Source of the DNA: Limonium bicolor
Taxonomy: Eukaryota; Streptophyta; Magnoliopsida; Caryophyllales; Plumbaginaceae
Assembly (NCBI GenBank): GCA_023374045.1
Contig: CM041779.1
Span: forward strand, 295,564,167 to 295,628,166
DNA length: 64,000 nucleotides
Direction of reading: 5' to 3'
Under the pieces are notes generated by a model, which saw nothing but the letters and a program-made list of their open reading frames with translations, did not search any database and was not told the origin of the DNA. This document shows positions 1-64,000 of this stretch, piece by piece; position 1 is the stretch's first letter, and each line of letters begins with the position of its first letter. Made by a program: the position numbers and the translations under genes.

Positions 1-17
1 TACCAAGGAGATTCCAG

Positions 18-611
18 GAGTGTTATGAGGCTGCCTCGAGGACGGAGCTAATGCTCCAGACTCGGGAAGAGACTCTTGGGGCAAAGAAGAGAAAGAACCC
101 CGAAGGAGAGTCTGAGGATGGAGGAGCATCTTCAGGCAATAGCCAGAAGAAGTGGAAGTAAGGACTTATCCCATTCTAAATTGTTTACCATATTAAATAC
201 CTTTAGGAATGCTGACCCGAAACCTTTAACAAGAAATTCTTTAAAAGAAAGGGCAGCAGGGTCACCAGGGAAAGAAAGGGAAAGAGCCCATCCTTCGGTT
301 GACCGGCCCAGCTATAGATGCTAAGCCTCTAAGATCCCCACCTCCTAAGGGTGAGAACACCTACCTCTTAAATTAAATTGTAACCTTAACCTTTATACCG
401 CTAGATTTTAACTTAAACTTAAATACTACCATCAGGCACCGGACAGCCCCAGCGCCACTTTTACTGTAAGCGTTGTGGGAAAGACCATCCTGGGGTCGAC
501 TGCGAAGGCCGCAAAGTCGATTGTCGGTGCTGCCACAAAGAAGGCCATAGGGAATTTGAATGCTGGATGAACCCAGAGAGCCGTAATTACAGGCCACCAA
601 AGAATACGTAG
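18..611 (+). pseudogene. gag: gag C-terminal exons with zinc knuckles, copy A (decayed)
   Basis: The nucleocapsid end of a Ty3/gypsy Gag. From 18 the frame reads ECYEAAS, the counterpart of ECYHAAA at 37856 in E2. Around 311-350 it reads AIDAKPLRSPPPKG, the counterpart of the E2 stretch before its second intron. After a GT-AG gap (351-435) the frame resumes and encodes two knuckle-like motifs, CKRCGKDHPGVDC and CRCCHKEGHREFEC, then stops at 609. Such knuckles bind the RNA genome during packaging. The frame is broken between 159 and about 250, where either decay or another small intron (possible GT at 158, AG at 206) must be assumed. It is a relic: no full Gag can be made from it. Confidence 0.72.
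351..435 (+). other. Probable spliceosomal intron in gag (copy A), phase 1
   Basis: Starts GTGAGA and ends ATCAG. Removing the 85 bases joins the codon frame of ...SPPPKG to the zinc-knuckle frame in phase 1. Elements E2 (38115-38194) and E3 (21490-21568) have a gap at the same codon, in the same phase, with different sequence. Position and phase conservation with divergent content is the normal sign of a real intron. Confidence 0.65.
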
Positions 612-2971
612 AAGACCTCAGCTGGAGGATCTGGAGTACCACGAGGCGGTCAGGATGGCCAGACATCTACTGATGCTGGAGCCTATAAAGGCAAAGGAGT
701 AGATAGGGCATGAATACCCTAACTCCATGAGACCGCTGGTGGAAGACTTTGTTTACTTACTATGTGGTGTGCTTACTTGGGATGTTAGAAAGAAACATGT
801 TATGATTACGTGGGAGTGTGTCATTGACCACTCGCCTTCTGTGTATGACTTTGGAGACTAGATTTGTGAACTTGATGCGAGTAAACTTTAAACCTTGACG
901 GATATATATATGAACAGGGTGTTAATGCTTACATTACCATGTAGCAATACTCAAATGATGAAGAGTCAATGAGACCGGGAATTACTGAACCAGAATTTCC
1001 ACCTGCATGGCGCACTTGCTATTGCAAGCGCTATGACAATAAACTACTGAAATTTCCATCGGTCTTGCGCACTTGCTACAACAAGTGCAGCGACAGCAAC
1101 AGTAACAGCTACTGCAAATGCAACTACAACAACTACTACTCTTTTAACCTTTTATAAAAAAAATGTTTTTCAAACTTTTTCATACAAACCTTGAGATTAG
1201 AAACTTATGCAACTATGGAAGGACCGTTAGTCCAACCACTGCAACTGGGGAAACTATACAGCCACTATGACTGTAAACCACACCAGTTTAAATTGTTGGG
1301 AATTTTCAGACATGGCTTATTAGCCAAATACCACCAGTGTATACCCGCATTTAAATGCTAATCACTACTAGTGATACATGTTTAGTCCTCGTGGACAAGC
1401 ATACCCTTGTAGATGCACCACCGTCAGTGAGGATGGTTGGAAAGTGAAGAGCCAAGTTGCTCAAGCTATTATGCAATCTGCAATGCATCCAATTACATGG
1501 ATGAGGGGACATATATGAACTTTGGATGAGATATGATAAAAAAAAATACAGGGAGAAAAAGGAAAATTGTGTTGTACTCAATGAGATCAAAAAAAAAAGG
1601 AGAAACAAGTTTGCTAATATAGCACGGATTTTACTTACACCAAGTTGAATAATACCAGTCTATGGCATGAATTACCACTGATGCCACAAAGGCAATAACA
1701 CTTATTACAGGATAACCGATAACACGAACTATTAGACAAAAAAAACAGAAGCAAAAAGAAGACAAAAAAAAAGAAGAAGAACAAAAAAAAAGGGATATCC
1801 ATCAAAGGGAGATTGACAACAGAATACTTCACAACAACCGTGTGACAGACATTACCAGTTTACTAAACGAGACATGGGACGACCGCACTCCGTTGGGAGC
1901 ATGTGGGCCTGACAGACTTATTTATGAGTTAGTCGGGTAAGTAGTAATGTATCAGTACGGTACCCCATGCAAGTAGACAAGTAGTGTTAGGAACACGAGA
2001 AGTAGTCAACTCCGTACTACGGACCGTAAGACATATTACCTCGAAGATGGACGAGAAGAGCCGCAGTTAAACCAACGGGCTAGAAAAAAAAGAACCTTAA
2101 ACAGAGAACAGTAGACAGTATACAGTGAAGACAGGGAAACAATTCAAGGACAGGAACCCAAAAAAAAATAGAAGAAACAGGAAAACCCGTTATGGACGGA
2201 TAATATGTAGAACCCTCATAAGGATCGAGTAAACTCTTGCAATCCAAAGGAAATCTACCAGATGATATGGACATAAACGCGTAAATACGCGAGGAGAAAA
2301 GATAAAGCTATATGATAGCAGATACCTTAAGTAAGGAACAGTGGATTTGGAATGTACCACTCACAGGATAATTCGCACACCTTTTCTGTTTGACTCATTG
2401 GATATTAGCTGTTGAGCGTTTATGCCTCTGCACTCTGTATGACTGAGTGTTTTGGTATTGCACTCGTGTAGTTATTAATTTTGTGGGATTGCAGAAAGAT
2501 AAAGTGGATATCAATAAGAGTGTGTAAAAAAAAAGAGGAACTACAACAGTGTGTTACTCCGGAACAAAATACTAGGAGACATGGATGACAAGCATCATCG
2601 CTGTGGACATATAGGCTGGTACGTCTTAGTATTACAAAGACAAGTGCAAAGAGCACTAAGTACTGACAGTAGCCAATGTCATATTACATTTCAAACTGAA
2701 TGTCAGTGAAACACCCCAAACCTAAGTATGCTAAGTAAACATCAAATCATGATGTATTAAGGCTAAAATATGCCTTAGAAAGATTGGTAGACAATTCTAA
2801 CCAAGGAAAACACAAGAAAATGCCTTAAGGGCAATCAGGGCAAAAACGTGCTCTAAGCTTGGAGAGACTTGGGTGAGTACCCAAATATCATGATAAGACC
2901 TTAGTAATATTCTAATGGTCATTTTAAATCAATTAGCAAAGAAAACCAAGCTTGAAAACAAGTTAAAACAC

Positions 2972-3005
2972 AAAATGTGCTTTAAGAAGTCTTAAAGCAC
3001 ATTTT
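2972..3005 (+). promoter_or_regulatory. Conserved 15-bp perfect inverted repeat in U3
   Basis: AAAATGTGCTTTAAG, a four-base loop, then its exact reverse complement. It lies about 325 bases before the TATA box. The same stem recurs in E2 (about 33105 and 43550), LTR5 (about 48062) and, less perfectly, in LTR6 (about 54775). It is probably a factor-binding palindrome, since it lies upstream of the start of transcription; its function is inferred. Confidence 0.6.
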
Positions 3006-3328
3006 TGAGAAATTGTCTTAGAATTGAGTTTTGAGTGGCTAAATGTCCATCATTACTCTTTAATCAACATGTGTACTAATTAGTATCACATTAGGAGGTC
3101 TAAATCAATGGGAAATCAAAAATTTCCCGATTATGTGCCTTGATTAGTGAATAGTAACTATTTAGTGACTAGTTTAGGTTTTAATCAATATAAGTCAATT
3201 AATTGGTCAACAAAGACCATGTTAGCCTTATATTAATGGGGTGGCCGGTTTTTATGTGGGGAGTCACCACATGAGTCACCAAATGAGAAAGGAAAAGAAG
3301 AGATAAGTAAAGAAGTTACTATTTGCTT

Positions 3329-3334
3329 TATAAA
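3329..3334 (+). promoter_or_regulatory. TATA box of E1 5' LTR
   Basis: TATAAA in TTTGCTTTATAAAGC, followed by a pyrimidine-rich leader (TTCTCTTTCC...). The E2 LTR has TATAAATA at the matching place (33468). Confidence 0.5.
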
Positions 3335-3649
3335 GCAAAATACCTTATATTAGCTACCTTTCTTCTCTTTCCTCCATTTCTCTCTCTTCCCACCCACGGT
3401 TTCTTCTTCTTCTTCTCTGTTCCAAAACCGAGAGTGTTGCTCCTCCATGGTCTCCATCTTCAATCAACTTGCCAAATGCAACTCCAAGCTCCAAATCCAA
3501 AACAAATTGCATATTTGTCTTAGTTAGGTCAAGACCTATCTTTCCATCTTTTCAAATCTTTCAAAGCTCCATTTTGGTGCCATGAGAAAACTCCATTGAT
3601 GGGGGAAAATCAAGTTTGAAGAGCTCATTAGCTTCTCCATTCTCTTAAG

Positions 3650-4240
3650 GTAAGGAAAATGTAAGAAAAACCATGTTTCCCCCATTTCTACACATTACCG
3701 AAAATTCCTTCTCATGGGGATTCATTTTTATCCATTGTTCTAGCTTGATTCTATTCTCCAAGGGCTAGAGGAGGTCCTACTTAATTCATATCCAAGCTTG
3801 CTTTGAGAATCCAAGGTAAAACATTCAGTTTAATACCTTAGAACACATTTTTAACCTAGGGTTTACTCCTTAAGGTTAGTGTATTGTTTAGTGCTCATAT
3901 GAGTCATTGGTTATTGATTAGAACATTGGCAAGAGAAGTTTGAGTGGTGGCCGATATTCATTCAAGAAGAAGGTCTAAGGAGGAGATTGAGATAAGCTTG
4001 AGGAAACAAGGTAAAATGCTTACCTAATGGTGGTTTAAGATTAAGGAATGAGTTTTAGATAAATACCAATGTGGCTTAGAGCTTACATTGTGTATTGGGT
4101 TATATAACCTAAGGAAAAAGAACTTAAACAAGCTTATGAACTTGTGATTAAGGAGCTAATGAGAATGGGTTAGTAATATAAGTTTAAGGTGGATTTTAAG
4201 AGCATTATAATTACTATGAGATTGATGAGTGTATTTGCAG
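3650..4240 (+). other. Candidate three-intron leader inside the LTR
   Basis: Three GT-AG pairs: 3650-3743 (AAG|GTAAGG to TTCTAG), 3816-3921 (CAAG|GTAAAA to GATTAG) and 4011-4240 (CAAG|GTAAAA to TTTGCAG). The same donor and acceptor set occurs at 33782-34277 in E2 and 48739-49238 in LTR5. Intron lengths are 93-94 and 106 for the first two introns, while the third varies (230, 153, 152). This would give a spliced 5' leader downstream of the TATA box. It is predicted from sequence only. Confidence 0.45.
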
Positions 4241-5278
4241 GTTGAAAGCTTATACATGTGGGAAATTCAGTGTTTAAGTTTAAGTCATTTAAGGGCCTAA
4301 GAGCCATGTCATTTAAGAGCCTTAGTGCTATGCAATTTAAGATTATTGCAATATATTGAGTTTGTTATGAATGAGTTGATTTGGATGAGGAATTGTGATG
4401 AGAAAGGACTTGGTGTGTGTGAGGTTATTGTGTGAGAAAAACAATGCATTTGGGCATGAGAACATACTAGAGGAGCTATGGCAAAATTTGAGTAGAAAAT
4501 AAGTGTTTAGGTGAAGGTGGTGAATCAATATGACCTAGGATTTACTAGGAGTCATTATGAAGAATTTGAGTGGAAATGAGTTAACTAAGGAGTTCTTAAG
4601 GATGAGAATGACCTAGGATGGTCTATGAGGAATTTAGAGTTTAGGTGGGTGTATTGAACACACCAAAGTCATGAGATGAGGAATATAAGACTTGAGCATA
4701 AGTTTAAGGAGAAGGTATGATGTTTAAGGTGATTAAGATATGTTCTGGGAATATAATGACTAAGGAAGTACTAGGAAGTTTTAGAGATTGTCTTGATGAA
4801 GAGGGGTAAGATAAAGTGTTGGAATGAGTGGTAATGACTTAGGCATTACCTTGGGATTTAGAATCGAGAGAATGTATTGAGTGTTTAGACTTAGGCAAAT
4901 GTTGGTGCACAACTAGGAAGGAAACAATGTGATGAGGATGGAAGTTTAAACTTGTTAAGGAACTTTTAGTAAATGCTTGAAAGAGTTTTAGATAGTGAGA
5001 GATGCTTGGGAGATGATGTTATAGTGGTGAGGAAAACATTGGCATAGTGGTTACATTAAGTATGAACCACCACCTAGAAACCTAGAGGAAAGCATTACAA
5101 GAGTAGCATTATTACAAGGAAAATGCATAATGACTAAGGTGGATTTTGGTGGATGATTTAAGGTATTTAGAGGAGGTTATAAGGTGGGTTTAAGGTGCCA
5201 AGATGATGTTGGACCTATTAGAACACTTGTGGAAGAGTTTGGCATTGAAAAAGACAATTTAAGAGGATGGTCTGTAGA

Positions 5279-5550
5279 GGACCGACCCAGGGTCCGACCC
5301 AGTTCTGGGTCGGTCGGACCTTGTTAACCCAGCAGAAATGGTTCGGCAATAGACCGACCCATAAGGATGGGTCGGTCAGTGGGTCGGTCGGGCAAGATTT
5401 AGTGAAGGAAAATGTTTCGGCAGAGGACCGACCCAGAGGGTTTTGGGTCGGTCGGTTTAGCTTTGGGTCGGTCGGATGAGTTTCAAAAGACGGAAGAGTT
5501 TCTGTGATGGACCGACCCAGGGGTTGGGTCGGTCGGTGGGTCGGTCGACC
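5279..5550 (+). repeat. Palindrome array, half-site GACCGACCCA / TGGGTCGGTC
   Basis: About five pairs of inverted half-sites within 270 bases of GC-rich DNA in an AT-rich LTR. Each pair can fold into a hairpin. The same region of other Tekay LTRs carries arrays with different half-sites. Confidence 0.85.
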
Positions 5551-6410
5551 CTCAACACTTAAAAAAAAAAAAAAGAAATTTTGAATTCTAAAATGGCATG
5601 GGTAATAAGGTATGCCTTGGTAGGGTAGTACTGATTAGACCCTAAGAACTTAAGGGATTAAGTTAAGTCAAATATAAACTTAAAGTGTAAGGTTAAGTTG
5701 TAAGATTAAGTGGTAAGACTTAAGAAGTGTTAGGTTGGGATCATTAAGAGTTAAGTAAGGTAAGTAAATTAAGTAAGTTGAATTAAGTTAAGTGATTAAC
5801 AACCTAAAACTGAATGAATGTTTTAGGACTTGGGAGTTTGGACTCCAGAAGAGAGTAAGCAGCCGAACGACCAACGGTGAACGGTACAGTTGTTTCTTCT
5901 TGTGACCTGCTTGCTAACGAGGTGTCCCTCGGCTTGTGTGCTATTTGCTTTGTGTGCTCACTAAACAAGATAAGCATGCAACCGGAATATATATACATAT
6001 ATAATATTGTTGTGTGATGTTTGAAAACTAACAACAACATACCGTGAGACTTACTAACCAATGCTTAGTAAGAATTGAGTGAGAATAAGGAACGCCCCCT
6101 AATGAGGGACGATATGAACCGAAAGAGGTTAACCAACAAACATGGTCTTGAGTTAACTACTAACTGGAACTTGAGTGAGGAAACCCGGGACCGATCTCCG
6201 GTCATGCATGCTAAGGAAAGGGAGTCGGTATCTATAGCAGATTCGACTTCCGATTAAGGACTTGTCTTCGACTTGTGCCTAGGGCCGGTTGCCGGCTCAG
6301 CTACGCTGGACTTCCGTCCAGAGTAGGTGGCGTTAAGATGGTGCGGTGGGATCACCTAAATCCCAGGTTTGAATTAGATACGGCCAATCCCTTCCAGGAA
6401 AGGTTTGTAT

Positions 6411-6750
6411 ATAGAGATTAAGATTGAGATTAAGATTAAGATTAAGTTAAGTTACAATCATTCCTGTTTAAAGGATGATTTGTATTCTTAAGATTAAGAT
6501 TCAGATTAAGATTAAGTTAAGTTACAATCATTCCTGTTTAAAGGATGATTTGTATTCTTAAGATTAAGATTCAGTTAAGATTAAGTTAAGTTACAGTCAT
6601 TCCTTTTTAAAAGGATGATTTGTATTATTAAGATTAAGATTAAGGTGAGGTTAAGATAAGTTGCAACCATTCCTTTTTAAAGGATGGTTTGTAATATTAA
6701 GATTAAGATGAGCTACACCCACTCCTGATTAAAGGATGGTTGTTTCTAAG
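6411..6750 (+). repeat. Tandem repeats of about 60-70 bp with internal inverted repeat
   Basis: About five units made of GATTAAGATTAAG stretches, then ATCATTCCT...AGGATGAT, which pair with each other. The 3' LTR keeps only one or two units (about 16350-16470), so the array has changed in copy number. Confidence 0.75.
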
Positions 6751-7354
6751 ATTAAGATAAGAATCAGATTGAGGTACGTTAAGGATGGACTAAGATTAAG
6801 AGAAAACATCACTTAAGGAGTTAAATATCTAACTCTCTAATTAAGGGAACGCATTTAAGTCGTTCATTGTGTGTGAACTTTGACTGTTCATATCTGAATT
6901 GTTGTTTACTGCACTTTCTATTATGTTGTGCTTCTAATCAACCTCCATGCTATCGACAATTAGTCGTCGTAGCCACGTTAGCTTGGGGGCCATGAGAGGA
7001 TCGTACCAGCATTCGTGCTGACCCCCTCGGGGGCTTCTTTTTACTACACAGGTGAACATCAGGAAGCGGTCGTCGCAAGAGTAAGAAGAGGATACAGCTG
7101 TTAAGGGTTTAGTGTGGCCTACGAGTTGTGCATGTACACTCGTATGGCAATTTGAGTTAGTAAGATGTATAGGTTGTGAGTGGATTGTAAGAAGGCTATG
7201 TAAATGGTTATGCTTGTTAGACTAGTGTTCGGTATATTCTGTAGTCAGACCGTGGCAAGGTCCTGGATTGTAAAGAATTCCGCTGTGACATGTGTATATA
7301 TATACTGTTAAGTTTCGAGACCACATTTGGATTGAGTTGGGGTGTTACAAAAAG

Positions 7355-7381
7355 TGGTATCAGAGCGTAGTTACGCTCTGA
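7355..7381 (+). promoter_or_regulatory. Primer-binding site (initiator tRNA-Met) and overlapping hairpin, E1
   Basis: TGGTATCAGAGC (7355-7366), five bases after the LTR, is the standard plant tRNA-iMet primer site. Its 3' half is one arm of an inverted repeat, TCAGAGCG...CGCTCTGA (7360-7381). E2 and E3 have the same hairpin with compensating base changes. Confidence 0.9.
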
Positions 7382-10300
7382 AGACAAGGAATTACCGAAC
7401 TTAGGAGGATATTGAGGTTGAGATTGAGTTATGGGTTAAGGGTTGAGAGATAGAGTGAGAGGTGCGTTAGCCAGGACTTCCCGGTGTTTACCGGATATCC
7501 ATAGTACCTAGGCCCGCCCTCCACATCCCTAACCCTAAATATGTGGAACAAACGCCAGAGAGAAGAAAGCCTTCTCTTACTCGGGGAAACCCGATCTGGC
7601 AGTTAGCTAACAGTAAGCAATACCTGAAACAACTTGTTGTACAACAGTTATGGAGAATTGGGAGATTTTAAATGGAGCATAGCCGAGAAACAGGCACTAC
7701 CTAAGGAATACTATCAGTAAGGGAACGGTAATTACCGGCAACATGGGTCGACATGCTACGCAGTCGAAATAACCCGCCATACCAATGATAAGGAAAGCAC
7801 TACGGGTGCAATAGATAAGGAAATGATAAGAGACATGGGTACCGGACAGCGGTCCGAGTAAGAATAACAGTAGGATAATGCAAATCATGAGGATTAAGAC
7901 ATAAGAAAATATTAAGGGGTTCCCTCAGAAAGTGGAACGCCCTGATGGATGACAGTACTGTCAAACGACAAGGAAACTGCCGGAAGGATAGTTATCCAAA
8001 ATAAGATATTATCGAAGGAGTCCCGAGGACTACCAATTACATGGAAATTAGAAGGGAGTATCACTACCGATGTACCTTGTGCCAGTAACCCAACCTGCAT
8101 GGCGCACTTGCAATAGCAAGTGCTACCACGGGTAAGCCACGCGAAAAGCCATCAAGGCGAAATAAGAGAACGCTACAGTTGTAGTACATATTAATACCGG
8201 ATTGTAAAACCATAGGAATGGAAAAATAAGACCTTGGAAGGGCCTGACGGCCTGACCATGATGAGATGAGGTGACACACCAGTCAGCCGGGAGCAGAACT
8301 TGGACAAAGTATTAAACCGTATAAATATTAGCAACGGTATAACCCACTACAACAACAACCGACAGTACGGTAAGAACACAATCTCAAACCTTAAGGGGGA
8401 AAACCTAAGAGATTGCTCGGTATCGCGAGCAAAAACACTATATAAGCAATGATATACAAGGGATGTATTATAAGATACCATTGAGACTGTTGAAGTATCG
8501 ACTTACAACGAAAACGGGATAAGACTCCCAGAGTGACCATTAAGGATACCAATAACAACATTCTTCAATGAAGATGTTGGAAAACCCAGAAAACAAGGAT
8601 ACAAGAAATAAACGTAAGCTATAACCTACAAAGGATTAAAGTCGTACAACCCCTGGAAAAGAAAAACCCGGAGGACTACCCCCACAGAGCGGGCATAGTC
8701 GAGCCGATCAAACTGATGAATGACAGCTAGTACTGTTCGTTTAACTCATTAACACCCAAGTATGATTGATCATCAACGGGTGGCGTAGTCAACAGAAGTT
8801 GAACGAAGCGTTGAGATAGAAGTATAAGATAACAGGATTATATCCAACTTGGACACCTTAAGGCAAACGCCTAATGCGAACCTAACTTTGACTATTAAAA
8901 GACATGAGTCTAATAAAATGACAGCATTGTCAAAGACATTAAGTAACCTCAGAACACCTGAACAACTTCCATAGCCGGAAGCAGGATGCAGCAACTTACC
9001 ATGAAACCCGATATTACATTTAGTATGTAACCTAACGGTGGATGGAGTTCCAGAACCAGAATCTCATAAGGAAGACCTGCAGATGAGTAAGAGTTCAAAT
9101 AATGAACTGAGACATTAAACATTAAGAGCCTACGAGCCAAAGATGTTAACCACATCAGAGCCCGAGGCGCAGTAAGTTATAAGAGAGCTTATTTAAGCCA
9201 TGAGGAACTACAATGCGTAGATATGAATGGTTACCAAACCTATAATTTAGATTGGGAAGATATTACCAAGAAAGGGTACCAATTAGAATATTGAGATAAT
9301 ACTAAGGACAGGAGCGGAGAACGAACCATGCCTTTTAGGGTGGGGATACCTCTCCTTGTTGTGAGGCCATGAGTGGGAATGAACCCCTCAAAAGGGGCTT
9401 TCACCTGTTAGAGATAAAATACACTTTATTTAGAAAATGGGAACCATGAACCTTGAGATTACTTTAGAACAATCCAGATACATTTGAGTAATAAGGTAGG
9501 TTGCAGAGATAGACCTCATATCCAACACCCAGGATGTAAGAATTAATGATTGTCAGAGATAAACATTGTGACTGCACGTTATGGCACGTCAATTAAGCAA
9601 TGCTCAGAAGAGCTTGTGAATCAGTGGATGACTTCTTCAGTAACCAGTTAAACTACATGGTAGACAACATCACTAAGGATGAAAGAAAGCGAAAGACATT
9701 AGCCTACTTACGAATCTGAGATTGGAGCAGAACATCTTTACATCAAGAGTTAACTATTTTACAACACGGTACGACAACCGCCAATACCGGAATGAGAGAA
9801 CTCCCAGTGTGTTTACACCAAGAAGGGATTGAGTATAAGTTAAGACATTAGAATAAGTGAATAAGGGGTTGCACCATTAATGGGCAACATGGTAAAGGCC
9901 GACTACCACGGTAGTAGTGGTCGAGAGTGCAATAGTTAGATAAGTGGATTAAGTCATGGTGCGCGGTAAGGCGACCATTAGGTATGAGCCGTCAAATATT
10001 GACACTGAGGCAATTAGATTTATGAGTTAAGACCAGCATAAGTAAGGAAATAAGATGATAGACGAACTGAGCATTAATGCCAGTAGTCTGGACCTAGTTA
10101 GGTAAGATTTAACAGGAAGCACACTACCCATTCCTTAAGGAACTGGAAGTGCTTTCCTAATAGAATGAAAATGAGAAACAAGATAAGAGGCTCTATGGAA
10201 AGAGACCTAAGCTACTAAGAAATAGGATCAGTACGGAATACAGGAAGGAGCTAGAGCATACCATACCCAAGAACATAGTAAATGGACTTCCCTTGATTAA

Positions 10301-12394
10301 CTTCAAGAAGAACAATAAATGTTATTATGGAACGATGAAAGAGGAGATCGACAACAGAATACTTCATAATTAGCAATAGCTAAACGTGTGACGGACACTA
10401 TGAGTTTACTAAAACGAGACGTGGGACGACTGCACCCCACAGGGGCTTGCAGGCCTGACACGCTCATTTATGAGTTAGTTGGGTAAGTAGTAATGTACCA
10501 GTAAGGTACCCCATGCATGTGAACGAGTGGTGTAAGGAACACGGGAAGTAGTCGACTCCGTACCACCGACAACGACGCAAGATCAGACAAGAGCAGCTAC
10601 TACCACAAACAGTTGAAGAGAAGAATTCAGTTGAACCAGTAACGCAAGGGAATCAGAGAACAGATAATTAAGGACTATGAAGTGCGAGAAGCACGGATTG
10701 TTAAGTATAGACATAGGACATGTCTTAAGATGAGTAAGATTAGACTGTAAAGTGCAATAAGCACTAAACAGTAGTTTGAGATTAAGAATCATCCCGAGAC
10801 CAAAGATCAGTCGAGGGGAAACAATTTAGACATTCGAGAAAATACTAAGAGTATGAGCATAAAATCTCCAAGGAGAATAAATAGACGAGTTACAACTCAT
10901 CAAGGCCGTGTATATATAAAGATAACACGTGTCCATTGAGAGACTAATATTCCTAAACAATAAGGATGCAAAACGATATACAATGCTATCAAAAGCCAAG
11001 TGAGGCAGTTAAGCCTAAGAACATCAGAGTGGCGCAGCGAAAGCTAGCAGATCACTACCTTTGAGATTAGACCAAACTAAGTTAAGGAAACGGTATAAGT
11101 ACCGTTAAGAATCCCCGATACAGAGACTAAGTCATTTCTGATCGAATTATAAGTAAGATAGATAACCTGGAAGCTAGAATGCTTGGTAAGAATTAGACAT
11201 CTTGAACTTATGTTCAAGGATGATATAATGTTGATTACGTGGGCGTAATCCATTTTAAGGGGGGTAGAGCGAAAACCGCTTAGCGTATGTTCATGTACTG
11301 AGTACATAAACTACGGTGTGCATAGCACAAAATAACTTGAGAATATGTTTTACATAAACATTTTGAGATAAATCATGGTTATTGCACACAGAAGATGTGA
11401 ATACCATACATATTAAGTACCTATCTTGTTAACTCCGGTGTGAGTACAAGTTAAGAGGATTAAGGAAGAGGATTAAGGAGACTTAAGAAATAAGAATATG
11501 AGGTATGAGTCGATATGAGACTATGTGTGAGATAAGAATAAGATAACACTATGAGATATTATTTGATATGAGAGAGAAGGAAATTGTAATTCTATGAGAT
11601 AAGATGGTGAGAGTTGGTTTGAGACTGATAGAATTCAGTAGGAATTTAAGTCTTGAGGTAATTACTAAGAGATGAATGGGAATGTTTGATGGACAGTCCA
11701 CACTTTGGAGATGCATTGATTATGATTAGAAGAACTAAAAGATAGAAAATTGGACATGAGTGAATTATGATGTTTGAAAATGACGTGGGAGGTGGAACTT
11801 GATTTTCTAGGGATCAAGGGAAACCGAACACAAATTGGAGTGGAAGGATGGTTCTACACTGATGCTGATCACATCAGGGTAGGATTATTCCTGAAACTCC
11901 CTACCAGTGGTCACAAGTAAATCACACTAAGGATAGAGGCCTTAGGATAAAAAAAAATGAAGTTGGAGTTGCTTGTATTTTAATTAGAGGAATTATTCCT
12001 CACATGACCTCGTAAAAAGGATTACCTTTTTACTGAGTCTCGCCCATGAAGTCGAGGACGCACGAGCCTTTGTCTTCGGACCGGTGACATGGGGAGAGCA
12101 GCGTGTTTTGTATTCTAGCCCATGGTGACGAGGACGAATGAGCCATTGTCTACGGACCGGTGACATGGGAGAATACGTTGGAAGTTATGTGAATGTTTTA
12201 ATCATCAAAAGGAACAAAAGAATTTTGAGTGCTACACATGCTTAAGCATGTTGTGTGATATTTAAGTAAGAATATGGTGGACTTAAGATCCAATGAGATT
12301 AAGTATACATAAGTATGATCTATATGATCTAAGGAATGAGGTAAGACATGTATTCTAATGAAGAAAGATGCATGGGAACTTTGGGACAAAGTTC
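7382..12394 (+). other. Non-coding interior of E1
   Basis: Five kilobases with no frame longer than about 76 codons and no recognisable gag, protease, reverse transcriptase or integrase motif on either strand. Parts are shared with copy A. An 8-bp stem, GCACTTGC-AATA-GCAAGTGC, sits at 8104-8123, and copy A has it twice in related form (about 1012-1031 and 1069-1088). In LARDs the interior is thought to hold packaging and dimerisation signals; that role here is inference. Confidence 0.7.
12030..12175 (+). repeat. Direct duplication in E1 interior
   Basis: Two copies of a unit of about 80 bp containing GAGGACG...GAGCC...GTCT.CGGACCGGTGACATGGG, side by side just upstream of the polypurine region. 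Confidence 0.6.
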
Positions 12395-12411
12395 TTTTAA
12401 GGGGGGTAGAT
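12395..12411 (+). promoter_or_regulatory. Polypurine tract of E1
   Basis: TTTTAAGGGGGGTAGAT immediately before the 3' LTR; the same tract precedes the 3' LTR of E2 (43271-43286). It primes plus-strand DNA synthesis. Confidence 0.88.
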
Positions 12412-15400
12412 TGAAATACCCCAAACCTAAGTATGCTAAGTAAACATCAAATCATGATGTATTAAGGCTAAAATATGCCTTAGAAAGATTGGTAGACAAT
12501 TTAACCAAGGAAAACACAAGAAATGCCTTAAGGGCAATCAGGGCAAAAACGTGCTCTAAGCTTGGAGAGACTTGGGTGAGTACCCAAATATCATGATAAG
12601 ACCTTAGTAATATTCTAATGGTCATTTTAAATCAATTAGCAAAGAAAACCAAGCTTGAAAACAAGTTAAAACACAAAATGTGCTTTAAGAATCTTAAAGC
12701 ACATTTTTGAGAAATTGTCTTAGAATTGAGTTTTGAGTGGCTAAATGTCCATCATTACTCTTTAATCAACATGTGTACTAATTAGTATCACATTAGGAGG
12801 TCTAAATCAATGGGAAATCAAAAATTTCCCGATTATGTGCCTTGATTAGTGAATAGTAACTATTTAGTGACTAGTTTAGTTTTAATCAATATAAGTCAAT
12901 TAATTGGTCAACAAAGACCATGTTAGCCTTATATTAATGGGGTGGCCGGTTTTTTAATGGGGAGTCACCACATGAGTCACAATGAGAAAGGAAAAGAAGA
13001 GATAAGTAAAGAAGTTACTATTTGCTTTAATAAAGCAAAATCCTTATATTAGCTACCTTTTCTTCTCTTTTCCTCCATTTCTCTCTTCACCCACGTTTCT
13101 TCTCTTCTCTCTGTTTTCCAAAACCAGAGTGTTGCTCCTCCATGGTTCTCCATCTTCAATCACTTGCCAAATACAACTCCAAGCTCCAAATCAAAACAAA
13201 TTACATATGTCTTAGTTAGGTCAAGACCTATCTTTCCATCTTTTCAAATCTTTCAAAGCTCCATTTTGGTGCCATGAGAAAACTCCATTGATGGGGGAAA
13301 ATCAAGTTTGAAGAGCTCATTAGCTTCTCCATTCTCTTAAGGTAAGGAAAATGTAAGAAAAACCATGTTTCCACCATTCCTACACATTACCGAAAATTCC
13401 TTCTCATGGGGATTCATTTTTATCCATTGTTCTAGCTTGATTCTATTCTCCAAGGGCTAGAGGAGGTCCTACTTAATTCATATCCAAGCTTGCTTTGAGA
13501 ATCCAAGGTAAAACATTCAGTTTAATACCTTAGAACACATTTTTAACCTAGGGTTTACTCCTTAAGGTTAGTGTATTGTTTAGTGCTCATATGAGTCATT
13601 GGTTATTGATTAGAACATTGGCAAGAGAAGTTTGAGTGGTGGCCGATATTCATTCAAGAAGAAGGTCTAAGGAGGAGATTGAGATAAGCTTGAGGAAACA
13701 AGGTAAAATGCTTACCTAATGGTGGTTTAAGATTAAGGAATGAGTTTTAGATAAATACCAATGTGGCTTAGAGCTTACATTGTGTATTGGGTTATATAAC
13801 CTAAGGAAAAAGAACTTAAACAAGCTTATGAACTTGTGATAAAGGAGCTAATGAGAATGAGTTAGTAATATAAGTTTAAGGTGGATTTTAAGTGCATTAT
13901 AACTACTATGAGATTGATGAGTGTATTTGCAGGTTGAAAGCTTATATATGTGGGAAATTCAGTGTTTAAGTTTAAGTCATTTAAGGGCCTAAGAGCCATG
14001 TCATTTAAGAGCCTTAGTGCTATGCAATTTAAGATTATTGCATATATTGAGTTATTAGAATGAGTTGATTTGGATGAGGAATTGTGATGAGAAAGGACTT
14101 GGTGTGTGTGAGGTTATTGTGTGAGAAAAACAATGCATTTGGGCATGAGAACATACTAGAGGAGCTATGGCAAAATTTGAGTAGAAAATAAGTGTTTAGG
14201 TGAAGGTGGTGAATCAATATGACCTAGGATTTACTAGGAGTCATTATGAAGAATTTGAGTGGAAATGAGTTAACTAAGGAGTTCTTAAGGATGAGAATGA
14301 CCTAGGATGGTCTATGAGGAATTTAGAGTTTAGGTGGGTGTATTGAACACACCAAAGTCATGAGATGAGGAATATAAGACTTGAGCATAAGTTTAAGGAG
14401 AAGGTATGATGTTTAAGGTGATTAAGATATGTTCTAAGGGAATATAATGACTAAGGAAGTACTAGGAAGTTTTAGAGATTGTCTTGATGAAGAGGGGTAA
14501 GATAAAGTGTTGGAATGAGTGGTAATGACTTAGGCATTACCTTGGGAGATTTAAGAATCGAGAGAATGTATTTGAGTGTTTAGGACTTAGGCAAATGTTG
14601 GTGCACAACTAGGAAGGAAACAATGTGATGAGGATGGAAGTTTAAACTTGTTAAGGAACTTTTAGTAAATGCTTGAAAGAGTTTTAGATAGTGAGAGATG
14701 CTTGGGAGATGATGTTATAGTGGTGAGGAAAACATTGGCATAGTGGTTACATTAAGTGAACCACCACCTAGAAACCTAGAGGAAAGCATTATAAGAGTGG
14801 CATTATTACAAGGAAATGCATAATGACTAAGGTGGATTTTGTGGATGATTTAAGGTATTTAAAGGAGGTTATAAGGGGGTTTAAGGTGCCAAGAGATGTG
14901 GGACCTATTAGGACACTTGTGGAAGAGTTTGGAATTGAAAGACAATTTAAGAGGATGGTCTGTAGTGGACCGACCCAGGGTCCGACCCAGTTCTGGGTCG
15001 GTCGGACCTTGCTAACCCAGCAGAAATGTTCGGCAATAGACCGACCCATAAGGATGGTCGGTCAGTGGGTCGGTCGGGCAAGTTTAATGAAGGAAAATGT
15101 TTCGGCAGAGGACCGACCCAGAGGGTTTTGGGTCGGTCGGTTTAGCTTTGGGTCGGTCGAGTTTCAAAAGACGGAAGAGTTTCTGTAATGGACCGACCCA
15201 GGGGTTGGGTCGGTCGGTGGGTCGGTCGACCCTTAACACTTAGAAAAAAAAAGAAAAGAAATTTTGAATTCTAAGAATGGTAATGGGTAATGAGGATACC
15301 TTTGGTAGGGTGGTAATGATTAGACCCTAAGAACTTAAGGGATTAAGTTAAGTTAAATATAAACTTGAAAGTTTAAGATTAAGTTTGTAAGATTAAGTGT

Positions 15401-17071
15401 AAGACCTAAGAGGTGTTAGTGGGGATCATTAAGGAACTAAGTAAGTTAAACAAGCTAAGTAAGTCATATTAGTTAAGTGATTAACAACCTAAAACTGAAT
15501 GAATGTTTTAGGACTTGGAATGGGACTCCGGAAGAGATTAAGCAACTGAACGCCAACGGTGAACGGTACAGTTGTTTCTTCTTGTGACCTGCTTGCTAAC
15601 GAGGTGTCCCTCGGCTTGTGTGCTATTTGTTTTTGTGTGCTCACTAAACAAGAAAGCATGCAACCGGAATATATACATTATATTATATTGTTGTGTGATG
15701 TTTGAAAACTAACACAACATACCGTGAGACTTACTGACCAATGTTTAGTAAGAAATTGAGTGAGAATAAGGAACGCCCCCTAATGAGGGACGATATGAAC
15801 CGAAAGAGGTTAACCAACAAACATGGTCTTGAGACTATTACTAACTGAACTTGAGTGAGGAATCCGGAATGGTACCGGCACATGTGTATTGGGGGAAGTC
15901 GGTATCCTTATCAAATACCGTCTTCCAAAGATGACTTGTCCTCGGACTCGTCGCCTAGAGTCGACAAATAGACTCGACCTCCTCGGACTTCTTGTTTTAG
16001 GAGGGAGGCATACTGAGATGGTGTAGTGGGATCTACCTAAATGCCCAACTAATTCTAATAAATATTGTTTATGTAAACCAATGGAGCTGATAACTCATTG
16101 GTTAGGGCTACGTGACCCGACAGATGAACAATGGATTAAGGTACAACCATTCTAATAAAAGAACGGTTGACTTAATTGGGAAAAGAACTGAGATAAGACT
16201 GAGATAAGGTTTGAGATAAGTTACAACCATTTCTACTTAAAGAATGGTTTGTATTCTAAGACAGAGATAAGATGGTGCGGTGGGATCACCTAAATCCCAG
16301 GTTCGAATTAGATACGGCCAATCCCTTCCAGGAAAGGTTTGTATATAGAGATTAAGATTGAGATTAAGATTAAGATTAAGTTAAGTTACAATCATTCCTT
16401 TTTAAAGGATGGTTTGTAATACTAAGATTAAGATAAGCTACACCCACTCCTTATTAAAGGATGGTTGTTTCTAAGATTAAGATAAGAATCAGATGGAGGT
16501 AAGATAAGGATGAACTAAGAATAAGAGGGAACACTACTTAAGGAGTTAAACAGCTAACTCTCTCTAATTAAGGGAACGCATTTAAGTCGTTCATTATGTG
16601 TGAACTTGATTGTTCATACCTGAGTTGTTGTTTACTGCACTTACTATTATATTGTGCATCTAATCAACCTCCATGCTATCGACAATTAGTCGTCGTAGCC
16701 ACGTTAGCTTGGGGGCCATGAGAGGATCGTACCAGCATTCGTGCTGACCCCTCGGGGGCTTCTTTTTACTACACAGGTGAACATCAGGAAGCGGTCGTCG
16801 CAAGAGTAAGAAGAGGATAAGCTGTTAAGGGTTTAGTGTGGCCTACGAGTTGTGCATGTACACTCGTATGGCAATTTGAGTTAGTAAGATGTATAGGTTG
16901 TGAGTGGATTGTAAGAAGGCTATGTGAATGGTTATGCTTGTTAGACTAGTGTTCGGTATATTCTGTAGTCAGACCGTGGCAAGGTCCTGGATTGTAAAGA
17001 ATTCCGCTGTGACATGTGTATATATACTGTTAAGTTTCGAGACCACATTTGGATTGAGTTGGGGTGTTACA
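12412..17071 (+). repeat. 3' LTR of E1 (mosaic)
   Basis: Begins TGAAATACCCC and ends GGGGTGTTACA. It matches the 5' LTR closely up to about 15860. It then carries a different block to about 16275, which includes AACCAATGGAGCT and AACTCATTGG, present in reverse in the E3 LTR near 23470-23500. It then returns to the 5' LTR type. This points to recombination or conversion between subfamilies. It is followed at once by Athila coding sequence. Confidence 0.9.
14967..15232 (+). repeat. Palindrome array GACCGACCCA / TGGGTCGGTC, E1 3' LTR
   Basis: Same array as 5279-5550, with small indels that shift spacing between half-sites but leave the half-sites themselves largely intact. Confidence 0.85.
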
Positions 17072-18721
17072 GAAGTCATTGTGCATACGGATCATTCTGC
17101 CCTGAAATACCTCTTTACCAAGGCAGAAGCCAAGCCAAGGCTGTTACGATGGATTCTTCTGCTACAAGAATTCGATGTATTGGTTGTTGACAAAAAGGGT
17201 TGTCTCAACGGTGTCGCCGATCACCTCTCCCGTATTGAAAGACCATACGATGGGATCCCCATCCGGGAATATTTTCAAGACGAGATGGTGTTCAATGTCC
17301 AGCAATTTAACAGTGAAAAGTCTGATTCTCACAATGACAATGACAATAACTTTACAGAATTAATTGCATTGTGTGAAGCTTTGCAGCTACGGTCTCAGGA
17401 GCCATGGTATGCGGACATGGCCAATTACTTAGCCTTAGGAATCTTACCTCATGGGCTTCCCTCTCAGCAGAAGAAGAGATTCTTGTCTCAAGTGAAGCAT
17501 TTCTTCTGGGACGATCCATACTTATTCAGGGTATGTGCCGACGGGATCATCCGGAGATGCATTCCCGAACATGAAGTCACATCTGTTCTCCAATTCTGTC
17601 ACTCTAAAGAAGCCGGAGGACATCACGGGTCCACTCGAACTGCGGCTAAGGTCTTGGAATCAGGGCTCTATTGGCCAACCTTACATAAAGATTCCCATAA
17701 ATTTGTTTCTCAATGTGACAGCTGTCAGAGAATGGGAAACATCTCCAGGCGTCATGAAATGCCGCTAACCAATATCCTGGAGGTGGAATTATTTGATGTG
17801 TGGGGCATCGACTTTATGGGTCCATTCCCCTCATCACAAGGCCATCAGTACATACTAGTCGCTGTTGACTATGTTTCCAAATGGGTTGAAGCCATTCCGT
17901 GCTCATCTGCAGACGCCAAAACCGTGCTTAAATTTTTAAAGAAGAACATCTTCACCAGGTTCGGCATTCCGTGGGCTATCATTTCTGATGGCGGTTCTCA
18001 CTTCTGCAACCGCCAATTTGATAACCTCTTAACGAAGTATGGAGTCCACCATAAGGTTACCCTTCCCTACCATCCACAAGCTAATGGACAGACCGAAGTC
18101 TCCAACCGAGAATTGAAATGGATCTTGCAGAAAATGGTCTGTTCCTCTCGCAAGGATTGGTCCCCCAAGCTCGATGACGCATTATGGGCATATAGAACTG
18201 CCTTTAAAACTCCTATTGGGACCACACCATTCCGTCTGGTGTATGGGAAAGCCTGTCATTTACCCGTAGAGCTTGAGCATAAAGCTTACTGGGCCCTCAA
18301 AGCACTCAACTTTGACCTAAAGGAAGCAGGTATCAAACGGAACTTCCAGTTATCAGAGTTAGAAGAATTACGTCACACTGCTTTTGAGAATGCCCTTCTC
18401 TATAAGGAACACATGAAACGAATTCATGATCAAGGCATTCTTCCCCGAGATTTCCAAATTGGTGATCAAGTCCTTCTCTACAATTCACGACTTCGAATTT
18501 TTCCAGGGAAGTTGAAGTCCCGTTGGGCTGGGCCCTTCACTATTACTTCTATGACTACGTTTGGAACATTCGAGCTTGAAAATTCCAAAGGTGAACGGTT
18601 CAAAGTCAATGGTTCCAGGTTGAAGAAATATCTGAGTAGTACTCCAGAACAATCAGTTTCAACCTGCTATATGTTCCAGGACTCCGTTCCGATCCCTTCT
18701 ACACCAAACTTTCTGTCATAG
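17072..18721 (+). pseudogene. pol: Athila-like pol fragment: RNase H tail and integrase
   Basis: A 550-codon frame without a stop. It begins [15 protein letters not shown], the end of RNase H, whose first part was separated by the insertion at 17071. Integrase follows. An HHCC zinc module surrounds [10 protein letters not shown] and CDSCQRMG (about 17600-17730). The catalytic core has D in GIDFMGPF, D in ISDGGSHF and E in [10 protein letters not shown] (about 17805-18110). [18 protein letters not shown] (about 18245-18290) is typical of the Athila/Tat branch, and no chromodomain follows. Its job would be to insert Athila cDNA into chromosomes. An ATG at 16928 in the E1 LTR happens to be in frame, but that fusion is accidental. 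The domain itself looks undamaged; the gene is a fragment. Confidence 0.88.
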
Positions 18722-19752
18722 AACCATTGAAGCAATCTCTTTGCTACCAGAGACGACACCGCCAAAGCTAAGTGTAGGGCACCTTCTCTCTAACCAATCA
18801 GGGGAGTCTCGCTGTCTTTTTTTTTCTTTCGCACATATTTTATTAAATTTATATTTCAAAAAAAAAATTGAACACTGGGGACAGTGTTCCTGCCAAGTGT
18901 AGGGCAGGGGTTCCCCCCCCAAAAAATATATTACTATGCATAAGTTAAGAGTCTTATTAATGTTTTACTAAACCTTTTGTTGTTCTTTATCAAACAAGAT
19001 TAGGGAAGAATAAATGCTTATTCTCTCAAAAGGTAACCTTTCTAATGAATTTTAGAATTTTATTCTTAACTTCTTGATTCTTCTTATTTACATGAGTATA
19101 TGACCTTACTTCTATTTTTGTCTATGATTTACTTATGGGTAATACTTTTCTCTTCTTTTTCGAAATGGTGAGAATTCTTTTGGGTTAATATCTTATAAAA
19201 AGGGTGGAAAAAAAAGGGGAAGAAGAGAAGAAAAAAAACCCCTCTTCTTATATAAAAAAAAGATGAAGCATTATGAGGTTGCAAGATTTCCTCAAAATAA
19301 AAGCAATAACCGAGAGTTTTTCCTTTTGTTTTTCTCCTAAATTCCCCGTTCTTTAATGAAAAAAATCATGGTCAATTTAGAAACCCTTGAAAAATAGGGC
19401 TGAACAAATAAAGACCATTGATGAGTGTCTAGGCCACATTCAGAAACTCTTGAAAAATAGGGCTGAATGTTGGAAACCGGAAAAAGGAGAGACCTACAAA
19501 CCCTTGCGCAAAAAAAAAGAGAAAAACCCAAGAGTCTTTGATCGATCTTTGAAAATTGAATATTTTATGTTATACCCATTAGTAGGTTTTTGATGGAATA
19601 AGAATGATTAATTGATGCTTATGAATTAGAGTCAAATAGTTGGAAATGGTTGTCTAGTTGTCATTATTGAGATTATCTATTTTGTGCATCAACAATTATT
19701 CTTTCTTAATTTGAGTTTGCTCGAGGACTAGCAAAAGGTAAGTGTAGGGCTT
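18722..19752 (+). other. Non-coding 3' tail of the left Athila element
   Basis: No env-like frame is visible between integrase and the LTR. The region is rich in A and T runs (18820-19260). AAGTGTAGGGC occurs three times (about 18770, 18894 and 19739); the last lies at the LTR edge in GCAAAAGGTAAGTGTAGGGC and may be the polypurine tract. Confidence 0.6.
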
Positions 19753-19990
19753 TGATAAGCCTCAGACTTATCATATTATAATAGCCATAATTATAAGAAT
19801 AATAGTCGAAATGTAGATTTAATAACCATTATTTACGTTTTATTATGTATAAAATGAATTATGGAAGTTCAGACTTATCTTGGTATGTTTTATGTGTTTT
19901 GCCGCAAGGAAATAAGTCCCTGAATCAAAAGTTCAAGATTATTACGGATGAAGCGCCGGACTACGACTCACGGCAATCAGAGAAATGAAG

Positions 19991-20307
19991 TGCCGGGTAT
20001 CTTGCCGGGTATTTCCAATCCGGCATATACCCGTTTTCTGACTATTAACGGTTGCACTAACCGTTAGAGCATTTAATGCCGGAGCTAGTGCCGGGTATTC
20101 CTATCCGGCACATCCAAGAATCATGTCTCCTTGTCAACAGACAGTAGTTATTTTCCACGTAAAAAATATGTCTGCCGGGTATGGTGCCGGGTAAAATCTA
20201 TCCGGCACAAGCAACGTTTCGACAGAGCAGTTATGGCCGTTAAACAGTTACCCACGTTTTATACGTGATGCCGGATCGACGCGACCCAGCATGGAATCCG
20301 GCACGTG
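19991..20307 (+). repeat. Palindrome array GCCGGGTA / TACCCGGC or ATCCGGC
   Basis: At least seven copies of GCCGGGT or its complement within about 320 bases directly upstream of the TATA box of this LTR. Confidence 0.78.
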
Positions 20308-20320
20308 GGAAATTGTTGCC

Positions 20321-20328
20321 TATAAAAA
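20321..20328 (+). promoter_or_regulatory. TATA box, left Athila LTR
   Basis: TATAAAAA in a GC-richer setting, followed about 30 bases on by GAGTCTTCATTATTGAGG, a plausible start region. Confidence 0.6.
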
Positions 20329-21489
20329 GAGGCGAGAGTCTTCATTATTGAGGGATTCCACACACAACAAAAACACACCATTCATACTGAGATTCTGCCA
20401 TCCATTCCATTTGTGGTGTCATCTTCTACCAAGGAGTTATACTTGATCCACCATCTTCGAGAAGACAAAAATCATCGGGTTAAGGCTATGATTCTTCCTT
20501 TCCTTTTGTGATTCTCTTCTGGTTATATGGAGTGTTGGGTAGAACTCTTTGTATCTTAGTTAGTGATGTAATCCTCTTGTAAAACTATGATCATTCAATA
20601 TATTTTATGCAAGTTTTTCTAAGAATTTGGTCTTCATTTAGGATAGAATAAGAAAGCTACTTGTTCTTCCTCTTCTAAGTTCTGCTTAAGGTCCAAAAGA
20701 CAAGAGTGGAATTGGTTAAAGATTCTTAGTAATCTTCCACCGTTGTTAAATGCATAAGTGTAGATGACAACACCGAAAGAATTGAATTTCCTTATCTATT
20801 TTCATTATCTCAGTCGAATACCGACGAGAGATTGTTGGTTTCGGAATTGGGTAATGAGTCCTTGTTTTTGGAGTTCAAAACTGGGATAAAAAGTCGCATT
20901 TTGGTCTTGCCGGATCTCGTGCCGGGTTGGATAAGTCCGGCATATTCAATGTCTTTGCATACGCCGGGTATTATGAATCCGGCAACGAGTCCGGCGTGTT
21001 CAAATGTTCGGGATAATTCAGAAACTTGGAATTCATTAAATGATCATGGTTGCATAATAGGATGGTTATATTCCTGACTAGGATAATTCCATTGTAAATA
21101 TCACTTAGGTTGGTTAGTTTTCATTAGAATTAGAAATCTATCATTTCCCCCCTCTTTACTTAGTAATTACCAAGGCTAGGACTAATTTTCTATACAAGTC
21201 CCTAGGGTTCGACTTGCTTGGTCTTAATTTGCTTCCCTGCTACTTTTGACCGGGTTTTTTTGGTTTGCTACCCGTACTGATTGAGTAGGTTCTTTCACTT
21301 TTGTTTCGTGCCGTGCAGAGTGCCGGGTAACATGTACCCGGCATCTTCTTGATTTTCCTTATGTTTGGTTAGATTTTCTTGTACATTATTATTCAGTAAA
21401 TACCTACCAAAATCTCTCTTAGCAGTTGCACCTGCGACAATTGTAGCGGCGCTTATATCCCCCGCCGGTCCCCTTGCCGGTCTCAGTAC

Positions 21490-21568
21490 CTGTTTGCTTA
21501 CAACATTAGTGATTGAATTTCAAGGTTGATATCTGACTGTTAACTCAATTTAAGGAGTTACTTGTTAC
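21490..21568 (-). other. Probable gag intron 2 of E3, phase 1
   Basis: On the minus strand, GTAACAAG...CAAACAG, 79 bases. Removing it joins ...PAPKG to the zinc-knuckle frame in phase 1, the same codon position as in copy A and E2. Confidence 0.68.
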
Positions 21569-21811
21569 CCTTTGGTGCAGGCGAGCGCTGAGGCTTCGCT
21601 GCTATGCCGTAGGTTTGCTTTTATGGCTCTTCAGCAGCCTTTGGCTGGTTACCTTTTGAGTCTTTCTGGTGTGGGAGCTGGTACTTACCTCTCTTCTGTC
21701 CCCCTGCCCCCGATTGTCAGAACTATTACCAGCAACTTTTCTCTTCAGTGCCTGATCTTCGTCCCTCAGCTGGACGGTGATTTCAACCTTAGCAGCGGCA
21801 TGATAGCACTC

Positions 21812-21888
21812 CTGTTCTTAAAAATATTAGTCTCACATTCATTCTAATATAACGTTCATTCAGTTCAACTAATCTCAACTTTCTTTAC
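21812..21888 (-). other. Probable gag intron 1 of E3, phase 0
   Basis: On the minus strand, TTGCAG|GTAAAG ... AAGAACAG|GAGTGC, 77 bases. E2 has a 96-base gap at the same codon (37760-37855), also phase 0. Confidence 0.68.
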
Positions 21889-22725
21889 CTGCAAGGTAGT
21901 GTAGCTTGCCAGGCCCATGCCATTGCGTAGTCGGTGGCTCAGCCCGCCATAGAAGCGGTCGACCAGGATCTGGTCTGAATATCCCAACCCTGGTAGAAGA
22001 CGGATTAGAGCGGTGAACTGAGAGTAGTAGTCGTCCACCATCATCTTGTCAGTCTGCTTCAGCGCGTCCAACTCTAAACGCTTCTTAGTCTGGACATGGG
22101 TGGGGTAGTACTTGGCTCTCAACAAGGCCGCGTACTGCTCCCAGCCAAAGTTAGGGTTGGCCACATGTTCGGCCCTAACTAGCTTCCACCTATCGCTCGC
22201 CGCATCCTTCAAGTAGAACGCAGCAAGTCACACCTTGGCTTCTGTAGGTATATCAAGTGTCTCAAAGGCGGTCTCTAGCTCTGAGATGTACCCCAAAAGT
22301 TTGGTGGGATCTGTCTCCCCTCTAAACCGTGGGGGTCGAAGGTCAGCGAGACTCTTCACCCAGTTTGGCTCCCGGGGCTGTGGTGGTGGAGCAGGTGGTC
22401 CCGCACTGGGCTGATAGCCCATGTGCCCCAGGGCGGCAGCAACGATCTCAACTATCGTCTGTCCACCCGGGATTTCAGCAGCCTCATCTCCTTCATCGCC
22501 ATGGCCTCGGCCTCGTCCTCTTCTTCCTGACATCTGAATAAGTATAAATGCACAGTAAGCTCGTGATTACAAAGGCTTTGGTCTAAGCATTTATAATAGC
22601 CTCTAAACAGTAAGATATTCCACCCTTATTGGTGGTTATCTGACTCAGCTCACATTTCTATCTCACACCCAAACCCATGACTATTACTCTAACTCGGTAC
22701 CTACTCTAGTTCGGTAACTCTAGTC

Positions 22726-22753
22726 ATCAGAGTGTAACTACACTCTGATACCA
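22726..22753 (-). promoter_or_regulatory. Primer-binding site and overlapping hairpin, E3
   Basis: Minus strand TGGTATCAGAGT (22753-22742), one base off the usual iMet site. The arm ATCAGAGTGTA pairs with TACACTCTGAT; the odd T is matched by an A in the other arm, where E1 and E2 have C and G. Confidence 0.85.
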
Positions 22754-22758
22754 CTTTT

Positions 22759-25700
22759 TGTAACACCCCAACTGCTAAACCTGAACCATCACGAACGAAC
22801 CTACAGCAATATTACAACACAGCGGAAGAAAGTACTAAAAGATGGTGTTACCGCCGTTAGTCACCCACGTGACTAACTAGGCCTATTCCAGTCTCAAGCT
22901 ACGGTCTGATGGACACGAGTGTACCGAACATAAGTGCGTACAAGTCTTAAAACAAATACAATACCGAGTCTGAAGTATCTCTCCTATTATTACAACTTAC
23001 TACCACAGTTTATAAAGCGAGTGTACAGGCACACTCGAAATGTAAATTAAACCCATAGTGCTCTACCCACTTCTACTCTCAGGCTGGGTCCTTGTCCGGC
23101 ACCTACCTGCAAAGTTTAAATCATAGGCCCCAAGGGGCTCAGCATATTGCTGGTACAGAAAACGTGCAGCCCACAAGGTATCAAGGCTACACATGGCTAC
23201 TTGTCATATACATGCAGTTGATTATTCATACAACAATAGTAAGAAGTACAATACCAATAATACATTTATGTGAAACATTCACAGCTCAAATAAATCAAAC
23301 GTCGTAATGGACGTTCATTAATGAGTAAGTTAGATTCCTAAATCCCGAGGCCTGAGAAATGTTTAGTTCTCGTGTTTGGCCATACCTTATAAGTGTCAAC
23401 CATTCTCCTATTAGAACTGGTTGTTCTCTAACTGAATTGTTTATTTTGTCGGGTCGAAGTAACCCTAGCCAATGAGTTATTAGCTCCATTGGTTTAATAA
23501 ACGATAATTCTTAAGTTATGAGGGGTGTAGGCTTGACCCTCCTACGCCTCCTGAAGTTGCCTCCCATCTCGAACTGTTCACTCGAGATGGCCGGGTCAGT
23601 TTGTCGACCCTAGGCGGAAGACAGATCTGATGCAGATGCCGACCTCCTAAACCTGAACATGCATGACCGGAGTTAGTCCCAAATTCCTCTCCTCACACGT
23701 TCCAGTTAGCTAAAGTCTCTTTGACAATTGGTTAGTTAAACCTCTCTCGGTATTAACCAACTAACAGTAAGAGTACTTATAACTTTATACAATTGTTTAT
23801 TAAACAAAGTAATGAACAAGCTCTGAATCAAGAAATGTTAGTGTACAATGGACACAATAACAATACAGTAAATCGGTTTCATGCTTAATCTTGTTTGGTC
23901 GTATCACAATAACACATAACACACAAACCGAGGTAGACCTCGTTAGCAAACAAGCTACAAGAATTCCATACCTTAGCCTATCGACGTTTGTCCACTCCTG
24001 GATGACGTCTCGACTATTCCGGTCACCTACTCCGCTCCTATAGTTCATTAGGACGGCGTGGTTAAATAACTAAATTTTCGTATTTTCACTATTCACCGTA
24101 TTTTACTATTCACGTATACGTATTTTACTATTCACGTATACGTATTTACTATTCACGTATACGTATTTTACTATCCACGTATACGTAGTTACTATTCATG
24201 TATACGTATTTACTATTCATGTATACGTATTTACTATTCATGTATACGTATTTACTATTCATTTATATGTATACTATTCACGTATATGAGTACTATTCAT
24301 GTACACTAAAAATTTTCGTGTACGCCCGTATGATACGGAGTATCATACGTATTTATTTCTTTTCCCAAAATAACTTGTATTTTCATTAAAAATACTTAAG
24401 TAATGATTTCTCTTATACTTATCAAATTACGGGTATACCCCTCGTATACCTTAACTTATATACGGGTCTCCTTTAACCCCGTTTTAACTCTGTTTCTTTT
24501 ACAACTTGTTTCTAAATTCTTTATTTAACTTCCTTAACTTTCTAAACACATAAAAATGTGTTATTTACATTACTTACCCATAGTTTCCTCTTAAACTCCA
24601 TTTTTCTTATAATAAGTTCTAAACATGTTATTTTTATTTCTAATTTCTTCCAAAGTCTTATTTAATTAATTCCTTTTATACTTTTGGTCAATTACCAAAT
24701 ATACCCAAGTTTGACCAGCCTTTTATGGTCAAACCCCCTAACTTTCCATTATTTACAATGTTACCCCTAAAGTTAATTTAACTTAATTTTTATTCTTTTA
24801 TCCTTTTAATATCTAATCTTTTGCTACAAATTTTATCTTAGCTTCTCTAAACATTTTACAAACTGCCATTGACCAAGTTTGACCACGTTTGACCAGGGAA
24901 ATTACCATTTTACCCTCGTGGTCTTTTCTTTTATCCTAACTCATTTATTAACCAAATTAACTCTAATTAATTTCTAATTTTCGTAACTAATTTTCCTACA
25001 GATTTTTGAACATCAAAAAATCATTTTAAACATCTCTAAATCACCAGATTTAATTATCTAATGTTGTAGTATATATATACTATCTTTTATTAACTTTAAA
25101 TATACCAAAAACCTTATAAATTCTTATAATACTTATAAACTCTTTATAAATTGTAAACTTAATTCAACAATTATTTTCCCATCATCTAAACTTTATAAAA
25201 TTTCATAATAATTCATATATGTTTTCGGCAATTATAATATGTGACCATAACTTCACAAATTTTACATATTACACTTAATTATACTAATTCCTTTAATTTA
25301 ACTTAGTAATATAATTTTCCTAACTCAAATAAGCCTTCTTAATTTTTGGACACCCCTTAAATAATAGTATATGAACTTTTCTTATATATTATGATAGCTT
25401 ATATTAAAGCTTATATCATAAGGATTATAAATCTAATTTTAGATTTACAAAATATTAACATTTTAGGTGCTAAAAATTAAATCTAACACCTACTAAATTC
25501 GGTAATAATAAACAAAGTATATGATAGGTTAGATCATATATAGATCAACATTTAGAACCATGAAATAGGTAGTTTTAGAGTTTACCTTGTATATTAACCT
25601 TTTAGCTTAATATTTAAGCTTGAATTCCTTAGAAATTTGGCCAGCAATTTGCTAAAGGAATTGTCCCCAAAATTATACAATAAGATGAAGAATAAGATGG

Positions 25701-26768
25701 GTTAGTATCCCTTGCCAATCGGCTGTAACAAAAACCAAAGAATAAGGAGTTTTCAAGAAGGCAATGTTTTACCTCGAGAATCAAAGACACTTCTTAGTGG
25801 TTTTTCCTTCGAATCTTGGGGCTCATGACCTATGGTTGTAAATCTCTTGAAGAGAGGATTCCAACGAGCTATCAAGCTTGTGATTTGGAGCTAGGACGAG
25901 AAAGTTATGATTCTTACAAGGAAGGGTGTTCTTTAAGGTTCAAAATCGTGAAGTTTGGCTTTGTTTTGTGTTCTTCCTTCAAAGAGAGGATGAGTTCCGA
26001 ATTTAGAAGCTCTCATTTGATAGGTAAGAGTCTGGGTAATCATTTACTAAGGGGGCAAGGTAATAATACAATGCAAGGAAGTCTTGATTAGGTGTAATAG
26101 TATAAAGTAAAGGCAAATAATGCCTTGGTGAGTCCCCTTGCTGTCGGCAGCCCCTCCATCAATTTGATATGATTTTTTTGTTTTATCTTGTATTTATGTA
26201 ACATTTAATGACTTAATTCCATTCATTATGACATATACCATGTTATAGGTATGTTACAAGGCCAAAAATGCCTTAAAACACATTTTATGTGCTTCCGGGT
26301 TCACATTGATTTTGCAATTTGTTTTGGCTAGTTTAAATGTGTTCTCAGTACATTTACAACCTTTAGAAACTTTGTTGGTGAAATAGCATATTGCTAATTC
26401 CAACTTAAACCAAGTCGTTTAGTGGTTTCTCTTTGACTTTTGTCAGTTTAGTACCGGTTTTTGTGTGGACTTGTATACTTAATTTGTGTGTACACGCAAT
26501 GGTTCCTATGACCATTTTATTGTTGTTACCTTACTTCTTAATGGTATTTAGGCTTATTAGCCTTTAGTTCCATGTATAAATGCTTAAGGCACATTTCTCC
26601 TTAAAGCACATTTTCGTGCTCTAAGGTGCGTTTTCGGTTTAAACGTTTAAGGTATGTTTTTGTGTACATGGTTGTTTAAATTCTTTTCTAATGTTTTTAA
26701 GGCATATTATAGCCTTAATATATTATAATTAGATAGCTCATCAATATTCTAAGGTTTGGGGTATTTCA
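22759..26768 (-). repeat. 5' LTR of E3 (LTR3)
   Basis: Minus strand TGAAATACCCC ... GGGGTGTTACA, 4010 bp, confirmed by the adjoining primer site. It holds an ACGTATACGT tandem array at 24081-24306, where other family members have GC-rich palindromes. Confidence 0.9.
24081..24306 (-). repeat. Tandem array of 20-22 bp with palindrome TACGTATACGTA
   Basis: About eleven units of the form TTTACTATTCACGTATACGTA, drifting to TTCATGTATACG at one edge. The core is self-complementary, so every unit is a short palindrome. It lies about 1.3-1.55 kb from the LTR's 3' end, like the arrays in E2. Confidence 0.85.
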
Positions 26769-27714
26769 GTCTTTGTTGGGATAAAACCTAACGGCAAGTG
26801 TACCGGTCAATTCTAGCAAGTTTTAATATAGAGTATTCCCTAAGTATCGAACCAGAGGAGGCGATGTCTAGTTTAAATCTTTTCTAAACGGAAAGGAATA
26901 AAAAGACTAAATAACAAATTAAAACAGGAAATTGGGGGTTTTGATTTGATGATAAATAAAAGTTGTAGACAGAATGTAAAACAGTAAAAAGCAATAAAAT
27001 AATTGTTTTGAAACTGATTTGGGAAAGAAATCCCGGTTTACTACTTCTCCCTAAATCTGTAATTCCTTTCCCTAAGTGATTTCCAAGACAATTCTGAATA
27101 ACACCCTAGAACAAAGATAATTTACCTCCGGTCTCCCGCTTAGCAAATTCTAGTTAGTAGAGACCGAATTCTAACTCTCGTTACGAACCCACTGTTTACT
27201 AACCGCCTTAAGAACAATCTAGATAAACGGTCAGTTTGCAATTTAGAGGAATTACCGTCTCTATACTAACCGGTTATTTTCCTGTATTCAATTGAAAGCC
27301 GCAGTCGTCACATATAAGCCAACAAAATACTAATCTTTATAACTGGCTAGATTATAACGATTAAGGAAATTAAGCAAGGAAAATAACTTTATTCAATCGA
27401 ATTACAGAAAATCACAAAGGTACAGGAATAATCAATTTAGAGATACATAGCATACTGGAATTAAAAGAAACTACTCAGACATATCCATAATAACAATGCT
27501 CAAGTTGAATAGATAAGACTCAGGAAAGGTAGAACAAGAAGAAACTCTAATGTCAGTAGCCGTCGTGAATTCTCTGTTCTTCCTTCAGCCTTTTCTTCCT
27601 CGTAGTCTCCAAGATCTTCCCAAGACTCAACCTTTCTCTCTCGACTTTCTCTTCTGTGTAAAAACTAAGCTCTATGGTGTATCCAAGCATGCTTCTCACG
27701 TTGGCAGGCCTCTG

Positions 27715-27722
27715 CTTTTATA
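27715..27722 (-). promoter_or_regulatory. TATA box of the solo LTR
   Basis: Minus strand TATAAAAG, 60 bases downstream of the palindrome array in the direction of transcription. Confidence 0.55.
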
Positions 27723-27784
27723 ACATTCAGAATTCTATCTTTAATTCTTCTTCCATGCAAGTTCTGGCCGCGTTTTATCTAATT

Positions 27785-28037
27785 GGTCCGGGACTTGGTC
27801 CAAGTATGAAGTCCCGGACCAGTCTCTGAAATACGCTGAGAATTCATCTTCAAGAATGGTCCGGGACTTAGGATATGTGTAAAGTCCCAGACCAGTCATT
27901 AAAACAGGTCGAGAGTAGCGCCCTTGTATGGTCCGGGACTTAGGGTTTGTATCAAGTCCCGGACCAATCTTCAAAACAAGTCGAGAGTAACACCAATGGA
28001 TGGTCTGGGACTTAGGGTCTGTGCAAGGTCCCGGACC
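27785..28037 (-). repeat. Palindrome array GGTCCGGGACTT / AAGTCCCGGACC in the solo LTR
   Basis: Four pairs of inverted half-sites, each pair spaced by about 10-15 bases, repeated every 60-70 bases. On the minus strand it lies upstream of the TATA box. Confidence 0.88.
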
Positions 28038-28284
28038 CATCCTAAAATTGAGAAATAGTGCATGTCTTCACTCTGTTCAACATGTTTGACAGTCCAGAAT
28101 AACATTACAATGATCAGGAATGTGTTTTCTTGAGATTTTCGCCTGAAATAACTCATAAACCCATCATAGAAGACAATTGCAGGTAAACGCATAAAAATAA
28201 CCATAAGGCGGGAATTTAATAACAGATAATAATGAATTAAGCACAAGTAAACCCCAAAGAAATAGATAAATTTCCGACTTATCA

Positions 28285-28681
28285 GTCTTACGCATGCCTA
28301 GAAGTAATCTAGGTCATATTCATGTTCGAGTCAAAGCTCTAAAGATCGACAATGTCGTATCTCGTTCCTAAGTATTTTACTTAGGTTATAATTTACATAA
28401 CTTATAATACTTAAAGTATTATGTCAAATAACGACAGTCACAAACACATTGCTCGTATGTGTAGATTTATAGAAGTCGATCTATAGTTGATGTAGTATTA
28501 GTCCCGAAGGACGTTTGCGCATAATTAAATAATGCGGGAAAATAAATAGTTAACATCACATCACGTTTCACAAATAAACATACATACATATATTCACACA
28601 CGTTATACATCACACATATCTGAGCCTGAGGGAGCCTTCAGGACATCTCAGATCAGACCCCTTTACATACCGTTCACCAAA
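28285..28681. other. Unassigned spacer
   Basis: AT-rich, no frame of interest. GAGCCTGAGGGAGCCTTCAGGA near 28621-28645 is an inverted repeat that weakly recalls the GGGGCTCAG segment of reversed Tekay LTRs, so this may be an old LTR scrap. I cannot assign it. Confidence 0.4.
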
Positions 28682-31600
28682 TGAAATACCCCAAATCTAA
28701 TTAACACTTTAAAACCATTAGATAATGAAAATTAAGCTAAAGATAAATCATTTCACATACGCATGCTCATTCCTGCATGCGAAAGTTTACGTAAATAATA
28801 TTACGCGTGTGCATGCAAACACATGCATGCAAACGTTACGTAAAAATAGTCGTTTCACCATAAACGCTAACAGGCGTAATCTTACAAATGTCTTAACATA
28901 CACATACAAAACACTCATGTACGTTTATTAACTAGGATCAAAATCCATACATAACATGCTCAATAAAGAGAGCGTCAACAAGGAAAGATCAATACGAACA
29001 TTTATACAAACGAGCAACGTAAGTATTTTACGAATGCTGAAGCATTTATAAATGCTAAATAAAATTGATATACACATGTAAAAAAATGTAACAACGTATG
29101 TTACACCTATTATATAAATCATAAAAACATAAGAACTCATCAAAGGTCAAAAATACGCACTAAACATATTAACGACAAGAACGCTCTTAAAACGCGCGTT
29201 AAGAGTGACCTTGTATGACCATTTAAAATCAAACCAAATGGTCATACCCTCATTATATGACTATACAAACATATTCCCCAGGCCATATTTAGTTAAAAAC
29301 GTAGCCCCGGAAACCCTAGAAATGCATTCTAAGTTGGTATAACTTAGTTTTCTTCACTCCAAATGGATAGTTGACCATTATTCAATATTTATAAGAGGAT
29401 CCCCATGCCACGTTTTCAATTAAACACGAAGTGCTTGGGGAAATTCTTAACACTCCTGTTTTGGTCCTGGGAGTCCCGGAAGTCCCGGAAATTGTGTCAT
29501 GAGTTGATATAACCCCATATAACTCAATGCAACACCTTAATATATCATAATTGACCATAAACTATGTCAATATACACTTGGAACTCGTTGGAACAATTTA
29601 AATGGGGATGGATTGACCATCTTAATCAATCAAAGACAGTGCTAAACCAGTAGCACTAATAGGGCCGAAAATCTACTCAAAAAGTACTATAAATTCAACA
29701 TTTACCTTAGTAACTTTCATCTTTTACCTTGGTATAAATGTACCAAATAAATGTTGTAACCTATAACATGTTACAATATGATCTTAATGTAATATAATGT
29801 GAAAAAAACCAAGTTGAAAATAAATCCCACTTGGTCACACATGTGGCCGATTTTGGAGCTTGTCTTTGGCTTGTTTTAAGCTTATAAAATGTCATGGAAT
29901 TTGATGACTCATCCTCCCACATGTTATGTGACTTTATGGCAAGAGAATAATAGTCCAAGTTGGCTCTGTCACTGCCGAAAACCTGCAACAAAATAAAAGG
30001 AGATTAGCTTTGTTAAAACATGAATTAAAAATGTAAAAAGTAGATCTAGAACTAGAATAATGTTATGTTATATCATGACAACAAGGGAGGCACTTAATCA
30101 GCCCTCTATCCAGCCTTAATGCCGTGTACAAACAAGAAGAAAAGGAAGACATTTCAACATTGAAAAATCAAAAGAAATAACCTTACCAACCTTACCTTAT
30201 CATCTTGTCTTCCATGCTTTAAGCAACCATTATTCTCCTCCCCACATGGCCGAAAGTTGTAGTTGATTGAAGGACATTTGGAGCCTGAAATCAGAAGCAA
30301 ATCAATAAACAAGTCCTTACCTAAAATGCCACATTATGGTGTCCACATAGACAAATCAATTCCCATTCATTCCTAGCTTAGTTATACGACACTTGTGCCT
30401 TTCATTCTCTTCATTACTTGCAGCCGAATTGGTAAGCTCTTCCCTCTCATTTTCATCTTCTTCCTTTGAAGCTCTTAAGTTCATGAATAGAGTTTTAACT
30501 TCCATCTCCATTTCTATGTCAAAAACCTAGCATTTCTCATCAAGTCTTGAAGCAAAAATATTCCTAGCACAACTACAAGCTCACACCTCCATTTATACTC
30601 CAAGGAAGTTGTCTTAAATCAACATTAATCCAAGGAGCATCCAAGATCATCTTAAGGTATTTTTCATGCTTGAAAATCCCTAAGACAAGTTATATATGTA
30701 TCCGAAAATTCTACATCTTCTAAAGCTATTTTCTTCATCAATTTCATGAAGGAAAGTTGGTTCTTCTTCCATCCTAGGTGTTCCGAAATTCTAAGGTAAT
30801 ATACCTAAGGTAAATCCTTGGAAACCTACTTATAAATCTACTTAAGATCTTTGTTAAGATCTAACTCCTAAACCCCTTCCTTTCATGCATAAGAACCGAA
30901 GTTGGAACATCAATTTCCATTGAAGGAAGCTTGGGAAATTCAAGAGGAGTTCAAGTACTTAATCATCATTTATTAAGAGTAAGTTTACTAAGCCAATCTT
31001 TATTGTTTTAAGCTTGGTTAAGCTCTTAAAAACTGTACAAAAATTATGTACACCTTCTTAGGTAATTAAAGCCGAGACTATATGGTAATACATACCAAAA
31101 ATACAACTTATAACATATATGGTAAGATTATTACCTTAAGACACATTTTTGTGTTACAAAAATTATCTATGTTAAATATTTGTTCATGCCAATTTATCTA
31201 GGGCAAATATGCTCCATTTTGAGCTAAAAATTAATCTAAGACATTACAATAATTTTTACATGAGTTATATGGCTCATATGTATTTATGTATAATTATTAT
31301 GAGTTATAAATCAACTTATATAAACTATATGGTATCATATAATTATGGCCGAATTATATTGGTGGCAAAAATAGGTTTTAATGAGCTACATATGTATATA
31401 AACTTATATTATAAGGTTTGGTGAGTTAAAAATATTTACTAGTGCTTAAATGGCTAGTTTATTAAGTAATGTGGCTAAATTGTAAATTTTGAAAAGTTAT
31501 AGTGAAAACCGAGAGTTATATGTATTCTTGGCATAAATATAATATAACATAAAGGTAGGAATTAAGATTATGAATTTTAGTTAAATTAAACAAGTGCTAA

Positions 31601-32842
31601 ATTAACAATTTATAAAGTTTGGGGCTATTTTATAATTTATAAATGTTTAAGTGCAAAACTGGAATTTAGTATGGGGCGAATTCATAATTAGATGAAATAT
31701 AAGTACTCTTCCAGAAATTTAGAAGAATTAAATATTAAACTATAGTTTATAAGTTATTAAGTAACTATTATAAAGTTTTGGGGTGAAAATGAAATTTATG
31801 GGAAGTTATATGTGAAAGCCGAAATTATTTGGGGTTGTATAGTAATTAAAGAAACTATAAGTGTTCATTTCGGCAATTAAAGGAATATAATATTAAAACT
31901 ATAGGTTATAATTTATTATGTAAAGGTTATAAGATTTTCGGGGTTAAATTGTAATTATAAGAGATATTTTGTTAAGGCCGAAAATTTGTGGGGCCAAGAT
32001 GTAATTTTCAAAAGTTATAATGTCCAAATGGTAAATATCGAAATATTAGTGGTGGATTTGTAATTTAATTAAAAGAGGGATTAAAACTATGCAATATAAT
32101 GTGATTAGAGTTAAAATGTAAAGTTTATGAATTATTGGGGTTGTTTTGTAAATAACCAAAAATATAGGGGTAAGTATTTGAATTTAAATAATTATAGGTC
32201 CTATGTGAATATTTGGAGGAGTTAGAAAAAGAATTTTGATTAAAGGGGTTATGGAATTAAAACTATGGGTTATATAGTTATAAGGAATTTAATTGTAACC
32301 AATTAATATTATTTGTGGTTAAGTGGAGAATAATAAAAAATAAAAGGAATATTATGTCCATGCGTGACATATAAATATAATTGGGGAATTATAAAGTTGT
32401 TGTGTCATTTAGGCAATTATAAACATTTAACATAAATAATACATGAATATATCTATACATTAAAGGATTAAAAAATAAATTAAAGGAAATGACAAAATAA
32501 GTTATACATTAAATCATAAGGTAATTAAAAGAAATTACCACACCATACAGGTTTTATAAATTAAGACTATATAATTTGTAAGTATATAAATACCTTAAAC
32601 ATCTATAAGGTTAAGAGGTTAAAGAGACTGTCTAAGCGTAAAGAAGTAAACCTCACATGAAATAACGAATACGAAATCGTTTCATCATCCGATCAAATTA
32701 TTATACGAGAGTAATATATAAATTAACACTCTCAGTTAATCCTATTCTAGGACTATACTTGACCAGATGTTCACCAGGATATATTCAATTGCAATCTACG
32801 GTGAATGGTATTAGATTCTTGCAACTTGCTTGCTACCGGATT
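28682..32842 (+). repeat. Tekay-type LTR, left part (LTR8), split by E2
   Basis: Starts TGAAATACCCCAAATC. Its right edge, TTGCTTGCTACCGGATT, matches a conserved LTR segment (compare CTACCGGATTACACCGG at 50530), which resumes after E2 at 47314. The middle is very AT-rich (31100-32600), with many runs such as TTATAAGTT, and I see no palindrome array there. No coding sequence. Confidence 0.75.
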
Positions 32843-33467
32843 TGAAATACCCCAAACCTTGGTATGTTGTTTAAACATTGAAATATGGTATATTAAGACT
32901 AAAAAGAGTCTAAGAAACATTAGTAAACAATTTAAACCATAGAAAACACAATAAATTACCTTAAAGTCAATATGGGCAAAAATGTGCTCTAAGCTTGGGA
33001 AAAGTTTGGTTAAGACCTAATAAGCTTACCAAGACTTTACTTAGGTGTTAATGAATATAATAAACCAATTACCAAAGAAAACCAAGCTTGAAAACAAGTT
33101 AAAACACAAAATGTGCTTTAAGGAGTCTTAAAGCACATTTTTGAAAAAAATTGTCTTGTAAATGGGTTTTGAGTGGCTAAATGTCCATCATTACTCTTTA
33201 ATTAACATGTGTACTACTTAGTATCACATTAGGAGGTCTAAATCAATGGGAAATCAAAACTTTCACAATTATTTGCCTTGTTTTGGTGAATAGTAACCAA
33301 ATTAAGCAAGTTTATAACATAAGTCAAATAAGTAATTTAATTGGTCAACTAAGACCAAAATACCCCTAAACACATTAAGGGGGCCGGTTTTTATGGTGGT
33401 GAGTCACCACTTATGCTTGCTTATTAAGTAAAGAGATGATGACTAATAGTTACTATTTGCTTTAACA

Positions 33468-33475
33468 TATAAATA
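33468..33475 (+). promoter_or_regulatory. TATA box of E2 5' LTR
   Basis: TATAAATA about 625 bases into the LTR, followed by a pyrimidine-rich leader (CATTCTCTCATTTCTCTTC). Confidence 0.6.
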
Positions 33476-33781
33476 TCTTCCAAAAGCAAACTCCAAACTC
33501 ATTCTCTCATTTCTCTTCATTTCCCACGTCTTCTACCTTCCTTCTTGCTCACATTCATGGTTATGCTACAGCACCACCACCATTCTTCATCTTCAACCTC
33601 TTGTAATTCCTAGCTCCCTTTGCCAAAGCAAAAACCAAGACCACCATTCTCTTTGTCTTGCCAAGCTCTTCAACTTCATCCTTTCAAAACTCCAAGAGCT
33701 CCATTTCGGTGCCAAGACGAATCTCCATGGGAGGAGCTTGAGCTCATCTCTTCACATATTATTGTTCTCCTTGGCTTCAAG

Positions 33782-34277
33782 GTAAGGAAACTCAAAGAAA
33801 AATAACATTTCCTTCATGTTTTTATGTTCACCGAAAATCACCATTAATGGCGTCTTTACCATGCTTTGTTCTAGCTTCATTCCAATCCTTCAAGGACTAG
33901 GTGGAGTCCTCTCTTGCTACATATCCAAACTCTCTTTCATTTCCAAGGTAAAACAATCATCTTAATGTTCTAAGACAATATATGTATCTAGGGTTTACAA
34001 TGAGATGAAGCATAAAGCTTGAATACTCATTACATTGTTCGTATATTGATTAGAAGTTGACAAGCAACTAAAAGCCTTGCCGATTTAGTCAAGGAGACAA
34101 GAAATAAGTTTGTGAGGAAAAGAGGTAAATGTGTTAACCTAATGTAATTTAAAGCCTTAGGAGAAATGAGCTTATGTTGCTTATTAAAACTACTTAAGGA
34201 GCCAATGGTGAATGACCTAGTAAATGTTCTCAAGGAGACTATTAAAAAGGCATATGTATTGTTGGGTGTATTTGCAG
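33782..34277 (+). other. Candidate three-intron leader in E2 LTR
   Basis: Introns 33782-33874, 33948-34053 and 34125-34277 with donors AAG|GTAAGG, AAG|GTAAAA, GAG|GTAAAT and acceptors TTCTAG, GATTAG, TTTGCAG. All are at places equivalent to those in E1 and LTR5. Confidence 0.45.
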
Positions 34278-35108
34278 GTCAAAGGCAAATATAATGTGGG
34301 AAATTCAGTGTTTATGGTTTATGCATTTTAAGGGCCTAAGAACCATGTTATTTAAGGGCCTAAGTGCCAAGCAATTTAAATAATGCACTATATTGTGATA
34401 TAGTGTAAGTTTGGTGAAGTTTTGTGTATAAGGACGTTCTTGATGGAATTGAGTGTTCTTAGGTGTTTGATGGTAAAAAAAAAAGTGTTTTGGTGTAACA
34501 AGATGTTAGTAGAACCCATATCGAAATTTAGGTAATGTATAAGAAGTTTTAGGTGTTTAAAATGAGTTTTGGTGAGTTAGGAAGTGTTTAGAATGATTAA
34601 GTGTTCTACTAGTGAAAGAAACATGCATTAAGGTATTCTAAGATGTAAAAAGGACTTAGGCAATATTTTAGAGGATTTAGAATGCAAATGAGTGTATTGG
34701 GATACTTCAAGATCATGGTGAGATCGTGTTTAGGACTTGTGCAATGTTGGTGAATAAGGAAGAAGTGATGTGTTGCATGAAGGAGCTATAAACTTGTAGA
34801 GATATTCAAGGAGTTTGGTTAGGAAGAAAAGATGCTTGAGAGATGATGTTGTAGTAGTGAGGGAACATTTGGGACTAGTGGTAGTTATAGGTATAAAACA
34901 CCACATGAAAACTTAGTGAAAAACATTGCATGTGCTAACCTTTGTATAAGAATTTGTGTAATGTTGAGGAGGTTTTTGGTGAGTGATTTAAGGAGTTTAA
35001 TGGATGTCTTAAGGGGTGTTTGAAGTGCCAAATGTGGTTAGAACATACTAGGGCACTATGAGGTGAACTTTGGAGTTAAATGAGCAATTAAAAACAAGGG
35101 TCTGGAGC

Positions 35109-35513
35109 AGACCGACCTTGGGGACCGGACCTGCAAGGTCGGTCGAGCCCAGTTTACCCTGCGAGAAATGGTCTCTGGAATGGACCGACCTTGGGGACCG
35201 GACTTGCAAGGTCAGTCGGGCATGGATTTTTGGTACAGATTAAGTCTCTAGAATAGACCGACCTTGGGACCGAACTTACAAGGTCGGTCATGCCTAAATC
35301 TTTGTACGTAAGTGAGTCTCGGGAATCGACCGATCTTGGGACCGAACTTGTCAAGATCGGTCGGGCCTGAATTTCCAAAGGGGAAAAACTCTTGGGAATA
35401 GACCGACCTTGTGGACCGAACTTGCAAGGTCGGTCGAAGTAGAATTTTCTGACGGTAATATGTTCTGGAATGGACCGACCTCGTGTAAGGTCGGTCGGTA
35501 AGGTCGGTCGGAC
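35109..35513 (+). repeat. Palindrome array GACCGACCTT / AAGGTCGGTC
   Basis: Six inverted pairs spaced 55-70 bases, separated by variable sequence often ending in CTGGAAT.GACCGACC. Each pair can fold to a 9-11 bp stem. Confidence 0.9.
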
Positions 35514-36872
35514 CAAAACTTGTAAAAAAAAAAAACAAACAAAAGTGGCTTAAGTAGTTAACCCTAGGGGGTATAATGAAGGTAATCAAGGGTGAGTTTA
35601 GGCATTAGATACTGTCATACAATCATGTAAATGCTTAGTAACCGGAAGTTAAATATGTTAAATAACCGACATTATTAATTATGTTTAGGTACTATGCTTG
35701 GCGGGTCACTTTCACAGCAAGGACCTAGGTATGGTTTTCTTGTAGTCTGTTGCCTACCGGTTTACACCGGCTTGTGTGTTGTTTGTTTTTCTGTGTGTTT
35801 ATGACCTTGTAAGATTAAGGCATGTAATGAGTTTACAGTTGTTTAAGTTATTGTATCGGAAAGATGTGTCTCATTTCCCTTGTGTGTGTGTGTCTAACAT
35901 GTCCTAAATACTTGCTTGTGAATTTGTTGATTAAGTCCAACAATGGGACTTCTAACAAGTGCTAACCGGGGAAGTGAGGAGTCCGGTAGTTCCGGCCACG
36001 CGTGTGAGTATGGGAGTCGATGTCATAACCGGTTCGATTCTCTTTGTATGTTAAGGTTGTCTTCTCTTTTGGTTTTCAACCTTCCCTTTAGCTTAACCAA
36101 AGCTATTTTACTGACTCACGTCGGGCCACAGGGGCATACTATGTTTTGTTCGGTGTGCTTGGATCTCTATATCCGACGCACCTGTGTGTTAAGTTATTCG
36201 TTCAATTTAACAGGATGGTAACGAGTTATGTAACGAGCTTAGCATGAGTTTGGCAACATTCTCTAGGCTCTCCATGTGATCTAATTGTGTTGGTTTGTTT
36301 CCCAAAAGGATTCGTTCTTGTATGTTATGTGTGTTGTTGTTATGCAATACTCTTGCTATGATATATATGTTGTATGTTTAAAACGAATGCCATGTCATCA
36401 TGACAATTAGTTGCGCGTATCCCGGTAGCCGATGGGCTGCGCGTTAACCATACCAGCCAAGGGTTGCTGACCCCCTCGGGGGCTCCATATTTATATTCGC
36501 AGGATGAGGATCGAAGAAGCTGAGTGGCTGTAGATCTTGGTTGATGGTATACTTTTGATACATTTTGGGTGGTAGGCCCGGGATGCGCCTGTGCTCCCGT
36601 GGCGGTATATTTTGGATAATGAATACATTACAGTGACAGTTTATAGTGATGGTTGTAAATAAATACTCGGTATTGTATATTATGTATTTATGGTTTAGTT
36701 CTATGCTCGGGAGTCTGATCATCAGACCGGTACACTTGTATTTATTCTGCCTTGTTAACCACGTGGTTGGTTAACGGCGTTGTAGCACCGAACCGTTAGT
36801 TATTGTTTAGTTGTTTATTTCCGCTGTGATTCAGGTAAATTGTTAAGTACGTTGTAGGGGTGTTACAAAAAG

Positions 36873-36900
36873 TGGTATCAGAGCGAAGTATCGCTCTGAT
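36873..36900 (+). promoter_or_regulatory. Primer-binding site and overlapping hairpin, E2
   Basis: TGGTATCAGAGC at 36873-36884, five bases after the LTR. ATCAGAGCGA (36877-36886) pairs perfectly with TCGCTCTGAT (36891-36900) across the loop AGTA. Confidence 0.92.
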
Positions 36901-37759
36901 GGCTAGAATACCGAGCTTAGGTATATACCGAGTTAGGAAACCTAGCTACAGTTATTTGAGTGAACAATTATGGAGGGTTAACCACTAACTAAGTGTGAAA
37001 GTACCTTATTGTCGGGAAGATGTTACAATTGTTGGACCGATAAGTTTGAAAGCATAATGCTAATGAATGTTCGTGTGAATTCAGATGTCAGGTAGACCAC
37101 GAGGTCGAGGCCGCGGGCGCGGCATTGGTTATACAGGGAACCAAGGAGAGAACCCTACAGCGTAAGTCATGGCCGACGCTGTTGCGGCCGCCGTAGCCCA
37201 GATGGTCCCACAGTTGGTAGTTGCGATACAGCAGGGGCAACAGCCCGAAGTTCAACCACCACCGCCACTGCCACGAGAGACCAACTAGGTCAAGGCGTTG
37301 GCTGATTTGAGACCCCCGTCGTTTAGTGGGGAGACCGACCCTAGTAAGCTGGAGGCGTACATCTCCAAGATGGAGACCGCCTACGAGACCTTGAATGTGC
37401 CCGAGGAGGTCAAGGTCCGTCTTACCGCTTACTATCTGAAGGGTTCGACACAGAGTTGGTGGAAGTTGGTACGGGAGGGCAGAGTTGCTGGCCCTACCTT
37501 TTAGTGGAGGGAGTACACGGCTCTGCTGCGAGCCAAGTACTACCCGATACACGTGCAAGAGGCCAAGCGCCTGGAGTTGGACAATCTGAGACAAGGGGAT
37601 AAGATGACGGTAGTTGAGTACTACTCCGCTTTCATCAGACTTATCCACCTGCTGCCGGATGTGGGTTACTCAGATCGGATCCTAGTGAACCGTTTCTATA
37701 ACGGACTGAGCTACCGCCTACGCTATGGTATGGGGCCGAGCGGATATACTACTTTGCAG

Positions 37760-37855
37760 GTAATGAACCACAGTGTGATGTGAATAAGTATGTACAATGT
37801 GTGAATGAAATTGTGAGTTTGATTTGCGGGGCATAACTAACACCCTAAATAATAG
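37760..37855 (+). other. Probable gag intron 1 of E2, phase 0
   Basis: TTGCAG|GTAATG ... AATAATAG|GAGTGC, 96 bases, with CTAAC about 20 bases before the acceptor as a possible branch site. The gap contains stops; without it the flanking frames join. Confidence 0.7.
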
Positions 37856-38114
37856 GAGTGCTATCATGCCGCTGCTATAGTAGAGATCACCGTCCGTCTG
37901 AGGGACAAGGAGAATGCGCTCAAGCGCAAGGCCACGAGCGAGGGTCAAAGCACGCAAGGGTACGGGGGAGGGAAGAAGAAAAAGCCATACCCCCAGTCCC
38001 AAAAAGGACAGCAACTGGGTGGCAAGGGTCAGACCCAGACCACCACTGCTGAGGAGCCGTTGCAGCTCACCTATGCATATGCGGCTAAGCCCCTGTGCTC
38101 TCAACCCTTCAAGG

Positions 38115-38194
38115 GTAACTAATTAGTTCCGAATATCGAGTTTAAGTGTGGGATGTTAGAATGTGAAGTATGTACTGAATGTGTGATGTGCTAG
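38115..38194 (+). other. Probable gag intron 2 of E2, phase 1
   Basis: AAGG|GTAACTAA ... TGCTAG; an alternative acceptor three bases on keeps the same frame. Splicing joins ...SQPFKG to the zinc-knuckle frame, as in copy A and E3. Confidence 0.7.
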
Positions 38195-38610
38195 CAGCTA
38201 GCACGGGCTCTGGATCCGATCGCCACTACCATTGCAAGTGGTGCAAGGGAGACAACCCCGGCAAGGACTGCAAGGGAGATGATGTGCAGTGCTGATTCTG
38301 TAAGAAGATGGGGCATCGTGACTACAAGTGCTTCCAGAACCCGAATGGCAGAAACTACAGACCTAAGGGGCAGTGGAAGGGCAAGGCCACCGTGACTACC
38401 GATGGCCCGAAGACGGCTAACCAGCCACCAACCGATCAGAGGTACATTGATTCCCAGAAGGGGAAGGGGTCGGGATCCGGCAAGGCTGCCCTGCATGTAG
38501 TGGACCGGTCTGAGGCGCCAGGACCCTCTTCTAGACCAGGTACCGCCTAAACCGTTGAATGAATAAGTGATTGCATACCGCATTTCATGCATGCGTGTTA
38601 GTGAGTCTAA

Positions 38611-39423
38611 ATGTACAACCATGTAAGTAAAGAGTTAAAGTATAGTGTGGAAACCCCTAAATTAGGTAATCTGAAAAATCTAGGAACCTTCAATATCTAT
38701 TATCCAATCCCACCCACACCGAACCCCGAAGAGACAACCATCAGCATCACCGAATTCCCAATGGAGCAATGTCAGGTTATCCAGCCAGGTATGATACTTT
38801 TAAACGGATACCTGACACCGGAAGCACAAATCCACATCATCAGGCGATCCAACGAACTTGGAGCAGCACCTGGAGGTTTCTACACACTTGAATACCCAAG
38901 CGGATCGAAAATGAAATTGAAGATGATGTGCATGGGTAAGGACTGGAATCCTTACACCAAGACATACCAAGACGTGCGAGCTGAAGATGGAGTAACGGTA
39001 CCGATGATACCTGAGGAGTTCCTTACGGTCGTTAACCACGACGTGAGAATTGCTCAGCAAGTTGAATCGGATTCAATACCAAGTGTTAAAACAGATTTAT
39101 GTATTGTGAACTTCTACCAGAAAGATGGACGGTTAGGGTTACACCAAGATAAGGATGAGTCACCCGAGTCTCTAAGTAAGGGAGTACCTGTGGTGTCTTG
39201 GTCCATTGGTGATACCGCAGTGTTTGTGTACAGCGAGCAGAAGCGTGGTGATCTCGCAAAGAAGTTAGTATTGAAATCAGGAGATGTATTAATCATGGGT
39301 GGGTAGTAAAGGATGCTTTACCACGGTATCAAGAAGATCAAACTGAATACCGCACCTTCGACAGTGATCAATGCCACACATATGAAACCGGGACGTTTGA
39401 ATTTGACTTTCAGGCAGTTTTAA
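38611..39423 (+). CDS. AlkB-like 2-oxoglutarate/Fe(II) dioxygenase carried by retrotransposon E2 (two in-frame stops)
   Basis: A non-retroviral enzyme frame between gag and protease. ATG at 38611 opens 231 codons; TAG TAA follow at 39304-39309, then the same frame runs on to the stop at 39421. Visible landmarks: GGFY and LKMMCMGKDW (about residues 88-114), CIVNFY, then the iron ligands HQD (H178, D180), GDTAVFVY, KSGDVLIMGG, the third ligand in LYHG (H238), and the 2-oxoglutarate arginines in RLNLTFRQF (R262, R268). The six-residue R-R spacing equals that of E. coli AlkB (R204, R210). The LKMMCMGKDW region resembles plant ALKBH1-type proteins, which remove methyl groups from DNA or RNA. Its role in the element is unknown; protecting or unmasking the element's own nucleic acid is a guess. 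The stops lie between GG and RMLYHG, so the truncated product would lack H238 and both arginines. Confidence 0.9.
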
Positions 39424-39551
39424 GCCTTGTGTAATCATGTAATTGATGAAGCCAGATGTATGTTAAGGATGTTATGTATATGTTAGTTATGTTGACAGGG
39501 TGAACCAACTTACGGTGTAAAGAGTGTGTTAATGAATAAAGAGATGTTGTT

Positions 39552-42500
39552 TTGGAAGTATATCAACCGTGTTGTTACTGTATACTTATGAAGTTTGCCA
39601 ATGAATTAGGCTGTGCACTCGGAACGGGAGGTATACTGGGCGTTTGTAATGAGGCAGAAGCCGGCAAGAGCGGCACAATCCTCACCGATACCTTTCCAGT
39701 CAATGGCGTGGATGCTTCAATCTTGTTCGACTCCGGAGCCTCACATACATTTATCTCGCTATCTTTTGCGAAGAGGCTGGGGTTAGACAGTGAAGAGATG
39801 CCAGACTTTCTAGTCACTCTCCCGTTGAAAGAGCGGATCAGGTGTACCCGCTGCCACAGAGATGTTGTTGTACGAATTCAAGAAGAAGAGTTTCCGATCG
39901 ACTTGATAGAGTTCGAGGGACTTGGTTTTGATGTGATTATTGGGATGAACTGGTTGGAGTGGTACAAGGGCAGAATCCTGTGTGCCGAGCATTGTCTGCT
40001 TCTTCGGAGTCCGTCTGGGGTTACTATATCTTGCCGCCAGAGGCCCAGAGAGCCTTCGACTCAGATCATCACCGCCATGGCCATGTATCGTGAACTACGA
40101 CGAGGGAATGATGTATACCTCTGCTATGTCCAGGACATAGAGAGAGACCCAGAGTTTAGCCCAGATGTGCCGGTAGTGACGGAGTTTCCTGATGTATTTC
40201 ATAAGGAACTGTCGGGCATGCCGCCAGCACGGGAAGTTGAGTTTGAGATTGATTTGGTTCCGGGCACCGGACCAATTGCGAAGGCGCCCTATCGTATGGC
40301 TCTAGTAGAGATGACAGAGCTCAAGGAGCAGCTGAGAGACCTACTCGACAAGGGATTTATCCGCCCTAGCGTTTCACCATGGGGAGCGCCGGTCCTCTTC
40401 GTGAAGAAGAAGGACGGTAGCCTCCGCCTTTGTATCGACTATCGAGAGCTGAATGTAGTTACGGTGAAGAACCGTTATCCTTTACCACGCATCGACGACT
40501 TATTTGACCAGTTGAAAGGAGCATCAGTATTCTCCAAGATAGATTTACGATCCGGTTACCATCAGATTGCTATCCGGGAAAGTGATATTGAGAAAACCGC
40601 ATTCAGAACCAGATATGGACATTATGAGTTTACAGTTATGCCGTTTGGTTTATCCAATGCACCAGCCAAGTTCACGGACTTAATGAAACGCTTCTTCCAA
40701 GATCAGTTGGACAAGTCAGTGGTAGTCTTCATCGATGATATTCTTGTGTACTCGAAATCGAAAGGTGAGCATGAAAGCCACCTAAGAAGTGTGTTGCTAA
40801 CGTTGCGAAAGAATCAGCTGTATGCTAGATTTTCAAAGTGTGAATTTTGGTTGAACCAAGTATCTTTTCTTGGTCATGTGATTTCTGAAGTCGGGATCGC
40901 TGTTGATCCGGAAAAGATAGATGTAGTGCGCACCTGGCCTAGGCCGAAGACAGTTACCGACATACGGAGCTTCCTCGGTCTGGCAGGATATTACAGGAGG
41001 TTTGTGATGGACTTCTCCAATGTCTCGAAGCCGATGACTTCCTTAATGAAGAAAGATGCACCATTCGAGTGGACAGTCGAATGTGAGAGTTCTTTCCAGA
41101 GTCTCAAGGATGCTCTGACATCTGCACCAGTCCTGACATTACCAGACGGTTCAGATGGTTTTGAGGTCTATTGCGACGCATCAGACAGGGGTATGGGTTG
41201 TGTGTTGATGCAACACGGGAAGGTTGTAGCATACGCCAACCGACAGCTGAAGAAGCATGAAGAGAACTACCCTACCCACGACTTAGAATTGGGTGCCATA
41301 GTCTTCGCATTGAAGATATGGCGACATCATTTGTATGGGGTAAGCGTGACAATTTATTCTGACCACAAAAGTTTGAAGTACTTGTTCACTCAGAAAGAGT
41401 TGAACATGAGACAAAGAAGGTGGGTTGAGTTCTTAAACGACTACGACATTAATTTACAGTACAAGGAGGGAAAAGCAAATGTGGTAGCTGATGCATTGAG
41501 TCGCCGAGCACACTCTCTCCATTCGCTAGTCTCTCACTCTAGCTTGGTTGAAGAGGTGCGGAGTGCTCAAATGACAGATCAGTATATGTTTGAGATCAGG
41601 CAGAAGCTTATTAATGGCACATTCGAGGGCCAGAAGTACGACTTCCGACTCCACGATGATGACCTGATTAGGCTTAATGGCCAACTGTGTATTCCGGGGA
41701 GTAGCGCTGAGCTGAAGGAGCGCATACTGAGTGAATCCCACTGTTCTACGACTTCGATTCACCCCGAAGCTTCAAAGATGTATAAGGGTATGAAACGTTA
41801 TTTTTGGTGGGCTGGAATGAAGAAAGATGTGAATTACTATGTATTGAGGTGTCTCACTTGTTAGAAGGTCAAGTTTGAGCACCGAAGGCCTGGTGGTATG
41901 GTACAGCCAATGCCAGTGCCTGAGTGGAAGTTCCATGACATTTCTATGGACTTCGTAGTAGGGCTTCCGCCTACAAGGGGAGGTCTGAATATGATTTGGG
42001 TTGTTGTTGACCGACTGACCAAGGTGGCTAGATTCATACCGATGAAGGACACTTGGAAAGCGGCAAAGCTTGCAGAACTCTTTGATAGAGAGATTGTAAG
42101 ACATCATGGGGTACCGAAAACGATTGTGTCTGACAGGGATACCAGATTCCTCTCGAGGTACTGGAAATCCACACGGGAAGCGCTTGGTACCGAGCTGAAG
42201 CTAAGTGCGGCGTTCCACCCGCAGACTGATGGTCAGAGTGAGCGCACCATCCAGACACTCGAGGATATGTTACGTGCATGTGCACTTGACTTTCAGACCA
42301 GTTGGATTGATAAGTTACATCTGATTGAGTTTAGCTACAACAACAGTTACCATGCTTCGATCAAGATGTCTCCCTTCCAGGCTTTGTACGGTAGACCATG
42401 CCGCACGCCATTATGCTGGGATGAGTCGAGTGAGACGGTCATTATAGGACCAGAGTATCTGGAGCAAGTACAGTCAGAAGTACGCCAGATCCGGGCTAAC

Positions 42501-42989
42501 ATGAAGGCAGCTCAGGATAGGCAGAAATCGTACGCCGATGTGCGCAGACGTGACCTTGAGTTCGTCATGGGCGATCAGGTATTTCTTAGAGTATCCCCCA
42601 TGAAGGGAGTGTTTCGTTTTGGCCATAAAGGCAAGTTGAGCCCAAAATATGTGGGGCCTTATGTTGTGACGGAGCGGATAGGCCCGGTAGCTTACAGGCT
42701 AGATTTACCTGCTGAGCTGGGCAAGGTACACGATGTATTTCATGTGTCCTAGTTAAAGAAATATATGTCTCATCCATCTCATGTACTTCAGCCTGAAAGG
42801 CTAACCTTAGAGCCGACCATGCGATCAGTGGAGACTCCCGTACGGATTCTGGACACTAAGACTCGAGACACTCGCCATAAGTCTGTGAGACTGGTGAAAG
42901 TCCTCTGGTCTAACCAGGACGTCGAGGAGGCCACCTGGGAGCTGGAAGATAAGATGAAGGCGAAGTACCCGTCGTTGTTTACTTCTTAG
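39552..42989 (+). pseudogene. pol: pol of E2: protease, reverse transcriptase, RNase H, integrase, chromodomain
   Basis: One frame of 1146 codons with only two stops (41862 and 42750). Protease has DSGAS (D60). Reverse transcriptase shows [19 protein letters not shown] and the catalytic FIDD (D395, D396). RNase H starts at FEVYCDASD (D542). The integrase zinc module spans about 41740-41864 and ends CLTC just before the first stop. The core has D in DISMDFV, D in IVSDRDTRF and E in DGQSERTIQ (about 41940-42250). After the second stop, PVRILDTK...VLWSNQDVEEATWELE (about 42837-42960) is a chromodomain, the mark of Tekay-type chromoviruses, which may guide insertion to heterochromatin. ATG at 39552 is only the first in frame; a spliced or frameshifted join to gag is more likely. 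Both stops fit CAG to TAG changes. Confidence 0.92.
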
Positions 42990-43270
42990 TTTTTGTATGT
43001 ATAAGGTACGGGGTGTACCCCTATTTAAGGGGGGTAGAGCCGTTTCGGTTATGTGTGTACGACATGTATTTAAATACATCGTCTATGTTATGTTGTTACC
43101 TTGCTATGTTACAGACCGTGGTGTCTGAATGATGTTATGTTGTTTGGACTTTGTATCCGATGCTATGTAAGTATGTTGTTAATGTTGTTATGGAAGTATT
43201 GTTTTATAAGTATTCCCCGTGTTCTAATATTAAGATATGTGGGAAGTATGAACTTTGGGGACAAAGTTCT

Positions 43271-43286
43271 TTTAAGGGGGGTAGAT
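43271..43286 (+). promoter_or_regulatory. Polypurine tract of E2
   Basis: TTTAAGGGGGGTAGAT directly before the 3' LTR. A second AAGGGGGGTAGA lies at about 43026-43037, about 250 bases upstream, like a central or duplicated tract. Confidence 0.88.
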
Positions 43287-46200
43287 TGAAATACCCCAAA
43301 CCTTGGTATGTTGTTTAAACATTAAAATATGGTATATTAAGACTAAAAAGAGTCTAAGAAACATTAGTAAACAATTTAAACCATAGAAAACACAATAAAT
43401 TACCTTAAAGTCAATATGGGGAAAAATGTGCTCTAAGCTTGGGATAAGTTTGGTTAAGACCTAATAAGCTTACCAAGACTTTATTTAGGTGTTAATGAAT
43501 GTAATAAACCAATTACCAAAGAAAACCAAGCTTGAAAACAAGTTAAAACACAAAATGTGCTTTAAGGAGTCTTAAAGCACATTTTTGAAAAAAACTGTCT
43601 TGTAATTGGGTTTTGAGTGGCTAAATGTCCATCATTACTCTTTAATTAACATGTGTACTACTTAGTATCACATTAGGAGGTCTAAATCAATGGGAAATCA
43701 AAACTTTCACAAATATTTGCCTTGTTTTGGTGAATAGTAACCAAATTAAGCAAGTTTATAACATAAGTCAAATAAGTAATTTAATTGGTCAACTAAGACC
43801 AAAATACCCCTAAACACATTAAGGGGGCGGTTTTTATGGTGGTGAGTCACCACTTATGCTAGCTTATTAAGTAAAGAGATGATGACTAATAGTTACTATT
43901 TGCTTTAACATATAAATATCTTCCAAAAGCAAACTCCAAACTCATTCTCTCATTTCTCTTCATTTCCCACGTCTTCTACCTTCCTTCTTGCTCTCATTCA
44001 CGGTTATGCTACAGCACCACCACCATTCTTCATCTTCAACCTCTTGTAAATCCTAGCTCCCTTTGCCAAAGCAAAAACCAAGACCATCATTCTCTTTGTC
44101 TTGCCAAGCTCTTCAACTTCATCCTTTCAAAACTCCAAGAGCTCCATTTCGGTGCCAAGACGAATCTCCATGGGAGGAGCTTGAGCTCATCTCTTCACAT
44201 ATTATTGTTCTCCTTTGCTTCAAGGTAAGGAAACCCAAAGAAAAATAACATTTCCTCCATGTTTTTATGTTCACCGAAAATCACCATTAATGGTGTCTTT
44301 ACCTTGCTTTGTTCTAGCTTCATTCCAATCCTTCAAGGACTAGGTGGAGTCCTCTCTTGCTACATATCCAAACTCTCTTTCATTTCCAAGGTAAAACAAT
44401 CATCTTAATGTTCTAAGACAATATATGTATCTAGGGTTTACAATGAGATGAAGCATAAAGCTTGAATACTCATTACATTGTTTGTATATTGATTAGAAGA
44501 TGACAAGCAACTAAAAGCCTTGCCGATTTAGTCAAGGAAACAAGAAAGAAGTTTGTGAGGAAAAGAGGTAAATGTGTTAACCTAATGTAATTTAAAGCCT
44601 TAGGATAAATGAGCTTATGTTGCTTATTAAAACTACTTAAGAAGCCAATGTTGAATGACCTAGTAAATGTTCTCAAGGAGACTATTAAAAAGGCATATGT
44701 ATTGTTGGGTGTATTTGAAGGTCAAAGGCAAATATAATGTGGGAAATTCAGTGTTTATGGTTTATGCATTTTAAGGGCCTAAGAGCCATGTTATTTAAGG
44801 GCCTAAGTGCCAAGCAATTTAAATAATGCACTATATTGTGATGTAGTGTAAGTTTGGTGAAGTTTTGTGTATAAGAATGTTCTTGATGGAATTGAGTGTT
44901 CTTAGGTGTTTGATGGTAAAAAAAATAATGTGTTTTGGTGTAACAAGATGTTAGTAGAACCCATGTCGAAATTTAGGTAATGTATAAGAAGTTTTAGGTG
45001 TTTAAAATGAGTTTTGGTGAGTTAGGAAGTGTTTAGAATGATTAAGTGTTCTACTAGTGAAAGAAACATGCATTAAGGTATTCTAAGATGTAAAAAGGAC
45101 TTAGGCAATATTTTAGAGGATTTAGAATGCAAATGAGTGTTTTGGGATACTACAAGATCATGGTGAGATCGTGTTTAGGACTTGTGCAATGTTGGTGAAT
45201 AAGGAAGAAGTGATGTGTTGCATGAAGGAGCTATAAACTTGTAGAGATATTCAAGGAGTTTGGTTTGGAAGAAAAGATGCTTGGGAAATGATGTTGTAGT
45301 AGTGAGGGAACATTTGGGACTAGTGGTAGTTATAGGTATAAAACACCACATGAAAACTTAGTGAAAAACATTGCATGTGCTAACCTTTGTATAAGAATTT
45401 GTGTAATGTTGAGGAGGTTTTTGGTGAGTGATTTAAGGAATTTAATGGATGTCTTAAGGGGTGTTTGAAGTGCCAAATGTGGTTAGAACATACTACGACA
45501 CTATGAGGTGAAGTTTGAAGTTAAATGAGCAATTAAAAACAAGGGTCTGGAGCAGACCGACCTTGGGGACCGGACCTGCAAGGTCGGTCGAGCCCAGTTT
45601 ACCCTGCGAGAAATGGTCTCTGGAATGGACCGACCTTCGGGACCGGACTTGCAAGGTCGGTCGGGCATGGATTTTTGGTACAGATTAAGTCTCTGGAATA
45701 GACCGACCTTGGGACCGAACTTACAAGGTCGGTCATGCCTAAATCTTTGTACGTAAGTGAGTCTCAGGAATCGACCGATCTTGGGACCGAACTTGTCAAA
45801 ATCGGTCGGGCCTGAATTTCCAAAGGGGAAAAACTCTCGGGAATAGACCGACCTTGTGGACCAAACTTGCAATGTCGATCGGAGTTGAATTTTCTGACGG
45901 TAATATGTTCTGGAATGGACCGACCACGTGTAAGGTCGGTCGGTAAGGTCGGTCGGACCAAAACTTGTAAAAAAAAACCAACAAAAGTGGCTTAAGTAGT
46001 TAACCCTAGGGGGTATAATGAAGGTAATCAAGGGTGAGTTTAGGCATTAGAACCTGTCATACAATCATGTAAATGCTTAGTAACCGGAAGTTAAATAAGT
46101 TAAATAACCGACATTATTAATTATGTTTAGGGACTACGCTTGGCGGGTCACGTTCGCAGCAAGGACCAAGGTATGGTTTTCTTGCAGTCTGTTGCCTACC

Positions 46201-47308
46201 GGTTTACACCGGCTTGTGTGTTGTTTGTTTTTCTGTGTGTTTATGACCTTGTAAGATTAAGGCATGTAATGAGTTTACAGTTGTTTAAGTTATTGTATCG
46301 GAAAGATGTGTCTCATTTCCCTTGTGTGTGTGTGTCTAACATGACCTAAATACTTGCTTGTGAATTTGTTGATTAAGTCCAGCAATGGGACTTCTAACAA
46401 GTGCTAACCGGGGAAGTGAGGAGTCCGGTAGTTCCGGCCACGCGTGTGAGTATGGGAGTCAATGTCATAACCGGTTCGATTCTCTTTGTATGTTAATGTT
46501 GTCTTCTCTTTTGGTTTTCAACCTTCCCTTTAGCTTAACCAAGACTATTTTACTGACTCACGTCGTGCCACAGGGGCATACTATGTTTTGTTCGGTGTGC
46601 TTGGATCACTATATCCGACGCACCTGTGTGTTAAGTTATTCGTTCAATTTAACAGGATAGTAACGAGTTATGTAACGAGCTTAGCATGAGTTTGGCAACA
46701 TTCTCTAGGCTCTCCATGTGATCTAATTGTGTTGGTTCGTTTCTTAAAAGGATTCGTTCTTGTATGTTATGTGTGTTGTTGTTATGCAATACTCTTGCTA
46801 TGATATATATGTTGTATGTTTAAAACGAATGCCATGTCATCATGACAATTAGTTGCGCGTATCCCGTAGCCGATGGGCTGTGCATTAACCATACCAGCCA
46901 AGGGTTGCTGACCCCCTCGGGGGCTCCATATTTATATTTGCAGGATGAGGATCGAAGAAGCTGAGTGGCTGTAGATCTTGGTTGATGGTATACTTTTGAT
47001 ACATTTTGGGTGGTAGGCCCGGGATGCGCCTGTGCTCCCGTGGCGGTATATTTTGGATAATGAATACATTACAGTGACAGTTTATAGTGATGGTTGTAAA
47101 TAAATACTCGGTATTGTATATTATGTATTTATGGTTTAGTTCTATGCTCGGGAGTCTGATCATCAGACCGGTACACTTGTATTTATTCTGCCTTGTTAAC
47201 CACGTGGGTGGTTAACGGCGTTGTAGCACCGAACCGTTAGTTATTGTTTAGTTGTTTATTTCCGCTGCGATTTAGGTAAATTGTTAAGTACGTTGTAGGG
47301 GTGTTACA
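43287..47308 (+). repeat. 3' LTR of E2
   Basis: TGAAATACCCC ... GGGGTGTTACA, 4022 bp, followed by the target duplication GGATT. Differences from the 5' LTR are scattered single bases and small indels. Confidence 0.94.
45554..45957 (+). repeat. Palindrome array GACCGACCTT / AAGGTCGGTC, E2 3' LTR
   Basis: Copy of 35109-35513. A few half-sites have lost pairing here (for example at about 45798 and 45865-45880), so some stems are imperfect. Confidence 0.88.
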
Positions 47309-47313
47309 GGATT

Positions 47314-47630
47314 ACACCGGCTTGTGTGCTACCTGTTGTATGAATTAACGACCAAGATAATTGCATGTAAAATGTTGTATTACTCTTGTGCACTGTTGTG
47401 TTATTTTGTGTGCATGAACGATACTAACTGTAACGTGTATGTTCCACGCATACAACACTACATTACCAGTGGATTAAATACCTACGTATTATTATACCGA
47501 GAACTTGTACTCAAGTTTCTCACTAACTTCCTTTTATAGTCGTTCTCCTAATCGTGATAACTGACATTACACATTGTGTTCTTGTTTAACGTCCTTGTGT
47601 GACACCTAACAAATTCTAAGCTACGAGAAT
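47314..47630 (+). repeat. Continuation of LTR8 after E2
   Basis: ACACCGGCTTGTGTGCTACC joins the left part through the GGATT target site. It is cut at 47630 by the next LTR start; the true 3' end of LTR8 is not in view. Confidence 0.72.
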
Positions 47631-48738
47631 TGAAATACCCCAAACCTTGATATGTTTTTTAAATGTTAAAACATGGTATTTAAAGGCTAAAAAGTGCCTT
47701 AGAAACATCAGTGGACAATTTAAACCGTAGTAAAACACAATAAAGCACTAAGACACAGCTTGAGCAAAAACATGCTCTAAGCTTGGAGTGAACTTGGTTG
47801 GGACCCAAAGGACCTACCAAGACTTGGTAATATTCAATTATGATTTAATAAGGCTAATTAAGTCCTTAGGAAACTTTGGTAGACAGTTAAACCAAACAAA
47901 ACACAAGAAAATACCTTAAAGTCAATAAGAGCAAAAATGTGCTCTAAGCTTGGGATAAATTTGTATAAGACCTAAAGGTCATACCTATACCTTATAAATA
48001 TGTTAATGAACATATTAAACCAATTACCAAAGAAAACCAAGCTTGAAAACAAGTTAAAACACAAAATGTGCTTTAAGGAGTCTTAAAGCACATTTTTGAA
48101 AAATTATCTTGTAAATGAGTTTTGAATGGCTAAATGTCCATCATTACTCTTTAATTAACATGTGTACTAATTAGTATCACATTAGGAAGTCTAAATCAAT
48201 GAGAAATCAAAAATTTCACATGTATGTGCCTTGTTTTTGTGAATAGTAACTAAAATATGCTAGTTTATGACATAAGTCAATATAAGTAAGTTAATTGGTC
48301 AACAAAGACCAAAACACCCTTATTATTAAATGGGAGCCGGTTTTTGTAGGGTGAGTCATCACCATTTACAAATCAATTAAAGAAAGAAAGAAATAAAGTA
48401 AAGTACTATTCTACTTTAATTACATAAATATCTAAACAAGAGCACTCTCTCACCTCATTATCTTATTTCCTTCACTCACCACCGTAGCCTTCTCTATCCT
48501 CCCTTCTTGAAATTGTTTTTGCTACAGCAAAAACATACCATATCCATCTTTGAATGCTTGTATCTTCTAGCTCCATACACCAAATCAAATTCCAAGACCA
48601 TATTTGTCTTAGTTAGGTCAAGCTCTACACTTCTCTCTTTTCAAATCTTCAAGAACTCCATTTTGGTGCCATGAAGATTCTCCATTGAAGGAGCTTGAGC
48701 TTACCTTTTCATGCCTTGTTATTCTCCTTTGCTTCAAG

Positions 48739-49238
48739 GTAAGGAAAGTCAAAGAAAAATTTCATTTCCTTTTGTTTTCATAAGTGACCGAAATCACCTT
48801 CTTCATGGTGTTTTCTTTTGCTTTGTTCTAGCTTCATTCCAACCATTCAAGGGCTTGGTGGAGACCTCTCTTGTTACATATTCAAGTTCTCTTTCAAATT
48901 CAAAGGTAAATATCATTTTAGTGTATTAAAACACTTATGCTAAACTAGGGTTTGTATATGAGTTTAAGTGTGAATTCTTAAGCTCATTACCCTTATATGT
49001 ATATTGATTAGAAAGTTGACAAGTGATCAAACTCCTTGCTGATTTTCGGTTTAAGGAAACAAGAAAGAAGTTTGAGAGGAAAAGAGGTAAACAAACTATC
49101 TTAATGTAGTGTAAATGCCTTAGGAAAATGAGCTTGATTTGCTTAATAAAATACCTAAGGAGCCAATGGCAAATGACCTAGTAAAATGCTCTCAAGGAAA
49201 CTATTAAGGGGCATATGTGATGTTGGGTGTATTTGCAG
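48739..49238 (+). other. Candidate three-intron leader in LTR5
   Basis: Introns 48739-48831, 48906-49011 and 49087-49238, of 93, 106 and 152 bases, with the same donor and acceptor words as E1 and E2. Confidence 0.45.
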
Positions 49239-50045
49239 GTTAAAGGCAATATATTATGTGGGAAATTCAGTGTTTAAGGTTTATGCAATTTAAGGGCCTA
49301 AGAGCCATGTTATTTAAGGGCCTAAGTGCCAAGCAATTTAAGTTTATGCACTATATTGTGATGTAGTGTAAAATTTGGTGAGTGTTGTGTGTGAGAATAC
49401 TCTTGATGGATTTTAGGTGTTCTTGAATGAAATAAGGTAAAAACCTAAGTGTTTGGATGTGAGAATATACAAGAGAAGCTATGGCAAAATTTGGAAAATG
49501 TATAAGAAGTTCTAAGTGTTTTAAATAAGTTTTGGTGAACTAGGAAGTGTTAAAGGTGAACAAGTGTTTTACTAGGGAAGAAAGCATGTATTAAGGTGAT
49601 TTAGAGTGATACAAGGATTTAGGTATTATCTTGGAAGTTCTAGGAATTCAATGTGTGTTTTGAGGATGTATTAAAGTCTTGGAGAAGTTTGTTTAAGGTT
49701 TAGGAATGTTGATGTACAAGGAGGAAATGATGTTTAGGTAAGATGTGAAAAAGGAGATTTAGTTATTAAGAAAAGATGTTTGAGAGATGATGTTATGATG
49801 GTAAGGAAACATTTTTGGCATAGTGGTTATCATAATTATGAAACATCACTTAGAGGAACTAAAGAGAAAACATTATAAGTGATAGGAATTTTGGTAAGAA
49901 ACATTGTAAGTGTTTATGGAGTTATAAAATGAGTTTTATGGTTGTTGTATGAAGGGTTAAATGTGCCAAATGATGTTAGAACACATTATGAGGCTTGAGG
50001 AGAAGTTTGGAGAAAGTTTGACAAGTTTTGGACAAGTTCTGATGT

Positions 50046-50232
50046 TGTCCGACCCAGTGGTCCGACCCAGGGTGGGTCGGACAGCCTCTGTTAATTCACC
50101 CGTTGATGTTTCTGGAATGGTCCGACCCAGAGGACTTGGGTTGGACATGGGTCGGACGGGAGAACTTGAAAGACGGAAAAAGTTTCTGGAACGGTCCGAC
50201 CCAGTTGTGGGTCGGACGGTGGGTCGGACGGC
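50046..50232 (+). repeat. Palindrome array GTCCGACCCA / TGGGTCGGAC
   Basis: Three to four inverted pairs. The half-site differs by one or two bases from that of E1 (GACCGACCCA), and both arms changed together. Confidence 0.85.
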
Positions 50233-50796
50233 CCAAAACATGTAAAAAAAAAACAAACTAAGTGTGGTTTAAGTAGTAAACCCTAGTGAGTTATAATGAC
50301 AATTTAGTGGGGGAAAAGTTGTATTAAAATGTAAAAGTAAAACAAGTTAAAATGTGAAGTTACTTAACTAAGTTAACGGGGTTAAGTTATGAGCATTAGA
50401 CTTTAAACAATCATGTTACCCCGATGTTAATTAAAGTACATGTAATATTATCAGTTGTTCGAGAATTGCTCGAGGAACATAAGTGGACATGATAGAGTGG
50501 ACTCCGGTGACAGGTATGGTTTTCTTGCAACCTATGTCCTACCGGATTACACCGGCTTGTATGCCAATGTGTTTTTCTGAATGTTTGCCACGTTGTAAGA
50601 TAAAACATGTAATGAGTTTACAGTAATTCATATATGTGACGTGTCTGGTTCCGATACCATTTAACCTCGGAAGTGCTAACCTTAGTTAACTGAGTCTAGG
50701 ATCACATGAGAGTTCGGTATTCGGATTAAACGACCCGAACCATGGGACGTTCTAACCACGGCTATGCGTGTGTTAATTGTGTTATATTTGTGTGTG

Positions 50797-53700
50797 TGTA
50801 ACACCCCAACTACCACCATTCACATCACATCAAACTGCAGCGGAAAACACATCTCATCACATTACTTAATTCAATGGTGTTACACGCCGTTAACCACCAA
50901 CGTGGCTAACAAGGCTAATACATTTACATTGTATCGGTCTGATGGACCAGATTCCCGAGCAACTACACAATACAATCCTTATACCATTTCCAACATTTAT
51001 TATACACACACATTCCCACTGTACCGAGTATTTACCAACTAATGCCGATAACAATTTCGGTCTTACTACGCCTACAATGCATACGCCATTTAAATGGCTA
51101 CCCATGTATAAACATCTACCCCATCCTACTCTCGAACGGCTGCCAGCTCCTTGTACCTGAAATAGAAAGAGGAGAAAAGGGTGGCCCCCAAGGGGCTCAG
51201 CACCTTTGCTGGTATGGTAATCCCGCAGTCCGCATGCTACCGGGCCACGCCCAACTAATTGTCGTCTTAGCATGCGGTTGATTATATTTAAATCATGCAT
51301 GTAAACCATAAACACACATCACATTGCATGCGCCCAACAATAGGGCTCAACAAACATCCAACACATCCACACATAACAAATCTCATATTGTTTCCTTTAA
51401 CGCTAGAGTGACTCTCCTCTAACGGAGCTACCTCCTTAATAGACGACACTTACCCATTAACCGGGTTATCCTTAACTGCCTCTTATTATAAACCAGATTT
51501 CACATCCATATTCCATATCCACAATAACACATAACACCACAAGTACGGTTCTCATTAGGAACCTTCCACCATAGTTAATAAACACGGTGAGCCTAGAGAT
51601 TGTTGCCAACCCCATGCTAAGCTCGTTACATATCTCGTTACCGTCCTGTTAATTTGAACGGTTAACATAACACCAAGGTGCGTCGGATATAGTAATCCCA
51701 AGCACACCGAAACATCATTTGTATGCCCCTGTGGCCCGACGTGAGTCAGTAAACTAGCTTTGGATAAGCTAAGGGAAGGTTGAAACCAAATTGGAATACA
51801 ACCCATACATACACCAAGAGAGTCGAACCGGATATGACATCGACTCCCGTCCTCACACGCGTGGCCGGAACATGACCGGACTCCTCACCCCCCCATTAGT
51901 ACATATATACTTATAAATAAGTAGTTAGAGATCCATTATGGAGCCTACCACATCCACACACCATACGGTATCATAACCGAGTTAAGCACACAAGGGAGGT
52001 TCACACACTTGCATACAACAACAATATCCAACTAACTCACACATAGCCGTGGTTAGAACGTTCCCAAGGTTTGGGTCGTTAACTCCGAATACCGATCTCT
52101 CACATGTTCCTAGTTCTAGTTAGCTAAGGTTCAACACTTATTTGAGGTTAAACGGTATCGGAGACCAGATGCGCCACATAAATGAATTACTATAAACTCA
52201 TTACAGGTTTTAATCTTACAAGGTGGCAAACACTCAGAAAAACACATTGGCATACAAGCCAGTGTAATCCGGTAGGACACAGGTTGCAAGAAAACCATAC
52301 CTGTCACCGGAGTCCACTCTACCATGTCCACTTACGTTCCTCGAACAATTCTCGAACAACTGGTACATTGCAATTACTTTCATTAACATTGGGGTAACAT
52401 GATTGCTTAATAACTAATGCCCATAGTTAACCCCGTCATCCCGTTGTACTTAATTTATTTATGTGATCGTGAGTTCAAAACTTACATATTCATTCTCACA
52501 CTTGTTTATACTTCCAATGGCCTTTAAAGGTCACCAGACAAGGCCTAAACATCATCTAAAACCATTATCATTCACTTCCCCATCTTAAACACACTTAATA
52601 ACACTCTCTGGTGCACTTTTAGGGTGGTCCGGGTTTGTGTCCGAGTTTACAAACCCGGACCATCTCATCGCAATACTCTCTGCCCAATTTTTCACCTGGT
52701 CCGGGTTTGTATCCGAGTTTACAAACCCGGACCACCTACAGAATTTACTCTCTGGTATGTTTTTGGGGTGGTCCGGGTTTAGGTTCTTGTTTGCAAACCC
52801 GAACCACTCCAGTATTAGTCCAGAACATCATTTTTCAGCCACTCTTCAACCACCAAACCAAGCCTAACCTTCTCCTAATTTTTCTACTTAAATCCTAACA
52901 TGTTTTAACACTAATTTAGCACCTCAAACCTCATCTGATTCCTTGTCTAATACATCACCCAATTCTTGCAAAATTCATCAACACTTGTGATATCTTTTCC
53001 TTAAGTACCTAAGTGGTGTTTCACCTTAAATGACCACTACACTAAAATGCTTCCTCACCTTCAATACATCATCTCCCAAGCATCTCCTCTTACTAACCAA
53101 ATCTTCTTTTCACAACTTCCTAAAATTCCTTTCTCAAAACCTTACCTAAACATCATTCTCTCCATACTCATCAATATTACCTAAACCTTAAACAACTTCT
53201 CCAAGACTTTAATACATCCTAAAAACTCTCATTGGATTTTCTAGGACTTCCAAGATAATGCCTAAATCCTTGTAGCACCTTAGAACACCTTAATGCATGT
53301 TTTCTTCCTTAGTGAAACATTTACTCATTCCTAACAATTCCTAGTCCACCCAAGTTCATTCAAGCACTTAAAACTTCTTATACATTTTACAAATTTTGCC
53401 ATGGGTTCTCTTAGCACATCATCATTCCAAAACTCATAGTTTTCACCATTAAGCACTCAAGAACACCTAAATCCATCAAGAACACCATCACACACAAGAC
53501 TTCACCAAATTTACACTACATCACAATATAGTGCACAATTTAAATTGCTTGGCACTTAGGCCCTCAAACAACATGGCTCTTAGGCCCTTAAATTGCATAA
53601 ACCTTAAACACTGAATTTCCACAATATATAAGCCTTTGACCTGCAAATACACACAACAAGGCATATGTTCTTTTACTAGTCTCCTTGAGAACACTTTACT

Positions 53701-55235
53701 AAGTCATTCACCATTTGCTCTTTAGGTAGTTTTAACAAGCATTATAAGCTCATTTCTCCTAAGGCATTAAACCACATTAGGTTAGTATATTTACCTCTTT
53801 TCCACACAATCTTCTTTCTTGTTTCCTTATAAAACCGGTAAGGTATTTGACTCCTTGTCAACTACTAAACAATATACCAACATTGAAATGAGTATATAAG
53901 CTTTATGCTTCATCTCATTGTAAACCCTAGGTTTACATTGTTTCAAAACATTAATGTAGTTGTTTTACCTTGATCTTTGAAGAGAGTTTGAACATCTATC
54001 AAGAGAGGACTCCACCTAGTCCATGAAAGGTTGGAATGAAGCTAGAACAAAGTCACACAAAGAGCATCATTAATGGACATTTTCGGTCAAGGTAAAAACA
54101 TGGAGGAAACATGATTTTTCTTTGAGATTCCTTACCTAGAAGCAAAGGAGGTCAATAATATGTAGAAATATAAGCTCAAGCTCCTTCAATGGTGGAACTC
54201 CATGGCACCGAAATGGGGCTCTTGAAGTTTTGAGAAGATAGACTTGAAGAGCTTGATGAGAGGAAGAAGATGGTGGTGTTTGTTTTTGATTTGGTTAAGT
54301 GAGCTATGAATTATAGACAATGGAAGTTGGTGTTGATGGTGGTGCTGTAGCAAACCGTAGAAGAGCAGCAAGAAGGGAGGAAGAAGACGTTGGAAGTGAA
54401 GGGAAATGAGAGAATGAAGATAAAACTTGCTTTTGGAGATATTTAAGCTAAAAGCAAATAGTACTTTTGCTTTGTCATTACTTAACTTATTTATTTGTTC
54501 AAATGTGGTGAGTCACACATGAAAAACCGGCCCCCTTATATCACCTAGGGGTATAATAGTCTTTGTTGACCAATTTAATTACTTATAACAACATATGTTA
54601 CAAACTAGCTTATTAAAGTTACTATTCACTAAAACAAGGCACATAGATGTGAAATTTTTGATTTCCCATTGATATAGACTTCCAAATGTGATACTATATA
54701 GTACACATGTTAATTAAAGAGTAATGATGGACATTTAGCCATTCAAAACTCACTTACAAGACAATTTTTCAAAAACGTGCTTTAAGACTCCTTAAAGCAC
54801 TTTTGTGTTTTAACTTGTTTTCAAGCTTGGTTTTCTTTGGTAATTGATTTAATATGTTCATTAACATATTTATAAGGTATAGGTATGACCATTAGGTCTT
54901 ATACAAATTTATCCCAAGCTTAGAGCATATTTTAGCCCATATTGACCTTAAGGTATTTATTTGTGTTTTGTTTGGTTTCATTGTCTACCAAGGTTTCCTA
55001 AGGACTTAATTAGCCTTATAAAATCATAATTAAATATTATCAAGTCTTGGTAGGCTCCTTGGGTTCTAACCAAGTCCACTCAAGCTTAGAGCATGTTTTT
55101 GCTCAAACCGTGTCTTAGTGTTTTATTTTGTTTTACCATGGTTTAAATGGTTCATTGATGTTTCTAAGGCACTTTTTAGCCTTTAAATACCATAGTTTAA
55201 CATTTAAACAACATACCAAGGTTTGGGGTATTTCA
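50797..55235 (-). repeat. Solo LTR, Tekay type, minus strand (LTR6), target duplication GTGTG
   Basis: Plus-strand edges TGTAACACCCC and GGGGTATTTCA, 4439 bp, flanked by GTGTG at 50792-50796 and 55236-55240. Read on the minus strand it has the same parts: U3 stem (about 54775), leader donor (GCTTCTAG|GTAAGG at 54135), acceptor TTTGCAG (53641) and array (52624-52808). No interior, so it is a solo LTR. Confidence 0.92.
52624..52808 (-). repeat. Palindrome array GGTCCGGGTTTG / CAAACCCGGACC in LTR6
   Basis: Three inverted pairs, 60-70 bases apart, in the region where E1, E2 and LTR5 have other half-sites. The third pair is imperfect (GAACCAC). Confidence 0.87.
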
Positions 55236-55240
55236 GTGTG

Positions 55241-55294
55241 TATGTAAGGATCTCCCTTGTATGTGTAACCCAGTTATAATACTGTATGATGTGT
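55241..55294 (+). repeat. Short continuation of LTR5
   Basis: 54 bases that follow the second GTGTG of LTR6 and end where the next reversed LTR starts. The 3' end of LTR5 is not in the window. Confidence 0.55.
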
Positions 55295-56478
55295 TGTAAC
55301 ACCCCTACCGCTAATACCGTCTTTACCGTCCAATCTCCTTATACATTCGTACTCTCGCAGTGGATACATTCTTACTCAACGGCGGGTGATACAATGCCGT
55401 TAGCCACCCACGTGACTAACAAGGCTACTAATACATACAACATCGGTCTGATGGACCGGAATATCCGAGTACTACTCAAATACAATACATACTCCCATTA
55501 CTTACTGAGTACTACAATACTCCATTCAATACAATACTCCATACTTCAGTACAAGATAATACACAACACATACCGAGTTTACTGAGTTCCAAATACAAAT
55601 ACGATACCTCTTCAATTCCACGCATACTCATTAAGAGTCTATCCACTACCCGTTCCTCACAACTACATACTTGCAACTTACGTAATAGTGTACCCCTTGG
55701 TACATTTCTACATGCAAGGCTACAAGTCTTATACCATTTACTACAATCTACCTTTCATTCCTAGTAATCTAGGCATGTCCACCGGTCTCTTCTGTGACTA
55801 GGTCTGCTTCGGGTACCTGCACACTAAAAACGTTCCCCCTAGGGGGTCAGCTTACGCTGAATATGATAATCGCATACCCCGCGTACTAGCGAGGGTACGC
55901 CGACCATTTGGTCGAATACATGCAATTCATTTTGCAATACATACATACATACATACATACATACATACATACTTACATGCTTCCATTCACGATACTACAA
56001 TACTACACAAGGTATACATACATACGCACAGTACAATACATGCTTGGAAGACAATACAAGTCAACCAATACTTACTTACCATCTTCCAGAATACACATAC
56101 ACAATACATACTCATTACATACTCAATACGCAATACGGAGATACAATTCTCCAATACATACAAAGGTCCAGTTAGCTTCATTACACACCCAGGTTAATCG
56201 GGTGTTCAATACTTTTTGCTCCAGGTCAATGACTTGCAATAGTCAAGACCAATACACATGAAATACTTACTTCTTACATACTTTACTTCCAGTTAAGTCA
56301 GTATGACCTCCGGGCAGGGATTACTACATCCCACCACCGGGCTTTAGGGTGGCCCCCTAATCCAGGATGCTACCCATTCAAGGGATTGGTCCATGGAAAA
56401 GATTATAGCCAGGATTCGGATCCAACCTCTTGTGTTTCCTTATCCTCACGCGTGGCCGAAACTACATCGGACTTCTAC
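55295..56478 (-). repeat. Tekay-type LTR, minus strand, partial (LTR7)
   Basis: Starts TGTAACACCCCTACC (the 3' end of an LTR seen on the minus strand). It shares the CCCCCTAGGGGGTCAGC segment (about 55835-55855) with the GACCCCCTCGGGGGCT of other LTRs. It is cut at 56478 by the right Athila element. No array region lies within this part. Confidence 0.75.
55938..55973. repeat. (CATA)n microsatellite
   Basis: About nine perfect CATA units, with looser CATAC words continuing on both sides. Confidence 0.9.
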
Positions 56479-56752
56479 TGATAAGTGTCTAAATGAGCAT
56501 GTTATTTAGGTGTATTTCATGTATAATATTAGCACTTTTCTTGCTCATTTCTCCACTTCGGTTAGTTTTCCTCTAGTTTATGTTTTATTGTTTATCTCAC
56601 AAATTATTGGTTTAACATAAGGAAAACCAAACCGGGAGTGAAGTAGACAAAGAGACGAACGCGTGGACACAAACGGCTCAGAAAACGGAGTCCAAACGAA
56701 GAATCTAGAGCCGGTCAAAGTTTGAAGGAAAACAGGCCACGGTCAATGGTTG

Positions 56753-56951
56753 CAACCGCCCAAGAAGTGGCGGTCCTCTCTGGTGCAACCGCCAGGCGGT
56801 CTTCTCAGCTGCTACCGCCACCTAACAGGCGGACAACACCTGCTCAACCGCGAGGCGGACACCACCACCACTACCGCCACTTATGAGGCGGTCCGCTAGG
56901 CGGACACCACCACCTCTACCGCCACTTATCAGGCGGTCTTCCACAGGCGGA
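56753..56951 (+). repeat. Palindrome array ACCGCC / GGCGGT
   Basis: At least six inverted pairs, such as ACCGCCACTTATCAGGCGGT, in about 200 bases, 200-400 bases upstream of the TATA box. Confidence 0.85.
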
Positions 56952-57159
56952 CAAGATAAAATCGCGCCCGAACATAGTTTTCTTCCTCGCGCGACTCTGC
57001 AACTCGCCTTATCTATCTACCCCCCGTCGCCTACCTTATTTCGCTCACGCGTATCCAGCTCCTGTCCCCTGCATTAAATGAAGCAATCAATGCTTCAATC
57101 AGTGAAGAAATCAACAGAGGCAATCAACTGCAAGTCTTCTACGTAGTCTTTCTTTCTTC

Positions 57160-57167
57160 TATAAATA
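57160..57167 (+). promoter_or_regulatory. TATA box of the right Athila LTR
   Basis: TATAAATA after a pyrimidine-rich stretch, at nearly the same LTR offset as in the left Athila. Confidence 0.62.
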
Positions 57168-58130
57168 CCCATTCCCTACAGCCTTGTACGAGTGCACGGA
57201 GAAAACCTGAAAATCACTCACACTCACCTCATCTCATTCTCTTCCAGTAAATCGCTCCCGTATACCATTTCACTCCATTAATTCTCTAATTCACCCACTT
57301 CACTTATAATAGCCTACGTACATGTTCCACTCTTCGACCTCTCCATTTCTCCATTCACTAATCACGTCCCCGTGTTGTTATTACGTCCAACCTCTGTCAG
57401 ATTTATTACCAGTTAATATGTCTGGCTAAGGAGGATTTACTCCGGGCAAGGTTTTTAATTATGTAATCAATATTTTTACCGGTTTTAATAAATACAGTTT
57501 GTTACGCTTAAAGGATTTCTCTCACCATTTTAATAAATTACATGAATTTATTAAAATGCTTTCCTAAGTCTATTTTGATCAGACCAGGTGATAAATAGAC
57601 AGGTTATTTAAGCCGTAAATCTGGAGAAAACTTATTATGATTTAATAAGTTGTATTTACAGATGCAATTATAATTCCTTGAATTTAACGTCCGTTTACAT
57701 AGTTTTGCTCGAACCTTGATTAGACCGAGCATTTTCTGGTAAACGAGTTCTTAAGGGTCTATGACTTAGTCCTTAGGATAATAACAGGAATTTTGTCAAA
57801 CTAATATATTAAACCGGTAGAGATAGCATAATTAATCAGATTATATAAAACCTGAACCCGGAGTTCCATTTAATTCATCTGCACTCAGTAATTTAATCTG
57901 CTCTTTTAATTCTCTAAAAACAAGTCAATTAACTTCCCCCCTTTTGTGACAAGCTTAGGAACTATTTTAGCTCGCTATAAGTCCCACGGTTTGACCCCGG
58001 CCGCTTCTGTCTTCTACACTACTACGACCGGGTTTTAATTTGCAGCCCGACGGATATTTTGAGTATTAATTTCTTTCTTTTAATAACTACACCTCTTCTA
58101 AATCACTCACGATAAATCCAATCTGCAAAA

Positions 58131-58148
58131 TGGCGCCGTTGCCGGGGA
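58131..58148 (+). promoter_or_regulatory. Primer-binding site, tRNA-Asp type
   Basis: TGGCGCCGTTGCCGGGGA, the usual primer site of plant Athila elements, three bases after the LTR. Confidence 0.93.
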
Positions 58149-58518
58149 CTTGATTTAATCTAGTCCCTAAGCCCCGGTTAATTCACCTGTTTTAATTACA
58201 ATAATCTGTTAATCTATAAAAAAAAACTGTTAATCCAATTTTGGACATATAACCTCGGACATCTGACTTGGACAGTGGACATCTAACTTCTGATCTAACT
58301 TGGACATCTGACTACTAACTTGTTAATATTATTGTTATTTATTTCTGTCATTTCGTTCCATTGTCATTTCGTTCCATTGTCTCTAACTACTAACTTTAAA
58401 TTTTTGTCATTTCGTTCCATTGTATACTAACTACTAACTTTAAATTTCTGTCTACTAATTCCTAACATTTTTATTATTCTAACGTATAACCAGTTCTTTT
58501 CTCTGTTTTGAGTGGTGT
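58149..58518 (+). other. Untranslated leader of the right Athila with short direct repeats
   Basis: GTCATTTCGTTCCATTGT occurs three times and ACTAACTTTAAATTT twice between about 58345 and 58450; also repeated GGACATCTAACTT words. No coding signal before ATG 58519. Confidence 0.6.
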
Positions 58519-61267
58519 ATGCCTTTCACCAGGTCACAGAGCCTCCCAGAGAATATTAATCACACGGTTGGTTACATCCCAGAAATCGAGAGAACCTTTC
58601 TGCGCAATCTCAGGCAGAGACGAACTCAACAAAACATTACCACCACAGTGATAGATTCTGACCCGGAAGCTAACATGGCAGCTACACCAGCAACGGTTCG
58701 AAATATCAACAGGCCGTCTAACCAAGGACAACAGCCTGCCTTCGTCCTTCCTCAACTTAGCCCATCCGAATACGATGAGTGGTAGAAGCTGAAGCCATAT
58801 CATCAGATTCGATGTGTAAAGGAGTTGGGCATGTTTGATGGCACCAGTCCAGACGAAGCCCTGTTACATGTTACAAAATTCTTACAACATGCCAATAGCC
58901 TTACTGCAACCGACGCAGTACTTCAATATGCAAGATTGTCTTTATTCCCACACAGCCTGACGGGAAACGCGAGCAAGTGGTATCATAGCTTAACACCGAG
59001 TACCATCGGTACCTGGGACGACATGGCCACCAAGTTCTATGACAAATTCCTACCCCGAGCCGAACTTTGGAGATGATTGCTGAAATTTATAATTTCAAGC
59101 AACCAGGGTCGGAGAATATTTGTGAAACTTGGGACCGTTTCAAAGGTCTACTACTCACTTGTCCTCACCACGGTCTGACGAAGGAACAAGTATCACAATT
59201 GTTTTACAAGGGCTTGATCGGTCCGTGCAGAACAATGGTGTTATCTTCGTTAGGGGCTGACGTTCTGAAAAAGCCGGGAGCACAATTTCTGAACAGCATG
59301 GAGTCTCTCTGTGAGGAAATTAGAGACTGGGCCTCCGGTGGATCAAGGAGCGTACTCCAGGATTATATCATGTTGGGGAAAGATGATAACAAGTTCGATC
59401 AATTAATGAAAGCCATGAGCAACTCATGGAAAGCAATGCTCAGCAAGCAACAAAAGTGAGCACTCTACAGAAAGTGGTCGAACAGATGGCTATGAATTCC
59501 TTCCCTCAGCAAGCTAAGTCGATGATTTCCCGACCACCTACTACCCCTCCAGGCTATGCTCCTCAATCTCAAACGTCACCAACAATTTCTTGTACACAAT
59601 GTTGCGGGCCTCATGATTACGATCAATGCCCCCAACTACAAGAAATGAAAGCAGCGGAGGAAGCAAACTACATCACCAACAACTCAGGATACAGACAACC
59701 ATGGCAACGTAACATGCAATCCAACCTTAGCTACTCAAACACCGGAAATATCCAAAACCCACATACCCTACAAACATCCCAAAATTACAGACCTCAGTCC
59801 AATTTCCAAGGAGGCCCAAGGCAATATCAACAACAGCCTTATGGCAATGAAGCTTCATCGAGTCGACCAACTCAACCTCCTTCGAATCCTGAGTCTGATA
59901 TGTCTCAGATGCAGGAAATGTTTAAGGCGATGATGGGTAAATCACGAGATACGCAAGAAGAGGTCGCAGCTCTGCGCAAAGACCAAAAAGCCTTGCAATC
60001 TCAAATCCAACAGCTACTCACTCAACAAAGACCACCTGGTCAATTCCCTTCACAGACTAATCCCAATCCGAAGGAACAAGCAAATTCAGTCCTTATAGAC
60101 GATGGCACATCACAATCAACAAACTTGTGTGCAGTCTCTTTAAGGAGTGGAAGGGAACTTGCCACCAGCAAAGGAAAAGAAAAAGAAAATCTTGAAGATT
60201 CCTACATCAATGTTGATGAAACCACCAAACCAACTTTACCTCCCTCAGAAATTCAAATTCCTACTCCTGTTACTCCACCTCCATCTCGAATTACCATCGA
60301 CATCCCAACCTCCACTCATAAAAACAATGAACTCCCATTTCCGAACAGAATGAAAAAGAAACATCTTGATGAGCAATTCTCCAAGTTCTTGAGTATTTTC
60401 AAGAAACTGACCCTCGACATACCTCTGATCGATGCTTTGCAAGAGATGCCTAACTACGCAAAATTCCTCAAGGATCTCTTGACAAAGAAGAAAAAGAAAC
60501 CTGGAAAAGAGACAGTGCACCTGACAGAGGAGTGTTCTGCAGCCCTTCTTCGAGCACTCCCTCCTAAACAAACAGATCCGGGAAATCCCGTGATCCCGTG
60601 CTTTATAGGTGGGGTGGACTGTGGAAGTGGTCTATGCGACCTAGGAGCCAGCATTAATATCATGCCATACGCCACTTTCTTGAAAGTTAAAGGAGGAGAA
60701 ATGCAACCGGTTCCTTTTAAACTCCAACTAGCAGACAGATCAGAGATCAAGCCCATGGGCATAGTCCGAGATTTGGTAGTTGGAGTGTCTCGCTTCATCT
60801 TTCCAGCTGATTTCGTCATTCTAGAAATGGATGACGATGTCGAGGTTCCCCTGATTCTAGGTCGACCGTTTCTAAGTACCGCCAAAGCATCATTGACGTC
60901 CGATGGAAAAATCACTCTTCGGTACGAAGATGAGACGATTGAATTCGACATGCAGAAAATGATGAAGAAAAGCTCAAACTTTTCTCCTCATGCTAAGACG
61001 GTGGGATTCACAGATGACGAGGAGGAGGAAGGCGATTTTGCTACAGAGGAGGACACGTATTTTCCATCTTCCATCCAGGAAGCTGAAACTGAACCCCTAG
61101 AGCAAGTATTACTTACTTCTCTAGAAGAAAAGATGGAGGATCCAGAAGTTAACGCCATTGGCGTACGTAGAAAAAGGAAGGGCTGGTTATCAATCGTTCC
61201 GGCCACCAATCGAAGAACTCGACAGAAAACCTCAAAAATCAATTCCATCAGTAGAACAACCACCTGA
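58519..61267 (+). pseudogene. gag-pro: gag-protease region of the right Athila element (broken)
   Basis: ATG at 58519 opens Athila Gag. A TAG at 58783 and frame changes near 59067 and 59430 break it. The capsid part reads FDGTSPDEALLHVTKFL and FYDKFLPR; the nucleocapsid has one knuckle, CTQCCGPHDYDQC (about 59592-59630), followed by a long Gln/Pro/Asn-rich linker. The protease, in the frame open from 59426 to 61267, has DLGAS (D at 60638) in place of the common DTG/DSG, and ends in LILGRPFLSTA; this D-L-G-A form is usual for Athila. It would cut the polyprotein during particle maturation. The acidic tail (DDEEEEGD, about 61015) leads to pol. Confidence 0.85.
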
Positions 61268-61327
61268 ACTCGAGCTTAAAGAAATACCCTCTAACCTCAA
61301 GTATGCTTCCTAGCTGAAAATGACCAT

Positions 61328-62790
61328 TTGCCTGTCATTATTTCCTCTTCTCTGAATTCCGGAGAGGAAACGAAGCTACTTGAGGTATTGAAAAAGCACA
61401 AGACAGCAATCGGGTGGACTATCGCTGATATCAAAGGAATTGATCCCTCCTATTGCACGCACCATATTTACATGGAGGAAAACTTCAAGCCTATCCGACA
61501 ACCTCAACGCCGGCTAAACCCTAACCTCAAGGAGGTAGTTCGAAAGGAGGTTCTGAAACTCCTTGACGCAGACATCATCTATCCAATTTCTGACAGTCCA
61601 TGGGTCAGTCCTGTTCAAGTTGTCCCTAAGAAGGGGGGCATCGAAGCTGTTATTAATGAAAAGGGAGAGACTATCCCTCAAAGAAAGATCACAGGATGGC
61701 GCATGTGTATTGATTATCGGCGTTTGAACTTGGCCACCAGGAAGGATCATTTCCCTCTCCCCTTCATCGACCAGATGTTGGAACGACTTGCAGGGCAAGA
61801 GTACTACTGTTTTCTAGATGGGTTCTCGGGTTATTTTCAAATACCAATCGCACCTGAGGACCAGGACAAGACAACCTTCACTTGTCCTTACGGTACCTTT
61901 GCATACCGACGAATGCCTTTCGGTCTATGCAACGCCCCTGCTACCTTCCAGAGATGTATGCAAGCAATATTTGCTGACTTCATCGAGCAGAGCATAGAAG
62001 TCTTATGGACGATTTCTCAGTCTATGGCTCTAGTTTCGACAAATGCTTGGCACAACTAGATTTGATCCTGAGACGGTGTGAGGATACGAATCTCGTTTAA
62101 ACTGGGAGAAGTGTCATTTTATGGTCAAGGACGGGATCGTCCTTGGACATAAAATATCAGCAAAAGGGATAGAGGTGGATAAAGCCAAGGTAGAGGTTAT
62201 TGAGAAGTTACCAGCACCAACTACAGTTAAAGATATACGAGCATTTCTAGGGCACGCAGGATTTATCGGCGGTTTATACAGGACTTCTCCAAAATCAGTA
62301 AGCCATTGACCGACCTGCTACAAAAGATGCCCCTTTCATTTCAACGACAAGTGTTCAGCTGCCTTCAAAGCCATAACACAAAAATTGGTGACAGCACCTG
62401 TGGTCATACCACCTGATTGGTCTCTTCCTTTTGAGATCATGTGTGACGCAAGTGACTATGCCGTGGGGGCAGCTCTGCCAAAGAAAGAGAAAATCTTGAG
62501 AGTGATCGCCTATGCTAGCAGAACTGAACGACGCGCAGAAAAACTATACGACCACCGAAAAAGAACTTTTGGCTATAGTTTTCTCCCTCGATAAGTTCAG
62601 ATCTTACTTATGGGGAAGCAAAGTCATCGTGCATACAGACCACTCCGCTCTCAAATACTTATTCACGAAACAAGAAGCCAAAGCTCGCTTATGCGCTGGA
62701 TTCTTCTACTTCAAGAGTTTGACATCGAAGTCAAAGATAAGAGCGGGAAACTGAATGTCGTCGCCGACCATCTCTCTAGGTTGGTGACTC
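61328..62790 (+). pseudogene. pol: Athila reverse transcriptase and RNase H (frameshifted)
   Basis: The first part of the reverse transcriptase (61328 to about 62000) is clear: SPWVSPVQVVPKKGG, WRMCIDYRRLNLATRKDHFP, DGFSGYFQI, MPFGLCNAPATFQRCM. The frame is lost by a missing base at about 62003, just before the catalytic Asp-Asp, which appears in the next frame. Thumb and connection pieces are at 62121-62285 (VLGHKISAKGIEVDKAKV). RNase H follows in several frames (EIMCDASDYAVGAA at about 62430; [12 protein letters not shown] at about 62630). At least four frame changes. Not functional. Confidence 0.85.
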
Positions 62791-64000
62791 CTACGGATAG
62801 TGTGCCCATCAACGAATTCTTCCCCGACGAGACTGTCTTCTCCATCACCAAAGTACAGGAGCCATGGTACGCAGACCTGGCCAATTATTTAGTCTCAGGA
62901 ACAGTACCCTACGATTACTCCCAGAAGAAGAAATTCTTTCTGACTCGAGGCATTATTTCTGGGAGGACCCGTACTTGTTCCGAGTTAGTGCTGATGGGTT
63001 AATTCGACGATGTCTCCCGGAAGAAGAGGTTTCGAGCGTCATTCACTTTTGTCATTCTCGGGAAGCCGGAGGTCACCATGGACCCACGAGGACCGCTGCT
63101 AAGATCCTGGCCTCAGGTTTTTATTGGCCAACCCTTCATAAAGATGTGTACCAATTCTGCAGACAATGTGATAATTGTCAGAAAATGGGTAACACATCCA
63201 GGAGACATGAGATGCCGCAACAAGGGATACTAGAAGTAGAGCTCTTTGATTGTTGGGGCATCGATTTCATGGGACCGTTCCCTTCCTCGCAGGGCCACGA
63301 ATATGTTCTGGTGGCAGTTGATTATGTGTCAAAGTGGGTGGAAGCTGTACCGTGTCATCATGCCGATGCAAAGACAGTAACAAGATTCCTCAAAAAGCAC
63401 ATTTTACCCGTTTCGGCGTGCCCAGAATTATTATTAGTGATGGAGGAACACACTTCTGCAACCGTTTATTCGAAGCACTTATGGTAAATACGGGGTACGT
63501 CACAAGGTAGCTTTACCTTATCACCCCCAGACAAACGGTCAAGCAGAAGTTTCCAACCGAGAGTTAAAATGGATCCTTCAGAAGACGGTTAACTCATCAC
63601 GGAAGGATTGGGCACTTAAACTGGATGATGCGCTTTGGGCTTACCGCACTGCATTCAAGACTCCCATCGGGATGTCTCCTTTTAAGCTGGTCTATGGAAA
63701 AGCATGCCACCTTCCTGTAGAGATGGAGCATAAAGTATTGGGCAATCAAAGCCCTAAACTTTGACATGACTTCTGCAGGAGAGAGAAGGAAATTCCAACT
63801 TACCGAATTAGAAGAGCTACGAGATCAGGCTTACCAGAATGCTAAGATCTATAAAGAGCGCACCAAAAAGTTCCACGACAGGATGATCCTCAAGAAGGAA
63901 TTCGAAATTGGTGATTGGGTTCTCTTATATAACTCGAGATTAAGGATTTTCCCTGGGAAGCTCAAGTCACATTGGGCCGGCCCTTTTCAAATTGTTAGTG
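62791..64000 (+). pseudogene. pol: Athila integrase (frameshifted, cut by window end)
   Basis: Zinc module HSREAGGHHG ... CDNCQKMG (about 63050-63190), core [14 protein letters not shown] (D at about 63260), then a frame change near 63410; the next Asp and the Glu ([10 protein letters not shown], about 63535) lie in other frames. [13 protein letters not shown] near 63695-63730 mirrors the left Athila. Closely related to 17072-18721, but that copy is uninterrupted and this one is decayed. The C-terminal end is outside the window. Confidence 0.86.

Follow-up and report, generated by a model that had tools for sequence, protein, structure and literature searches.

The window analysed here (64,000 nucleotides of the Limonium bicolor assembly GCA_023374045.1, contig CM041779.1, positions 295,564,167 to 295,628,166 of the forward strand) contains one LTR retrotransposon (32843-47308, plus strand) that carries an AlkB-type dioxygenase between gag and pol. 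The best explanation, to which we assign a probability of roughly three in four, is that an ALKBH1-type Fe(II)/2-oxoglutarate dioxygenase entered a clade of Tekay-like chromoviruses by capture, in the simplest case a single one that preceded the split into lineages A, B and C, and that this AlkB would since have been retained, as an alternative exon within the intron that separates the gag zinc knuckle from the protease, for a Gag fusion acting on the element's own nucleic acid. Within this explanation, the proposed architecture is very probable.

The element is 14.5 kb long, with a 5' LTR of 4,025 bp (32843-36867) and a 3' LTR of 4,023 bp (43286-47308), whose ends were read and which are 97.8% identical (K2P 0.0207), corresponding to an age of about 0.8-1.5 Myr at two commonly used rates. 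The target-site duplication GGATT was read on both sides (32838-32842 and 47309-47313), a primer binding site, TGGTATCAGAGC, which we take to be of the initiator-tRNA-Met type, lies just inside the 5' LTR (36873-36884), and the polypurine tract AAGGGGGG (43274-43281) was assigned by position. Since LTRs, duplications and primer site all surround AlkB, it is cargo inside the retrotransposon and no neighbour, as the earlier note had proposed; a single insertion or a neighbouring gene is ruled out by the LTRs, the target duplications and the protease-anchored loci described below. Gag is encoded by exon 1 (37085-37759), exon 2 (37856-38114, delimited by comparison among copies) and exon 3 with the zinc knuckle (38198-38539), and its pieces match PF03732 (3.2e-12) and PF19259 (4.6e-4) in Pfam. 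The pol exon (39610-42989) encodes protease, RT, RNase H, integrase and, behind the integrase, a probable chromodomain just below the Pfam cut-off (PF00385, 2e-05, 24.8 bits against 25.1). All these features lie on the plus strand. The element in the window is a dead copy. In-frame stops interrupt gag four times (three in exon 1, one in exon 3) and pol twice (41862 and 42750), and the AlkB exon (38684-39423, 245 codons plus stop) has two adjacent ones (39304-39309). Because AlkB, gag and pol are all broken there, no functional statement can rest on this copy.

Several other structures were seen in the window. A second element-like structure (2707-17071) has repeats at 2707-6182/12412-15862 (96.2% identical) and 6627-7349/16351-17071; about 550 bp of its repeat are 80% like the AlkB element's LTR, tblastn found no match to the AlkB element's gag or pol between the repeats, and the structure is perhaps a non-autonomous relative. 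Right behind the AlkB element lie two diverged LTR-like copies in opposite orientation (47631-49760 and 53123-55235), which are 81.5% identical to each other and about 79-81% to the element's LTR. A gag fragment on the minus strand (21889-22365) is 65% identical to the element's gag, and no pol like the element's was found near it (18.6 to 39.5 kb searched). Frames of another Ty3/gypsy type occur on the plus strand at 16928-18718 and 59390-63719, with matched pieces 24-46% identical to the element's pol. Tandem units of about 73 bp that carry GACCGACCTTG...CAAGGTCGGTC lie inside both LTRs (35061-35510 and 45506-45960).

The stop-to-stop frame at 38611-39306 matches the Pfam family 2OG-FeII_Oxy_2 (PF13532) at 3.6e-31, with 109.3 bits against a curated cut-off of 31.2. 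The iron ligands (H-x-D...H) and the arginine pair (Rx5R) lie in one window frame that runs up to 39423 across the two stops. Thus the HQD, LYHG and arginine motifs, described in the earlier note as one complete signature, are indeed present up to 39423, but the third ligand and both arginines lie beyond the stops, and the window copy is therefore unable to make the enzyme. Elsewhere in the family, seven cofactor residues were kept in 31/31 exons (the 30 chosen by Pfam score plus the window), and all were kept in 10 of the 14 gap-free protease-anchored loci, a residue being changed in the other four. An ENA relative without stops (P0001) was used for a structure model (pLDDT 95.6), for which the closest solved fold was rice OsALKBH1 (TM 0.92, 52% identity), followed by E. 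coli AlkB (about 31%) and then animal ALKBH1, while ALKBH5 chains were far from it in the structure comparison (15-16% identity). The window frame likewise had OsALKBH1 (5xeg, 1e-49) as its first match, in agreement with the ALKBH1 type suggested from the sequence at the outset. Named plant relatives include ALKBH1C/1D-like proteins. Viral contigs scanned with the window AlkB frame yielded no relative.

The family was surveyed in the window's own genome (2.92 Gb, 2,686 contigs), where it is very abundant; the loose candidate counts (38,325, 52,096 and 56,605) are not copy numbers. In the Pfam search the best 150 of 38,325 loose candidates were scored, and 149 of these 150 had no stop inside the match, as expected when the best scores are ranked first. 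The 30 best loci (L001-L030) comprised 26 of lineage A, to which the window belongs, and four of lineage B (L001, L008, L012 and L019), with 58-66% DNA identity between the A and B loci compared, over the stretch read. A second set, chosen independently of AlkB, consisted of the 30 best loci by protease region, window included. AlkB stood at the same distance upstream of the protease in 29 of them; in the thirtieth (L050) the middle of the AlkB exon was deleted and both exon ends were kept. Other copies thus carry the gene, and at one fixed place instead of the random sites that the earlier note had considered a sign of a one-off insertion. Five of the 30 protease-anchored loci had a full-length AlkB without stop or gap, and a sixth had one that was intact from residue 10 onwards, as would be anticipated of old copies. 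Lineage C, reached through the ENA protein P0144, comprised 141 scored places (68-74% identical to P0144), and on contig C2, the one contig compared by eye, none of its places was among those of the Pfam search; the two loci read (L061 and L062) both show the same gag-AlkB-pol order. An apparent further short intron just before the protease core was seen in these two C loci and was unseen in the A and B loci aligned.

Some of the copies lie close together. Two protease matches 5 kb apart (L043 and L044, C6:169559094 and 169564326) share both their AlkB stop and an altered iron ligand, and are a local duplication. Four AlkB loci about 10 kb apart lie on one strand at C1:497439466-497470353, and several further pairs about 10 kb apart occur among the places with the intron-1 joint (below); this spacing perhaps reflects tandem arrays of the element, perhaps with shared LTRs.

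Between lineages A and B the AlkB exon is 70% identical and gap-free and the start of pol is 71-72% identical, while intron segments are 40-58% identical with 21-48% gaps and gag exon 2, at 46-53%, is almost as diverged as the introns. Six aligned AlkB exons (two each of A, B and C) have 245 codons and zero indels, with 53-59% of residues in common between A or B and C. Pooled over the A and B exons, dS was 2.05 (near saturation) and dN 0.216. For 22 A loci and 4 B loci (88 pairs; the window was left out, as were L002, L007, L017 and L020 for stops or frame shifts), dN/dS was 0.060-0.137 with a median of 0.107 (87 of the 88 pairs had a defined dS), instead of the value near 1 that the earlier note had associated with absence of function. 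Thus, with near-saturated dS and dN/dS about 0.1 between A and B, AlkB is selected cargo under purifying selection. The codons before the PGM motif are under weaker selection (pN/pS 0.18-0.68, on about 21 synonymous sites).

The same filtering was seen within lineage A, where L003 as reference was compared with 36 further loci (14 gap-free protease-anchored ones including the window, 22 Pfam-chosen). Variants common to at least three A loci comprised 81 synonymous and 35 non-synonymous changes and no stops (per-site ratio of non-synonymous plus stop to synonymous changes 0.12), whereas those private to protease-anchored loci comprised 30 synonymous and 43 non-synonymous changes and three stops (ratio 0.44), suggesting that old changes were filtered and young ones, mostly post-insertion, much less so. 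That the window copy and most single copies of the protease-anchored set are broken would fit a functionless passenger that was picked up by chance and simply propagated with the element; but the near-saturated synonymous and few non-synonymous changes between lineages and the lower ratio of shared than of private variants disfavour such a passenger, which we consider extremely improbable.

Gag is interrupted at the same places in A and B by three stretches that start with GT, the third of which was also read in both lineage C loci. In the window these are i) intron 1 (37760-37855, GT...AG); ii) intron 2 (38115-38197), for which an end at 38194 was replaced by 38197 from the spliced copy L065; and iii) intron 3, which runs from the gag donor either to the AlkB acceptor (intron 3a, 38540-38683) or, with AlkB skipped, to the pol acceptor (38540-39609). 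The AlkB exon starts at an AG acceptor, the upstream gag donor leaves one base, and the AlkB exon and pol both continue in the phase so left. The coding exon hence begins at 38684 and not at 38611, where the earlier note had placed the start; alignment with other copies, spliced ones included, shows 38611-38683 to be intron. Among protease-anchored loci, donor 2 is GT in 26/30, donor 3 is GT in 29/30, the AlkB acceptor is AG in 29/30 and the pol acceptor is AG in 30/30; intron 1, which falls outside 28 of these 30 stretches, is GT...AG in 30/30 Pfam-chosen loci.

Upstream of the AlkB exon, none of 26 A and 4 B loci has an in-frame ATG before a stop. Inside the exon, the first ATG stands at codon 26 or 36 in A and at codon 76 in B, and the two lineage C loci have none before the PGM motif, at which their first ATG stands; the exceptions are the window frame and ENA P0144, each with an in-frame ATG ahead of the exon. 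Lacking an upstream start of its own, AlkB would normally be expected to be translated by read-through from Gag. A free-standing AlkB gene with its own start is disfavoured; a point missing from the earlier note is that AlkB is instead an alternative exon behind gag, without its own upstream start in 30/30 A and B loci. Separate translation of AlkB from a start codon inside the exon, the mode supposed for ORF2 of the orchid elements discussed below, could draw on the ATG near the domain start in A and C, on the database entry P0001, which begins at such an ATG, and on the upstream ATG of the window frame and P0144. Yet the first ATG of all four B loci lies inside the domain, the residues before PGM are of equal length in the six aligned exons, and joints of gag to AlkB exist in the genome, leaving this route very unlikely.

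Read-through from Gag demands that inserted spliced RNAs show exact joints; this prediction was made and both joints were found. With up to 2 mismatches allowed, the joined gag|AlkB sequence occurred at 14 places in the genome (9 exact), the joined gag|pol sequence at 14 (8 exact) and the intron-1 joint at 646, whereas the reversed-sequence control gave 0 for each. One of the 14 gag|AlkB places and one of the 14 gag|pol places were read. The former (L065) precisely lacks intron 2 and the gag-AlkB intron and retains intron 1, and a further insertion interrupts its AlkB after about 60 nt; the latter (L067) precisely lacks all three introns, AlkB included, so that gag runs into pol. A third copy (L066) precisely lacks intron 1 and has introns 2 and 3 with AlkB present. 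L065 and L067 look like inserted spliced transcripts. The 646 intron-1 joints may descend from one or few amplified spliced founders; as junction copies possibly stem from few founders, they show that splicing happened and not how often.

Judging from the reading frames, splicing of the gag donor to the pol acceptor, which skips AlkB, would yield Gag-Pol, while splicing to the AlkB acceptor would yield a fusion protein in which the enzyme follows the zinc knuckle of Gag and ends at the AlkB stop. Behind this stop an AATAAA was found in 25/26 Pfam-chosen A loci and 30/30 protease-anchored loci, and in 1/4 B and 0/2 C loci; as a shared feature the poly(A) signal is weak, being nearly restricted to A. 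One gag donor joined to both acceptors, an AlkB that ends in a stop, and the AATAAA after it in A would also be compatible with an exon that is mainly a switch, ending translation after Gag and setting the Gag:Gag-Pol ratio, with catalysis secondary. However, a pure switch needs no 245-codon enzyme with dN/dS about 0.1 and kept cofactor residues, and the scarcity of the signal in B and C speaks against it as well; we regard the switch as improbable.

As to origin, the element sequences and four ENA proteins form one branch in the AlkB tree (UFBoot 88, SH-aLRT 71), which stands beside 23 plant host proteins picked from the relatives listed (95/99); a clade of the element AlkB with eudicot hosts was not rejected by the AU test (p 0.129). 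In the pol tree, built for A, B and C from partial sequences except in the case of the window, C groups with ENA P0238 and A with B and ENA P0256; together they make up a single branch (SH-aLRT 100) within a sample of 24 other Ty3/gypsy pols, which was picked from at least 120 matches and included no reference Tekay element. The branch order is the same in both trees. P0144 (AlkB) and P0238 (pol) both lie on ENA contigs of 26,561 bp, suggesting one contig. Another pol, P0332, is of plant Ty3/gypsy type although its 4.5 kb contig is attributed to Corynebacterium sp. MC-10, and is likely plant contamination of a bacterial assembly.

Relatives of the element without AlkB seem to exist in the same genome. 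Of the matches to P0252, 11 of the 41 listed run stop-free from before the zinc knuckle to the integrase; the one that was read, the related element L064, has a single frame of 1,459 residues that spans knuckle and protease, and tblastn found no AlkB in it. Given these one-frame relatives, the simplest reading is that the A/B/C clade gained both AlkB and the introns. A host transcript is a plausible source of the capture because AlkB is one exon and has a host-like FDIC motif. A candidate host ALKBH1 gene sought with the pattern MGNCAYATHTTYCAYGGNGT gave one place, and the 2.6 kb around it held no ALKBH1 by tblastn, indicating a chance match.

A Gag-AlkB fusion would bring an N-methyl eraser into the Gag ribonucleoprotein or particle, where it could demethylate the element's own RNA or single-stranded cDNA; as an outcome, host recognition of the RNA might be eased, or adducts that block reverse transcription cleared. 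Such action on the element's own nucleic acid is the likeliest function of AlkB, and a proposal we regard as evenly poised. OsALKBH1 is reported to act on 6mA with a preference for single-stranded or unpaired DNA (PMC10469495), and mobilization of ONSEN in Arabidopsis is enabled by ALKBH9B, which strips m6A from its RNA in stress granules (as told in PMC12786077). Alternatively, AlkB may be a selected real enzyme whose main target is host DNA 6mA or host mRNAs, opening chromatin or weakening silencing. OsALKBH1 is described in the same rice study as binding chromatin and impairing PRC2 (PMC10469495), and "DNA N(6)-methyladenine demethylase" of the ALKBH1C- or 1D-like kind is the name of several plant relatives. 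With AlkB predicted to be fused to the end of Gag that binds RNA, however, the element's own ribonucleoprotein is the more obvious target, and we consider a host target unlikely, though well worth keeping in view.

An AlkB domain in a Ty3/gypsy lineage, for which the earlier note knew of no standard lineage description, has a precedent: the Gypsy_Pa_2799 lineage of Phalaenopsis carries a paALKBH5-like 2-ODD, and a screen of 121 angiosperm genomes is reported to have found AlkB domains in Ty3/gypsy only in Phalaenopsis (PMC9289625). Both families are plant Ty3/gypsy elements with a fixed AlkB-superfamily domain, kept cofactor residues and many copies. As described (PMC9289625), however, Gypsy_Pa_2799 is an Ogre/Tat element of 25.5 kb with an Arg-tRNA primer site and dual RNase H, in which gag and pol share one frame and AlkB has an ORF2 of its own (565 aa); this AlkB is of the ALKBH5/9B class and removes m6A in vitro, whereas the family described here, known from its sequence alone, is chromovirus-like, 14.5 kb long and of the ALKBH1 class, with AlkB as an alternative exon between gag and pol. 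Measured against that description, it falls outside the Gypsy_Pa_2799 lineage by domain class, primer site and AlkB placement, and it appears to be an independent capture of AlkB, in another lineage and with another mode of expression. In the open-access literature (titles and abstracts among the matches listed), no report of AlkB in an LTR element was found beyond the orchid paper and a review citing it, and among the matches listed there was no earlier report of this element lineage, of the ALKBH1 class, or of alternative-exon expression with both splice outcomes visible in genomic DNA and conservation in three diverged lineages. The matches listed on introns and splicing concerned Ogre, BARE and ONSEN.

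With a second independent capture, what was a case from a single orchid genus becomes a pattern, suggesting that adenine methylation of RNA or DNA does restrain plant retrotransposons. More tentatively, alternative splicing may tag part of Gag with a demethylase, each particle then carrying an eraser for its own RNA or nascent cDNA, with ALKBH1- and ALKBH5-class erasers captured independently by different Ty3/gypsy lineages; if true, N-methyl marks would emerge as a level at which plant transposons are controlled in general. The predicted alternative exon also illustrates how an element could add an enzyme to Gag without losing Gag-Pol, inserted spliced copies make RNA processing readable from genomic DNA alone, and the three lineages provide material for activity assays and for the question of the target mark.

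Compared with plant ALKBH1C/1D and rice OsALKBH1 (5xeg, 5xoi), the element AlkB shares the fold, the cofactor residues and the FDIC motif before the domain, but it is without the host N-terminal part and the stretch before the catalytic core, consists of one exon and forms its own branch. The AlkB domains of Alphaflexiviridae, Betaflexiviridae and Closteroviridae (as cited in PMC9289625) likewise represent an AlkB captured by an RNA-replicating entity, the viral carriers being RNA viruses. Ogre elements too have an intron that only some of their transcripts lose by splicing; it lies between gag-prot and RT-RH-INT, and the available portion of the account mentions no enzyme within it (PMC6317226), whereas the family described here has three introns, the last of which houses an alternative coding exon.
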